Source: Apostichopus japonicus
Taxonomy: Eukaryota; Echinodermata; Holothuroidea; Aspidochirotida; Stichopodidae
Assembly (NCBI RefSeq): GCF_037975245.1
Contig: NC_092579.1
Span: forward strand, 4,860,001 to 4,924,000
Direction: 5' to 3'
DNA: 64,000 bases
How positions within the stretch are numbered: the stretch's first letter is position 1; the number at the start of each line of letters is the position of its first letter. Shown one piece after another: positions 1-64,000 of this stretch. Under the pieces are notes generated by a model. It saw nothing but the letters and a program-made list of their open reading frames with translations. It was not told the origin of the DNA and ran no database searches. The translations under genes were made by a program, and so were the position numbers.

Positions 1-2331
1 TGCTATTTCAACAACTGTGTCAGAATGTTCAATTATAACCCAGGGAATACTTAATTACCTGATATCGTATAGCACAGAAATGAGATGCTTAAACTGTTTA
101 AATTGCTAAACAACTTAAACAGATGTGTGCATACATAGCAGTTTTGCACACAGGACCATATATATCAATTTCATTATTTCATGGGAAGCAAAATTTATTA
201 ATTTTACATTGTATCACCATTTGTACATCCATTAATATGGCTAAAGTTTTGTCTGTTGGCATTCTTTCCACTTTTGAGCGTAAAACTGACAGACTTACCC
301 GACCAGCCAAAAGAGATGACGTCTCGTTGGGATCATTCATCTTTTAGACGATCTTCTTCAGCCTACCGGTTTATTGATGAAACTCTAGAATGGAACAAGA
401 CTTAGGAGCTCATTGAGAGTAATTTTAAAATGACTTGCAGCCCGACTGAAAATAGCTGTTTTTCAATACTGGTCCGAGGGTAAAAGATAATTCTGGAAGA
501 GGAAATTAAACTAAGCTACTGTATAAAGACAGCGACAAACATTTGGCTCAAACCAGCAGCAAATTCTGCATTTCATAGAGCAGCTGTACATGTATCCTTA
601 TTTGACAAATATCCACAACATTTTAATGAATCATATCTTAGGCTGCGACTTATTGAATTCCTTAATAAGTTATAATAGCATAGGCTTATGATAGCGTACA
701 TGAAAAACTCTAATGAACTATGTACAGTAGCTTCCAGAATTATGACAGTATTGCCGTAAAATTTAGTTCATTATGAGCTATTTATTTATGAGCTCATTAT
801 TATTTTTTGTCAAAGAGTTGAGTTAGAGCCATCAATGGGACTTGCCTTCTAACAAACAAGTAACATTATGTCATCATACGAATTCACCATATCAATGAGA
901 ACACTTATCACCTATACCAATTAGTAGGCGCACACCGCAAAATGGCTATTTGGCACAAATTGTTCCCATATCACTTTAGCACAAACTAGTCTGGTGCTGT
1001 CCTTCATCAGGAATCCATTCATCATATTTATTGTAGTACAAGTATCTGAACATTACAATTAAATACCTACCCTGTCCCCATCCTCCACACAACCTGTTTT
1101 TTTTTTAATAAATAAAAACATGCAAGGCTACTGAACTTTAAGTTCTAAATGGATTTTCTTCGAGTAATGGAAGACAATTTTAGCTGTAGGAGTCGTCTGT
1201 TGACAATTCGTTATAGGGCCTATATACATCATCATCACCCTATAGGCCTACAGTAGGTGGAATTTCAATTTTCATTTGAACCCGATCCTAGGGGTCGCCT
1301 ACTTGTATATCAACTTGAAGATGACGAAGTAGCGTTTCCAGTGGTGGTGTTCATGCAAAGTTTGATGCAGTGGTATCTTTACTAAATATTAATGTTAAAT
1401 ACGGTAAGTTCGCCGTTTTCCATAGCCATGTCACTATATACCTAACGCCCAGCTGTTTTTCGTAGCGGAAATACTACTATGACATCTTCATGCATCCAAC
1501 TTAGGCCTGTGACGAGAAGGAGAAGTACCTGTCAGGCACAGTAGCTATTCAGCTCCATCACCCTGGTATCAGTGACGGTAAATCTAAAACGAAAGACTGG
1601 GAACGAGGCCTAGTTTTCTTTATGTATTACGTTACTTTTTCAAATGAAAACGCTTACTTACATGCCAGGAAGGGAGATCGTTAAGTTTAACATAACACAT
1701 TACCGCGTAGCCTAACTTATCTCTCTTGATCTTGCTCACATGTTTACTCAGTCACAAGCTCAAAGAACGTCACCTGTCACTCGCAATATTAGTTCGGTTG
1801 CACACATGTGCGTCAGAGAACTATATGCAAATCACAGTATTTCAGTTCCGACCACGGAAGTAATATATTGTAATAATAGCTCAGGTAACATTTCGATCAC
1901 AGTAGGATCCACTTCAAAGGCAACTAGCTCCCCGTAGAACAAGTTTTAAAACTGTTCGTCGTTTTACCGACAACGTCTATTTTAAAAAGATAGTTACGGT
2001 GAAAACTGATTTTTGACTGATGAAAAAGGAGCACATTTTACGCATCCTTGTGAAAATTGCTTTCAATTCCTATGAACCGTTTTCGAGATAACAACATGTG
2101 GGGTTGACAAGTTTGTACCCAAAATCGAACTAATCGTTTCTCAGTTTTGCCATTGTTGTGTTTACAGGAGTGTCCGGCAGACGAAATGTTGAGACGGTCC
2201 CATTAGTCGGGTTCATTTATTAGGCCTACTCGGTACCGAAATATATAGTCTTTTGAACTCCAACGGATACATGTGATACTTTTATTTGCTGTGAAAGCAT
2301 TCAGTGTTTTCCTCTTTCAATGACATTATCA
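1..2331. other. Intergenic DNA, nothing recognised
   Basis: No ORF here resembles a known protein and I see no splice-consistent gene, tRNA or clear repeat. Confidence 0.6.
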
Positions 2332-2339
2332 TAGGCATG

Positions 2340-3258
2340 GGGAGGCGGGGGGCTGGGGGATGCAGCCCCCCCCCCCCCAACTTATTATTTTTGTGAAAAT
2401 TCGGCAATATGCTGAGAATTTTTCGGGCATCTACTGAAAGAGTAATAATTTGCAATGTGTTTTTAAATTTTTTGGTGAAAATTCGGGCAATATGCTGAGA
2501 ATTTTTCGAGCACCTACTGAAAGAAGAATAATTTGCAATGTGTTTTTCAATTTTTTTGGTGAAAATTCGGGCAATATGCTGAGAAATTTTCGGGCACCTC
2601 CCAGTGGCGGAGCGTCCATACAGTCAGAGGGGGCGGATGCCCCCCTGTCGGACTCAAATGGACTGCTGGCGCCCTTTTTAGCTTTTTACCACTTTCTACT
2701 TATTCGCGATAATTGCCTCTTTTATTGCGCTCTCAAATACCTATTGACATTTGTCACATTTTGTTGGTGCAATTTTCTGACAAATGGCGATAACACCTAT
2801 TAATTCTTCGTTTATCGGCAAATTAGCTAGGCCTGGAAAGGGTCATTTCCGGCGATCTAGGGAGTATCTTTACTCAAAAAATGTGTGCACGCTCCGCGCC
2901 AACCGGTGGTGGGGCTCCGCTTAGAAAGTGTCGAAAACGCCCCTACAGACCATTCTCTCCCCCTGACCAATACCCCTAGCCCCGCCACTGGCACCTACTG
3001 AAAGAAGAAGAATTTGCAATGTGTTTTTCAATAGTTAAGCTTATATTATTATCATTATTGTTGTAACGACTTCCCCAATAATTATAACCAATATGGAAGG
3101 GTAATAACACGAACAATGATTTAATGTTATTGGCATGTGATGTAATAAGCGATGAATGCCATGCACATTAACATGTGGAACGCGCGAAAAATTTTGGTTA
3201 TATTTTTCGGGCAAGTCGTTACAGCCCCCCTAAATCAAATGAGGCTCCTACGCCTATG
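2340..3258. mobile_element. hAT-like element with an internal insertion
   Basis: Ends CATAGGCATGGGGAGG and (inverted) CATAGGCGTAGGAGCC; perfect 8-bp duplication GACATTAT (2332-2339 and 3259-3266). It contains about 2.5 tandem copies of an 80-85 bp unit (2394-2600, resuming at 2991) broken by the hAT-like element 2602-2990. Its right end, GTAACGACTTGCCCG and beyond, recurs inverted at 30237. Confidence 0.8.
2602..2990. mobile_element. hAT-like MITE nested in 2340-3258
   Basis: Ends CAGTGGCGG / CCGCCACTG; flanks GCACCTCC (2594-2601) and GCACCTAC (2991-2998), 7 of 8. It splits a tandem-repeat unit cleanly, which confirms the insertion. A diverged hairpin module lies at 2831-2928. Confidence 0.8.
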
Positions 3259-3404
3259 GACATTATGTATGTGAAAATCTTCCGCGGCCCTCTGTTGACA
3301 TAACGCCATGTCTCCTTTATGCACGATTTAGGTTGGAATCGAATTTTAATCATGCACTGGTTTATATAAAAGGCCTAATAATAATCAGCAGTTATGTTTA
3401 CGAC

Positions 3405-3655
3405 GCTTAAGCGACCACAAATGTGTCAGAAACCCACAAGGGCTTATGGGTTACAACTTAATTACATGTCGGGTGGCTTCCAATTCAACAGTTCAACTCA
3501 ATTTTGAACATTTTCAATTTAGAAAGTCATTTCAGATGGGAAAACCCACCATAAGTAATTACTATGGCCCGCCGGGGATCGAACCCCGAACCTCCCAATT
3601 GCTAAGCCTCATTGCTTCAAATGCCACCGCCTTAATCCACTCGGCCACAGCACTG
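3405..3655 (-). mobile_element. tRNA-Ser-like SINE, family D
   Basis: The minus strand reads GCTGTGGCCGAGTGGATTAA (A box) and GGGGTTCGATCCCCGGCGGG (B box) at 3567-3650, like tRNA-Ser. The acceptor and anticodon stems do not pair, so it is not a working tRNA. The body continues to about 3405, and that 3' part recurs at 35050-35110. Confidence 0.7.
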
Positions 3656-4063
3656 GTTCGATGGCAAATTTCTAATTTAATTTTCCAGTGATATCATATA
3701 TTGCCACCTACACTGCATGTTCTCTGATATCATGCTTATAGCCTTTATAGGAATTTATACCGACAGTAAGAATAAATTCTATCTGATAGAAACAATTCTT
3801 TATACTGTCAATAAGACTCAATATACACTAAGTGCTAATTCGAAGTGTATAACATGCATGGGTGCGATACTTGTCTGATATTCATATCCGTCTTGGATCG
3901 AGATATTAGAAATGGAGAAACAACAGAGTCCACTGATATACCCTCAAAGCAATATGCGTTGCCGCTTGCCTAAAAATACAAGTACCGCTTGCTTTAAATA
4001 CCCATTACGTATACGGAGGCTTATATAGCAGATCTATGGACTGACTATATGATCGTTATAATA

Positions 4064-4065
<2 letters not shown>

Positions 4066-4124
<59 letters not shown>
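4066..4124. repeat. TA dinucleotide microsatellite
   Basis: About 29 uninterrupted TA units in intergenic DNA. Confidence 0.95.
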
Positions 4125-4128
<4 letters not shown>

Positions 4129-4852
4129 TAAGTGTTAAATATTAGGGTCTGGCTCAGTAGCCACCTGCAGACCGTGAAAGCCTTTAAATTATTTGTAACT
4201 GCATATAAACGAAATTATTACTCACCAGTTCGTTCTAGCGCAGCAATACTAAAACCCAGGTCAGATCCGTTGCGTCGGTCCGTTGCGGATGAACTTCACA
4301 GAAAACAGTAAATTAGAAAATATGGGATCCATCCATCGTATATACGATTAAAAGAATGTTGCGAAATGAGATCCTTCGCAAAATACGAAAAAAGATTAGA
4401 TCGTCCGAAATAAAAACGGAAATGCGGTTCTTATACAAAAGTCATCAAATAAAATAAATCGATAGCGGTCGGATAGGAACATTTCCCAACTTGATGGGCA
4501 TTATCCGATCGAAATAAATAACGCGGTTATAACGTTGGAGTTAATTGTTAGTTCGTCGTGTTGAACGGTCAAAGTCGAAGGTCGAAGGTCGAAGTGGAGT
4601 GTACGTCCGAACTAGCGATACGGATGAAATGTTTTACTTCAAATGTAGTTAAGGACGTATCAGTTGATACAAACTTGAGTTCCTTTCTCTGTAAAGGCAC
4701 TCTAACGGAAGCAGTATAGTGGTGTCAAATTACACCGCTATGCACATACATGCAGGAGTATATACAACACATGCAGATTTCGTGTGGTAGACGTAGGCTA
4801 CTCGTGGTTTTCAGCTCAGCAGAAAGCTTTCTGTAACTTTTGCAACCGTGTT

Positions 4853-5462
4853 TGAATGACTGCCATTTAAGGATTAGTTCAGGTGTCACAAATGTTTATC
4901 TTATATGAAAGAGGGCAATAAAAGAAACCCAATAGTGAAGAAATGATTCAAATATCTTTTTCCGTTTAGGAGATATTCAAGTTTAAAGTTTTATCTGATT
5001 GTGTAGAAACTGCTGAAATCAGACTAGCTGTGACGTCATATCCTCACATTCCTGAAAAGTCTTTGCTATTTTATTAAAATATTTTGTAAGATTTTATGAC
5101 TTACAACCAAAAGATACGTCAGGAGATCTCATATGTGTCAAGGGAAGTATTTGAGATTTAACATCTGAAGAATGTTTGATAATATTTTTTTTAGATTTGT
5201 GAAAAAAAATGTAATTATTGTTTAATGAAATATATTGACACATGTTAAGGAAGTGAGGATGTGACATCACACCCTAACAGTTAGTCCTTCTACACCAGTC
5301 ATTTGCAAAGAAATTTTGAAATCTTCAAAGTGTGATATCTCCTTAACGAGAATGCTATCATGGTAGTTTCTTCACTATTCTGTTTGTCTTTTTAAGCTCT
5401 TTCATTCAGGATAGACATGTCAGACACTTGAACCAATCCTTTAATTTCGTCATTTTTCATTC
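4853..5462. repeat. Long imperfect palindrome (about 600 bp)
   Basis: The left arm (4853-5065) and right arm (about 5240-5462) pair imperfectly in order: AAGGATTAGTTCAGGTGTC with GACACTTGAACCAATCCTT, AATAGTGAAGAAA with TTTCTTCACTATT, and GTGACGTCATATCCTCAC with GTGAGGATGTGACATCAC. Looks like an old palindromic MITE. Confidence 0.7.
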
Positions 5463-5557
5463 GATTTGGCTGAACTTGCCGTGAGACTCGTGAGTGGTTT
5501 GTATGAGTTATGTTTTCAAACATGTGATCATATTTTCTAGGTTTGAAGGTCATTTGA

Positions 5558-5770
5558 GGTCACTGGAGTTCATTTTCTGAAAACGCCAAAAATGCAACTC
5601 CTCTTAGAGCGTTTGTGCAAATCTGCTGAAATGTTGTGGATATAACGTTTGAATGGTGTTGAACCAAAGTTGTTCGGGAAAAATATTTTTGTCGTTATGT
5701 GAAGGCCCAAAACAGGGCCTTCTGTAGAGTTTTCGGTTATGATGAAATGTATATAGGCCACAGATTATAT
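5558..5770 (+). repeat. Dispersed repeat, copy 1
   Basis: This segment, with GGATATAACGTTTGAATGGT and GGCCTTCTGTAGAGTTTTCG, recurs inverted at 21068-21246. It lies just beyond the 600-bp palindrome. No coding or TIR structure recognised. Confidence 0.7.
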
Positions 5771-6347
5771 GCAATGATGATCATGAAATTTGTTTTTCGA
5801 CTTTTTATTATTCTTGACTATAGTATGAGTTTTCATGTGAGTAGCAAAATGTCTTCGATCTTAATTTTCCCGTCATTTTGGGAAATAATTCCACACGTGG
5901 GAGACTTGATCAATTCCAATATTGACTTGTTATTCAGGTTTCCTATCTAGTTCGATGTCATTCTCTGTAAAAGGACTACTTGGCAGATTTGCAAATTGAA
6001 CTTTTTCACAGTTTGTGTGCATGTAGAATAAGACATGTGAGAATGACCTATATTGTTGGAGCCGATCCCGATTACGCTCTATAACGATTCTCTGTGGTAA
6101 GTCGATTGTAAATAAGTTACAGGTCGTTCTATTATTGTATGGGTGCAATGTTCGTGAGCAATTTTGGGTTAACACAATTCAAACGTGATGTCCGCAACAT
6201 TTTAGAAGATTTATCAGGGTAATATTTGTATGTATAAATTATTATTGACATTTTCTTTCTGGGATTGCATGAATGAAAACTACGAAGTGCGTATACTGTT
6301 GGTTCTTTGTTTTTGCAATGGGGCATAGTTTATCCCCAGATATAAGT

Positions 6348-6651
6348 CAGGGATGTGCTCAGGAATATTTGAGTGCCGGGCAGATTGTGCGGTAGTGTGA
6401 TCCACATCCCTGGGAGAGGGTTCTCCCTCCCTCCCCACTGGACAAATTTTGCACATGAAGTATATGCTTAGGTGGTGCTATTTTCCTATTCTGTGCCATG
6501 TATTCTCCCAGATTTGGGTTATGGTAAAATTTGTTAAATTATCATAAAAAAAAGTGCGGGGCAGAAATGTTTAAAATACTGTTTGTGCTGGGCTGCATTC
6601 AGAACTGCTGGGCGCAGCCGCCCGGTGCCGACGTGTGAGCACATATCCCTA
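6348..6651. mobile_element. Degenerate hAT-like MITE
   Basis: The left end is CAGGGATGTGCTCA and the right end, inverted, is TAGGGATATGTGCTCA. Flanks ATATAAGT and TGATAAGT agree at 6 of 8. It lacks the hairpin module. An older copy is the likely explanation. Confidence 0.5.
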
Positions 6652-8153
6652 TGATAAGTACAACGATCTATTGCGTAAAATATGTCTGCTAAGAAGGAGC
6701 ATAATGCCAACGGAAATAAGGAGATGGGAGGAAAGGAAAAGACATCGTTATCTCTCCTATGTCTTATATTTGTCGCACACAACAAATGGATAAACTGCTT
6801 AGAAATATTGCCAATCAAAACATGTTTATCAAATAGAAACTTTTATAGCTGAGTTTCTGCAGCGTAATTACTGCTCTTGTTCATAAACACATTGAAGCCC
6901 ATGTTATAGGCATCCATGGAACGTGTTCCTCGGCAGAGCTGTGGCTAGCAGATTGAACTCTGAAGTTTTTAATCGTTCATGGAGAGATCATGAGCGAACA
7001 TCGAATATACGTAACCTATCGCTATCTATAGCGCGTTGGTATATGCTATAATTGCTTGCTACAACCGGGAGCTGTCTGCTCGAGTAGCAGCAAATTTGTG
7101 CAATAACTAGGATACAATGTATTGCGAGTATAGGCTATACCTTCCGATCGATGGAAAGGTATGGTTCTATTTGTTAATGGGGTATTAAAGAAAGAAATAT
7201 ACCCGGTATATAACCAATTATGAACGGGATTAGGAACACTGAAGAACGGTCGGGATAACCTCGTTCTCGGGATACTGCATATGTCTGATATTATTATATA
7301 TTTAGAGATACGAAGAGATACAATCAATGATTGAACAGTGTAGGTACTAGTCTCGCAGAATTACACCCATGATACGAGATATGATATAAAGGATTGAATA
7401 TTGTAGATATCTCACAATAATACTTGATACAAAAATAAGGATTCAAAAGTATGAAGTAAATAGGTACATAGGCAGTGGCGTAGCTACGGGGGGGCCTGGG
7501 GGGGCCGGGGCCCCCCCATGAAATCGGCTGGCCCCCCCACTGGCCCCCCCCCACTGGCCCCCCCCACTGGGAATGGGGTAAAAAAAATGTAAAAAAAAAA
7601 ATTGTAAAAAAAAAAAAAAAAAAAAACTCATCAGTGGGATTCACTAATATTTTTTGTTCAATAATTTGGGAAATAGAGTTACACAATTTTCTCGTCTGCA
7701 TCTGGCAGAATAAGAATAATACAATATCTGTAGTAATCATGAGAATGGTCATACAGCATGGCATGGCAATTGTCGATGCGACGGTTGCGACCATACACCA
7801 CGAACCTTGTGCATGTGCTGCGCGATATCGATATCTACCAATACATGTTATCGGTCATCGATTGGCACAAAAACCCAGATTCTGATGACAGCTGCCTCAA
7901 GAAACCCAATAAATGGCCTAATTAGCACCGAGCCACCAATGTGGACCATTACCGAAACATCGATGCGTGTTAGTCTTCCATCCCCTTCCTCTAATGCTAT
8001 TTAAGTCCACATGTGGGCATTTCCTGCAAACCTACCGTAGACCACAGGGGTTTGAGTTGGGAGAAAGGCCTTGACACCTTGAAACAACAAATGATGCCAA
8101 CCATAGGCGTACGAGGCGGGGGTGCAGGGGGGCAGACTGCCCCCTAAATTTCC

Positions 8154-8250
8154 AGAGGACAAGAAATTCGGGCAAAAGTCCTGAAAAATTCGGGCAGCCT
8201 AAGAGGCTGCCCGAATTTTTCAGGACTTTTGCCCGAATTTCTTGTCCTCT
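8154..8250. repeat. Perfect 47-bp palindrome with 3-base loop
   Basis: 8154-8200 is the exact reverse complement of 8204-8250, with AAG between. The arms extend about six more bases with one mismatch. Each arm contains two AATTCGGGC motifs. It lies in the middle-level hAT-like element and is followed by a 70-bp TA microsatellite. Confidence 0.95.
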
Positions 8251-8254
8251 TGAA

Positions 8255-8256
<2 letters not shown>

Positions 8257-8326
<70 letters not shown>
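8257..8326. repeat. TA microsatellite next to the 47-bp palindrome
   Basis: TA units with one GTA interruption, starting a few bases after the palindrome's right arm. Confidence 0.95.
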
Positions 8327-8329
<3 letters not shown>

Positions 8330-8511
8330 TGCAGTAGCTTGCCCGAATCTTTTTCAAATTTTTGTCCGACAATTCCATGATTTTCTTTATTTAGCATCAT
8401 GATGCCCGAATATTTCCGTGTAACACCACCGTAAGCGCAGTTCATCTGGGCTACCACGCTTTTTGCACGATCAATTTTTTTTCTTCTAACTAGTCAATTG
8501 TATACCTGGAC

Positions 8512-9173
8512 CAAGGGCGGCGGAACCGGGGGAAAAAGGGGGCACGTGCCCCTCCCCCACTTTTCCTCAGGTTAGAAATGTGCCTTTTTTCTACATAAAA
8601 ATTGAGGTGCCTCAAGTTAGCAAGAGGCCAGGGAACCAGAATGAACACTCGGGAAGGGCCGTTTCCGGCCATCTGAGGGGTTTGTAAAACCAAAATTTTT
8701 TTAAAAGTACGCTCCGCGCCAACTGATGGTGGCGCTCCGCTCAGATAGCCGTGCATACAACTTTGCAAATCCTGGCTAAGCCCGTGACTTTTTACGAATT
8801 TCTGTGAGTCAAACTCAAAGCATTTTCGAATGGAAAAAATTTGTTAAGATATTAACAAGAAAAAAACTCTAATTCGGAAGATTCCACATTAGCAACTAGC
8901 ATGATTTCACCTCATTTTGTCTCAAAAGAAAACTTGTTCCTTGTTTCCCAATTTGCGCATTGGATATTGCAGTGCTAGTATGCATATTTTACTTGAGGGG
9001 GGGGGGGGGCGGGGGACGTTGATGGAGTGATGTGTATACACAAATAAGATAATACAATAAGAGTTATAAAGGGTACTGAATATAACGCTGCATCAGTCCA
9101 ATCGAATTTCTGCAAAGTGCCCTTCGATGTCGGTGCCCCCGCCCCCAGATTAAAAGTGCTTCCGCCGCCCTTG
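8512..9173. mobile_element. hAT-like element, inner level; sister of 25579-26210
   Basis: Perfect 14-bp inverted ends CAAGGGCGGCGGAA; flanks ACCTGGAC (8504-8511) and ACCTGGAT (9174-9181), 7 of 8. A second copy of the whole element lies 17 kb away. The module is at 8649-8748 and is followed by another TIR-like end near 8786, so this element may itself be composite. Confidence 0.85.
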
Positions 9174-10035
9174 ACCTGGATATTCCCGACATGAGTGTAT
9201 AAAAGAAACATTTTCTTTTTCATGGATGGTGGGGGGGGGGGGGAGTGTCTACAAGCCTAGAAGTACATGTTTACCATATTCTTTGTTATATTTTATACTT
9301 TTTTGTGAGAAAAATTGCAGTCTCACCCGACACAGCGACATTATCCCGCCTACGTGTCGTTGAACAATGTTTTTCTGGGGGTAGCTGAGTACTGTGTTAA
9401 AATAATAAATAAGGTAACTAAATATAGCAGCTTAAAAAATATACTGTCCCATTTTTCCCCTTCAAAGTGATGTTACCATTTTTTCTTCTTCGAATTTACC
9501 AAATTTTTGGGGAACTGTAAATTTCTAAAACGTGAGATTATAAAATAAAGAATGTTTAGATGCAACTTGCAAGGCCTCAGAAGTGCCGTTTCCGGCAATC
9601 TGAGAGGCATTGTGTGCCAAAAATTTTCTTGTTCGCTACGCGCCAACCGATGGTGGCGCTCCGCTTAGATAGTGTCACGGGAACTTTCGGGCACAATAAG
9701 TTCTGCCCCCCCCCCCAAACTGAAATGGTCCCGTACGCCTTTGATGTCAACTTCACTCAAGTTAAAAGTCTGGCTGAGTTGGCAAGGGCAGTCAGCATGA
9801 AAGAGAAAAAAAAAATTTGCATTTCTGTCACCAGAGTTGCCCATCTTTTTGGTTGCTATTTTGCCTCACAAGTGCCATCTCCTGCGATCTGGGGGGGTGC
9901 TGAAATCTCAAATTTTCTCTGTACGCTCCGCGCCAACCAAGGTGGCGCTCCGCTCAGATAGTAACCCGGCCCCCCCACAAGAAAGAACAGCCCCCCCATG
10001 GCCCCCCCACTCAAAAAATCCTAGCTACGCCACTG

Positions 10036-10136
10036 TACATAGGTATATAGCGGTATAGGTATATAGGGATATAGTTTCAAGTATATAGTATAAACTATTT
10101 AATATAAAGGTATATATATAGGTATATAGGTATCAC
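10036..10136. repeat. Degenerate TATAGG repeat
   Basis: Repeated ATAGGTATATAG variants begin in the right target duplication of the 7473-10035 element. Confidence 0.7.
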
Positions 10137-10499
10137 ACCACAATTATAGTAGTACACGTCCGTGGAGGTTAACCATTGTCGGAATAGCCCTAAAGAGACC
10201 AACTGTAGGCCCTATTGATATATTTGGCAATTTTTGAGTCATCATCATTCTTTTTGATGCTCGGATGTTGAAGAGGACGATATAAACTACCGATGGTCTA
10301 AAAATCTGGAGGGATGAAGTTGATTTAAGGCATTTTCGAAATCTTGGGTGAAACAAGAAGATTCCGCGGCAACGAGAGCTGGCAGATGGGCTGGGGAGCA
10401 CTGTGCTAAACTTTGAGCTCTTCTAGCTCAAAATCGAAACGGTCATGGTGGCAAAAGGATGCATGTGTTTTGATAGCCCGAGCCATCAGCTATCATAAT

Positions 10500-10866
10500 C
10501 AGGGGCGTCGGAGCCGGTGCGGCAGGTCCGGCGAACGCCGGACCAATATTCACGGCGCCAAAAAAGAGGGCAAAAAAAGTAGGACTAAGAAAAAAAATGG
10601 CAAAAACTGATGCCATGGCAAATAATAATGACGGCAAGTAGGCTAAATGTGACTACTCTGGCATGGCAGGGGTCTTGTTTTCAAGCTCGGGAAGTGCCAT
10701 TTCCTGCAATCTGGGAGGCATTTTTTCAAAATTTTCTCCATTACGCTACGCGCCAACCATGGTGGCGCGTAGCGTAGTTTGGCCTACCAAACGCCCCACG
10801 ATAATTATGATAGATGGCCACTCTCTGATCTGCCGTACCAATCCCAAACAGCTTCCGACGCCTCTG
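10500..10866. mobile_element. hAT-like MITE
   Basis: Ends CAGGGGCGTCGGA and (inverted) CAGAGGCGTCGGA; flanks ATCATAAT (10492-10499) and ATGATAGT (10867-10874), 6 of 8. The module copy (10684-10777) has an unusually extended palindrome at 10742-10775 with 13-bp arms. Confidence 0.65.
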
Positions 10867-12082
10867 ATGATAGTGGGTAGGACATGTCAGTTGAAAACTT
10901 CTATCGATGCTATTTCTGCCCGGAAAGCGACCAATTTAGTGTGTAAGTCAATGAAGCAATTAATTCAGAAATGTGGGTGCGACACACATACTCTGTAAGT
11001 AATACGACAAATTAGATGGCGCTATGAAGAAACTGTACAAGTCACAAAGTTCCTGTTGAATTGTAGTTGTCATGCTATACTTACTCCTATATCATCACAT
11101 AAATTCGTACATCAACAATTCGGAAATATTATTTGCTGATATCAGTAATTCATTTGATATCATCATCAGACGCTTTAGGGGTATTTCCAATTGATTAATT
11201 TATGATATCTACGATTATTATTATATAGTGTCATACCGTTAACTTTATTTTTATATCATGCGTAAATTCACAATGTTGCCAAGTGGTGTTGTCGGACGAG
11301 AAACGAGTTTGGAAACGTAAACCAACAAAAGCGACAATTTGGTTTGTAATTACAACTGTACAAAGGGGTGTTCATTTTCACTGGTGGAGGGGGGTGATGG
11401 GGGTATGACAAATTCCATCCCAACCCCGCCCATTTGATGATAACGGTTAGATTTGGGTTGATTTCATGCTATTGATACTAAAAGATCACACAACAGAGCA
11501 ATTTAGTCATTAGATTGGTTAAGTTTTTTTAAAAACAGCGAAGTATAGATATAGGCCCACGGGTACCTGCTATTAACCAACAACTTTTTTCCAAGTTTGG
11601 ATACAATCCGATTTAAGGTTGTGGAGTTATTGTCATTTTAAAACTGGAACCTCCCCCCAAAAAATTGGGCCTAATAACATTTTGCGCCTAAATAGTCCCA
11701 ACATATTGGCACAAAAACATACTTGCTCAAAAAATTGAAACCCAAAAAAGTTGTGGGTCAAAATTATCAAAGAACATTGGGCCCCACAAATTCGGGCCCA
11801 GAGAATGTGTCCCAAAATGCATTTGAGGTGGATATAAAATTAGGGCCCACTCGGCCTAAAAATGTTCCCGGAATATTTTGGATCCAGATGGTCCCAAAAA
11901 CTGTACACCAAGTTTGGCATATATATCTATATATGCATCAAAAAGTGACTTGGAGACGAATCTTTGTGGATCCAAATGGATTAATTACTCGGTACCGAAA
12001 TATAAACAATATTATAGCTCCAGCATGCTTGTATGGAACACCAAAACCGACAAAAATGCAGAAACAAATTACGTAAACCTAA
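10867..12082. other. Intergenic DNA, nothing recognised
   Basis: The part at 11636-11880 is rich in GGGCC and AAAAA blocks but has no clear unit. No convincing coding frame. Confidence 0.5.
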
Positions 12083-12451
12083 GTCATTATGTGAACACAA
12101 TTTATCGCCACATAATGACCAAGAACAATTTAAGTCCCTATATGGCACTAACAGCACCTCCACATAATAACTAAGGACATTTTACTTATCATGCGATCCT
12201 AACACTGCCACATAATGACCGCCAATACCGACAATATTCACAAGTCCTTATGTGGATACTCGCATATCGCCACATAAGGACTAAAGCAGTCCATTGGTCC
12301 TTATGTGGATACTCGCATATCGCCACATAAGGACTAACGCAGTTCGTTGGTCCTTATGTGGATACTCGCATATCGCCACATAAGGACTAACGATCTGCGC
12401 TAGTCCTTATGTGGCGACATGCGAGATCCCCACATAAGGACTTGTGAATAT
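12083..12451. repeat. Tandem array of palindromic 53-bp units
   Basis: Units at 12243-12282, 12297-12335, 12350-12388 and 12402-12441 each have TCCTTATGTGG / CCACATAAGGA arms around a 15-17 base loop. The fourth unit is inverted, so 12234-12255 and 12430-12451 form a perfect 22-bp outer inverted repeat. Three degenerate units lie upstream (12083-12220). Confidence 0.9.
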
Positions 12452-12459
12452 GCGTGACA

Positions 12460-13236
12460 ACGTTTACTTTGTTGTTATAAGAATTATACTTCCAACTATC
12501 AACGACATTATATAAGTTATTTAGGGTTCCTATATGTCGATATGACGTCATGCACTCTCCCGGATGTTCGATGTAAGAAAGTAGCGAATATTAAACATGC
12601 ATACACATTGTGCAATGACAGTATTTCAGACAGTTGTGTCAATTATTGTCCGATTTTAGTACCTCTCTATAAACTAGTCTCTAATATCATGATTCAAAGC
12701 GCTCGCGTTAACAGTATGGACCTTCCTAAGATGCATTTGATAAACCACGGGACATTCATATACTGTTCGCAAAACAAGTGCTTTGAAGCGTGACAAGAGA
12801 TTATGATTCCATTGTCCCAACTGGGTACAATATACTCAGATGATTCTTAATAAACTGAACCAAGATAGCCCAAATCAAAACAAGGAGCAAACACCAAGGC
12901 TGCATTTATTCATCCAATGTGCCGCAACATATTGTTAAATTCTGTTTGTTCAAGACCAATAAGATAACAGAGGGAACGTCCCTAACTTCATATCACAACG
13001 TTTGACGTAATTGCAGAACAGGGATCACGAAACAGGTTTGAGATGAAAGGGTGGGGGGGGGGGGGTTAGATGAGGAGGAGGCAGTAGTCAGATCAATTTG
13101 AAAGTCAGAACTGTCAATATTATTAGAGGGCGATGCATCCTCACTCCCAGCCACGTGTAGGGAGACCCACATTTAAAGGTTTATCAATATTGTTCAATTT
13201 ATATGCTATATAGTCATATTATAGTCACTCTTATGG
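12460..13236. other. Intergenic DNA, nothing recognised
   Basis: A poly-G run at 13052-13067 is the only notable feature. The 83-codon frame at 12542-12793 has no recognisable motif. Confidence 0.5.
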
Positions 13237-13240
13237 ATAT

Positions 13241-13295
<55 letters not shown>

Positions 13296-13314
13296 GATAT
13301 ATATATATATATAT
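13237..13314. repeat. TA microsatellite
   Basis: Long TA run with two interruptions (TACATATAGATA), intergenic, 360 bp past the stop of the beta-lactamase-like gene. Confidence 0.9.
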
Positions 13315-13524
13315 GAAATGGAGTCTGTTCAAAGTATCTCTTTCGAGATCCGGCTTTATGAATCACAAATTATTTTCGAGTTGGTTGGCATCATGTTTGA
13401 TCTCTAGAGTAAGGCAAAATATGTCACCGGAGACAGAACTAGTATTGTTCGATACAGGTGACAAACGCCTACAGTGGAATTGCGACCTTCCTTACCGGTT
13501 TAGAACCTTTGGACATACAATCAG

Positions 13525-13612
13525 CGTCCATGGCCTGGTTGGTTGGGGTGTCCGCGTACAAAGCGGGAGGCCCGGGTTCGAATCCCGGTGGAGGCTGGAA
13601 GTTTTTTCACTG
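13525..13612 (+). mobile_element. tRNA-like SINE head
   Basis: TGGCCTGGTTGGTTGGGGTG resembles an A box and CCCGGGTTCGAATCCCGG is a perfect B box and T arm. The acceptor stem does not close, and a TA microsatellite follows at 13642. A SINE or tRNA relic rather than a functional tRNA. Confidence 0.6.
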
Positions 13613-13673
13613 TTCTTGATTTTCCAACTCATTACGATTTTCATATATATATATATATAAATGTATATATTTA

Positions 13674-16600
13674 TCATTGATTTTCAATCTTTTTAACGGC
13701 ACGCAGAACACTTTCTTGGAGATACTTTGATCTAGGATCAATGAAAGCGAGTCCTTGGGGTGATAAGTATCGGCTAACGAACCCATAACCGATCTTCTTG
13801 TTAGGGTCAGCGTATCCAATCTGTCCTCCAAGACCAGCAGAACCAAACAGATTCATTTCCTGCAAAACAGAAGAGCAATATTTACGAAAAGGTTTCCCCT
13901 CTCAGATGGGGGAAGAAGTTTGGTCAGGGGTAAGCATACTTTAAAATTTCCTTTTATATTTTACAAGGATATGTTTACAAGCTATTGTCACGGCCAGAAC
14001 GGCCAGAATCATGGCGTGTATAATTGACGAGGGCGCCGTTGTTAACGACGAATGCATTCCTGTTATTTGTTTGTCGTATTCGGCAATGCTTTTTCGAAAG
14101 TACTCTAAGGTCAGCTTCCTCGCTACCCTTGTACATGTCCGAGGGAGAACCGAATTAAATAAAAGGCGGTTTTCTTATATTGGGGCAAAAGAATGGAACA
14201 ATCTCCCCAGCAATGTAAAGAGTGCTGCAATCATAAACCGTGTTAAAGTTTTAATTATGGATATTTATATCACCCTGTTTAGTGTCTTATTGTTGTTTTA
14301 TCGCTTCATCTGCTTGGTTTTCTTGTTTATGATCTTAACCTCATCATTTGTTCCCATTTTTAGTCAACTTTTGTAAGCTCTTAGTTTTCTTTCTTTTGAA
14401 TAGATACTGCACGTTTACTCATTTACTGTCATACTTTCAACTATTTTATGTTTCATACATTTTGTAACTGATGGGGGCCTCGGGGAAGAATAGCCCCGGC
14501 TAACCGAGTAACCCTCTTCTTTGCGGAAATAAAAAAAAAATCAAATAAAGTAATATTTGTAAACTTCAAGGGCCCTGCTAATATTTGTAATGGAATTTGT
14601 TTCCATGATTCTTATCTTATTTGTCGAGAAGTTTTGAAGTAATTTTATGATTTGCCCGCTCAGATCAAATCCCAATGGCCTTCGTATAGTTACTATTCGT
14701 CAATGTCGTCTGGAGGGATTCCTCGCCTGTAACTCTGGATTTTCGTTTAACTGGTGGAGATTCGGAAATGAAGGAGGAGTGAGGACCCTTTGGGCCTAAA
14801 TTCACTGGGATCACAACTTCAACAACATTGTCCAATTTACTTTGTTTTTCAAATTGACAGACTGTGGATATGACATTTCTTATTTCCCTTTACCCTGTTT
14901 CGAATACGACGTCTGTAGTGACGTCAGAACAAAATCACTCCGTATAGTATTTGAATCGTGAGTAGTGCGACGGCGACATACTCCCTCTTGAAACTATAAA
15001 ATGAAACCCGTGGGGAGGGGTGTTGGAGGGGAGGGGAGGGGAGGGAAGGGAGAGGGGTAGTAGGGGAAGGGGAAGGGGACGGACGTGGTGGTAAGGTAGG
15101 GTGGGTAGGGTAGGGTGGAAAGGCAAGAGGAGAACCAGGAGGCATTTCTCTGTCCAGATTAACTGTCGATAGATCGATTTGAGTAGATCGGTTGTCAATA
15201 TGACGCCACTCACCTGTCCGACTTCCGGTATTACATGCATTCCGTATTTCCATCTAATTGGCATATCCCATAGAACTAAATCTCCAGTTAGTTCCCGTTT
15301 ATCGTATTTGTATTCATCTAGAAATCTTCTCGAGATTAAAGTCTTATTATCATATTCTCCACCATTAGCCATGATTCCAAACAGCTTGGCTATACCTCTT
15401 GCGGTGCCTACACCGTTAGCAGCGGGTAATTCCAGGCGAATGATGTCTGGATCCACATGGCGCTCCCACTATTAGAGAGCAGCGTAAAAAGAAACCTAAT
15501 ATAACATCAAATAATATACCTTTCATCCGGGCTCGTGATATTTTTGGCCCAGTTTGCCCACCAATATGTTAAATATTTGACAGACTAAGCAACGGTGCGA
15601 GATGCATGTCAACAGTCAAGTTTTTACCTTTTCCCCATCCAACCTTCCTCTTAGTGATTTAATTTATATTTAATTGTATGATCTCTTTTACTACTTCGGG
15701 TTTGTGTTTCATGCGAGGGATTCGTGGTGGAGATTATTGAAAGGATTATTCAGGGAAAAAAATTTGCTTAATTTGCCTAAAATGACCACGAAGTTTCTAA
15801 AGCCCCAAAAAGGAACTCTTAAGCTGGGTTTAACATTTTGCTTTAGCATTTATTTGAACGGTATTTAATATTTACACTTTTTCGAACAATTTTGGCTGCT
15901 CACATGGTTTCATGGTGACATACTGATTAAATATGTAAACAAGGATATCTTTAACTCACCTCGCAAACTTCACCACAATTTTTCATGATGTCCATTAGCA
16001 GTGCGAATGAAGGACTTTGAAATAACGAAGTGAGGAAGATATATCTATAAAACCGATTTGTAGAAAAGGCGTGAATGTTGTCCAACAATGACGGCTGGAC
16101 ATGTATAGGCCGACTGAGACGGTGATACTGATCCGACGGTGTCCCGATAAACGCATCAATACCTGTAATACGGTATAACAATAGTATACACTCTTTAATG
16201 AAAGTTTCCCTTATATCCTCATCATTATCTCTCTCTCCATCTCTCTTCTCCTTCTTTGACAAGACAGTCTATCCCTTTAAATAATACTCACCGAACACAT
16301 CAGCCACTTCTTCAGCAAAGAATTGTCCCAAAGTTCGATTCTTGGGATCCACCCGACGGACAAGAGCACTAGCGAAGAGACCAATGGATAATGCGTGGTA
16401 TCCGTGGGCAGTCCCCGGCTCCCAGAGAGGTTCACTAAGGGCCAATGCCCGGTCTAAAGCTTCCGTATCCCTCAAAAGATCAAATGTGATGCCATCATAT
16501 ACTACAGGAAGCCCTGCCTATATTGATGAGAAAAGCACTATACAATTATTATCGAAAAATTAATTAATATGTATGTTCAATGCATGTCTATTATAATAAC

Positions 16601-17951
16601 TACACCGAGTTAGGAATATAAAACCACATGCAGAGGGGTTATTTAAAAAACAAAAAAAAAACATTATATTTAAACTATATATCACATTTTGTGCTCTGTA
16701 AGAAGGGAATGAGTCTTTATTTAACCAACAAACTAACTTGGCTACAACTTGCTTATTAACTCTGATATATTTGTATATAACGAATTCGGCCGCTTCGCTT
16801 TGTATATTTCATGTACGGAAAGATATAGACGTTAAGACACATTTAGATGATATTGTTAAGCAGTTGCATGACGGCATATATATGGACGTTCGTTTTGAAA
16901 GGAAAGGAATAAATGGACTATATATCCAGGTTTCATACAAGTTGCTGTTACCTTGGTAAGACAAATTTGTAGCACCTAAATACACCATGCAGGCATTTAA
17001 CCAATGATGACAGCAACAATATGCATCCAATATCTCTGCACGTAAAATCAAGCTGCCTTTGTGCATGGAATTGTCAGAAACTATAATTGCCCTTACACTC
17101 GCGGGCACAGGATTTCAAAGGTTCGGGTCCACCCCCCCCCCCACCCTCCAACGACTCATTTCGGCATAGGGGCTTAACTTATAAGGAACAGCCAGAGGAG
17201 AATGAAGAATTATTTCATGAAGGAGGGGGTATGGCCCTTGGGTCGTTGTACTGGGGGTTCCGGGGTCCTTTTTAAGACAAACAATCGAATACTCAGACGT
17301 CATATAGTGCATTCTGAAACATATATACTTAGACGATAAATTAGATCCAATAATTAAAGGGCTCTATTCGCTAAGTTGTGCTAATAAATACTCGTTTTCT
17401 GAGGTTGCAACCTTGTGATTTTACACCCGTAGCAGTGATAAATTCTTTTCTGGCTGAATGTAAAAAATCCCCCAACTGAACCATTTGCCCCCGACTGACG
17501 ATGGAACGGTAGGGTGGGGCATGGCTCCCAAGACCAACCGCCGCCTATCCACCCGACCCCTTGCGTACGCCATTGTGTTCTTGGAGGAAAGATAAAGTCT
17601 TGGAAAGTACAGAATTATCTGTTTTACGTTGGTCTCTCTCGAACTCGCACCTTTTATAAGTAATGGTTAGTTAAGGTCAAAGGTTTGCTACCAATGAAGC
17701 ATATATAATCGTAATTTATCACACACAAACTTTTTCTGCATTGGATCACCAGAATGAAAAAATGCATAGAGATTTCGATGACTTCTTACAACAGACTTTA
17801 ACAATTTTTTTTTTACCTCTGGTGACCTCATATGACCTCTGACCTCTACACAAAAACAATAGGGTTCTTCCTCCTCATATGACGCATTAACGTATGAACA
17901 ATGATCGTTTCTATCTTGAGATGTCGTGTTTACAAGCTGGGTGTCACACAC

Positions 17952-18000
<49 letters not shown>

Positions 18001-18015
18001 TATATATATATATAT

Positions 18016-18058
<43 letters not shown>

Positions 18059-20522
18059 TATATATAAAAATATATATATATATATGTATATCTATACCTA
18101 CCTCGTGTTCCATTAACATTTCAACGGTGATCTTTTCCTTCCCTTTCTGACCAAATTCTGGCCAGTACTCCTTAACCGGTTTCTTGAAATCTATCAAGCC
18201 CCGATCTGCTAACATTGCTATCACCAGAGCACTCAGACCTAAAACACAAATAGATCACGTACAAAGTTTACAGATATGGCAGCAGTTATTTGCTTCCATG
18301 AGTGAGCGAAACATCTATAAATTGACAAATCATAGAAGACCATCGATTTCGCTTTCTTTACTTTTAAGTATTTTGCCGCCGAAGCATGAGTGGTAAACAG
18401 GCTTTATTCTACTAATGGTTGGGACCCAAAGTATAGCTGTACTTATTGCAGTTGCACGAGAATCTCTAGAACGTATTTTCGGTTTTCAGCCAACGACTAA
18501 CTTAAAGCAGTCCTTGGACAAACCATCACTGCCAATATTGAGCTATAATCCAGGGGTTCCCTAACTGGGGTGCATGAACCCCCAGGGGGTGCGTGAGTCA
18601 ATCCCATGGGGATTCGTGAGACTTTTCTGAAAGTCAAAACTAAAGTATTTTTTGTTGAACTAAAATCTGACGTATCATATAATTTAGTAATGTACAAAAG
18701 TCGTACATATCGACAAACTCTTTTCGCGTTCCATACGCATATGTTGCCATATAGTAGTATCGTACCGTGCATGTGATAAATAACTGCGTATTATAGTATA
18801 ATAATGACTCAGATCGTGTCTCGAAAAGTTGCGGGTTCGTGGACAACTCTGACATCCACAGGGGGTTCGTGGGGGATAAAGTTAGGGAAACCCTGCTATA
18901 ATCCCTAATCAAATATGCATGCGTAGATAAAGTAACATTTTGTACAATTGCAGGCAGGGAAGGACAATGGATAGGAGAACTAGTTAAGTGATAACAAGGG
19001 TTAGAAAAGGACTGAAGAAGAAGTTTTCATATCTGGTTACAGTCACCTTTAGTCGTAGAGAACATCAGTGATAATGTATCTTCCTTCCATAACAGTTTAG
19101 CTTCTTGGTCTGCATAGCCGGCCCACAGATCAACCACCTTTTCACCTTTATAGTAAACCGCATAGGCGGATCCTCCTTCACTCTTATCCCAACCAAGTTC
19201 GAAATTTTTCCTGAAAGAAAAAACCGCCAACTTTTAATTATTCTCTTGGCTTAGTGGATTTCGTAATGGGAGTGGGGGTGGGGCAGGGGAAGTGCTACCA
19301 CCTCCATTAATGTCACTCGGTTCAGTTGGGCAATTTTTTCGTTCAGTCAAGAAAGAATGCGAACACTTTCTTCGAGGTAGTTGACGTCTACTCCCATGTA
19401 AGGGTTTCTGGGGAATCTGGGGTACCTCCCAGGCGCGTAGCCAAGGGGGGGGGGCGAAGGAGGCAGCCGCCCCCCCCCCTATAAGCTTGAGCAAATTTTT
19501 TAAATGTTTTTAATGTTTTTATGATATCGCTAGTATTTTCAAAAGAGAAAATACTTAGATGACTTACAAGGCCTGGGAAGTGCCATTTCCAGCGATCTGG
19601 GAGGCATTTCAGCCAAAATTTCCCTGTACGTTTCGCGCCAACTCATGGTGGCGCTACGCTTAGATAGTTTGCAATGCCGAATCTATAGTTTCGCCCCTCC
19701 CTTGGCAAATTCCTGGTTACTCGCCTGGTACCTCCCGATAAGAAAAAACACAACAATAGGTCTATAATTATATGTGGGAGTGAAGAGGGAAGGGTTTGTA
19801 GTAGCTTTATAGAGATATGGAAGATATATCATGTAGGAGTCGTACGCATAGGCCCCTATATGTGGCTGGCGAACGGAAGAATTAGTAGCACGATTGCAGT
19901 ATCAGGACCCCCTTGACGTGTACACAGGATTGATACTACCAATTTATCATTCTCTGGTAACAAAATAAATAAAACAAATCGGAAAACATGTAGAAACGTT
20001 ACTACTTCTCAAAGTGTTTTTCTTCTTTTTTTTTTTTTGCTCTTTCTTTGACTATGACAAATCAAAACTAAATGTTCTGCCTCGATCCATGATCCTTAAT
20101 TATAGATCCAATCCTAACTAAAATGGTAGTCAGTATTGGCCCGAAATTTTAGCGTGCCCAAAATTGCTTCAATTGTCAAACTTAAGTACACGGTATCGAG
20201 GTTCTAACTATTTTAATATTAAACATTGAACCGTTTTGTTCAATATCAGAGAAGCAAATGGCTTTGACGGTGCAGTCAAATGCAAGTTGACGTTTTAGCA
20301 GGAATGATACAGTTACTTGAATTTAAAGCATATTTTGGGGAATAATGGATGACATATAAGTATTTTGAGTACACACCTAAAAACTTCAGCAACTTCCTCA
20401 AAACCCGGAGAAACAACACCGTAGATTTCCGGCACAGGGAAAGAGGTGCGGAAGAAGGATGGAAGAAAGCTGATCAAAACAGCCGTTGTCAGAACAAGTA
20501 CCGCTTGCCTAAAAACTCCCAT
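13674..20522 (-). CDS. Serine beta-lactamase-like (LACT/class C-type) protein, 7 exons, 438 aa
   Basis: Exons in transcript order: 20522-20377, 19210-19047, 18238-18102, 16517-16292, 16162-15960, 15468-15214, 13859-13674 (TGA stop). All introns are GT/AG and the phases sum to 439 codons. The product starts [15 protein letters not shown], a hydrophobic signal-anchor-like segment of about 25 residues. It continues with family hallmarks: [18 protein letters not shown] and FSTTKG, in which S100-T-T-K103 is the nucleophile motif of serine beta-lactamases and penicillin-binding proteins. The second motif (YxN in bacteria) reads Y189-H-A, after EPGTAHG. A late [15 protein letters not shown] segment (from residue 382) sits where HxG/KTG would be. 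The family resembles bacterial class C enzymes and carboxylesterases; animal members are mostly uncharacterised hydrolases, so the substrate is unknown. Length fits the family (about 400-450 aa). Introns carry two hAT-like MITEs, a LINE fragment and microsatellites. Gene structure is very likely; function is inferred. Confidence 0.88.
14011..14545 (+). pseudogene. LINE 3' end of a second family, intron 6 of the beta-lactamase-like gene
   Basis: [20 protein letters not shown] followed by NLPSNVKSA resembles the C terminus of non-LTR reverse transcriptases. A 3' untranslated stretch follows with GGGGCCTCGGGGAAGAATAG and an A-rich end. It is antisense to the host gene and 5'-truncated. Confidence 0.7.
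15005..15135. repeat. G-rich polypurine minisatellite, intron 6 of the beta-lactamase-like gene
   Basis: Repeated GGGGA, GGGAA and TAGGGTAGG units on the plus strand, about 80 bp from the exon 6 donor. More than four G3/G4 runs make a G-quadruplex possible. Confidence 0.85.
17946..18092. repeat. Compound CA/TA microsatellite at the exon 3 donor
   Basis: CA and TA runs alternate up to 18092. The minus-strand intron of the beta-lactamase-like gene enters the repeat within 10 bases of its GT. Confidence 0.95.
18551..18895. mobile_element. hAT-like MITE in intron 2 of the beta-lactamase-like gene
   Basis: Ends CAGGGGTTCCCTAAC and (inverted) CAGGGTTTCCCTAAC; perfect 8-bp duplication CTATAATC (18543-18550 and 18896-18903). 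It has a different TIR from the module-bearing group and no hairpin module, so it belongs to a separate family. Confidence 0.9.
19440..19727. mobile_element. hAT-like MITE in intron 1 of the beta-lactamase-like gene
   Basis: Ends CAGGCGCGTAGCCAAG and (inverted) CAGGCGAGTAACCAGG; perfect 8-bp duplication GTACCTCC (19432-19439 and 19728-19735). Hairpin module at 19570-19668. Confidence 0.9.
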
Positions 20523-20584
20523 TGCGAAAGTATTACCCTTATATCGTCACGAATGGTCAATTGTGTCTGCTGTAGAGGTGGTAG

Positions 20585-20608
20585 CTTATATATATATATA
20601 TATATATA
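20585..20608. repeat. Short TA run upstream of the beta-lactamase-like gene
   Basis: Twelve TA units 63 bp before that gene's ATG on the minus strand. Confidence 0.85.
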
Positions 20609-21067
20609 GGACCTGGTGAGTCGTGACCGACTCGCACTTTTACACTGTACTATAGGGAAATACGCTTATATGCCTATAGTATGCAGTACACACTACGTTT
20701 AGACGCGTGTGTTTTATAACAATCGCACTGAAGTATATATGCTATACGTTAATTATTGCTTAGAGTGAGTTACCTGTTGTTACTGGCTGGCTGGTAGATT
20801 GAACTCTGAGCTTTATAATATCCTTGGAGATAACGTTTTGTCTATAATAGCAATTACGTAATAGTCGAGCACTCAACTTGGTCATCGGCAAGCTATTTTT
20901 TGGGAGCTGTTAGAAGAAAAAAAAAACACAAATGTGAGACAGAACGAAATCGAAAGTAAAAGATTGGACTTTCCGTATCATTTTACACCTTTATAAAGGC
21001 CTTAACATAGGACCAGTCATTTAGTACTTGTTTTAGAAACAATTAGCTTAATGATACCTCAGCCATG
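20609..21067. other. Shared upstream region between two divergent genes
   Basis: The start codons of the beta-lactamase-like (20522) and MAO-like (22220) genes are 1.7 kb apart on opposite strands, so both promoters must lie in or near 20523-22219. I see no certain core element here. Confidence 0.5.
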
Positions 21068-21246
21068 TATATGATCTATGGCCTATATTTCATCATAACT
21101 GAAAACTCTAAAGAAGGCCCAGTTTTGGTTCACCACTATTCAAACGTTATATCCACAACATTTCAGCAGATTTGGACAAACGCTCTACAGGAGGAAGTTG
21201 CATTTTTCACGTTTTCAGAAAGTGACCTCTCGTGATCTCAAATGAC
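21068..21246 (-). repeat. Dispersed repeat, copy 2
   Basis: Inverted relative of 5558-5770, in the shared upstream region of the beta-lactamase-like and MAO-like genes. Confidence 0.7.
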
Positions 21247-22219
21247 TCGATTGTATGCAAAAGTAACTCACACAATCCACTCACGAAATTTCCACCGAAT
21301 CAAATGAAACATGACGAAATGGCAGTCAATCAAACACGGTGGCAAAAAGTGACAGAATTTCGGCAAACTCGCTAGATCGCTATAAATCAGCTGAAATCTT
21401 TCAGCTGGGCTAATAGGGATTGAACAATCTCACACGTACATATTCCAATACGGTTTACCCAAAAGAAAGTGTGTACGAAGGGGTGGGTGGGGGGTGGGGG
21501 ACTCGAGGGTTGCTTTTTCACGGCATTTTCTAGGGACAACAATGACACTATCTGAGTGGAGCACTAAAATAATACAAGCAAGAAAAATGTTTGCCACGTG
21601 CCTCTCATATACCGGCAATGACATTTTACAGACTTTAAAAGTTGTATAAAACACTCCCACTTGCTCGAGTCATTAGAGGCGAAATAAATAGTTTTCAAAA
21701 ACTTGGTTCTTGAATCAGGAGTATAGTATTTACCACTCTGGTTGCCATATGTCTCAGTTGCGAAAAATACAACTACTCTTTCGAACAAAAAGTGGGTAAA
21801 ATCATATTCATTTTCAAAGTCGAATGCACAATGTATGTATGGAGACGTACAAATGATCTGACTTTTTGCCGTACAACGCAAAGCGCCCTCACATTTTGCA
21901 AGGCTTCACTGCTAAAACATGCGATACACTGTGTCAACATTCTTCTGAACAGAGTTCAATTTCTATGAGAGTGACTCGTTTTGAATAAGTCACGTCAGGC
22001 TGTTGGTACTGTGTACATCAGTTAGTCGGGACAATATCATAATGTCAATACTTCTTTAAAACACAGCCAGATAACAGATTTCGAGACACAATCACAAGAG
22101 ATATATAGTGCGTTTATGTTGTTTACACAGTGTACGTAACTTGGCATATTCATAACCACCGAGCCCCTGTACAGATTTTGAGCAATCTTTCTTTGTCCAG
22201 TGGATTCCAGCAGACGACC

Positions 22220-25200
22220 ATGACCGAACGGGAATCAGATGTGGTAATAATAGGAGCTGGTATCGCAGGACTTACGGCGGCATATCGTATAAAGAAATTA
22301 TTTCCAAAATGTTCAGTCCTAGTGTTGGAAGCTAAAGGTATGTACACACATAGGCGATATGTTTTGCACCTGTAAGCTTATCACGCACGCCTATGGCAAG
22401 CCATGTGGGACAAACACTGCATAATATATCCGCGTATTAATTCGAATATATACGCGTATTAATTCGAATATGTGTTGTAGCCAACATGTGTAAAGTTTCG
22501 CTTTTTGAAGCGATCTCGCGAGCCCGCCAAAACATTTATCGTTGGTATATGTACACAGCAAGAGCGGAAATGTTTTTTCGTGTATATTCTAATTAATCCG
22601 TGCATATATTGGATTTAATCCCCATATGTATTTTATTTAATACGTGTATATATTCGAATTAATACGTGTATATATTCGAATTAATACGTGTATATATTCG
22701 AATTAATACGTGTATATATTCGAATTAATACGCGGATATATTTAAGCCATATGATTGGCTAATAATATATACGCGTATATATTCCAATTAATACGCGTAT
22801 AAATTCCAATTAATACGCGGATATATTATGCAGTGTTTGTCCCACATGGCTTGCCATACACGCCAGGCTACCGATAATGTGCAGACAAACAACCATTTTT
22901 GAGAACAAAACAAAGAGACATTGAGAGGCTGTCTGAGTTGCACAAGGGTGTGTTGTTGGGGAGGTGGTGGGCCGGGGTGTCAATTTTTAGTGTGTAAAAA
23001 ATTGTCTTCTTTTTATATTCGTTGGGATTTTGGCTACTAAGTTTTCGGTCAAATCAATGTATTTATGGCTTAACTGAATTATGATTGCGATATGTTGGTG
23101 GAAGGGGGGGGGGTGGAGGGGTGAGTATATGGGCGGGGGTAGGAGGGAGGGATAATTGAAGTTGTACGTAGTAAACTAGTAATGGTAGCTGGGTGCTGGT
23201 GATTGGGAAATTTCATATATAACTTAATAGTGACGTAACCAGACTTTTTCACGGGGGGGGGGGGGGGCTATATGGGATGCAAGGAGTTCGAGTGGGGGAG
23301 GTTTCGCCCGCGGCCAACCCGAACGCTTTGTATTATCTGCGTGGCGTCCAGGGCGGTATGGTGGTTTTTAGAGGCTTCAGAACTTTCAAAGTTTATCTAA
23401 TCTGCCGAGTTTCTAGCCATGTAAAATTATATTAGAGGGTTCAAAATATTACATATATGAATAGTCTAATATTGATTCGTTGGGTAGAAAATATTCAAAT
23501 AGGTAACAAATCACACCAAAAAAAGCTAATTCTATGGTGGCGTGGTCAAATCCGTGGCACTGTGGCAGTAGCCAGTAATATAAAACAAACAATACGAAGG
23601 TGTCACAGTGTGATACCAGTTTGAACTTCACGGCCTACAGCAGGGTTGCCAGTTTTTCTGTAACACAAGCGGTCGAGCATTTACCGGCCAAATCGAGTGA
23701 ATAAAGGCCAAAAACCCTTTTTTTCTTCGATTTCTGCCCCCTGCATGCATCGCCTACAATTTGACAGTTTTGGGCTGAGGCTTCATTCATTCATTCAGCC
23801 ACTACAAAACTGTCTGTCCAGCGCCATAGTACATCGGTTCTATTACATTAATCGGCTAAAATATGTAAAGTCGTTGGAACAATATTTTGGTAAGTCCTAT
23901 TCTAATGACCGATCAGTATGTGTGAGTTTACACGAGCGATGTTGAAATTACATAATAAATCATGCTGCAGCTTCCAAGTTACAATATACGGATAGACTTC
24001 GGACGGTCGATATAACGATGGTATAAAGTTATAAACATACACATGATATAACAAGCCACTAGAGCAGGTTATCCCGTCGGGTAGCGTGTGTGGCGAAGGG
24101 AGCGGATAGGAACAGACGCAATTAGCTGATAGTATTTTGAGAATTCCCGTCAAATTACGAATTAAAGTCAACCGCGAACTGGTTTAACTTAGATTTTCAA
24201 TGTATTTTGTAATTTTCGTTCAACAATTTTGTTGGCCACCAATGATAGTTGGGGGGTGAGACAAGTGAGGGGGCAAGAAATTTGACTGGGGGATCCAGCC
24301 GCAGTTCCCACCTCCCGCTGGTTACGCCACTGTAACTTAGCCTTACAACGTATACGCACGTAGATTCAAGTCGAAGTGAATATTCCTCTTATGGATCCAC
24401 ACGTATAAGTTTAATTCCTTTGCAGATCGTGTGGGAGGGCGTACATATACTGTGGATTTGACGGCGGCTAACGGTACAGATAAATGGGACCTCGGCGGCC
24501 AATGGGTTTGCAGGTAAACATGTTTGCGTATTTTTGTAAACCAAGCAATGGGCCACTTTCTAGTAGCCTGCACCCATGATGCAACTTTAAACACATCACA
24601 AAGTTTTATAACATTGCAGAGAAGCCCTTACCATGGATATTAAAGTTGATATTAAACTTGTCAAGTACCATTTATAAGTTTTTTGTCTTTCCTTTTGTCT
24701 TTTTGCTCTTTTTCTCATTAGTATAGGTATAGTCTACTAACCTTTCTGAGTGGAATGATGTTTTGCAAATTTCGACAAATAGTATCGTCAAAACATAACA
24801 TGGTTTTGTGTTAGTAAGCGCAAAATGTAAACCCATGTCATGGTCGGACTGAGGGGAATGGGGTGTAGGGTGGTTAGGACGGGTGAAAGGACTGCGATAA
24901 GTGTTGTTGTTTTTCCGACATCGCAAACCTTATAAAGGTCTTTATTACATATATCCTATTCCTCTCCCTTCCAGGCATCAACATCATATTCTCTGGTTAT
25001 TGGAAGAGCTGGGTATAGAAACTTACAAACAATGGTTGGATGGGAAGAAACTGATGCAGATAGGGGGTCATCGGATCAAATCTCACAATTCGAACCTACC
25101 ACCCCTTCCATTATTGTCCTTACTTGATCTTGGTAGAGCTCTTGACAAGGTAAGAATTTGTTTTAAGTCACCAGAAAATTCACAATAATCCATCTCCTTG

Positions 25201-28200
25201 TTGTCGCACGCAAGGACCACGGGAGATCGGCAAACACGGGGTATAGTGCTTATACATGCAGGTGAAGCGGAACGAGTTTAACCCCCAGCATCAAGTACAA
25301 CTGGGACATTCATTCATTTCCAACACCCTTTATAAATAGCATCCTCACCATAACTGATGATGTTGAAGGATACGACACCGTGAAGGGTATTGAATGATAT
25401 TTGTATATCGCAAAAGTCCGCCCCCCCCCCCTCGTCCCACTAAACATAGAACTTGCATTTATGTAGGGCAACTTAGTATAGTTCCCCTCGTCGCCTTTTC
25501 CAGCGCCATTTTCTCCTCCTCGAGCCGGTCACTGGTTGTTATCTATAGGTTGACCATTTCCTAAGTTAACTTATAAGGCAAGGGCGGTGGAACCGGGGGG
25601 GGGGCACTTTTCCTCAGGTTAAAAATGTGCCCTTTTTCTACATAAAAATTGAGGTGTCTCAAATTAGCAAGAGGCCAGGGAACCAGAATGAACACTCGGG
25701 AAGGGCCGTTTCCGGCCATCTGAGGGGTTTGTAAAACCAAAAATTTTCTTGCACGCTCCGCGCCAACCGATGGTGGCGCTCCGCTCAGATAGTCGTGCAT
25801 ACAACTTTGCAAATCCTGGCTACGCCGCTGACTTTTTAATGAATTTCTGTGGGTCAAACTCAATGTCGAAAGGAAAAAAAATTGTGAAGATATTAACAAG
25901 AAATAAACTCTAATTCGGAAGATTCCTACATTAGCAACTAGCATGATTTCACCTCATTTTGTCTCAAAAGAAAACTTGTTCCTTGTTTCCCAATTTGCAC
26001 ATTGGATATTGCAGTGCTAGTATGCATATTTTCCTTGAGGTGGGGGGGGGGGGGGGGCGTTGATGGAGTGATGTGTATACGCAAATAAGATAATACAATA
26101 AGAGTTATAAAGGGTACTAAATATAAGGCTGCATCAGTCCAATCAAATTTCTGCAAAGTGCCCTTTGATGTCGGTGCCCCCCCAGATTAAAAGTGCTTCC
26201 GCCGCCCTTGTTATAAGGTATGTATGTATGTATGTATTTTAGATCCTCCTGCAAGCAGGAACTCGCGAAGAAGCCTCATTGGCTTATCAACGCCGCAAGC
26301 TGACCGAAGTCAGTCTCTTAAATTCATATTTAACGTTTATGATTATGAATTGTCAACAACTCTGTAACTGGACGACATACATTAATCTTCGAGTGACTCG
26401 AACTCGGGACCTTACGATTGGAAGGTACCGGCGTTTAACCACTGAGCTAACACTTCTATTGTATAGGTATAGGCCTATTGACTAGTGTCATGCTGAACCA
26501 TTCAAATGGCAAAGGGTATATGCTATAGTCATATAAATATGGAATTTCCGATGGAGACATCATTTATCGGACCGATACCGTTCCGTGGGCAGGCCTCAGT
26601 TCCCCCTGCTCAGTGCATGCATACGTGGAGCGGGCACGCTGTATGACGTAATGGAATCAACAAATGGACCGCTCGATCAATTGGTCCTATAGTTTTGCTG
26701 ATCCAAAAAAAAATTAGTTTTGATATAGTAAACTGATTTTTAAAAGTGAAAACAAAATGATATTTATATCGAAACATATCGAAAAATATTTATATTAGAA
26801 ACTATAGACCTACAGAAGGGTGTAGTTGACGTACGTTATCATACAACATGTGGAAGAACAGCATTTATTAGCTTTCTCGCTACTTCTCCTCTTAACAACC
26901 CTGAAACGAGATCATTTGTAGATAGTGAGCTCCGAGCAAATTTCTTCGACACTAGTTTGCTTTGATTGATTGCTAAGAAGACGGTATATGCTCGGTCGAT
27001 CGTCTACGGTTGCACTGGTACGTACAGTATGAAGAGTTACGGTTTAGTTGAAATTTTAATCTCTTGAGTTACGCAATGAATAACTAGCATATGCCTATAT
27101 GTGTAAAATGTTAATGTACAGTGCCACGCAATGCCGGATTAACACAGTCAGGAGCACGAAGGCACCATATCCCCTTTCCCCCCCCCCCCACCGCAACCCC
27201 AATTAAGCATTACCGGGCACATTAAGAAGAAAGAAAATCGATATGTTTTGCTTACATGTGTTCATGGAGGAACCCCTGGACTTGGGACCATGTAGGCACT
27301 TAATTGGTACTACCTCTTGGTTGCGGTAATCACACATTTTCTCACCTTCATTGTGTGATATACAGCGAGAGTAACATTTACAATCGCATGCTAATAACAG
27401 CAATGTCCTGACGTCATACATCATGCGGCGAAAACGTCTCAAAACATATTGCCTTTTACCCAGATATGACATCGTCCATTTCATTTATCAACTATATGGT
27501 ATAGTATTTCAGACAACAACAAAAAAAGGTTAAATTTTGTATGTCATTTTAAACTGCAGATTGAGAATATGGTGAAGCAAGTACCACGTGACGATCCAAG
27601 ATTATCAAAACGAGCTAATGAATGGGATAATATGACACTAGAGGCCCTACGGGATCAAGTATCGTACACACACGGTATGGTATGATTTACAAGCTTCATG
27701 TGCTGGTAGGGGTGGGGTGGTGGGGGCGGGATGTTGTGGGGCGTGAGTCCTCCTGCAATGTATACTCTCACCTCTTCTTCTCTTCTTAAATTGAGCTGTA
27801 ACGGGCTCATGACATAGAACCCTTCAAGTTGCCCAACCCATCTCCCTTGTCGGGAGAAAAGCAAACGGTAGATACCGAAATCACTACTAACATCGCGGTG
27901 TACGGTAGACACCGGAATGACTACTCAAATCGCGGTGTAAAAGACAACATTGCAGGTAACAATGAAGGAATGCCCTAGCACGAAGCATGCTAGATTTTCG
28001 TGTATCTGGTTTTAGAGCAAGCAGTATTTACAGCTTACTTCAGAACCTGCAGAAGAGGGACTCGTATCTCTCAGTGTTGACCAGTCTAAATTTGACCTGA
28101 CATTGACCCAACCTGTCATAATAGCATAAATTGGTCTTTCGAGATGTAACTTGTCAATACTATGCACAACATATCAGTTTGGTGAACTAAGTTCGGTAAC

Positions 28201-31200
28201 ATATATACCTGATCTGTAAAGGGACGTATGAATGGGTTGAGGGTGCGGGGTGGGGGTGGTTAACACACCCTCCAGGCTCGCACACATAAATAGTTTACAA
28301 CCTTGTTAAGTATAAGCGTCTACTTATTGTAAAGTACATTGCTTTTGTGGCGAATAGCAACTTTTCCTTGCAAGATCTTCTCGACCGATTATATTTCAGA
28401 TTTGCTTGAGGCGGGGAGGGGAGGAAGGATTAATCAAATACTTTTCCACTATACACCCCTTACTATCCCCGGTCGCAAAGCACTCCACACACCCATAGGC
28501 ACAAACTGTGATACAGACTGGTATATAGTGTGTATATGGGGATTTTCAAAGTTTAATCAACTCTTGTTTTTAGTCGACTTTGCCTTCTGTCAAAGTAAAC
28601 CAAAGAGCTTTTTTTTCTTATCTAAATTAACTCACATTAGAGTCTTACGATAACAAATCTTTTACAGTGTCTTACTAGTCCAAACAAACTCTATAGGTTA
28701 TCTGGCGTTATTATAAGTTTTATCTGGTTTACACAATTAGCGATGGATGCTATTTAAATACCATTTTATTAAGGCTTCCAAAATATTTATGTTTTTCAAC
28801 ACTTCAAAGCTTAACACATGATATACAATTACTGACTCATCGATTGATATGAGCTGATCCCTGTTTATAGTTTATAAGACTGCAAAGGCCTTCGCACCCC
28901 CCCCCCTCCTCCGGGACGGTGCGTCGCTGGCCCCCAATAATGCACACTTTCCCTTACGTCACAGTGGCCTATATGTTAGGGGGTTAAATACACTATCCTG
29001 ACCCTGTAATATCCTTGGGAAAAGGAGGCGCCAATTTCAGGGATTCTGAAGGCATGCCGAGAAAAGGGTTACTGATGGGGTACTAGGGCCCTGGGATATC
29101 CTGCTATAACTCCAGGGTCTCTTACTTGACCCAGGGCCCTAGTCCCCCATCCGTAACCATTTTCTCGGCATGTCCATACCAGAGGAGATTCTGGGAAAAG
29201 TGGATAGGCACACGACATTACAAGGACAATTTTGAAAGTGGCTTTCAGCGAAGTCAATTGGTTGTGATTCTGTTATTGTTGACCTATACGATCTTACAAG
29301 CCCTTAGAAGTGTGAAATTGCTATCAAACTCAGGCGCGTATCCAGGGGGGGGGCGTTGGGGGCGCGCGCCCCCGGGTAAGAAGAAGAGGAGAGAAAAAAA
29401 AGAGAAGAAAAAAGAGGAAGAGGAGAGGAAGAGAGGAAGAGAGGAAAAAGAAAAAGAAGAAAGAGAGAAAAAGGAGAAAAGGAGGGAGTAAAAGAAAAAC
29501 GCCAAGACACCTGGAAGAGAAGGAGAAACAGTGACATCATTACAGCGCTGAGCCCTATTATATACACAGGGTAGCCAGTGACTGATCAAGGATTTCGGAA
29601 GGGGCGTGCGCCTCACCCTACCCCTAACATCGTCAACTCCATTTTTGACGTTTCCATTTTGTCCTCTCTCAATAATGTATATGTACATATATACTATTTA
29701 TGGTCTATCATAACGCGTGTGTGTGTATATGAAACCTGCTATGAAACCAACTGTGGCTGGTCTCGAACTCGACTGTGTCGTCGGGGAACATGACGCATTT
29801 CGGGAAGGGGCGACTGCCCCCACCCCCCCCCCCCCCCCCCCTTGAGCATATTTTTTATGATATCGTTAGTAATTTCAAAATAAAAAATGCTTAGATGAAA
29901 CTTACAAGGCCGGGGAAGTGTCATTTCCAGCGATTTGGGAGGTATTTTCGGCCAAAATTTGCTTGTACGCTTCGCGCCAACAAATGGTCCTGGGTAGTGC
30001 CATTTCCAGCGATCTGGGAGGCATTTTCGGCCAAAAATTTTCTTGTACGCTTCGCGCCAACCCATGGTGGCGCTACGCTTAGATAGTTTGCCAACAGGCT
30101 TCGCCCCTCACTTGGCAAACTCCTCGCTACGCGCCTGCTCAAATTTGTAAAGCAAACAGCAGATATCACATTATATCAATGAGCATGAAAATGGTGTTAC
30201 AAGATGAACAGCCTCAAAACTGTCTATGTGTGAATTCATGGGCGTAGGAGCCCAATTTGATTTGGGGCTGTAACGACTTGCCCGAAAAAAATAACCAAAA
30301 ATTTTCGCAAGCTCCGCGCGCGTTCAATATGTTAATGTCAATATCATATAAGCCAGCATCGGTTATTACATCGTATGCCATCGTGTACCTTACAATCCGT
30401 GAAAGTTGCGCAGTATACCGCGGGATGCTAATGTAAACAACGAAATGTCTTATATAGATGGGTAAACCTTGAAAAGTGGGGCTGACAGGTATTGTGGGCC
30501 GCGACGTAGAATCACCTACACAAGCAATGATCCACAGGACATGCGATAAGGTCGAACATGATTTGTGAATGGTGACAATCTTAAAAAAGGTTATCGATAA
30601 AAAAAAAAAACTGTTGGGAAATACTTGGTTCTCAGGCAAAAGTGTACATCTGGTTGGTCATTATTACTGAGAAGTGCCATTTCCGGTGATCTAGGGGGTA
30701 TCAAAACCAAAAAATTTTCTTGTACGCTGCGCGCCAACCGATGGTGGCGCTCCGCTTAGATAGTAATTGGCGCCCCCCGGATCAGAAAATCCTGGATACG
30801 CCCTTGAAACTACTAAGCCGATCAAACTACTAAGCCGAGGCCCCCTGTGTGGCCTTAAGAAGGTAGTACATGGCGGTACATGCTTAAAAGGGTGTGAAGA
30901 CTCTCGCACAAAGAAACGTCTTAGACACCACCATCGATCCCAGAAAATACACACACAGCTTGCTACCGTGGGTAATTAGACACTAGTGTACAGTCAATAC
31001 ATTCAGCTACGGCGTATACCCACAACACAGTGTACATAGCAGCGATGGACATCTCAGGTCTAGATACACTTGATAACAAGGTATCACTTTTCATTACTGT
31101 CTGCATTTTGTAGCGACAAGATGAAAACTTCACTTGCAAGCAACGGAAAGTTAACTTTTCAGAGCGCGGCACGCGGTTTGAGGCGAGTCTTCGATGCCTT

Positions 31201-34200
31201 TAAACGACGTTCTGCTGCCCAGGACCCAACCTAATGAACCGCCTACAAGGTGTTTTAATGAGATTCAGGGGAGCACCCTGTAGCCTTTCCAGTGACATTG
31301 AATGCATGTTTTATCAGGTGAAGGTGCCAGAAGCTCAAAGAGACCTGCTAAGATTCCTTTCGTGGCCTCAAGAACACAGGACTCAGATGCCGAAGTCATA
31401 TCGCATGGGAGTTCATTTATTTGGATCTGTGTGAGTTTCAAAAGGGACGTTTCACTCGGAGAAGTGGTCTAATCTTAATTCTACGATTGACTGTAGGAAA
31501 ACCCCGAATGAACCATTTTCTCCGATTAACGATGGAGGAAAAGCTATGGCTCCTCCCCCTCCCCCCCCCCCCCCCCGCACCACGCTCCTTTGCTCTCTCC
31601 ACTTTCGCATGCTATGGTTGTTTGGTGACGGGTTTAGGTTGGTCACGGTGGTTAGTCCGGTTGATGATTCAAAATATCTAGAAACGGTGGTAAGGGACCT
31701 TCAATTTCCTCTCACTGTTTTTACATCCTAAATTTAGACATTAAAACGTTCTCCCTTTTTCCTTTCTTTACACCTGACATATCACGCAATATGCTCTCCT
31801 CTCTCTTTCAGCAACTCGAGACACGTTTGATATTGCCATAGCAATGATCAGTGGTATTCGACCCAGGGAGATTTCAGCCTTACATTTTCTTCACTATTCT
31901 AGTATGGCCGGAAGCTTTGAAAATCTCTTCGAAGCTGACAACGGAGGCGCGCAGGAATGGAAGGTGAAGGTAAGGTCAAAGGTCACACGAAAAAGCATTA
32001 ATTAACATATCTTACGGGATGTTCGGGGGCATATATTACTTCCGTAGGTAGGACACAAGTAATTAAAAAAAAACTATCAGCATACAGAAAAATGATATTC
32101 GGGGCATATGAAAATATATATATAGCTTACAAAAATACGGCAAAGTAAATGCCTGAAGATGAAAATGTATTTCGCTACTGGCTTATGACGCCAATGCAGT
32201 CTCATCGAACATATCACAGTGAACAAATGAAAGTTAACAGAGGCTAAACATTTTAACGGAAATATATGAAGAACATATGGTATCAGTCATACTCTAGCTT
32301 TTCGGAAAGGGAGGGGTGGGGCGGGAGTTGAACACGCCAGTAATTATGAGGGGCGCTTAGCATACATCGAACAGGGCCTACGTACCCATTATCGAACCTT
32401 CATACCGGCCAAACTAAATTGTCTACTATATGCGATTGTTTGAATAACATTCAAGATGGCGCAATACGCCAATATTTTTCTTTAAATATCCGTAGCTCCA
32501 AAAGCGCACGCGCGAACGTGCTTATCAAATACCATATGTAAATGTTTGTGTCTTTTTCAGGGAGGGTTACAACAAGTGTCCGAACTCTTAACAGATAAGA
32601 TCGGTAAAGAGAATGTCATACTGTCTGAACCTGTGAAGAGTATTGATCAGACAGAAGAAACCTCAGTTCTAGTAACATCAGAAACGGGCCAAAATTACCG
32701 ATGCAAATACGTCATTAATGCGTCACCACTGCACTGCTCTGGTAACTATATGATTGTTTCATTTCTTTCATTAGATTGTATTGTTAAGTAGCATGAAAGT
32801 TCTTGTCTTTTATCTATACCATTTTCATAATACATGCATCCAGTTCCCTACCCAGATGTGGAGATTGTGGTGTACACCCTTTTACAACCCACGCAAAAGA
32901 CTAAAAGTACCGTAATTATTGGCCCACCATTCTGTGCAGAACTAATTATAGATCAAATTTATAGCCTCAAAATGCCTCAAAAATGCATCATTTCACGTGT
33001 ACTATTTTATTGTTGTCTGGGAAAAGGACCCCCATACCCACTCCTCTTATAAGACGATCCCAAAGGCCAATATCTTCTCCTTGTAAAAGTACGGAATCCG
33101 CCCCTGACGTCATCGTTACACGAAATATGCAGAATTCGTTATTTATATCTGCGGGTTCGTTTACGCTGGGTTGTAATTTAAACCATATTGGCACACAATA
33201 TAATACACCTCTCAATATTGGCCATTGCTATAAAAGATCTAGCTGGTATACAACCGTTTTCTTACTCGCATGAACTGGCTGAATATTTCATCCAATGCCT
33301 CTGAGAAGTTCGACAGATTTACTGACCTGCTTCATTCTCTCATTTGCAAATGTTTAAAATTCATGACTAATTTATCGTCCACTGTGCAAATTTTAGGGAG
33401 TACGCAATTCAGTGGTAAGAGAGTTGATGTCATTTTGGCATAAAACCATCTCTTATAGTATGATAACCTGACCGACTCCCACCGCTCACCCGTACGCCCC
33501 CTCCCCTCACCCAACAACCACCACTGCATGTCAGTCCTGATATGTGCACGTGTTTAATTCCCGCTTGAGGTGCAACGGCCAGATTTTGACTCGTTGATGA
33601 AAATGATATTAAATATATATATGTATGCGTCATGAATTTATCGAGTTCCAAAATTAATTAAAGACAACTTTAGCTTTCTAAATGTTACTAACACTTACAA
33701 AAGTATGGGTCCTTTCTTTCCAAATCAGACATTTATATCTGTTTAATCAGACAAATTAATTTTTTAGCCAAGGAATCGTCAGCTGTGAGATTGGCATTAA
33801 AATGATGAAGGAAATTTGACCATTATTTAACCATTATTTGACTTTCTAGCACATTTACGACCAAAACTGATTACCTTTTAAAGGGTGTGAAGACTCGCGC
33901 AAAATGAAACGTCTAATGCCGGTAATCTGACCTAGTTTCGAATGAGGTGTCACAGAAGTCTTAGACACCACCATCGATCCCAGAAAATACACACACAGCT
34001 TGCTACCGTCGGTAATTAGACAGTACATATCAGTCAGTACATACAGCTGCGGTCAATACCCACAGCATAGTGTACAAAACGATACAGCGATGGACATAAC
34101 AGGTCCAGCTAAAGATAACAAGGTATCACGTTTCATTACTGTCTGTATTTTGTAGCGACAAGAGAAAAACTTCACTTGCAAGCAACGGAAAGTTAACTTT

Positions 34201-37200
34201 TTAAAGATGGCGGCACGCTGTTTGGGGCGAGTCGTCAATGCCTTTAAGCATAATATGTGCAACCGTGGATAAAGATTTTTTTTATGTAATTGCCATTTGT
34301 AGTTGCTATGGACTACAAGCCGTCCATTCCTCTTACTCGCCAGTCTCTTGCCAATCGTTCGCCTGTTGGACACTTGTTCAAGTTCATCATTACCTACAAG
34401 AAGGTAAGCACAAATTGACCTTAACTGTAACTTTCCTAAACAGTAACTACAATGTCACAGAAATGTAGACAATTACTTAGCATATTGGCTTACATCTTCA
34501 GTTTGTAAGAAGTTACACATAAGTATATGAAAATATCAAATGAATGTATTAAAGCGGTTTATGATATTTCACATTGTATGAAGTATTTTGTGTTTCATTT
34601 GTGTTCAGGCATTTTGGCGAGAAAATGGATTTTCTGGTGAAATACTAGGTAACGGCGGCGCCCCGGTAATACCCGGATGCGATTCTGGTCCGATTCAACT
34701 GATATACGATAGTGTAACTGGGTACGGTAACCCTGCTTTGGTTGGATTCTATGCAAACGCCTGGCAGTGGAGACTAGTCGATGTAAGCATGCATGCATAA
34801 TATAATCTATGTGTTATACGAACTGAAGTACAGAGTTATATCGTTCCTCATGCAACGGGATCTAGGCATGAAGGCTTCTGAAGTTACAGTTTATGATATA
34901 TTAACATATATAGAACCTATATTTATCACCATCTTCATATTCAATCTGCGAACATTCCCAGAATAGCTTAACTTAATTTAGCAAGGTCGCGATATAGTAG
35001 AACTGCACCAATATCTTATACAGGTATCGGGCCATGAGGCAGTTAGTTTTACGATCAAAAGCGACCACGTGGGAGAAGCCCGCAAGGGCTTATGTATTAC
35101 AACTTTAACATTTTAACTCAAATTTGGAACCTAAACCTTGAGTAGATTGCATGTGTAGTACACCGGTGACATCATCGCTAATTAGTGTTGCATATTCATA
35201 ACTCAACTCACATATAGGCGTGGTCTAGCTCTTAGTTTAAGAGCCGTTCTTTTTAAAAAATGCTTTCAAAGTTTTACGGCTTTTAAGCCGTTTCCGTTTT
35301 AACAAACTATCGCTGTCATTTTCAGTCATTAAATGACATATTTTATCCATGAACAACACGGTGGTACATTGCGAAAACAAAAGGAAAAACATAAGATCAA
35401 AATTGAGGGCGTTGTGGTCAAGTGGTTAAGGGAACTTAAGGCAGTGGACTTGTGATCTAAGGATTGCAGGTTCGAGCATATATATATTGCAGGTTCGAGG
35501 TGTATAAATGGGGACTTGCGAGGTAACTTGTAAATATAGTTGTGTGCGGCGGTTTGTGGCTGCATCCTATGGTCCCCGCGGGGGACACGTGGTTGTGGTG
35601 CACTGTGGTGCCCCAGGAGAGATTGATTGAATTGTGCACACTTTGGTGTGTAGGTGTGACATGTTACCAATGACCAGGGTTAAGTTGTAAAGTCGTGTGA
35701 GAAGGCCTTGGCCCTGAACAAGACAGGTAAACCTTAAACTTTAAATTAAAAATAAAATTATATGATGTACTTCCATTTGCGAAACGCAAGCACTTAATCC
35801 AAACGTTTGATCTTGGTTTCATTCGGCTGAATGGGACCGAAGTGCCTCTAAGCTGAGGTGACGGAGGGTCCGCCTCTTGCAGTGATCACAAAAGTGTTAC
35901 CGGTATATCGTTTCATCCTCCGAGCCCCAACTACGCAGCTTGTTTCCATATTTTTATAATTTATCAAGAAAAGAGAGTTAAGTCATTCGAAGAATTTCCC
36001 TATCATGTTATTTTGCAGCTCGAAGTGAGGAAAGCGTCTGTGTTGAAGCATCTGACAGAGTTTCTTGGTGAAGAAGCAGCCAACCCTATCCACTTTATTG
36101 ATAAGGTATCAGCTGCATGTAGTCAGCTAATTTTCATAACATTTCGTAACTTCTAAAGGTTTTTTATTTGCTCGAAATTCTTAAATTTTATGTTCATAAG
36201 TTCGATACAAAATTCTCACATACAGCCAAAGGTAAAGTTTATTTCGGCGAGGACGTGTGGAGCTTCAGTGGAGGAGGAAGAGGATATTTCCAAAGCTTTT
36301 CTTCATTGCACACATACCCCCTCCTCCTCCCCAAGCCCTTCCCACATGTTGCGCATTCGTTAAGCGTATTCGCCATGTAGTCAAATTGAGCCGGAAACTT
36401 CGATATGTTAATAATATAACTTAATGAATAAAAATATGTTTGCCCATGTTCCACCTTATTATCACAGTTATAGGCTTAGTAATTGCATGAGCATTTCATT
36501 CGAAAGAAAAATGCTTACCCATGATCGATCAAAAGGATGTATTTTCTTTCGTATATACATACGACACAAACACAAAGCATTTCCTATATAGATGAGTTTT
36601 GTTAGCGGGGTTTCCAGGATAGTTGTGTTTCATCTATATACTACCACAGTAATACATAAAGTTTAATTTGATACATGAAGGAAAAATGTATTTCAATGAA
36701 ACAAAAGAAATCTGGCATTTAATTCACATTATGTCCTTCACAAATAATTAGGGAGAACATTTCCTATGGATATCTATATGAGCGAAGGGATATAGATAAT
36801 TGGGTAATGTTGTATTCATCCCGTGGACTACTCCCTCCCCTATTATTCTTTTACTGATAGGATTGGACGATTGAGCCATTTAACGGAGGATGTCCGGTTA
36901 ATACAGCCACAACAAGTGCTCTTTCGTTCTTCTTTGATGGCATACGCACTCCACATGACAGGTATATTTGTATACATCACTTCCCTAATTCGCTTGAATT
37001 TTGATTAAAAAAATATTGCAGCGTGTTACCAAGTTCTGTCTGATATCAATGATTACATTCCTTCTCATTTCATTATCGACCATCTTATTTATAGGTCAGA
37101 GGTCAATTACGGGTCCGACTTTGGGGACGATTGTTGATTCCATGTTAGACTGACCACTTTCCGTTAAATATTTCTCGTAAACCGTAGTTATATAGAGCAA

Positions 37201-37748
37201 AAAGAAACAAGGGTACCGCCGAACCCTGTTTGCAATACAATAGAATGATACCTGATGATAATGTTAGATTGGGACCTTGCAAATTTACTCAAGTATTCAC
37301 AAAAACACACAGTACCTCCTTTCTCTTCGCACTTACCGGTCAAATGAACCTATAAATTTAATGGAATTATAAGTTTTATTTGATGAGTGAAGGACTTGTG
37401 ATCAGACGTCCCCAGACAAGAAATGGTAATATGAAATGAACAAATAGTCTGATCCATAGGTATGTTTAGTTTTTTGTTTTGTTTCACTGCAGAGTCCACT
37501 GGGCCGGGACAGAGAGCGCGACACAGTGGAATGGATACTTAAGCGGTGCAGTACAATCCGGAATGAGGGCAGCAGACGAAGTTCTCACTCGTTTAACTCC
37601 TGAAATAAAACTCGACGGTCTGCTACAAGAATTAGATAACAAATTTCCCGAACCTTCTTCTAGCAGTGTAAGAGGTGCCGTTGTTATGGTTGCCGGTAGT
37701 GCGATGGTAGCAGGGTTATGTATGTTCATGTATTGGTACCTGACATAG
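22220..37748 (+). CDS. Flavin monoamine oxidase-like protein, 11 exons, 517 aa
   Basis: Exons: 22220-22337, 24426-24513, 24975-25149, 27560-27674, 31812-31969, 32561-32741, 34303-34403, 34609-34782, 36019-36105, 36861-36961, 37493-37748 (TAG). All junctions are GT/AG and phases total 518 codons. The chosen ATG gives MTERESD followed directly by the FAD-binding VVIIGAGIAGLTAAYR (GxGxxG, residues 12-17). Further family signatures are LGGQWV, FWRENGFSG, the buried lysine K305 in GHLFKFIITYKK, the flavin-linking region NGGC (C410), and WAGTESATQWNGYLSGAV near the C terminus. The last 26 residues form a hydrophobic helix ending MYWYLT, matching the outer-mitochondrial-membrane anchor of MAO-A/B; length also fits (about 520-527). 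Oxidative deamination of amines is expected. P411 follows the cysteine where human MAO has a cage tyrosine, so substrate range may differ. It is head to head with the beta-lactamase-like gene. Confidence 0.92.
22392..22858. mobile_element. MITE with 51-bp perfect inverted ends, MAO-like intron 1
   Basis: The first 51 bases (22392-22442) are the exact reverse complement of the last 51 (22808-22858). CACGCC directly abuts both sides, a possible 6-bp target duplication. The interior holds about four tandem copies of a 22-bp unit containing TATTCGAATTAATACG (22640-22735). Superfamily unknown. Confidence 0.85.
23228..24332. mobile_element. hAT-like element in MAO-like intron 1
   Basis: Left end TAGTGACGTAACCAG; right end, inverted, CAGTGGCGTAACCAG (13 of 15). 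Flanks TAACTTAA (23220-23227) and TAACTTAG (24333-24340), 7 of 8. A long G tract follows the left end. It stops about 90 bp before exon 2. Confidence 0.7.
25579..26210. mobile_element. hAT-like element in MAO-like intron 3; sister of 8512-9173
   Basis: Ends CAAGGGCGGTGGAA / TTCCGCCGCCCTTG and a perfect 8-bp duplication TTATAAGG (25571-25578 and 26211-26218). It is highly similar to the inner element of the nest along its whole length apart from poly-G tract changes. Module at 25695-25792, with a TIR-like TACGCCGCTG end at 25830. Confidence 0.9.
26219..26460 (-). mobile_element. tRNA-derived SINE, family A
   Basis: On the minus strand it starts GTGTTAGCTCAGTGGTTAAA (A box) and continues CCCGAGTTCGAGTCACTCG (B box). 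The body ends in CGCGAGTTCCTGCTTGCAGG and a TACA repeat tail (26219-26237). It abuts the target duplication of the hAT-like element 25579-26210. Two more copies are at 59231 and 62203. Confidence 0.85.
29331..30137. mobile_element. hAT-like element in MAO-like intron 4 with a doubled module
   Basis: Ends CAGGCGCGTATCCAGG and (inverted) CAGGCGCGTAGCGAGG; flanks ATCAAACT and CTCAAATT agree at only 6 of 8. A 110-bp polypurine run (29379-29491) lies inside. The hairpin module is present as a partial plus a full copy in tandem (29908-29984, 29988-30086). Confidence 0.7.
29379..29491. repeat. Polypurine GA/AAG tract
   Basis: About 110 bases of nearly pure A and G on the plus strand, inside the hAT-like element 29331-30137. 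Long ORFs here are artefacts of the tract. Confidence 0.9.
30237..30340. repeat. Terminal fragment related to the 2340-3258 element
   Basis: It starts CATGGGCGTAGGAGCCC and continues with GTAACGACTTGCCCGAAA, the reverse complement of the right end of the 2340-3258 element. The other end was not found. Confidence 0.6.
30669..30806. mobile_element. Right-end fragment of a module-bearing hAT-like element
   Basis: A full hairpin module (30669-30763) is followed at 43 bp by a TIR-like end GGATACGCCCTTG. No matching left end or target duplication is found, so the element looks truncated. Confidence 0.6.
30884..31203 (+). mobile_element. TTAA-flanked inverted-repeat element, copy 1 (internal deletion)
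   Basis: Same family as 33878-34247 but lacking about 50 internal bases near the left end. TTAA ends it at 31200-31203, directly against a BEL/Pao fragment. MAO-like intron 4. Confidence 0.65.
31203..31440 (+). pseudogene. BEL/Pao-type reverse transcriptase fragment
   Basis: Reading from 31203, the frame encodes LLP and then, after a one-base shift, GPNLMNRLQGVLMRFR, followed by DIECMFYQVKVPEAQRDLLR, FLSWP, YRMGVHLFGSV. These are the conserved blocks of BEL/Pao reverse transcriptases. Only about 75 residues remain, in MAO-like intron 4, with no active-site YxDD block. A dead remnant. Confidence 0.75.
33878..34247 (+). mobile_element. TTAA-flanked inverted-repeat element (piggyBac-like?), copy 2
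   Basis: It begins TTAAAGGGTGTGAAGACTCG and ends, inverted, TTAAAGGCATTGAAGACTCG, so TTAA flanks diverged inverted repeats. This is the fullest of three copies. It ends 56 bp before exon 7 of the MAO-like gene. TTAA targets suggest piggyBac, but the terminal bases are not typical. Confidence 0.65.
35050..35110 (-). repeat. SINE family D, 3' fragment, MAO-like intron 8
   Basis: AAAGCGACCACGTGGGAG and GCAAGGGCTTATGTATTACA resemble the segment at 3408-3462. Confidence 0.5.
35406..35735 (+). mobile_element. tRNA-derived SINE, family B, MAO-like intron 8
   Basis: GTTGTGGTCAAGTGGTTAAG is an A box and TTGCAGGTTCGAG a B box, the latter duplicated around a short TATATA insertion. The body (GGTGTATAAATGGGGACTTG, CCCCAGGAGAGATTG, GGTGTGTAGGTGTGAC) recurs inverted at 55117-55345. 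Confidence 0.8.
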
Positions 37749-37775
37749 GATGATGAAAAAAAATATATATTAAAT

Positions 37776-37799
37776 ACTCTAAACTAAACTAAACTAAAC
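37776..37799. repeat. TAAAC repeat after the MAO-like stop
   Basis: Four TAAAC units 28 bp past the stop. The same short repeat ends the two LINE fragments nearby, so this may be the tail of an extremely truncated LINE copy. Confidence 0.7.
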
Positions 37800-37982
37800 C
37801 TTAGCTGACCTTCGACCTCCACCTAAAATATCAACGAGGTTCTACATATGGGAAAGTCAAATCAGCAAAAGTTTCACATCTTCATTGAGAAGTGACTTTT
37901 AGAAATTTCATCGGGTTTGACTTAGAACTGCAAACCTTAAAATAGTTTCTTCCAAATTGTGGAGCAATTTGACTCATATTTT

Positions 37983-38489
37983 GCCCTATTTTGCTAAGGA
38001 TAAGGAAGTACTTTAAAGGTCCAGAGGACGACTACTAGGATGATTAGTTCCTTAAAGAGTGTTCCTTGTTACAGGCGATTACAACTGTTGAATCTCACCA
38101 CACTGGAGCTTAGGAGGTTACGTGGGGACTTGATTCAGGTTTTCAAGATTGTATCTGGTTTTGACAATTTATCCTTTACCGACTTTTTCATGTTTGCTAA
38201 TACTAGTTGTACCAGAGGTCATTGTCTTAAACTCCAAAAGTCACAAAGTAGGATTAGTATTCGGCATAACTTTTTTTCTAATAGGGTTGTGAATGAGTGG
38301 AACGGTTTGCCTGAGAAAGTTGTACTTGCAAGTAGTGTCAATGGGTTTAAGAATGCTTTTGACAAGTACTTTAAGCATTGTAATCGGGTCTGAGTGTTTG
38401 TGTCTTCAGTTTTTTTCTCTCTCTACAGGGTTCTTGATGGGGACTTGAGTGTCCCTCCTGATCTCTTTTTTTTCTACTAAACTAAACTA
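37983..38489 (+). pseudogene. LINE 3' end (CR1/Jockey-like reverse transcriptase C terminus)
   Basis: The frame encodes [37 protein letters not shown] and [20 protein letters not shown], the standard tail of non-LTR reverse transcriptases. It is 5'-truncated and ends in a short ACTAA-type repeat. A closely similar reverse copy lies at 43390-44200. It sits 235 bp past the MAO-like stop codon. Confidence 0.85.
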
Positions 38490-39150
38490 TCAAGGAATTT
38501 AAGCTATGGATTGTCCGCTTTATGGTTATGAGACCTTGATGAAACAAAAGATACTTCTAAAAATATGACAGGATTTTAAAGCACATTCATGAAAGAAAAA
38601 TAAACTTGCTTGTCTTTAGTTTATATGAAAGCTTTCAGTTCAAAAGTTACTTTAGTTTAGTGAATCCAAAGAGGGTTAGGAAGCCAGTACAAGCTAGTAT
38701 GAAAACCGATGATAGTGAAAGAACACCGACCGGGTTCATTTCCAGCCATCTCTTTTCGATGAATATTCATATAATTAAGAAAAAAGCAGATGTTTTTTAT
38801 TGTCTCACCTATACTTGCTCCAAGGACCGACATTTGACGAACCCCATCCGAAGAGCGAGATTGTACCCCAGCATCTGGCCCATTTCTCAAAACCTGACAC
38901 TGGTGAACGTACACCCATTATAAATAGTAAATATTTAATGGAGTTCGAAGAACTATCAAATATTTAAAAAAAACGTGTGATAATAAAATTTAGGTATTAT
39001 GTATAAATAGGTAAGTAAAGTTCTTAAAAGGTTACCACATAAAATGACAAATCAATGACCGGTATTATATGATATTAACGGTTCTAAATGATCAGACTGG
39101 AAGAATATTGCAGCACGATCAATGAATGACTTCCTGTACAGTGTACAATG

Positions 39151-39512
39151 AGAGCGTTGTGGTCAAATGGTTACGGCAGTGGACTTGTGATCAAAGGCTT
39201 ACTGGTTCGATTCCTGGCCAGATCATTACGTTGTGTCCTTTTGCAAGGCACTTTATCTCCATTACCTCTCTTCACCCTGCAGGTGTATAAATTGGGACCT
39301 GTGAGATAAAACTGGCAGCTGGGGGCTGTTTAGCTGCTGCCATGTGGAAGGATTGTCTCAATGTTTGACAGGTTATGGTTGACCAGGGCAATATTGCTAT
39401 GCGCCTTGAACACGGTTATCGGTGGATATGTCTGCGTTTTATAAATCCTCAATATTATTATTATTATTGTTATTATTATTATTATTGTTATTATTATTAT
39501 TATTATCGTTCT
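39151..39512 (+). mobile_element. tRNA-derived SINE with ATT-repeat tail (family C)
   Basis: Its head, GTTGTGGTCAAATGGTTACG and TTACTGGTTCGATTCCTGG, is related to family B, but the body differs. It ends GCGCCTTGAACACGGTTATC and runs into a TATTATTATTGT repeat, the tail style of SINEs mobilised by L2/CR1-type LINEs. Intergenic between the MAO-like gene and GGH. Confidence 0.8.
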
Positions 39513-39576
39513 GAATTTCGGCAAGGTATAACGATTTCTGAGGTTTTAAAGACCCGTAAGTGGGACATGCGATGGT

Positions 39577-39600
39577 TTTTTTTTTTTTTTTTTTTTTTTT
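39577..39600. repeat. Poly-T run
   Basis: A 24-base T run downstream of SINE family C. Possibly a retroposon tail on the minus strand; nothing recognisable follows. Confidence 0.8.
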
Positions 39601-40299
39601 GTCATTTCTTATTTTGTCAGTCCTTCTGACGAACTCACTCCTAGCAGCACAATTTCTCTCAATGACTGATTATCTATATATATTCAATATCTGTGACGTA
39701 TACTTAAGAATCTTAACAACAAAACACATTCCTTCGCTTTCTTTATTTGGATGGTTCTTTCTTGTTGAAACGATATCATTAACAGATTGTTGATAATTCA
39801 AATTATTATTGACAACGAACTGGTTATTTTGCATGATAATGCAGTGTCATTAGCATATTTTGTCCGTGTATAAGGTAAACAGTAGAGCAGACAATGGATC
39901 CCCCGCCCCCTCTCCCTGAGACACACCAACCTTTTTTTCAGACATATCTGATAGTCCTTTCTCCAATTTAACGTGTCGTGACCACCACGTTAGGGAATGA
40001 GCTAGCCATTGTAATAGCCCGGCATGACATAAATTCAGATAAATCTTTAAAGAGGGGTGAAATGGGAAAATTTAAATGAATCATCGTTTTCTACACACTC
40101 GTAGCTTTCCAATGATACCCAATTTGTTTCAAACGAAGCTTGCATCCTCTAGGAATAAACGATTAAAAATTCGAGGGTAATAACAACTTTCTAAAAATTG
40201 TTGTATATACGGTAATGCGGCGTGACGTCAGTCGAGGAACTCTAATCTTCCAGTCTGAGAACACACAACATTACAGTGTTGCAGTGCTCTGTAGTAATT

Positions 40300-40735
40300 G
40301 AGATTTGGTGTTTGGAGTTTTGTTTTAAGGTAACTTTATCTCGTAACTGTTAATTTGGCCGAGCCGATGTGTGGTTGCAGGTTGCTCCACCACAAGTAAC
40401 GACAGATTTCACCTGCACGCTTTTCCAAAAGATGACAGAAATCGAACTAATTCGGTATGAGACCGTATTGAAAGCACACCACCAGTTCACTGTACAGCCA
40501 TATAGTGTACGAAACTTGTTTCATAACTTCATTTCCCAATTCGTAAACAAGAAATACCAAATCCACTGCACAGCATCAATTTTCAAATAAAACAATTAAA
40601 ATGTATTTGAAGTACATGAAGTAGATTAGAGCATTACACTCGATCGGCTGACCAATGAAAAGCAAACCAGAGAAAAACCGAAATATGCCACAAGAGTGAT
40701 TTCAACTCACTGAGATATATATATGTATTTTCCAA
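40300..40735. other. Intergenic DNA, nothing recognised
   Basis: A 73-codon frame (40369-40590) has no motif that I recognise. Confidence 0.4.
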
Positions 40736-40748
40736 CTCGATACAATTT

Positions 40749-40749
40749 C

Positions 40750-40812
<63 letters not shown>

Positions 40813-40859
40813 CATATATATATATATTTATATATATATATATATACATATATATATTT

Positions 40860-40897
<38 letters not shown>

Positions 40898-40898
40898 T
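40749..40898. repeat. TA-rich microsatellite block
   Basis: TA runs broken regularly by TACATA and TATTTA, intergenic, about 800 bp upstream of GGH. Confidence 0.9.
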
Positions 40899-41549
40899 AT
40901 AGTTTTGTATTAATCTTGTACAAACATATGAGAAATAAATTTGAAGTTGAAATATTGTATTTTATTCTAGAGTATTCAGTTCGCAATCTCAGTTCCATGA
41001 AAGCCGCAGATGGGACATCAAATTGAAGACTTACAAACAATTGGCAAACGGTGATTTTATGAACTTATTGTGGTTAGCCTGCCAGTGCACGGTTATATAT
41101 ATCCTCTTAATGCATTACAAGTCTTAACCATCTTGGCTAAACGCAAAGCAAATGAATATCATACCTTACGTTGAACTGTATTTTTAAAAAAAAATTTAAA
41201 CGTCGAACATCGGGAAAGTATAAAGGCCAAGCGGCTTCTAACATGACGATGATTATTTTCAAATTGTTGACGTCTGTGAGAAGGACTACAGTCCAGATTA
41301 TTTAATTTTTGTCAAGATTTGCGAGAGTTTTGTAAGAAAGTAATTTTCAGACGTTTAGATATTCAATAAGTAACTGCATGCTTAGGCCGACAACAGAAGT
41401 TCGGACAATAATTACAAAGTCGTCTGGCTATTTTAAGTTCGCACAAAGGGCATTCCATAGAATAAGGTCGTGTCCGACAAATGAACTGTGCATTTCACTG
41501 TTTGTTTACGTACTAGATCCAACCAGCTGATTGTGTATTTCAGCACGGT

Positions 41550-41580
41550 CAACGAGGTAAATGATTCATTTACCTCGTTG
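41550..41580. repeat. 31-bp perfect palindrome upstream of GGH, flanked by 8-bp repeats
   Basis: CAACGAGGTAAATGA and its exact reverse complement surround one T. AGCACGGT directly abuts both sides (41542-41549 and 41581-41588). It is 133 bp before the GGH ATG, in the likely promoter or 5' UTR. It has the layout of a minimal insertion with an 8-bp target duplication. Confidence 0.85.
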
Positions 41581-41712
41581 AGCACGGTATGCCTCTGTTG
41601 TACGGAACTTAAATTCCTAATATTAATGATACGAAGCACCAGCCAAAGTGGATTTCCTTTTGGGAATATACATAAGCATGTACACTTATTTAGTGCCCAG
41701 TTTAAATCCACA

Positions 41713-44700
41713 ATGGCGAGGGTTCAGTTAAGTCGTGAGTTTGCATTGGTAATGTTATTAACAACTTTGAAGATGCAAGCAGTGCAATTGGAACGGAGTT
41801 CAACGGGAGACTCGAGGCCAATTATAGGTACGCTATATAGTAACTCTAACTTACATTTAAGAATATGATTGTCAATAGGCTTTATGTGATTGAAAACAAG
41901 CAACTAGGTTAAGTTAGGCCTAACGTTAGGCTTGGCCTAATTAAATGTAGTCTGTACATGCCCCAAGCTATAGCTTGCTAGAAGTTTTCAAAACGTACAC
42001 TCTTGGAGGTCTTTACTCTCCAAATTGCTCTCAGACATTTTTATGAACACACAAGGTGTTTGAATGTCCCAATGATAAAGTGAGGTGAAGTTCCTCCAGG
42101 GTGATAACAAAAATAGTTTAAGAATTTTGGGCCTAACTTTAGAATCTGTACCATATGAATGGCAAAGCTTACGAATCGGCAGAATAAGGTTAGGGGTTAG
42201 GAAGTAGGGTTAGGAAGTATAGGGTTAGGGGTGTAAGGCTTATTTTAGGTAGTTCGGGAACGGTAAGCCCGGCCTTACACTGATACCGTAGAACCGAGCG
42301 TGAAACGTGAAATAATCAGGAAAAACGGGTACTGCATAATATATGTCTTCTTTTATTGATTCAGGATAAAACTGTAACTTGTAACTTTAGATAATTAAAA
42401 TGTAAAGAGCCCGAAGACTACAGACGAAAATATAAATAACGGAGCCTACTGTACTACGAGATAAACTTCAACTCCTCGATAAATCTTTAAGAAACACTTA
42501 AGCCCCTGATTCCAAAATAACAAATTAAGACGCGTTGCACAGGGCACACGCTCTGCCCTTGAACCCGATTGGTGTAAACTTTTAACTCACCCCTTACCAA
42601 ACTCTTGATTGGTTGAGTGCCAACCTGATATGCAGATGAGCATATGCAAATGGGCACTCAACCAATTTGAACCAGTTTGGCTGTCTTCCAACCCCGAATC
42701 ATTTAAAACAAAAGATACGCTTCTAATAGTGCGTGATTTATATCCCGCCACACCACAGCGCAAACCACCAATGCGCGAGCCATGGGTGACGTCATAATGA
42801 CAATAACTAGAATACGCTTCACAATAACAATAACTAGAATACGCTTCTCAGGGGTTAGGAAGTAGGGTCGAATGGTACAGATTCTAAATTAGTACCGAAT
42901 TTTGACCAAAGGTGACCATATTTAAAAAACTGGCATATTTGGGGCCAATACAGAATACCATAAATACAAATGGGTGCTTTTGCAACAAGGCCTGTTACCG
43001 CTACTGCATGTAACACTAATGGTGTAATGTTAATAACTTAAATCCACTATATGATTTGGACATTTGTTATCCTAACACAAAGGCCATCCAGGCATACTAC
43101 AGTAAAGCCTAGTCCTAATACAAGTCAGTGATGCTCTTTTCTTAGTAACTGCATACATTATTATATTGCTTTGAGTATGGGGAGGGGTTGGCGTGCAGAA
43201 CAGAATCCCTTTCCATGAAACTTTGTAGAGTCTCTCCAAGCTCCCCAGTTGGTTGGTTGCGTCGGTAACATTGTACAAACCCAAAGTGTGCGCATGGTGC
43301 TATAGAAATGTGGGAATGAAATCAGTGTGAATCCTTTAATTGCAAGGTGGCACAGTACTATTATGCAGCTCTTATTAAAATCTCACATGTTTAGTTTAGT
43401 TTAGTAGAAAAAAGGATCAGGAGGACACTTAAGTCCCCATCAAGGACCCTATAAAGAGAGGGAAAAAACTGAAGACACAAACACTCAGACCTGATAACAA
43501 TGCTTAAAGTGCTTGTCCAAAGCATTCTTAAACCCATTGACACTACTTGCAAGTACAACTTTCTCAGGCAAACTATTCCACTCATTCACAACCCAATTAG
43601 AAAAAAAGTTATGCCGAATATTAATCCTACTATGCGACTTTTGAAGGTTAAGACAATGACCTCTAGTACAACTACTGTTTGCAAACATGAAAAAGTCGGT
43701 AAAGGATAAATTGTCGAAACCATACACAATCTTGAAAACCTGGATCAAGTCCCCACGTAACCTCCTAAGCTCCATTGTGGTGAGATTCAACAGTTGTAAC
43801 CGCCTATAATAAGGAACCCTCTTTAAGGAACTAATCATCCTAGTAGCTCTCCTCTGGACCTTTTCAAGTACTTCCTTATCCTTAGCAAAATAAGGGTTCC
43901 AAGCCTGCACAGCATACTCCAGATGAGGCCTAACCAACTGCTTAAAAAGCCTACGATGTCCTCTTTCAGAAAACTGAAGTTCCTCTTGATCATACCTAAA
44001 ACCCTATTACCTCTTTTAGCAGCTTCAAGACAATGCTTGGAAGGTTGCAGAGACGAGTCAATGTAGATACCTACAGTAGGTCTCTTTCAACAGAGACCTC
44101 CTGTAACTCCACACCATTTAGATTGTATGTAAACTTTTGGTTACTACTACCAATGTGCATTTATCAATATTAAAAAGCATTTGCCACCCCTGAGACCAGG
44201 AAAAAATCTTATCTTAATCCGCTTGAAATTTCTCAGAATCGCTTTTGGAAGAGACCTCAAAATACAATTTGGTGTCATCAGCAAACTTCTTAGCTGTACA
44301 CAAAATATCTCCGTCGATGTCATTTATGGTTTTATTAATGTTTTATTCTTGCAGTCGACGCATAAGTTGACGGCAAGAATTGTTTTTGTAGGTTTATAGA
44401 CATTAAAATAACTGGCCTTTGCTTTTTTTCTTCATACAGGTATTCTGACTCAGACAACAGAACAGAGATCTATCAGCAAATTTGGACGATCATTTATATC
44501 TGCATCTTACGTCAAATTGATGGAGTCAGGAGGAGCCAGGGTTGTGCCTATATTTGTGAACCAAACAGAAGATTATTACAGGAAGATGTTTAATTCTATA
44601 AATGGGTAAGTTAAATACCTACATGTATCTTTATCAGGGAGGTGACAGTTATACAACTTATTTTAGAACCTCCTATATCTTTGAACATGGGTAGTCATCA

Positions 44701-47700
44701 TTATTACTACTTTCGTATGCACTATACATAAGGACTATATTATTATCTATTTCCTGACGAGGAAGATGGGAAATCTTCGAAAACGTTTGAATACACTACT
44801 GTCACCCACAAAAAGAATGCAAGTGGCAATGCGACACATTCGCCTAGCGGCTATCCAAAATCAATATGCAATGTAAAAAAGAAATACTCCAACCAACTAA
44901 TGATGCAGAACAAGTTTTATAAATTCAACTTCTTAAGTGAATAGGTATTTATTGAGGAGGAACTTTCTCCTTAAAATAATAAAAAAAAAGGAACATGCAA
45001 AATAAAGGTTACAGCGTTCTGTAATACTGCTTAGGAACACGTAGGACTCCTGAATACTTAGAGATAACAGATTGCTTTGGCGCAATCTTTACCAGAGGAT
45101 AACATATACTAGATTTAGCTTAACTACTGAAAAGGTTAAGACTTTCCAAAGTTTTGATACCCCTGGATCTTTTTCAATTGCGAGAGAGCAAACTGGCACG
45201 TATAAATTTAGTCTTAATATATATTAATTGGATATTCTTTTCTCTATAAAAGAATGAGATTACCTCTTCTAGTCTGAAGAGCTTTCCCCCCTTTACATCA
45301 TGAAATTCTGATTTAACATTTATCTAAAAAAAAAAATGAGTTCTGAGTTGTCACTATGACGAATATTGCCTAAAGGTGTTGACAATACTTGTTGACACGT
45401 GGTTGCTGATATCAGGTTGTGGTAGGTGTTATAGTCGGTGATAAAACTATCCTCGAAAGCTTCCGGTCTTCGACCCAATGTGAGAGGAAAGTGGCAAATG
45501 GTTCCAGTTCTTAAACTGTCAGACGAGCTCTGCAATACAGCTTTACTTTATCCGGTCAGGTGATGTACTTCCATCCCAACTCTGCCGACAAGCTGCCCTA
45601 TCCAGAACACTAAATATTGTGTGATACTGGAATCTCCAGGGAAAAATTGTGTTTCAAGCTTTCACAGTTAAATGCCAGATATTAATTAAAGTATGCCAGC
45701 CCAGGCTTCAATACAGGTATCCTATATATAGGATCCTGTGCCCCATGATATGAAAATCACAATATTGTAGCTCCGTCTTTTTCAGCTAAGAGATATAGCA
45801 GGACTCAATCCGATGATGGTATTTTGGAGAGTGAATAAAAATCTTATCCAACACTCACTTCACTGGCTGGATGTGATGTCACACATAATTAATAGTGTAT
45901 CAATTTGCATAACTTGGCAATACAATACATTGTCATCTTGACTATGTCCTGCCCTGGTAGGTTTCTTTTGTGTGCACTAGCTATGCTATGCTACCCTGTA
46001 CCTTTGTATTATTATACTATGCCCTGACCTGGTGATGTTTCTTTTGTATACATACTCAATTATGCTACCTTGTATTTCTGTAGTGAATAGAGGGATTAGG
46101 GTTTATGTAAATTGTCCTACATCCTTGGATACTACTTTCCAACATCAACAACAACCAGCATTGACTAAAGTAAAAGTTACTAAAAAAAAACTTTCTAAAA
46201 TAAACAGCTGACAGATTGACTTCTTCTGTCATACAAATACAAATTAACTAAATTATACTATTCTAATGTGACAATTAACTCCCTCCTTTAATAAAATGTG
46301 TCTAACACATTTATACACATCTCACATTAGGATATTTGTTTCAGCCTATCCTGCACTGAAATCTCCTTCAATTTCCTCTGCTTCTCCCTAAGCTTCCTGA
46401 AATCACACATTTCCATACACTATTGGAAATGAATTTCTTACAGCTCTTTGCTGATGAAGGATAAGAAATTGGCTTGCATTATTTCTGTACTTCTACTCAA
46501 GTAGTCAGCCCCTACATTATCGGCTCCCTTTATCACTTGGATGCGGTAACGATATGGCTGTAATGCCAGTGCCCACCTCATTATCCTTCCATTTGCCACT
46601 TTCGACTTCCGAATGCATGTCAATGGTTGATGGTCTGTCTCTATTACAAATTCCTTGCCATAGAGATATGGCTCAAACTTGAGTACAGCCCAGACTACGG
46701 CCAAGCATTCTCTCTCCATCACTGAGTATCTCATTTGACTCTTGTTCAGCTTTTTGCTAGCATAGGCTACTGGAAATTTTTCACCTGCAAACTCCTGAAG
46801 AAGGATCGCACCAACTCCTGTATCCGAAGCGTCTGTCCGAAGTGTGAATTCTCTGTGGAGGTCGGGGAGCTGAAGTATCGGTGAGCTTGCAAGCTTACTC
46901 TTCAGTGTTTGGAACGCCTGTTCCTGGCTCTCGCCCCATCTAATCACGTTTGGTTCCCCTTTCTTTGTACAGTTAGTCAGTGGTACTGCCACGGCTGCGA
47001 AGTTTGGTACAAACTTCCTGTAGTAACCTACCAACCCTAAGAATGATCTCACTTGAGTCTTTGTAGTTGGTCTCTCTGCTTGCTGAATGGCTTTAATTTT
47101 GTCAGGTTTGGGCTTTACTCTACCTTCTCCTATAATATGTCCTAAAAATTCCACCTCATTGTACCCAATGAAACATTTTGTAGGTCTAGCCGTCAAGTTG
47201 GCTTTCTTGATTCTTGTGAAGACTTCTTTTACTCTCTGGAGATGTTCCTCCCATGTCTGAGTGTGTATCAGGATATCATCTACATAACTATGGACATTCT
47301 CAATTCCTTTAAGAAGCTTCCTCATCACTCTGTTGAATGTAGCACCAGAATTCACAAGACCAAATGGCATCATATTGAACTCGTATAACCCATCATGAGT
47401 CACAAATGCTGTTAATGGCTTCGACTCTTTTGCCATTGGGATTTGCCAGTAACCTTTGCTCAGATCGATTTTACTGAAGTAGCAATCCTTGGATAACTTT
47501 GCAAAAATCTCTTCCTGGTCTGGAACAGGCTCAGCATCAAACTCCGTGATCATGTTAATTTTGCGTGTGTCGCAACAGGCCCTCAAAGATCCATCCGGCT
47601 TCTTTAATGCTACCAACGGACAAGCGTATGGACTTTTGCTGTGCGATATTACGCCCATCCTCAGCATACTTTGGATCTCCTTGCGGATATCATCTCGAAG

Positions 47701-50700
47701 AGCATGTGGTATTGGATAAGGTTTACTCCTTATAGGTGTTGTATCGCTGACTTTGATGACATGTTCACCGAGCTTTGTCTTCCCCGGTAGGTCAGTCAAA
47801 CTGTCTTCAAACTCTGTCAATATTTGTTGTACCTGTTGAGTTTTTGTTTTTCCTAATTGTCCGCTGATATTCACATCAGTACTTCGCTCCTTCTGAAACA
47901 TAGGTGGAAGATGTATAAGATCATCTGTGGAAAATGATTTGAGTTCAGATATACCAGATTCCTCTTGTGGTTCATCTTCTAGAACCGATGTGCAGACAAC
48001 TTCATACATACTTTGTATTGGCATCTCGAACATAGTGGCTGCCACTTCACGTCTGTTATATTTCTTTAGCAGGTTGGCGTGAAATGTTTTGACCCTATGG
48101 CCAAAGTCTATTTTGTAGTTCATTGTACCAACTTTCTCCACTATTGGAAATGGTCCCTTCCACTGCATAAGTAGCTTGTTCTTATCAGTGGGGAGAAGGA
48201 GGAGGACTTCTTCTCCTACTTTCATGTTTCTTACTCTTGCTTTCTTGTTGTAGTACGTTTTGTACCTTTGTCTAGACTTCTTGATCTCCTCACGTGCTAG
48301 TTGACATGTTTGCTCCAAACGTTCCTGTAAGTCCAACACGTACTGGTACACAGTCTTCGTCTCACTTACTTCTGATTCGCCGGTCCATAATTCCTTAAGA
48401 ATCCGCATAGGACCACGCACGGTCCGCCCATATAGCAGTTCAAATGGCGAGAAGCCTGTGCTTTCCTGTGGCGTTTCCCTGTACGCAAACAGTAGGGGAT
48501 CTATATATCTGTCCCAATCTTTAGGCCTTTCATCGCACATCTTCTTTAACATTGCTTTCAATGTGCCATTAAATTTCTCTACCAACCCATTGCACATGGC
48601 ATGGTACGGAGTCGTGGTTAATCGGCGAATTGACAATAATCGGCTAACTTCTTTCATGACGCCAGAGACAAACTGAGATCCTTGGTCAGTTAATACTTCT
48701 TTTGGGAAGCCTAATCTTGAATAAATTCCAAGGAGTTCCTCAGCTACTGACTCAGCTTCAATGGTTTTCATTGGTACTGCTTCTGGGTATCTAGTTGCGT
48801 AGTCAACTAAAACCAATATGTATCGATGTCCACGCTCTGTGGCTGGCTTGATCGGTCCTACTAAGTCTACTGCTACCCTTTGAAATGGTTCTTCAATCAG
48901 CGGCATACTTCCTAATGGTACTTTAGTAACACGACCTTTAGGGAGGGTTCTTTGGCATACATCACACGACTGACAATACCTGGTAACGTCTGCTTGCATT
49001 CCAGGCCATGTAAAGTCACTCATTACTTTATCACGCGTCTTTTTGGATCCTTGATGACCCCCTAGAATCGATTCGTGTGCTACCTTTAATACATGATCTC
49101 TGTAGTCAACTGGAACTACTACCTGCCTAAATCTGTTTCCAAATTCCACTCGAGGAGAACTAAATTCTCTGTAGAGAATGCCACTGGACTTCACATATTT
49201 ATGAGTACTCCCATTTTTACTCACTTTATCATCTCCTGTTTCGGCTAACTGTCTGATTTTTTCCAAGGTGGGGTCCTGTTGTTGCTTTTCACGTAGCATG
49301 TCTGCAGTAACCTCTTCACCAATCGGGGACGATACCTTTAACTTTTTAAAGGGCTTCTCTTTTGCTTTGCTCTGACTCCTTGTCTGTGCTGCGGCAACTG
49401 TATTTGGGTCATCATCATTCCTTATTGCCATAGGCTTGGTTACATTTGGTGGTGGTTGTACTGGTTGATCCTGTGTCTGTGACTCTTCCCAATTCGGGTC
49501 TGGATTGGTAGGTTCTCGTACACCTGGGACATTCCCTAGAATTAAATCATAGACTGGATCATTCATACACAAGGCCGAAACTGAACCTGAGAAGTATGGA
49601 GTATCCACGAGTATGTTGGCAACGGGATATTGTCGTACCGTACCGTCAATCAGGATGCAAGTTTTAACGTCACCTGTCATTTGGCTGGGCTTGACGTACT
49701 GAGATCTTACAACTACACCACTGCATCCACTGTCCCGTAATACTTTAACACTTTGATTCCCTATCTTACCCATTTGAACAGGCATCGACGATAAATTCTG
49801 ATCTTTACATGCGGCTGTAACTTGAGTCAATACAGTTAACTTGTGACCACAGTCTAATGTGAAGAATCCCTTCTTACTTGCTTGGAATAGATGAGGATCT
49901 GGCTTTACCATCATGAATGCCTCAATGTCTGTACATGCACCGCCAGTTTCCTTTTTGTCTGGAAGGTTCTGTTCGGTCAAAGTTGAGGCGCGTTTCTCCA
50001 TCATGTCACTAAATACATCTGTCATAAGAGCCATGGTTTGCATTCGCTTTGTCCTACAGTCTCTTGCAAAGTGGCCTGGTTTATCACAAATATAGCATTT
50101 CCTGGGTTCACTTCTCTGCCCAGAATACGTTTTCCCTTTCTGATTTTGTTGCTGGAACTTCTGATTGTGATTGTGGAATCTTCCGTTGTTACGATTCTGG
50201 TTCCTCGTGGAATTACTGTTTTGAGTACTTCTACTATTCTTGGAGTGACCAGGATACCAACCTCCATGTGCTTCTACATATTGATCGGTAAATTCACCCA
50301 TTGTTGTGATGTTCTTCGGCTTTCTTTCTTTCAGAAATGTTTCCAAATCTTTGCTACATGAGTTCAAGAACTGCTCTCTCAATATTATGTCTTGGAGTTG
50401 TTCATAAGTAGTTACTTCCTCTAATTCCATCCATCTATGGAGATAATTCTTTAATTTTGTGACATACTTGGTTCCTGTATCTTCATGTGCAGGTCTAATA
50501 TCACGAAATTTCTTCCTAAAACCATCGGCTGTAAGGTGGTATGCACGTAATAAGGCTTGCTTTACCTTGTCGTAATCTTTGGAATCCTCAAGTGAAAGTG
50601 ATGAATATTCAAACAATCCACAACCTTGAATAAGTGCTGAAAGACTTGTGGCCCATACAGTATCCCTATCCCAACCTTGCAATGTGGCATAACGTTCAAA

Positions 50701-53700
50701 TCTATTGATATATGCATCAATGTCGTCTTTCTCTTGGTTGAATGGTGGCAGTTTAGGTGGTCTACTTCTTGCTGCACTACCATTACCATGATAACCTCCA
50801 TTGCCTATCTGTGCTTGTGCCTCAGCTTGGGCTTGCTTTGCTTCTTCTATCTTGAGTTGTATTTCTAACTGCTTTGCCTTTTCTCTTTCTATCTTTTCTT
50901 GTCTCTGCCTATCTTCTTCTTGTTCGTGTGCATCAATCGCCCTTTGCTTAGCTCTTCGATCTCTTTCTTCATCTCGTTCTTGCTTAAGCTTGTCCCTTTC
51001 ATCATCTAAGAATTGTTTTAGTTCTACACCTTTGAGACCTAACTTTTCTCCGATTGACACAAGTTTTTCTAACTCTAGTTGACTAGTCATGACTAATGTA
51101 TAACAATGACAATGTATTGAAACCAATTACTGATGCCTGCAGTTTAGTTTAGAGTGCGCGCAATTTATAGTTACATCCGACAACAATGTAATTTCATATC
51201 ATAGGTAACACAGTTGTACGATTAAACAACAATGATACACTAATTGTGTAAGTGGATTTCACGTCTGGCATAAAACATGTAAAATACAAAACACAATTAA
51301 CTACTTGCCAACCAACATTACGTTAGATGTTGCTTCAGTTCTTGTCGGGACCGCCAGTAAGACGCTAGAATGGAAGTACACAGGTAGACCGACCAAATAA
51401 GAGCTGCTCTTGCGGAATTCGTCTGCGAATACAAGTAAATACAAACAATTAATATACATATAATTCACAGGTTGAATTTTATGACACCAACCAGTTATGT
51501 ATTTTTCACTTCTGTCAAAGAAAATGCTTATGCTTAAATCTTGGATAGAATTCCCGGATAGGCCCCCATTTAATTGTCACCCACAAAAAGAATGCAAGTG
51601 GCAATGCGACACATTCGCCTAGCGGCTATCCAAAATCAATATGCAATGTAAAAAAGAAATACTCCAACCAACTAATGATGCAGAACAAGTTTTATAAATT
51701 CAACTTCTTAAGTGAATAGGTATTTATTGAGGAGGAACTTTCTCCTTAAAATAATAAAAAAAAAGGAACATGCAAAATAAAGGTTACAGCGTTCTGTAAT
51801 ACTGCTTAGGAACACGTAGGACTCCTGAATACTTAGAGATAACAGATTGCTTTGGCGCAATCTTTACCAGAGGATAACATATACTAGATTTAGCTTAACT
51901 ACTGAAAAGGTTAAGACTTTCCAAAGTTTTGATACCCCTGGATCTTTTTCAATTGCGAGAGAGCAAACTGGCACGTATAAATTTAGTCTTAATATATATT
52001 AATTGGATATTCTTTTCTCTATAAAAGAATGAGATTACCTCTTCTAGTCTGAAGAGCTTTCCCCCCTTTACATCATGAAATTCTGATTTAACATTTATCT
52101 AAAAAAAAAAATGAGTTCTGAGTTGTCACTATGACGAATATTGCCTAAAGGTGTTGACAATACTTGTTGACACGTGGTTGCTGATATCAGGTTGTGGTAG
52201 GTGTTATAGTCGGTGATAAAACTATCCTCGAAAGCTTCCGGTCTTCGACCCAATGTGAGAGGAAAGTGGCAAATGGTTCCAGTTCTTAAACTGTCAGACG
52301 AGCTCTGCAATACAGCTTTACTTTATCCGGTCAGGTGATGTACTTCCATCCCAACTCTGCCGACAAGCTGCCCTATCCAGAACACTAAATATTGTGTGAT
52401 ACTGGAATCTCCAGGGAAAAATTGTGTTTCAAGCTTTCACAGTTAAATGCCAGATATTAATTAAAGTATGCCAGCCCAGGCTTCAATACAGGTATCCTAT
52501 ATATAGGATCCTGTGCCCCATGATATGAAAATCACAATATTGTAGCTCCGTCTTTTTCAGCTAAGAGATATAGCAGGACTCAATCCGATGATGGTATTTT
52601 GGAGAGTGAATAAAAATCTTATCCAACACTCACTTCACTGGCTGGATGTGATGTCACACATAATTAATAGTGTATCAATTTGCATAACTTGGCAATACAA
52701 TACATTGTCATCTTGACTATGTCCTGCCCTGGTAGGTTTCTTTTGTGTGCACTAGCTATGCTATGCTACCCTGTACCTTTGTATTATTATACTATGCCCT
52801 GACCTGGTGATGTTTCTTTTGTATACATACTCAATTATGCTACCTTGTATTTCTGTAGTGAATAGAGGGATTAGGGTTTATGTAAATTGTCCTACATCCT
52901 TGGATACTACTTTCCAACATCAACAACAACCAGCATTGACTAAAGTAAAAGTTACTAAAAAAAAACTTTCTAAAATAAACAGCTGACAGATTGACTTCTT
53001 CTGTCATACAAATACAAATTAACTAAATTATACTATTCTAATGTGACAACTACTATGACTTTCATCAACTGTTTCGTTTTATTTTGTTCGTTTATTTGGT
53101 TCTACTGACCAAAGAAGTGTTCCTGCTTCTAGAATTCTCTAGCACAATAAACTTATACTGAGAAGTACTGGGGATTTGATCGCCATATTCAAGGATTTTT
53201 TATCACCTGATTTATTCTGTTCAATGCTGCCTCTCAGCGTTCACAATCCTTTTGCATACACAACTGGTTGTCTGTTTAATTGTCTGTTCATTCATACTTA
53301 GTAAAGATTCCTAAATCCTATTGGTCCATTCAGGTCAGCTGACCGTGGTTAATCCTGTGAGTAACGCAAGGTAAAATTACGGGGCATCACTTTAATAAAT
53401 CTTTGGTTATATGTAACCAAAAATGTTTTGTTTTATGATTTTTCCCCCACACAAATGGTAGTGTATGAATGAACGGGGTTAATCAACGGTCTAGCGTGCG
53501 TTACTCACATGATTAATGCACTCCGGGTGTTAATGCTATCGCTGGATGCACTCGGGCTCCGCTACGCTCCGCCCTCGTGCATCGCTTGCATTATCCCCCG
53601 ATCGTGCATTAATCATGTGAGTAACGCACGCTAGACCGTTGATTAACCCCTTATTTAAATTGTATTTTTTACTGCACTTATGGGTTACACATCTTAAACG

Positions 53701-56700
53701 TGTTAAGGCATAAATGTGTAATGCCTGGTAGGAATTGTAGATATACTTCCACAATTTTGTCCGTATATACTGTAAATGCCCTTCCTTTGCCCTATTTCAT
53801 TGCCCTATTTCCCGGCAGAGAGTTATATTAAACAGATATGCAGAGGATTGTGCAAGTAACTGCAATGTAATCCTGATTGTAATCACGATTACATTACAAT
53901 GTAATCGTAATCGATTACTTCAACTTTAGGCTGTAATCGTAATCGTAATCATACATTCTCAAGTAATCGTAATCGATTACATTCAGATGTAATCGCCCCA
54001 AGCCTGCTTATAATATATGCTGACATAAAGTACAGATGTTGCTATTGTTCTCATGCTTTTTTGTTTTATTTTGTTTTTTTATTTGTTTATTTTTGTGGAA
54101 GTACCATCCTGATGATGTTTCTAATGTTTGCTATTTCATTTGTTTTCCTTTAAGCATTGTTTTTCCTGGTGGAGGTACAAAGGTCTTTGGTACCCAAACT
54201 GGCATTGGACGATCAGCTGCTTACATGTTTGAATATGCAAAGGAGGTGAGGTCTTAAAATGTTAACTTGCACACTAATCTTATCATTTCCAGTATTTTTA
54301 ATAGTTTTTATTTTATTTTATTATATTTAATTTGCATTTTGTCTCAGGCTCGTTGGAATCAATTTGAGACAGTGTCGACTGTCTCCCTTTCCACAAGTCG
54401 TGACTAAATTACAGCTTTAATTTTGTCTTCATGATCAGAAAGAAAAAAAAAACCATGTAGTGGTACAGTTTGAGGCAAAACTGTCTGTTCTTGATGTGCG
54501 ATGTATTCAGGAAGTTAACTATATTACCTCCATGTGAAAGAAAGGACGAAGATACTATCTTTAATAGAAAGATAGTCTGTTTATAACAAACTGCTTGTCT
54601 AAGTAAGAGCTAATAATAGGTTCTATGTAAAATTTAGGGGGTCTAGCATGTCAGTCTGATCAGAATCTCCTTCAAGGGTAGTTCGAACCAGTTCTGTTGT
54701 GAAGAAGATCTGCGAGGATGGAAATATTAGGCCCAGTCACCTTTGACATAAATTGTTAATCTTTTACAAGTCATTACCAAAATGAAAGTTTTAGTGTCGT
54801 CTTTTACATGATTTGAATAAAAATCTAGTCGATTATATTATCCTGTAAAAACTGTGACATTTAAGATCCTTCCTTGTTATATACTTCTAAGAAACTCTGC
54901 AAATTTAACCATTTATCTTTTGTGTTTCAGAGCTTTGACAAAGGTGACTACTTTGTAGTTTATGGAATCTGCTTTGGCTTTGAACTTTTAGCTATGTTAA
55001 GAGATGACTTTTCCTGTCTCACCACTAATTTGTCAGCAAGTGACATCAGCCTACCATTAAATTTCACTCAAGGTGAGACATCTTAGTTGGTATTTAATAA
55101 TTCTCAGTTCTTATATAGCGCAACTTACAATAAAGTCTTGCCGTGCTGTACTTAACCCTGGTCATTGGTAACTTATCACACCTACACACCAAAGTGTGCA
55201 CAATTCAAATAATCTCTCCTGGGGCACCACAGTGCACCACAGCCACGTGTCCCCTGGTGGACTACCCATAGGGTGCAGCCACAAACCGGCGCACGCAACT
55301 ATATACAAGTCACCTCGCAAGTCCCCATTTATACACCTGGGTGAATTTACACAAGTACAGTATTGCAGCATTTAGAGTTTCAAAAATCTATTTGTATATA
55401 TCTGAGTAGCTGTTACATGTATGCCATGGTGTGTACTCCTAACCTAGCATCTTATGTACAAAAATTTATACTTTTCTGCAACAACAGCATTCAATTTCTA
55501 TAGGTTTTATTCATCTTTTTCTGTGTACAAGATCCTTACTGTTCTTGGCAGAGAAAAACCCGTGGTATATATGTGATATCAACAAAGTAGGTAAAAAGTG
55601 AATTTATCTCCATCTCAAGGATGGCCGTATAAATGAACATCATGATAAGTTAGTTTGTAGGTGTACTCCCTGGTGAGTACCAGAACTAAGTTGTTTTTCA
55701 TAAAAGATTAAGAATATAATTACCCTTTCAGAACAAATGAAAGCACACTCCTTCAAGCATTCCTGTGAATATTTCTGCAGGCCTACAAGGTCATATAGTC
55801 CACCCCCCCCTCCCACCCTCTCTTCGGACACCCATGCACCCTTTAGTTATGTATCATTCTAACTATTTTACCTTTCCAGGTTATGAAAAGAGCAGAATGT
55901 TTGGGAAAGCTCCTGAAGATATAATTTCTATACTTTCCACACAAAATGTCACATTCAATGCACATAGAAAGGGCGTTACAACAACAGTAAGTACTTTCCT
56001 AATACTAAGACTGACTAAACCGTTTGTCAACAAACAAACAAAAATCTTTCATGTGTATTGCTGTCTAATCTGCAACCTGCACCACCGATGTTATCTTAAG
56101 GAATTCTAAAATGAATAAGTAAATGTTTGTGTCAGAACCATTTCATAAGAACAAACTGTTGTCTTTTAACATCCAATGTTGCTTTTATCAAATGCTAGGT
56201 TGTTCTAAAATAGATGGAAAAGAAAGCATATCATTATTAGTTTACTTCATAAAAGAATGAATCAACGTAGTGTTTTCAGTACAAACCACTTAATAAAATA
56301 AGATAAGCAAATATTAACTATTATATTACCATTCTGTTTCTCTCCACTTTTTATCAGACATTCAACCAGAACCATAAGTTAAACTCCTTCTATCAAGATC
56401 TTTCCACAAATAAAGACAAAAATGGTCAGGAATTTATATCTTCCATGGAAGGTAAGTCATTACTGTATAGCTCATGAAGCGTCATAGATTATCAAATTTA
56501 GGAGGGTAGATCATGTGTGCTTTGTAACATGTATGTATAATGGAATGGCATGGAATGTAAATCATTACAAAGTGTAGCCCAGTGATGTACGTAATGCTTC
56601 CCTATGTAATACTTCCTACGTAATGCTTCCTAAGTAATGCTTCCTATGTAATGCTTCCTACGTAATGCTTCCTAAGAAATGCTTCATAAGCAATGCTTCC

Positions 56701-58599
56701 TATGTAATGCTAGTACGTAATGCTTCCCTATTTAATACTTCCTACGTAATGCTACCTAAGTAATGCTTCCTATGTAATGCTTCCTACGTAATGCTTCCTA
56801 AGAAATGCTTCATAAGCAATGCTTCCTATGTAATGCTAGTACGTAATGCTTCCCTATTTAATACTTCCTACATAATGCTTCCTAAGTAATGCTTCCTACG
56901 TAATGCTTCCTAAGAAATGCTTCATAAGCAATGCTTCCTATGTAATGCTAGTACGTAATGCTTCCCTATTTAATACTTCCTACGTAATGCTTCCTAAGTA
57001 ATGCTTCATATGTAATGCTTCATATGTAATACTTCATACATTTGCTTCCTATGTAATGCTTCTGTAACGCTTCTCATGAAAGAAGATTGATTGTAGTAAT
57101 GAAGTAAGGGTCTTTCCAGCAATGCCGTTGGGTATTAAGGGAAGATCACCGAAACTGTAAATAAAAAACCAATGGCAATCGTTTCAAAATAATCAAAATT
57201 TGAAATATGAAATAACCAATAAAATATGAAATATTAGTAATGAAAATTCCTTAACAACAATCCCTAAACAAACTGCATATAACTACTTTTTAAGGGACTT
57301 ATAAAATCTAGTTAGTTTTCAGCTCACCTATCTCTTCATTCAGGCACATGTAAATTATTCAGCTAGTTTTAAAAATTTCAAAATCAGGTTCACAGACAGC
57401 TTTGATTATTTCTGTAAGGAACAAATACTGTTCTGACAGGGGAGGAGAAATTGCTGCCACAATTGCTAGGGTTTGGATGTTAATGGCTTGGCTAATGAGT
57501 TTGCGTGGCAAGTAAATTTGAAAGCTTTGTTTTCCAGAACTAATCTAACAACATGTTTCCATCATTAATGTTTCATTCCTTTTCTGTCTTCCAACTTAAA
57601 GCTTACGAATACCCTATCTATGGTACCCAATGGCATCCAGAGAAGAATCCATTTGAGTGGAATATGCATTCAGAGAAAAATATTCCGCACTCCGGGGATG
57701 CAGTGAAAGTATCGCAGTACATGGCAGAGTTTATTGTCAGCGAAGGTGAGGAAGGATATTGTGAAGAATAATACAAAGGAAATGCATTGTAAAATCCCTT
57801 AAAATTCATCTTTAAAGAATGGGATGGTAAATTAGAAACGTTTCTGGGTGCTTTAGGGTGCCATTTACGGAACTTGTTAAATTCAATGCTTCCTTTGCAT
57901 GTTGCTCTATGGCCCCTACCCTCTATCATCAGTAAGTGAAATATGGTTGAGTGGAGGTGGGAGGGGGGGGTGTCAGGGGGTTGTAACATTCAGCCGGGGA
58001 AAGACTGACCACTCCTCAGAGCATACACTCTCTTTTACAACTCATACAAGCAAACATTCAAGAGAATTTGTCAGTACAACGTTGCATTTATACCTAATTA
58101 TAGACCACACTTATGGTATAAATAAGACTCCCAGATCCCTTTGCTTGGGTGTCGGCTCTTTAGCACTTCTATAACCGTTCATGCTCTACCTACATCAGTT
58201 GGTGGAAATTTAGAGTTTGCCCCAACCAAACCCCCCTCCCCCTCCCTCCCTCAACCACCTGTGAAATCCAAATCCAAATAACATAATAAAGACACTTTTG
58301 CTAAGAAGAATGCTGTGATTTTGTGAGTCAAAGCCTTACAAATTATTCCATTCATTTAAATTTGAGATAAAGATTGTTTAAGACACTCAGTCAGCTTTTA
58401 CATTTTCAGGTTATAGGATGATTTAAAATAAAAATGATTTGTAAGCTTTTCTCTCTTTTTGTTTACATTGATTGCAGCTAGGAAAAGTAATCACAGCTTT
58501 AGTAGTCAGGAGGAAGAGCAAAAGGCCCTGATTTACAACTACCAGCCATTCTACACTGGAGATATATACATTATGGAACAGTGCTATGTCTTTAAATGA
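41713..58599 (+). CDS. GGH: Gamma-glutamyl hydrolase (folate-polyglutamate hydrolase), 8 exons, 326 aa
   Basis: Exons: 41713-41827, 44440-44605, 54155-54245, 54931-55072, 55880-55986, 56358-56451, 57602-57745, 58478-58599 (TGA). Junctions are GT/AG and phases close to 327 codons. The N terminus ([16 protein letters not shown]) is a signal-peptide-like segment, as expected for a lysosomal or secreted enzyme. RPIIGILTQ starts the mature class I glutamine amidotransferase-like domain. The nucleophile lies in YGICFGFE (C138) and the catalytic histidine in [13 protein letters not shown] (H250), matching the Cys-His pair of human GGH. The C terminus [11 protein letters not shown] is also family-like; human GGH is 318 aa. 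The enzyme trims gamma-linked glutamates from folyl- and antifolyl-polyglutamates. Intron 2 (9.5 kb) holds a whole antisense LTR retrotransposon. Intron 6 holds a minisatellite. Confidence 0.95.
42608..42666. repeat. 14-bp stem-loop in GGH intron 1
   Basis: ATTGGTTGAGTGCC (42608-42621) pairs perfectly with GGCACTCAACCAAT (42653-42666); the loop contains TGATATGCAGATGAGCATAT. Confidence 0.7.
43390..44200 (-). pseudogene. LINE 3' end, longer copy, GGH intron 1
   Basis: On the minus strand, [20 protein letters not shown] leads into the same tail as the copy at 37983. Farther upstream, frameshifted segments read [16 protein letters not shown] and [19 protein letters not shown], typical of CR1/Jockey ORF2. 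At least two frameshifts break it. It ends in a TAAAC repeat at 43390-43404. Confidence 0.85.
44795..44799. repeat. Target-site duplication ACTAC, first copy
   Basis: ACTAC immediately precedes the LTR's TG; the second copy is at 53049-53053. Five bases is typical for Ty3/gypsy integrases. Confidence 0.93.
44800..46273 (-). repeat. 3' LTR of the Gmr1-type element
   Basis: It has the same length and, by eye, the same sequence as the 5' LTR, including a 9-A run that usually drifts quickly and the TATATA palindrome (45714-45738). Confidence 0.95.
46277..46290 (-). other. Polypurine tract before the 3' LTR
   Basis: The minus strand reads TAAAGGAGGGAGTT three bases before the 3' LTR, the place and composition of a plus-strand primer. 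Confidence 0.75.
46438..51090 (-). CDS. Gag-Pol polyprotein of the Gmr1-type retrotransposon, 1550 aa
   Basis: Numbering is from the first ATG (51090); the frame stays open to 51126 but has no ATG there. Domains in order: a charged coiled coil (about 28-85); a capsid-like gag domain (about 110-285) with SCAN-like [16 protein letters not shown]; a CCHC knuckle, CX2CX4HX4C (332-345); an aspartic protease DSG (453-455); the integrase zinc finger H672/H679/C709/C712; integrase catalytic D742, D802, E838, with exactly 35 residues between the last two; a GPF/Y motif (979-981); reverse transcriptase with YVDD (1269-1272); RNase H with D1420, E1461, D1486, D1529. All expected catalytic residues are present with no stop or frameshift. 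Gag and pol are one frame, so no recoding signal is needed. Long minus-strand coding with even codon use contrasts with the AT-rich intron around it. Probably functional, which I cannot test here. Confidence 0.95.
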   Translation of the reverse strand: MTSQLELEKLVSIGEKLGLKGVELKQFLDDERDKLKQERDEERDRRAKQRAIDAHEQEEDRQRQEKIEREKAKQLEIQLKIEEAKQAQAEAQAQIGNGGYHGNGSAARSRPPKLPPFNQEKDDIDAYINRFERYATLQGWDRDTVWATSLSALIQGCGLFEYSSLSLEDSKDYDKVKQALLRAYHLTADGFRKKFRDIRPAHEDTGTKYVTKLKNYLHRWMELEEVTTYEQLQDIILREQFLNSCSKDLETFLKERKPKNITTMGEFTDQYVEAHGGWYPGHSKNSRSTQNSNSTRNQNRNNGRFHNHNQKFQQQNQKGKTYSGQRSEPRKCYICDKPGHFARDCRTKRMQTMALMTDVFSDMMEKRASTLTEQNLPDKKETGGACTDIEAFMMVKPDPHLFQASKKGFFTLDCGHKLTVLTQVTAACKDQNLSSMPVQMGKIGNQSVKVLRDSGCSGVVVRSQYVKPSQMTGDVKTCILIDGTVRQYPVANILVDTPYFSGSVSALCMNDPVYDLILGNVPGVREPTNPDPNWEESQTQDQPVQPPPNVTKPMAIRNDDDPNTVAAAQTRSQSKAKEKPFKKLKVSSPIGEEVTADMLREKQQQDPTLEKIRQLAETGDDKVSKNGSTHKYVKSSGILYREFSSPRVEFGNRFRQVVVPVDYRDHVLKVAHESILGGHQGSKKTRDKVMSDFTWPGMQADVTRYCQSCDVCQRTLPKGRVTKVPLGSMPLIEEPFQRVAVDLVGPIKPATERGHRYILVLVDYATRYPEAVPMKTIEAESVAEELLGIYSRLGFPKEVLTDQGSQFVSGVMKEVSRLLSIRRLTTTPYHAMCNGLVEKFNGTLKAMLKKMCDERPKDWDRYIDPLLFAYRETPQESTGFSPFELLYGRTVRGPMRILKELWTGESEVSETKTVYQYVLDLQERLEQTCQLAREEIKKSRQRYKTYYNKKARVRNMKVGEEVLLLLPTDKNKLLMQWKGPFPIVEKVGTMNYKIDFGHRVKTFHANLLKKYNRREVAATMFEMPIQSMYEVVCTSVLEDEPQEESGISELKSFSTDDLIHLPPMFQKERSTDVNISGQLGKTKTQQVQQILTEFEDSLTDLPGKTKLGEHVIKVSDTTPIRSKPYPIPHALRDDIRKEIQSMLRMGVISHSKSPYACPLVALKKPDGSLRACCDTRKINMITEFDAEPVPDQEEIFAKLSKDCYFSKIDLSKGYWQIPMAKESKPLTAFVTHDGLYEFNMMPFGLVNSGATFNRVMRKLLKGIENVHSYVDDILIHTQTWEEHLQRVKEVFTRIKKANLTARPTKCFIGYNEVEFLGHIIGEGRVKPKPDKIKAIQQAERPTTKTQVRSFLGLVGYYRKFVPNFAAVAVPLTNCTKKGEPNVIRWGESQEQAFQTLKSKLASSPILQLPDLHREFTLRTDASDTGVGAILLQEFAGEKFPVAYASKKLNKSQMRYSVMERECLAVVWAVLKFEPYLYGKEFVIETDHQPLTCIRKSKVANGRIMRWALALQPYRYRIQVIKGADNVGADYLSRSTEIMQANFLSFISKEL
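51551..51568 (-). other. Primer-binding site, tRNA-Pro-like
   Basis: Six bases inside the 5' LTR the minus strand reads TGGGGGCCTATCCGGGAA. It starts with TGG, complementary to a tRNA CCA end, and matches the retroviral tRNA-Pro primer site at about 14 of 18 positions. The position is right for a primer site; the tRNA identity is tentative. Confidence 0.55.
51575..53048 (-). repeat. 5' LTR of the Gmr1-type element
   Basis: This is the upstream LTR in the element's own minus-strand orientation, 1474 bp, with TG...CA ends. A near-perfect 25-bp palindrome centred on TATATA lies at 52489-52513, about 540 bp into the LTR, and is a candidate core promoter. A 72-codon open frame (52310-52095) is present in both LTRs; I see no homology for it. 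Confidence 0.95.
53049..53053. repeat. Target-site duplication ACTAC, second copy
   Basis: ACTAC immediately follows the LTR's terminal CA, matching the copy at 44795-44799. Confidence 0.93.
53475..53650. repeat. Perfect 47-bp inverted repeat, 82-base spacer, GGH intron 2
   Basis: 53475-53521 and 53604-53650 are exact reverse complements. The spacer contains a further inverted pair (GATGCACTCGGG / CCCTCGTGCATC) around GCTCCGCTACGCTCCGC, so the whole segment can fold into one long hairpin. A partial relative of the arm (TTAATCCTGTGAGTAACGCA) is at about 53352. Likely a fold-back element. Confidence 0.9.
53860..53998. repeat. GTAATCGATTAC-rich repeat cluster, GGH intron 2
   Basis: GTAATCGTAATCGATTAC and variants occur in both orientations at least five times in 140 bp, separated by short unique bits. 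Confidence 0.75.
55117..55345 (-). mobile_element. SINE family B body, GGH intron 4
   Basis: Reverse-strand copy of the 35406 element's body, including the CCCCAGGAGAGATTATTTG and CAAGTCCCCATTTATACACC regions. The pol III promoter end is missing or too diverged to see. Confidence 0.75.
56586..57075. repeat. Minisatellite with higher-order structure, GGH intron 6
   Basis: About 34 copies of a 13-14 bp unit, TAATGCTTCCTAYG and variants. Variants recur in a fixed order, giving a larger period: CTAGTACGTAATGC marks 56710, 56836 and 56948, about 126 and 112 bp apart. Confidence 0.9.
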
Positions 58600-59122
58600 C
58601 ATTTAAATGACATTCAAACAGTTAAATCCAGCAGAAAGACTCTCCCTTGGACATGTAAAACCAAAGGTGGTTGCAGAGGATGGAAATATATCTCACTGAT
58701 AGCAATATGAACCTGCCTTTTTATAATTTACCCATCACCGGATAGCTGACAAGTTGGCCATTCATGGCACCATAAATTTTCCGTATCATGACCATGCAGT
58801 TTTTTGCTATGAGAGCCTGAAATTGTCATCACTGGTAAACCAACCTCTGTACTCAGTATAGTAAACAATTTTCGCACACTGCTCCTGGGAGGCCTAAAGG
58901 GGTCTAAAATTGCCTCAATTGACCCAAAACACAAAGCCAGATCCTGATTGATAACATATCAAAAAAGATGTTCCCCTACTACTTTTTGGCACTTTCCCTG
59001 AACAAGAACAATCGGGTGGATCGATATAGACTCTAATAGGAGTATGCCACCTTAATTTTAATGTAATCCATTGTTTGATAAGTTGTAATGATTGCAACCA
59101 AAACGTGTTCGTTTCGCTGCAT

Positions 59123-59128
59123 AATAAA
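59123..59128 (+). terminator. Possible GGH polyadenylation signal
   Basis: AATAAA is the first such hexamer after the GGH stop codon, 524 bp downstream. Position only; no transcript evidence. Confidence 0.35.
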
Positions 59129-59230
59129 CAACAGAGCACCCTTGGCTGACATTCAAATGTCCTTGACAAATGTTGAATGCATTGTGAACATGTTATTTCT
59201 GGCTATATAAACTTTTTCTTTTACTATAAA

Positions 59231-59430
59231 GGAGTGTTAGCTCAGTGGTTAACGCCGAAGCCTTCCAATCATAAGGTCCCCAGTTCGAGTCATGCCAAGA
59301 TTAATGTATTTCGTCCAGTAACAGAGTTATTGAAAATTGAACGTTAAATATGAATCTTAGAGACTGACTTCGGTCAGCTTGAGGCTTTGATAATCCAATG
59401 AGGCTTCTTCGCGAGATTCCTGCAAACCTC
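59231..59430 (+). mobile_element. tRNA-derived SINE, family A
   Basis: GTGTTAGCTCAGTGGTTAAC and CCAGTTCGAGTCATGCC form pol III A and B boxes. The body matches the copy at 26219, but the 3' end is damaged after GCGAGATTCCTGC and lacks the TACA tail. Confidence 0.85.
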
Positions 59431-59766
59431 AGCTAATTAATGGATAATTTCTCACAATTTAAAGTGTTAAAGACATACAACATGGACTGAGAAAACTGCT
59501 CTTTAACAGTCTACAACAGATCAAAATTAATTTGGCGTCTAAAGTCACCTCGTAAATGGCATCAGTATCGCCCTTAATATGCTCGAATGATAAATAATGG
59601 TCACTTCTGTGAAACTGCAACATGCATTCTTACTGCCTGTCTCGGAGCATTTTACCCACCGAGAAGTTCCATTGTCTAAGTTAACATTCAAGAATGTCTG
59701 CGAAAGTAAGTTGGGTTATTACAAGTTTCAACTGTCAGGACTGTGACTTGTTTAACTTATGTAACG

Positions 59767-60277
59767 CACGAAAAACGATATTAGTACTAATTGCTTCCAT
59801 CAAGTTATTTGTTTGTATGAAAATATTAAATGTAACTAGATCCATATTATTACAATCATGACTGAATTTTCTACGTTCTTTTGTACTCGTGTTTAATATC
59901 ATCGTTAGCATAGTGCCTTTAATTCTAGTGAAAGTGTGAAGTAGCAGTTACAAAAAACGACATTTTTGTACTAATTGCTTCCATCAGGTTATTTGTTTGC
60001 ATGAACATTTTAAATGTAAATAGATCCTTTTTATACAGAATTCTCAGTTGATCTATGTTCTTTCGTACTCGTGTTTAATCTCCTCGATACCATAGATCAC
60101 TTAATTCTTGTGAATCTGTGATGTAGCATTTCGAAAAACATTTTGTACTGTTTCCATAAATTTTTTGTATGAAAATTATGAATAAAAATAGATTCTTTTT
60201 ATTACATTCATGACTGAATTCTCAGTATTTCTATGTTCTTTCGTACTCGTGTTTAATCTCCTCGTTAGCATAGATCA
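59767..60277 (+). repeat. Three tandem copies of a 150-180 bp unit
   Basis: Blocks near 59767, 59957 and 60130 share ATTGCTTCCATCA, TTTGTTTGTATGAAAAT, GTACTCGTGTTTAAT and TAGCATAG in the same order. The third copy is shorter and runs into the TTAA-type repeat. Confidence 0.8.
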
Positions 60278-61282
60278 CTTTAAGGCACCAAACCGCGTGC
60301 GGCCATCTGAAAAAGTTAATTTCTGTTTCTTGCAAGTGACGTTTTGTCCGTGTCGCTACAAAATGCAGACAGTAATGAAACGTGATACCTTAATTGTTAT
60401 CTTTAGCTGGACCTGAGATATCCATCGCTGTATCGTTTGTATACTGTGCTGTGGGGTCAGGTGCAGCGGAACGGGAAATTTACTGGGGGGGGGGCTAATT
60501 TGTAGAGACTATCTAAGCGGAGTGCCACCATCGGTTGGCGCGGAGCGTACACGAAAATTCGGGGTTTTCCAAACCCCCGGATGGCCGGAAACGGCACTTC
60601 CCGAGTGTTTTATGCTGCGAATACCTAGCCCTAAAATATGGGTCTCATGCCTGCAATTTATCAGATTGCACGTAAAACTCTGTAAAAACATTGTAATTTG
60701 TATATTCGATGGTGTTTTAATAGAGTAGCTATTACTCGTAGTGCACTCGCAAAGACGTTTTTGAGTGTAGTAAATTACTACGTACTTGCAATTAAATGCA
60801 ATAATTAAATAAATGTCATAAGAAAAAACAGAAAGCATTTCTTAATGTCAACAGATGTGATCTATAGCCAGGGGACGGGCCGAGGGTCCCCCTGCATTTA
60901 CTAAAATTATTACACCTATATGGTATACGTGTGCATCGGACAGATCGACAAGTATGCATTGAAAAATGGGCAGATGCACGTTTCGGAGCCTTGGTAAATA
61001 TTGGGAGGGGGGCTTATCATGCATTTGCCCCCTCAACTTTTTCATTGGGGGGCTGATCCCCCCCAAGCCCCCCCCCCCCGGTTCCGCCGCCACTGCTGTG
61101 GGTATTGACCGCAGCTGTATGTACTGACTGTACACTAGTGTCTAATTACCGACGGTAGCAAGCTGTGTGTGTATTTTCTGGGATCGATGGTGGTGTCTAA
61201 CACTTCTGTTACACCTCATTCGAAACTAGGTCAGATTACCGGCATGAGAAGTTTCTTTGTGCGAGAGTCTTCACACCCTTCA
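60277..61282 (-). mobile_element. TTAA-flanked inverted-repeat element, copy 3, split by an insertion
   Basis: Reverse-strand copy of the same family in two parts (60277-60457 and 61096-61282), separated by the hAT-like element 60458-61095. Confidence 0.7.
60458..61095. mobile_element. hAT-like element inserted into a TTAA-type repeat
   Basis: Left end CAGGTGCAGCGGAAC; right end, inverted, CAGTGGCGGCGGAAC. Flanks CTGTGGGGT (60449-60457) and CTGTGGGT (61096-61103) differ by one base. It interrupts the repeat copy 60277-61282 precisely. The only reverse-strand module copy is at 60509-60606. Confidence 0.75.
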
Positions 61283-61969
61283 AGTTCGGTGACAGGGTTA
61301 GATTGGTCTTAATGCGGTCCATCCGCACCGTGAGTCAACACGATAGGAAACTCGAGGATAGTCGGGCGGTGTTTATGTCGAACTGATGAACAAAATTGTG
61401 AATTTTAAAGTTTCTCATCGGCTAGTATGTCGGGGAAACCCAATAGGCCTACTAGTGTTTGTCCCCCGACTGAAAGGCCACATTGGCGTTTCACGACTCT
61501 TACTAGCAATATGTAGGCCATACGATGAATTCATATTATATAAAATATATAATCACTCAAAATAATTGTACATGACACTAAAATGAGCTCGTGTAGTTAT
61601 AACTTCCAGATAGCATTCGTTGTGCTCGCTTATCAAACGTTTCTGCGCATGGTAAGAAGCAACTGCAGAGCAAAGTCGGTGATTTCTGTGATATGCAATA
61701 ACCATCGTCTGCAACTTACTTTATTACAGTACCACCCCAGTGATAGCTCAGTTGCACGAAACAACTTCCGTAAAGTAAACAACTCGAAGATTACAACCGA
61801 GATGTGGTACAGTATATGAATGCTAACTTTAATAAATTGCTAGCAGCCTACTACCAACGAGGGAAGTAGCAAAAATAGGCAGCTCTGCATACCAGTGCAG
61901 TCGCTCGAGATTCCATTGTTAGCAGCTAGGTTATGCAGTAAAGTAACAAGGCCTTCCTAACTAAAGGCC

Positions 61970-62060
61970 TCTACTACTAGTACTACTACTAGCTGTACTA
62001 GCCTAGTATTAGTAGCACTAGTACAGTAGTACTAGTAGGTATAGAGTACTAGGCTAGCTT
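61970..62060. repeat. ACTAGTACT-rich simple repeat
   Basis: CTACTACTAGTACTACTACT and its reverse complement-like partner TAGTAGCACTAGTACAGTAG make a loose self-complementary block. Confidence 0.7.
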
Positions 62061-62202
62061 GACAGTTATGTACGCCTAGGTTGTAAGCTACACCATAGTG
62101 AGCATTGTAACACCCATACACAAGCTAAAGTTAAACATATTTGATGATACCAAAGTTTTAAAAAGTTGCGTATGAATTGCTGCTTCATAAGTTAAATTAA
62201 TA

Positions 62203-62260
62203 CCTTCTTCGCGAGTTCCTGCTTGCAGGAGGATCTAAAATACATGACATACATACACAC
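62203..62260 (+). mobile_element. SINE family A, 3' end only
   Basis: CTTCTTCGCGAGTTCCTGCT and GCAGGAGGATCTAAAATACA followed by an ACATAC tail match the 3' end of family A. The promoter part is missing. Confidence 0.75.
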
Positions 62261-62689
62261 TTGTTGATATTGCTCAAAGAATTTTAGGTAAGCACCATCC
62301 AAATTATTCTTAGACATTGAGTTATAACATTGAAGGGTACTACTCTTATACCAGGCAAGAAGAAGTCTCAATTAGCAAAATATTGCTTTCAGTACTAGAT
62401 GGCAGTAACCTGTTTGTTGAGGTTTGAGTGTGGTTGACAAGTGTATTTTACTACTAGCATATTTTGGATCACTAGTGGTGATCTTTAATAAGTATAAACG
62501 CAGCATACCATGAAGTTGAAGGCCTTAGATTTTATATTTTAAATTTTAAGATTTTGTTTGTATAATTTTTGATTTTCCATTTGCAGTTTTTATACAATTT
62601 ATTGTCAGATTGTACTGTATATAACAAATTTTTTACCCTTTTTATAATTATACCTTATATTATCGATTTATGTATTTGTATATCATGTT

Positions 62690-62785
62690 TGTATGTATTC
62701 TACTGTAAAGCGCCTTAGAGCAATTTCTGATTGGATAAGGCGCTGTAGAAATTTTGTAAAATAATAATAAAAAAAAAATAATTAG
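62690..62785 (+). repeat. L2/CR1-like 3' tail fragment
   Basis: AAAGCGCCTTAGAGCAATTT and GGATAAGGCGCTGTAGAAAT followed by AATAATAATAAAA. This GCGCC...GGCGCT hairpin plus AAT repeat is the usual 3' end of L2-like elements and their SINEs. Confidence 0.6.
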
Positions 62786-62858
62786 ATAGTTATGTGAGCT
62801 TGCTGTACTTCAGTTTCAAGCGTTAGACTTTTCAAGGTACTGTATGAGTATGATTTAA

Positions 62859-63188
62859 CAGTGGCGTAGGAAGGTACTTTTGGGTGGGAGGGGGCTGAAG
62901 ACTGATGGCCGACCTGGGGGAATTAGAATTTTTTGCATTTCCAGGTGGCCTCAGATGCAATCATATTTGGTGCAATATAGCACACTTCAACACCCACTCC
63001 ATTTTGTAAACTTAATTTTGTATTTCACCTAGCCTTAGATGCAATTTGGTGCTCCAAATGAGATTATTTTTCTCATTTGGAAATGAAAAAGGGGTTTTCT
63101 GACCTGCAAAGCGGGGGGGATACGCCCCTCCACATTTCTCACTGGGGACTGGCGCCCCCCAGCCCCCACCCCGGTTTCTACGCCCTTG
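62859..63188. mobile_element. hAT-like MITE
   Basis: Ends CAGTGGCGTAGGAA and (inverted) CAAGGGCGTAGAAA; perfect 8-bp duplication TGATTTAA (62851-62858 and 63189-63196). Poly-G and poly-C runs flank the interior; I see no hairpin module. Confidence 0.88.
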
Positions 63189-63196
63189 TGATTTAA

Positions 63197-64000
63197 TACT
63201 GTAGGGTGATTGTGCAGATTACAAATGGTGTGTGTCTGTGTGAGAAGGGGGATATGGTTCATTGAGTAGAGTAAGGTGCCAGCCCGTCACTGCTTCCTCT
63301 GATGCCCACGGGTGGGTAGCAAATAAATATTTTCAGCAAACCATTTCTTGCAGGCAGATTCTCACTTTGCTTTTCAGTTTAATTGTGTTCCATTACAGAT
63401 AAAAAAATGGTTGTATACAACACCTAATACCACTGACACTGGGCAAACTAGTTAGGCACTTGACCCAGTAGTAATAATCATGTTGTCCACTTGTTGCCCT
63501 TCATGACCTTCTGTATAAACTCCTGAGAATGAGGCCTTGCAAGGCATGTGTATCTTGCTTTTGTTTTGGACAACAGCAGCAAGAGAAAAAATACAAAAAG
63601 TATGTATAAGTGAAGACACCTTGTAACCTACTTCTCATTATAATAAAACAGAATAATTTTCATTTAAAATGAATAATTTTCTTCATTATTAACTGATAGC
63701 CTTTTCACCTTTGAATGTTTTAAATTGCACGATAACATCCAGAATCTTTAAAAGTTTCAATTATTTATATGTAACGCAAGGTGTCCGCTGGCATCATATC
63801 AATATGGAGGACACATTCACAACTTGTTGAAATACTAGATGACATAGGCTGCCACCCTATAGGCTGCCCATCTTAAACCATGTTTAAAGCTGGTGGGAAA
63901 CCATCTAAGTTAACTCTTTCACAATGTTATGTAATAACACACAATACAAAATTTCAATGCAGTTAATATTAAGCTGGAAAAGATCATACCAAGTTCACCA
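63197..64000. other. Intergenic DNA at the window end, nothing recognised
   Basis: AT-rich, without coding frames, terminal repeats or tandem units that I can support. Confidence 0.5.

What the first reader, a model, noticed from the sequence alone, without database searches (positions are those of the whole stretch)
44800..53048. Intact inside-out (Gmr1-type) gypsy element with integrase before reverse transcriptase
Seen: one 1550-codon frame with CCHC, protease DSG, integrase HHCC plus DX59DX35E, GPF/Y, YVDD and RNase H, in that order. Also seen: matching 1474-bp LTRs, a perfect ACTAC duplication, a primer site and a polypurine tract. Known: Ty3/gypsy elements normally have RT-RH-INT; the reverse, copia-like order marks the Gmr1-like group of deuterostomes. 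Inferred: a very recent, possibly mobile copy. A full-length intact member allows the group to be studied from a live sequence rather than a consensus.
Basis: partly seen in the sequence, partly recalled or inferred. Interest (0 to 1): 0.9.

Follow-up and report, generated by a model that had tools for sequence, protein, structure and literature searches.

The report
Young retrotransposon with intron-shed LTRs
This is an intact, very recently inserted mobile element of a known unusual type (integrase before reverse transcriptase) in an echinoderm genome, and sister copies suggest that its long terminal repeats have lost a built-in intron by copying spliced RNA, a loss that seems to have happened many times in this family.

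Summary
On the minus strand, 44800-53048 is a complete Ty3/gypsy element: identical 1474-bp LTRs, exact GTAGT/ACTAC duplication, tRNA-Pro primer site, polypurine tract, and one open frame ordered Gag-CCHC-protease-integrase-RT-RNase H. Order and a SCAN-like capsid segment place it with Gmr1-like elements; an RT tree against named Gmr1 could not be run. The host is an echinoderm by mitochondrial code and gene order, and the element lies antisense in an intron of a gamma-glutamyl hydrolase gene. As a Gmr1-like element it is ordinary: 20 near-identical RT copies and many related families share the order.

The new part is in the LTR. Of the 20 copies, 11 carry an extra ~520-528 bp at LTR position 777/778, running GTAAGT...TTTTGTTCCGATACAG; 9, this one included, lack exactly that stretch. 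The splice sites persist in a copy about 20% diverged, and presence/absence is scattered over the LTR tree no better than shuffled labels. One LTR is a chimera of spliced and unspliced sequence. Best reading: the LTR contains a spliceosomal intron, and reverse transcription of spliced RNA repeatedly yields intronless copies. No transcript was seen.

The parts
44800..53048 (-). Whole element, 8249 bp, Ty3/gypsy of the Gmr1-like order
51575..53048 (-). 5' LTR, TGTCAC...GTGACA, intron-less (type A)
44800..46273 (-). 3' LTR, identical to the 5' LTR
52271..52272 (-). Inferred splice scar in the 5' LTR (LTR position 777/778, CATT|TGCC), where type-B copies carry the ~528-bp GT...AG segment
45496..45497 (-). 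Same inferred scar in the 3' LTR
44795..44799 (.). Target-site duplication, ACTAC on +
53049..53053 (.). Target-site duplication, ACTAC on +
51551..51568 (-). Primer binding site, 18/18 complement of host tRNA-Pro(TGG)+CCA, 6 nt after the LTR
46279..46289 (-). Polypurine tract AAAGGAGGGAG
46438..51090 (-). Single Gag-Pol open frame, 1550 codons
50344..50520 (-). Gag capsid C-terminal part, SCAN-like
50053..50103 (-). CCHC zinc knuckle
49528..49750 (-). Putative protease (DSG ... ILG); motif only
48946..49116 (-). Integrase HHCC zinc-binding domain
48577..48867 (-). Integrase core, DX59DX35E
48139..48165 (-). GPF motif in the SH3-like integrase tail
47131..47604 (-). Reverse transcriptase, YVDD
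46552..46938 (-). RNase H
44440..44605 (+). Host gamma-glutamyl hydrolase exon upstream of the insertion (donor GTAAGT follows)
54155..54245 (+). Next host gamma-glutamyl hydrolase exon (read by eye, end approximate); the element lies antisense in the intron between

Best explanation
A young, coding-intact Gmr1-like Ty3/gypsy retrotransposon of an echinoderm, inserted antisense in a host-gene intron. Shown: anatomy, order, age signals, tRNA-Pro primer match, a family of 20 near-identical RT-bearing copies, and two LTR states that differ by exactly one GT...AG segment. Inferred: transcription starts upstream of LTR position 777 (TATA-like box at 544) and ends downstream (AATAAA at 1321), so the segment lies in R and is a spliceosomal intron. 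Minus-strand strong-stop DNA is copied from the 5' end of the RNA, so one splicing event in the 5' R removes the intron from both LTRs of the new copy. Intron-bearing copies are the lasting lineage; intron-less copies, this one included, keep arising from spliced RNA.
For: Identity. LTR intron: the extra segment is 520-528 bp with the same ends, CATT|GTAAGT and GATACAG|TGCC, in 14 of 14 type-B LTRs at the 7 loci; the junction CATT|TGCC is in 25 of 25 type-A LTRs of that call, the window's two included (24 by the 13-base motif; C12 has one base changed left of the junction). For the pairs compared the internal regions have equal length, about 5300 bp (spacings, LTR lengths). The intron is old: 40 matches (40 of 45 candidates scored), 100 down to 79% identity; a copy 79.8% identical still has CATT|GTAAGT and AATACAG|TGCC. 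In 11 older copies the two splice-site windows carry 4 substitutions in 384 cells against 221 in 5224 (4.2%) in the rest of the intron. State is scattered: on 43 loci (20 without, 23 with) 16 changes against 14.5 +/- 1.7 for shuffled labels, and 18 losses if loss alone is allowed; 9 small mixed groups, some nested, have support 91-100. Both LTRs agree in 19 of 19 pairs. LTR L110 is U3-exon1-intron(1-276)-exon1(657-777)-exon2, as expected if cDNA of a spliced R switched to an unspliced template, with short homology at the joint.
Against: No RNA data: splicing, the start site and the R borders are not seen. The exon side of the donor is ATT|GT, not the common AG|GT (general knowledge). The splice-site conservation test is weak: 5% of random intron windows do as well. 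In the young group the tree is poorly resolved, and left and right LTR halves disagree in places, so recombination is at work and 18 is an upper-end count. One older group (C1o3 with C10o, support 100) holds only intron-less copies. The SCAN, Retrotrans_gag and SH3_Tf2-1 matches lie under Pfam's curated cut-offs. No Gmr1 reference sequence was available for an RT tree.
Confidence: 0.87

Rival explanations
1. The segment was lost only once (or a few times), and presence/absence was then shuffled among copies by template switching between co-packaged RNAs.
For: Left and right LTR trees conflict; L110 is itself a template-switch product.
Against: Mixed sister pairs also stand in the tree of the 696 bp right next to the segment: C16x/B_C1e 96, C10/B_C1 97, C12/B_C16d 94. 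Even this rival needs at least one exact GT..AG loss.
Confidence: 0.2
2. Intron gain: the intron-less LTR is ancestral and the segment was inserted in some copies.
For: Intron-less copies are found at all depths sampled, to about 82% identity.
Against: The segment is one homologous sequence, at the same LTR site in each copy read, in copies down to 79% identity; gain-only needs 20 independent gains on the tree; no duplication flanks it.
Confidence: 0.04
3. Exact deletion by something other than splicing, such as a reverse-transcriptase jump between short repeats.
For: Such jumps do occur in this family (L110).
Against: There is no shared word at the two ends (CATT|GTAAG and ATACAG|TGCC), yet the same junction recurs in 25 of 25 intron-less LTRs.
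Confidence: 0.04
4. A standard gypsy element whose domain order was scrambled by assembly or rearrangement.
For: None found.
Against: 20 of 20 near-identical copies, and 75 of 80 RT matches overall, have the integrase match upstream; L105 and L106 read INT then RT without stops.
Confidence: 0.01

Closest known systems
Gmr1-like Ty3/gypsy elements (Gadus Gmr1; pufferfish Gmr1-4, PMC11117352; Saugg1 and GyRex4/5, PMC3587641; annelid LGF3, PMC8220671); passages read
   Same: Integrase before RT; one Gag-Pol frame (pufferfish 1506-1634 aa, here 1550); no env listed for pufferfish and no room for one here between the stop and the 3' LTR; young copies; internal length about 5.3 kb here against about 5.4 kb for pufferfish Gmr1 (6465 minus 2x518).
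   Different: LTR of 1474 bp, or about 2001 bp with the intron, against 337-518 bp in pufferfish Gmr1-4; two LTR states that differ by an apparent intron, not mentioned in the passages read.
Foamy viruses (major splice donor in the LTR R region; PMC3185757, passages)
   Same: A splice donor inside R, upstream of the primer site.
   Different: There (general knowledge) the acceptors lie far downstream; here donor and acceptor are both inside the LTR, so splicing alters only the leader and can be inherited by both LTRs.
Intron-tagged Ty (TyH3) test of an RNA intermediate (PMC12786077, passages)
   Same: An intron is lost precisely when spliced RNA is reverse transcribed.
   Different: There a laboratory insert; here a natural intron in the LTR, apparently lost again and again.
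Penelope-like elements with introns in their repeats (recalled, no call)
   Same: A retroelement carrying an intron within terminal-repeat sequence.
   Different: Penelope-like elements are not integrase-coding gypsy elements and copy by another route (recalled).

Membership tests
Gmr1-like Ty3/gypsy | Integrase upstream of reverse transcriptase | tested here: met
Gmr1-like Ty3/gypsy | Gypsy-type RT, RNase H and integrase | tested here: met
   Ty3 chain 7q5b: best PDB match for integrase (2.8e-25) and second for RT-RH (1.7e-77, after 4ol8 at 8.7e-78)
Gmr1-like Ty3/gypsy | Gag capsid C-terminal part related to the SCAN domain (reported in PMC4592553 and PMC3424704, passages) | tested here: met
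   Pfam SCAN 1.1e-5 but 1.4 bits under the curated cut-off; PEG3 and ZNF24 SCAN chains (3.4e-4, 5.7e-4) are the two best of 21 PDB matches, no Ty3 or Arc capsid chain listed. No other gypsy Gag was run as a control.
Gmr1-like Ty3/gypsy | RT or integrase tree groups it with named Gmr1 elements | not testable with these tools
   Protein database switched off; no relatives in viral or prokaryote contigs
Gmr1-like Ty3/gypsy | Single Gag-Pol frame of about 1500-1630 codons | tested here: met
   1550 codons against PMC11117352 Table 2
LTR retrotransposon | Paired LTRs, target duplication, PBS, PPT | tested here: met
Spliceosomal intron (the LTR segment) | GT...AG ends with consensus donor and pyrimidine-rich acceptor | tested here: met
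   GTAAGT ... TTTTGTTCCGATACAG
Spliceosomal intron (the LTR segment) | Removed from RNA | not testable with these tools
   No transcript data; inferred from exact recurrent loss
Ty1/copia | Copia-type RT and integrase with the same domain order | tested here: not met
   RT and integrase match gypsy-type models and Ty3 structures

The most novel reading that the evidence does not exclude
The LTR intron sorts the element's RNA: spliced RNA serves mainly as mRNA, unspliced RNA as genome, and packaging or expression needs the intron. Intron-less copies would then be leaks that rarely or never found lineages, so an element can look intact, as this one does, and yet be a dead end. It fits the scattered state on the tree, open frames in both states (17 of 20), an intron denser in ATGs (16 in 528 nt) than the spliced leader (15 in 1383 nt, start assumed at LTR 576), and splice sites kept at about 20% divergence. 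Against it: one intron-less-only group (C1o3/C10o), and no unusual RNA fold in the intron (z -1.1).
Probability: 0.3. Interest if true: 0.85.

Novelty: new variant of a known kind. Interest (0 to 1): 0.7.

Why it matters
A retroelement that copies itself through RNA should shed any sense-strand intron quickly. A family that keeps one inside its LTRs, and keeps shedding it in single copies, would show that the intron does something the element needs, and would make each intron-less LTR a record of spliced RNA having been copied. It allows splicing, strand transfer and lineage success to be read from genome sequence alone. It also warns that identical LTRs and an open frame do not by themselves mark a master copy.

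Tried and rejected
Protein neighbours: the search for homologous proteins was off. Scans of viral and prokaryote contigs found no relative; a YVDDILIH DNA pattern gave three viral contigs without homology to the element's pieces. Single-sequence folds of capsid (pLDDT 53) and protease (pLDDT 36) were too weak to use, and a Foldseek search with the first gave nothing. RNA fold of the intron: z -1.1, rejected as a lead. A first count of splice-site conservation that scored alignment gaps as changes was redone without gaps. Copia membership was rejected. A genome-wide count of intron-bearing LTRs by donor pattern never ran, and a SCAN family search was busy once and not repeated. Papers on an intron inside an LTR: searches found none; one search listed 3, in which the three LTR-intron phrases do not occur; one search listed 4, of which I read passages of three (PMC12786077, PMC6771403, PMC4256276), all about other things, and not the fourth (PMC6180158, on a plastid gene by its title); one search found 29, listed 20, of which I read passages of three besides PMC12786077 (PMC4558846, PMC3386233, PMC3185757), and none of these passages describes it. 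Most subscription papers are not held, so this is not proof of absence.

Rows dropped: the trees leave out second LTRs of pairs and the C4 tandem copies C4b-d; one search also leaves out C1o4 and C1o5 (same flanks as C1o3), the chimera C1o2 and the short C20o. L048 (C6) was fetched but not used in trees; L118 was read for splice sites only.
Full report
What is there. The element occupies 44800-53048 on the minus strand. Its LTRs are 1474 bp, identical, with ends TGTCAC/GTGACA, and are flanked by an exact 5-bp duplication. With 0 differences in 1474, the 95% upper bound on LTR divergence is about 0.2% (rule of three, my arithmetic). The primer site is 18/18 complementary to host tRNA-Pro(TGG) genes with CCA added: the pattern for that tRNA end has 77 sites in the genome, 47 of them exact and the rest with 1 mismatch (control, the pattern read backwards: 14), and ARAGORN calls tRNA-Pro at the four loci tested. 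One frame of 1550 codons holds Gag, CCHC, a motif-only protease, integrase, RT and RNase H in that order. Integrase and RT are of gypsy type.

Where it is. The assembly has 671.6 Mb in 35 contigs and the window is part of contig 19. Contig 35 begins with cox1; what follows reads by eye as nad4L and then cox2. AAA aligns with Asn positions and AGA with Ser. That order and code fit echinoderms (established knowledge; class not determined). Exons of a gamma-glutamyl hydrolase gene lie on the + strand at 44440-44605 and from about 54155, with GT and AG splice sites, so the element sits antisense in that gene's intron, about 195 bp from the exon.

Family. The RT piece finds 20 near-identical full matches and one broken copy on contig 15 (97 and 82% in two pieces); 17 of the 20 lie in a frame of 1562-1564 residues. 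More distant families match at 38-62% identity. Over all 80 RT rows, 75 have an integrase match upstream on the same strand, 5 have none within 3 kb and none has it downstream (only 79 of 1828 and 116 of 1717 candidates were scored). Integrase-first elements have therefore radiated in this genome, and the window copy is one ordinary member. The SCAN-like Gag is the one clade-specific sign that I could test (link to Gmr1 read in PMC4592553 and PMC3424704, passages). It is 1.4 bits under Pfam's cut-off.

The LTR has two states. A search with the window's LTR (55 matches; 40 of 110 candidates scored) showed full-length matches and matches split at 778. In the split ones a segment of 520-528 bp begins GTAAGT and ends GATACAG. 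Among the 20 RT-bearing copies, 9 have the short LTR and 11 the long one (my tally; the RT search is blind to LTR state). Frames are open end to end in 8 of 9 and 9 of 11. Distances between LTRs differ in the main only by the segment (about 6775 against about 7300).

Which came first. The segment itself finds 40 matches from 100% down to 79% identity. Of 16 further intron-bearing loci fetched with it, 12 show the donor and 13 the acceptor in a check at fixed positions; C5d, C19d and C16f are cut or interrupted and could not be scored that way, and C17d showed the acceptor but not the donor motif. A copy 79.8% identical keeps both. So the segment is old in the family. The junction without it was found at 35 places at up to 3 mismatches, reversed control 0. 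Trees of LTR sequence outside the segment intermix the states: 37 loci, 11 changes, shuffled mean 11.5; 43 loci, 16 changes, shuffled mean 14.5. Several mixed groups have support of 90 or more, also in the half immediately right of the segment. Loss-only needs 18 events, gain-only 20; because the segment is homologous and at one site in each LTR read, repeated loss is far likelier. Recombination may lower the number of losses. Loci were drawn from searches that favour one or the other state, so the 20:23 ratio in the tree is not a frequency.

Mechanism. Reverse transcription sets both LTRs from one strong-stop cDNA made on the 5' R-U5 of the RNA (established for LTR elements). If that R was spliced, both new LTRs lack the intron; 19 of 19 pairs agree in state, and 17 of the 19 have exact 5-bp duplications (misses: C20 4 of 5, C19 2 of 5). 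LTR L110 shows the intermediate: reading 5' to 3' it has U3, exon 1, the first 276 nt of the intron, exon 1 again from about 657, then the spliced junction. This is what a spliced strong-stop cDNA switching onto an unspliced template would leave. Why the intron persists is not shown. An RNA-sorting or expression role, with intron-less copies breeding poorly, is my boldest reading (see the section on the most novel reading); the intron-less pair C1o3/C10o speaks mildly against strict sterility.

Known and new. Gmr1-like elements, their order, young full-length copies and their wide animal range are known (passages). I found no account of an intron wholly inside an LTR of a gypsy element in the searches. 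Introns in Penelope-like elements and R-region splice donors in retroviruses are the nearest parallels (the first recalled; foamy virus from PMC3185757 passages).

Limits. No RNA, no named Gmr1 sequences, host class unknown, family counts are lower bounds, and the young part of the tree is weakly resolved.

Noticed in passing
L110 (G000 C1:13736350-13737890): Chimeric LTR with a partial intron followed by repeated exon 1 and a spliced junction; looks like a strand-transfer fossil.
   Followed up: partly
G000 C4:1827643-1840211 (L012-L014): Two single LTRs with the same CATGA duplication, then a full element, spaced 2161 bp: a host segment duplicated in tandem after insertion, or an assembly effect.
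   Followed up: no
G000 C18:14542145-14558747 (L036-L038): LTR-internal-LTR-internal-LTR tandem of intron-bearing type, flanked by one CACTG duplication.
   Followed up: no
LTR columns 579-663 of the alignment: Just after the TATA-like box, the young group differs at about 17 sites in 85 bp from the C3/C20 copies, which there resemble the old C2/C12 copies, although the rest of C3/C20 is only 1-2% different: a swapped promoter-proximal block.
   Followed up: no
G000 C1:17134880, C1:17232060, C1:21446560 (L113-L115): Three old intron-less LTRs with the same flanks: segmental duplication of one insertion.
   Followed up: no
window 13523-13597 +: tRNA-like gene called tRNA-Cys with an unusual ACA anticodon; may be the head of a SINE.
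   Followed up: no
window 43488-44003 -: Frame resembling the end of a non-LTR retrotransposon RT (by eye; no Pfam hit), next to the host exon.
   Followed up: no
window 22109-37745 + and 16272-18254 -: Exons of a flavin amine oxidase gene (+) and of a beta-lactamase-domain gene (-).
   Followed up: partly
G000 C29:14745-31219: Contig with cox1 pieces at repeated positions: mitochondrial concatemer or nuclear copy.
   Followed up: no
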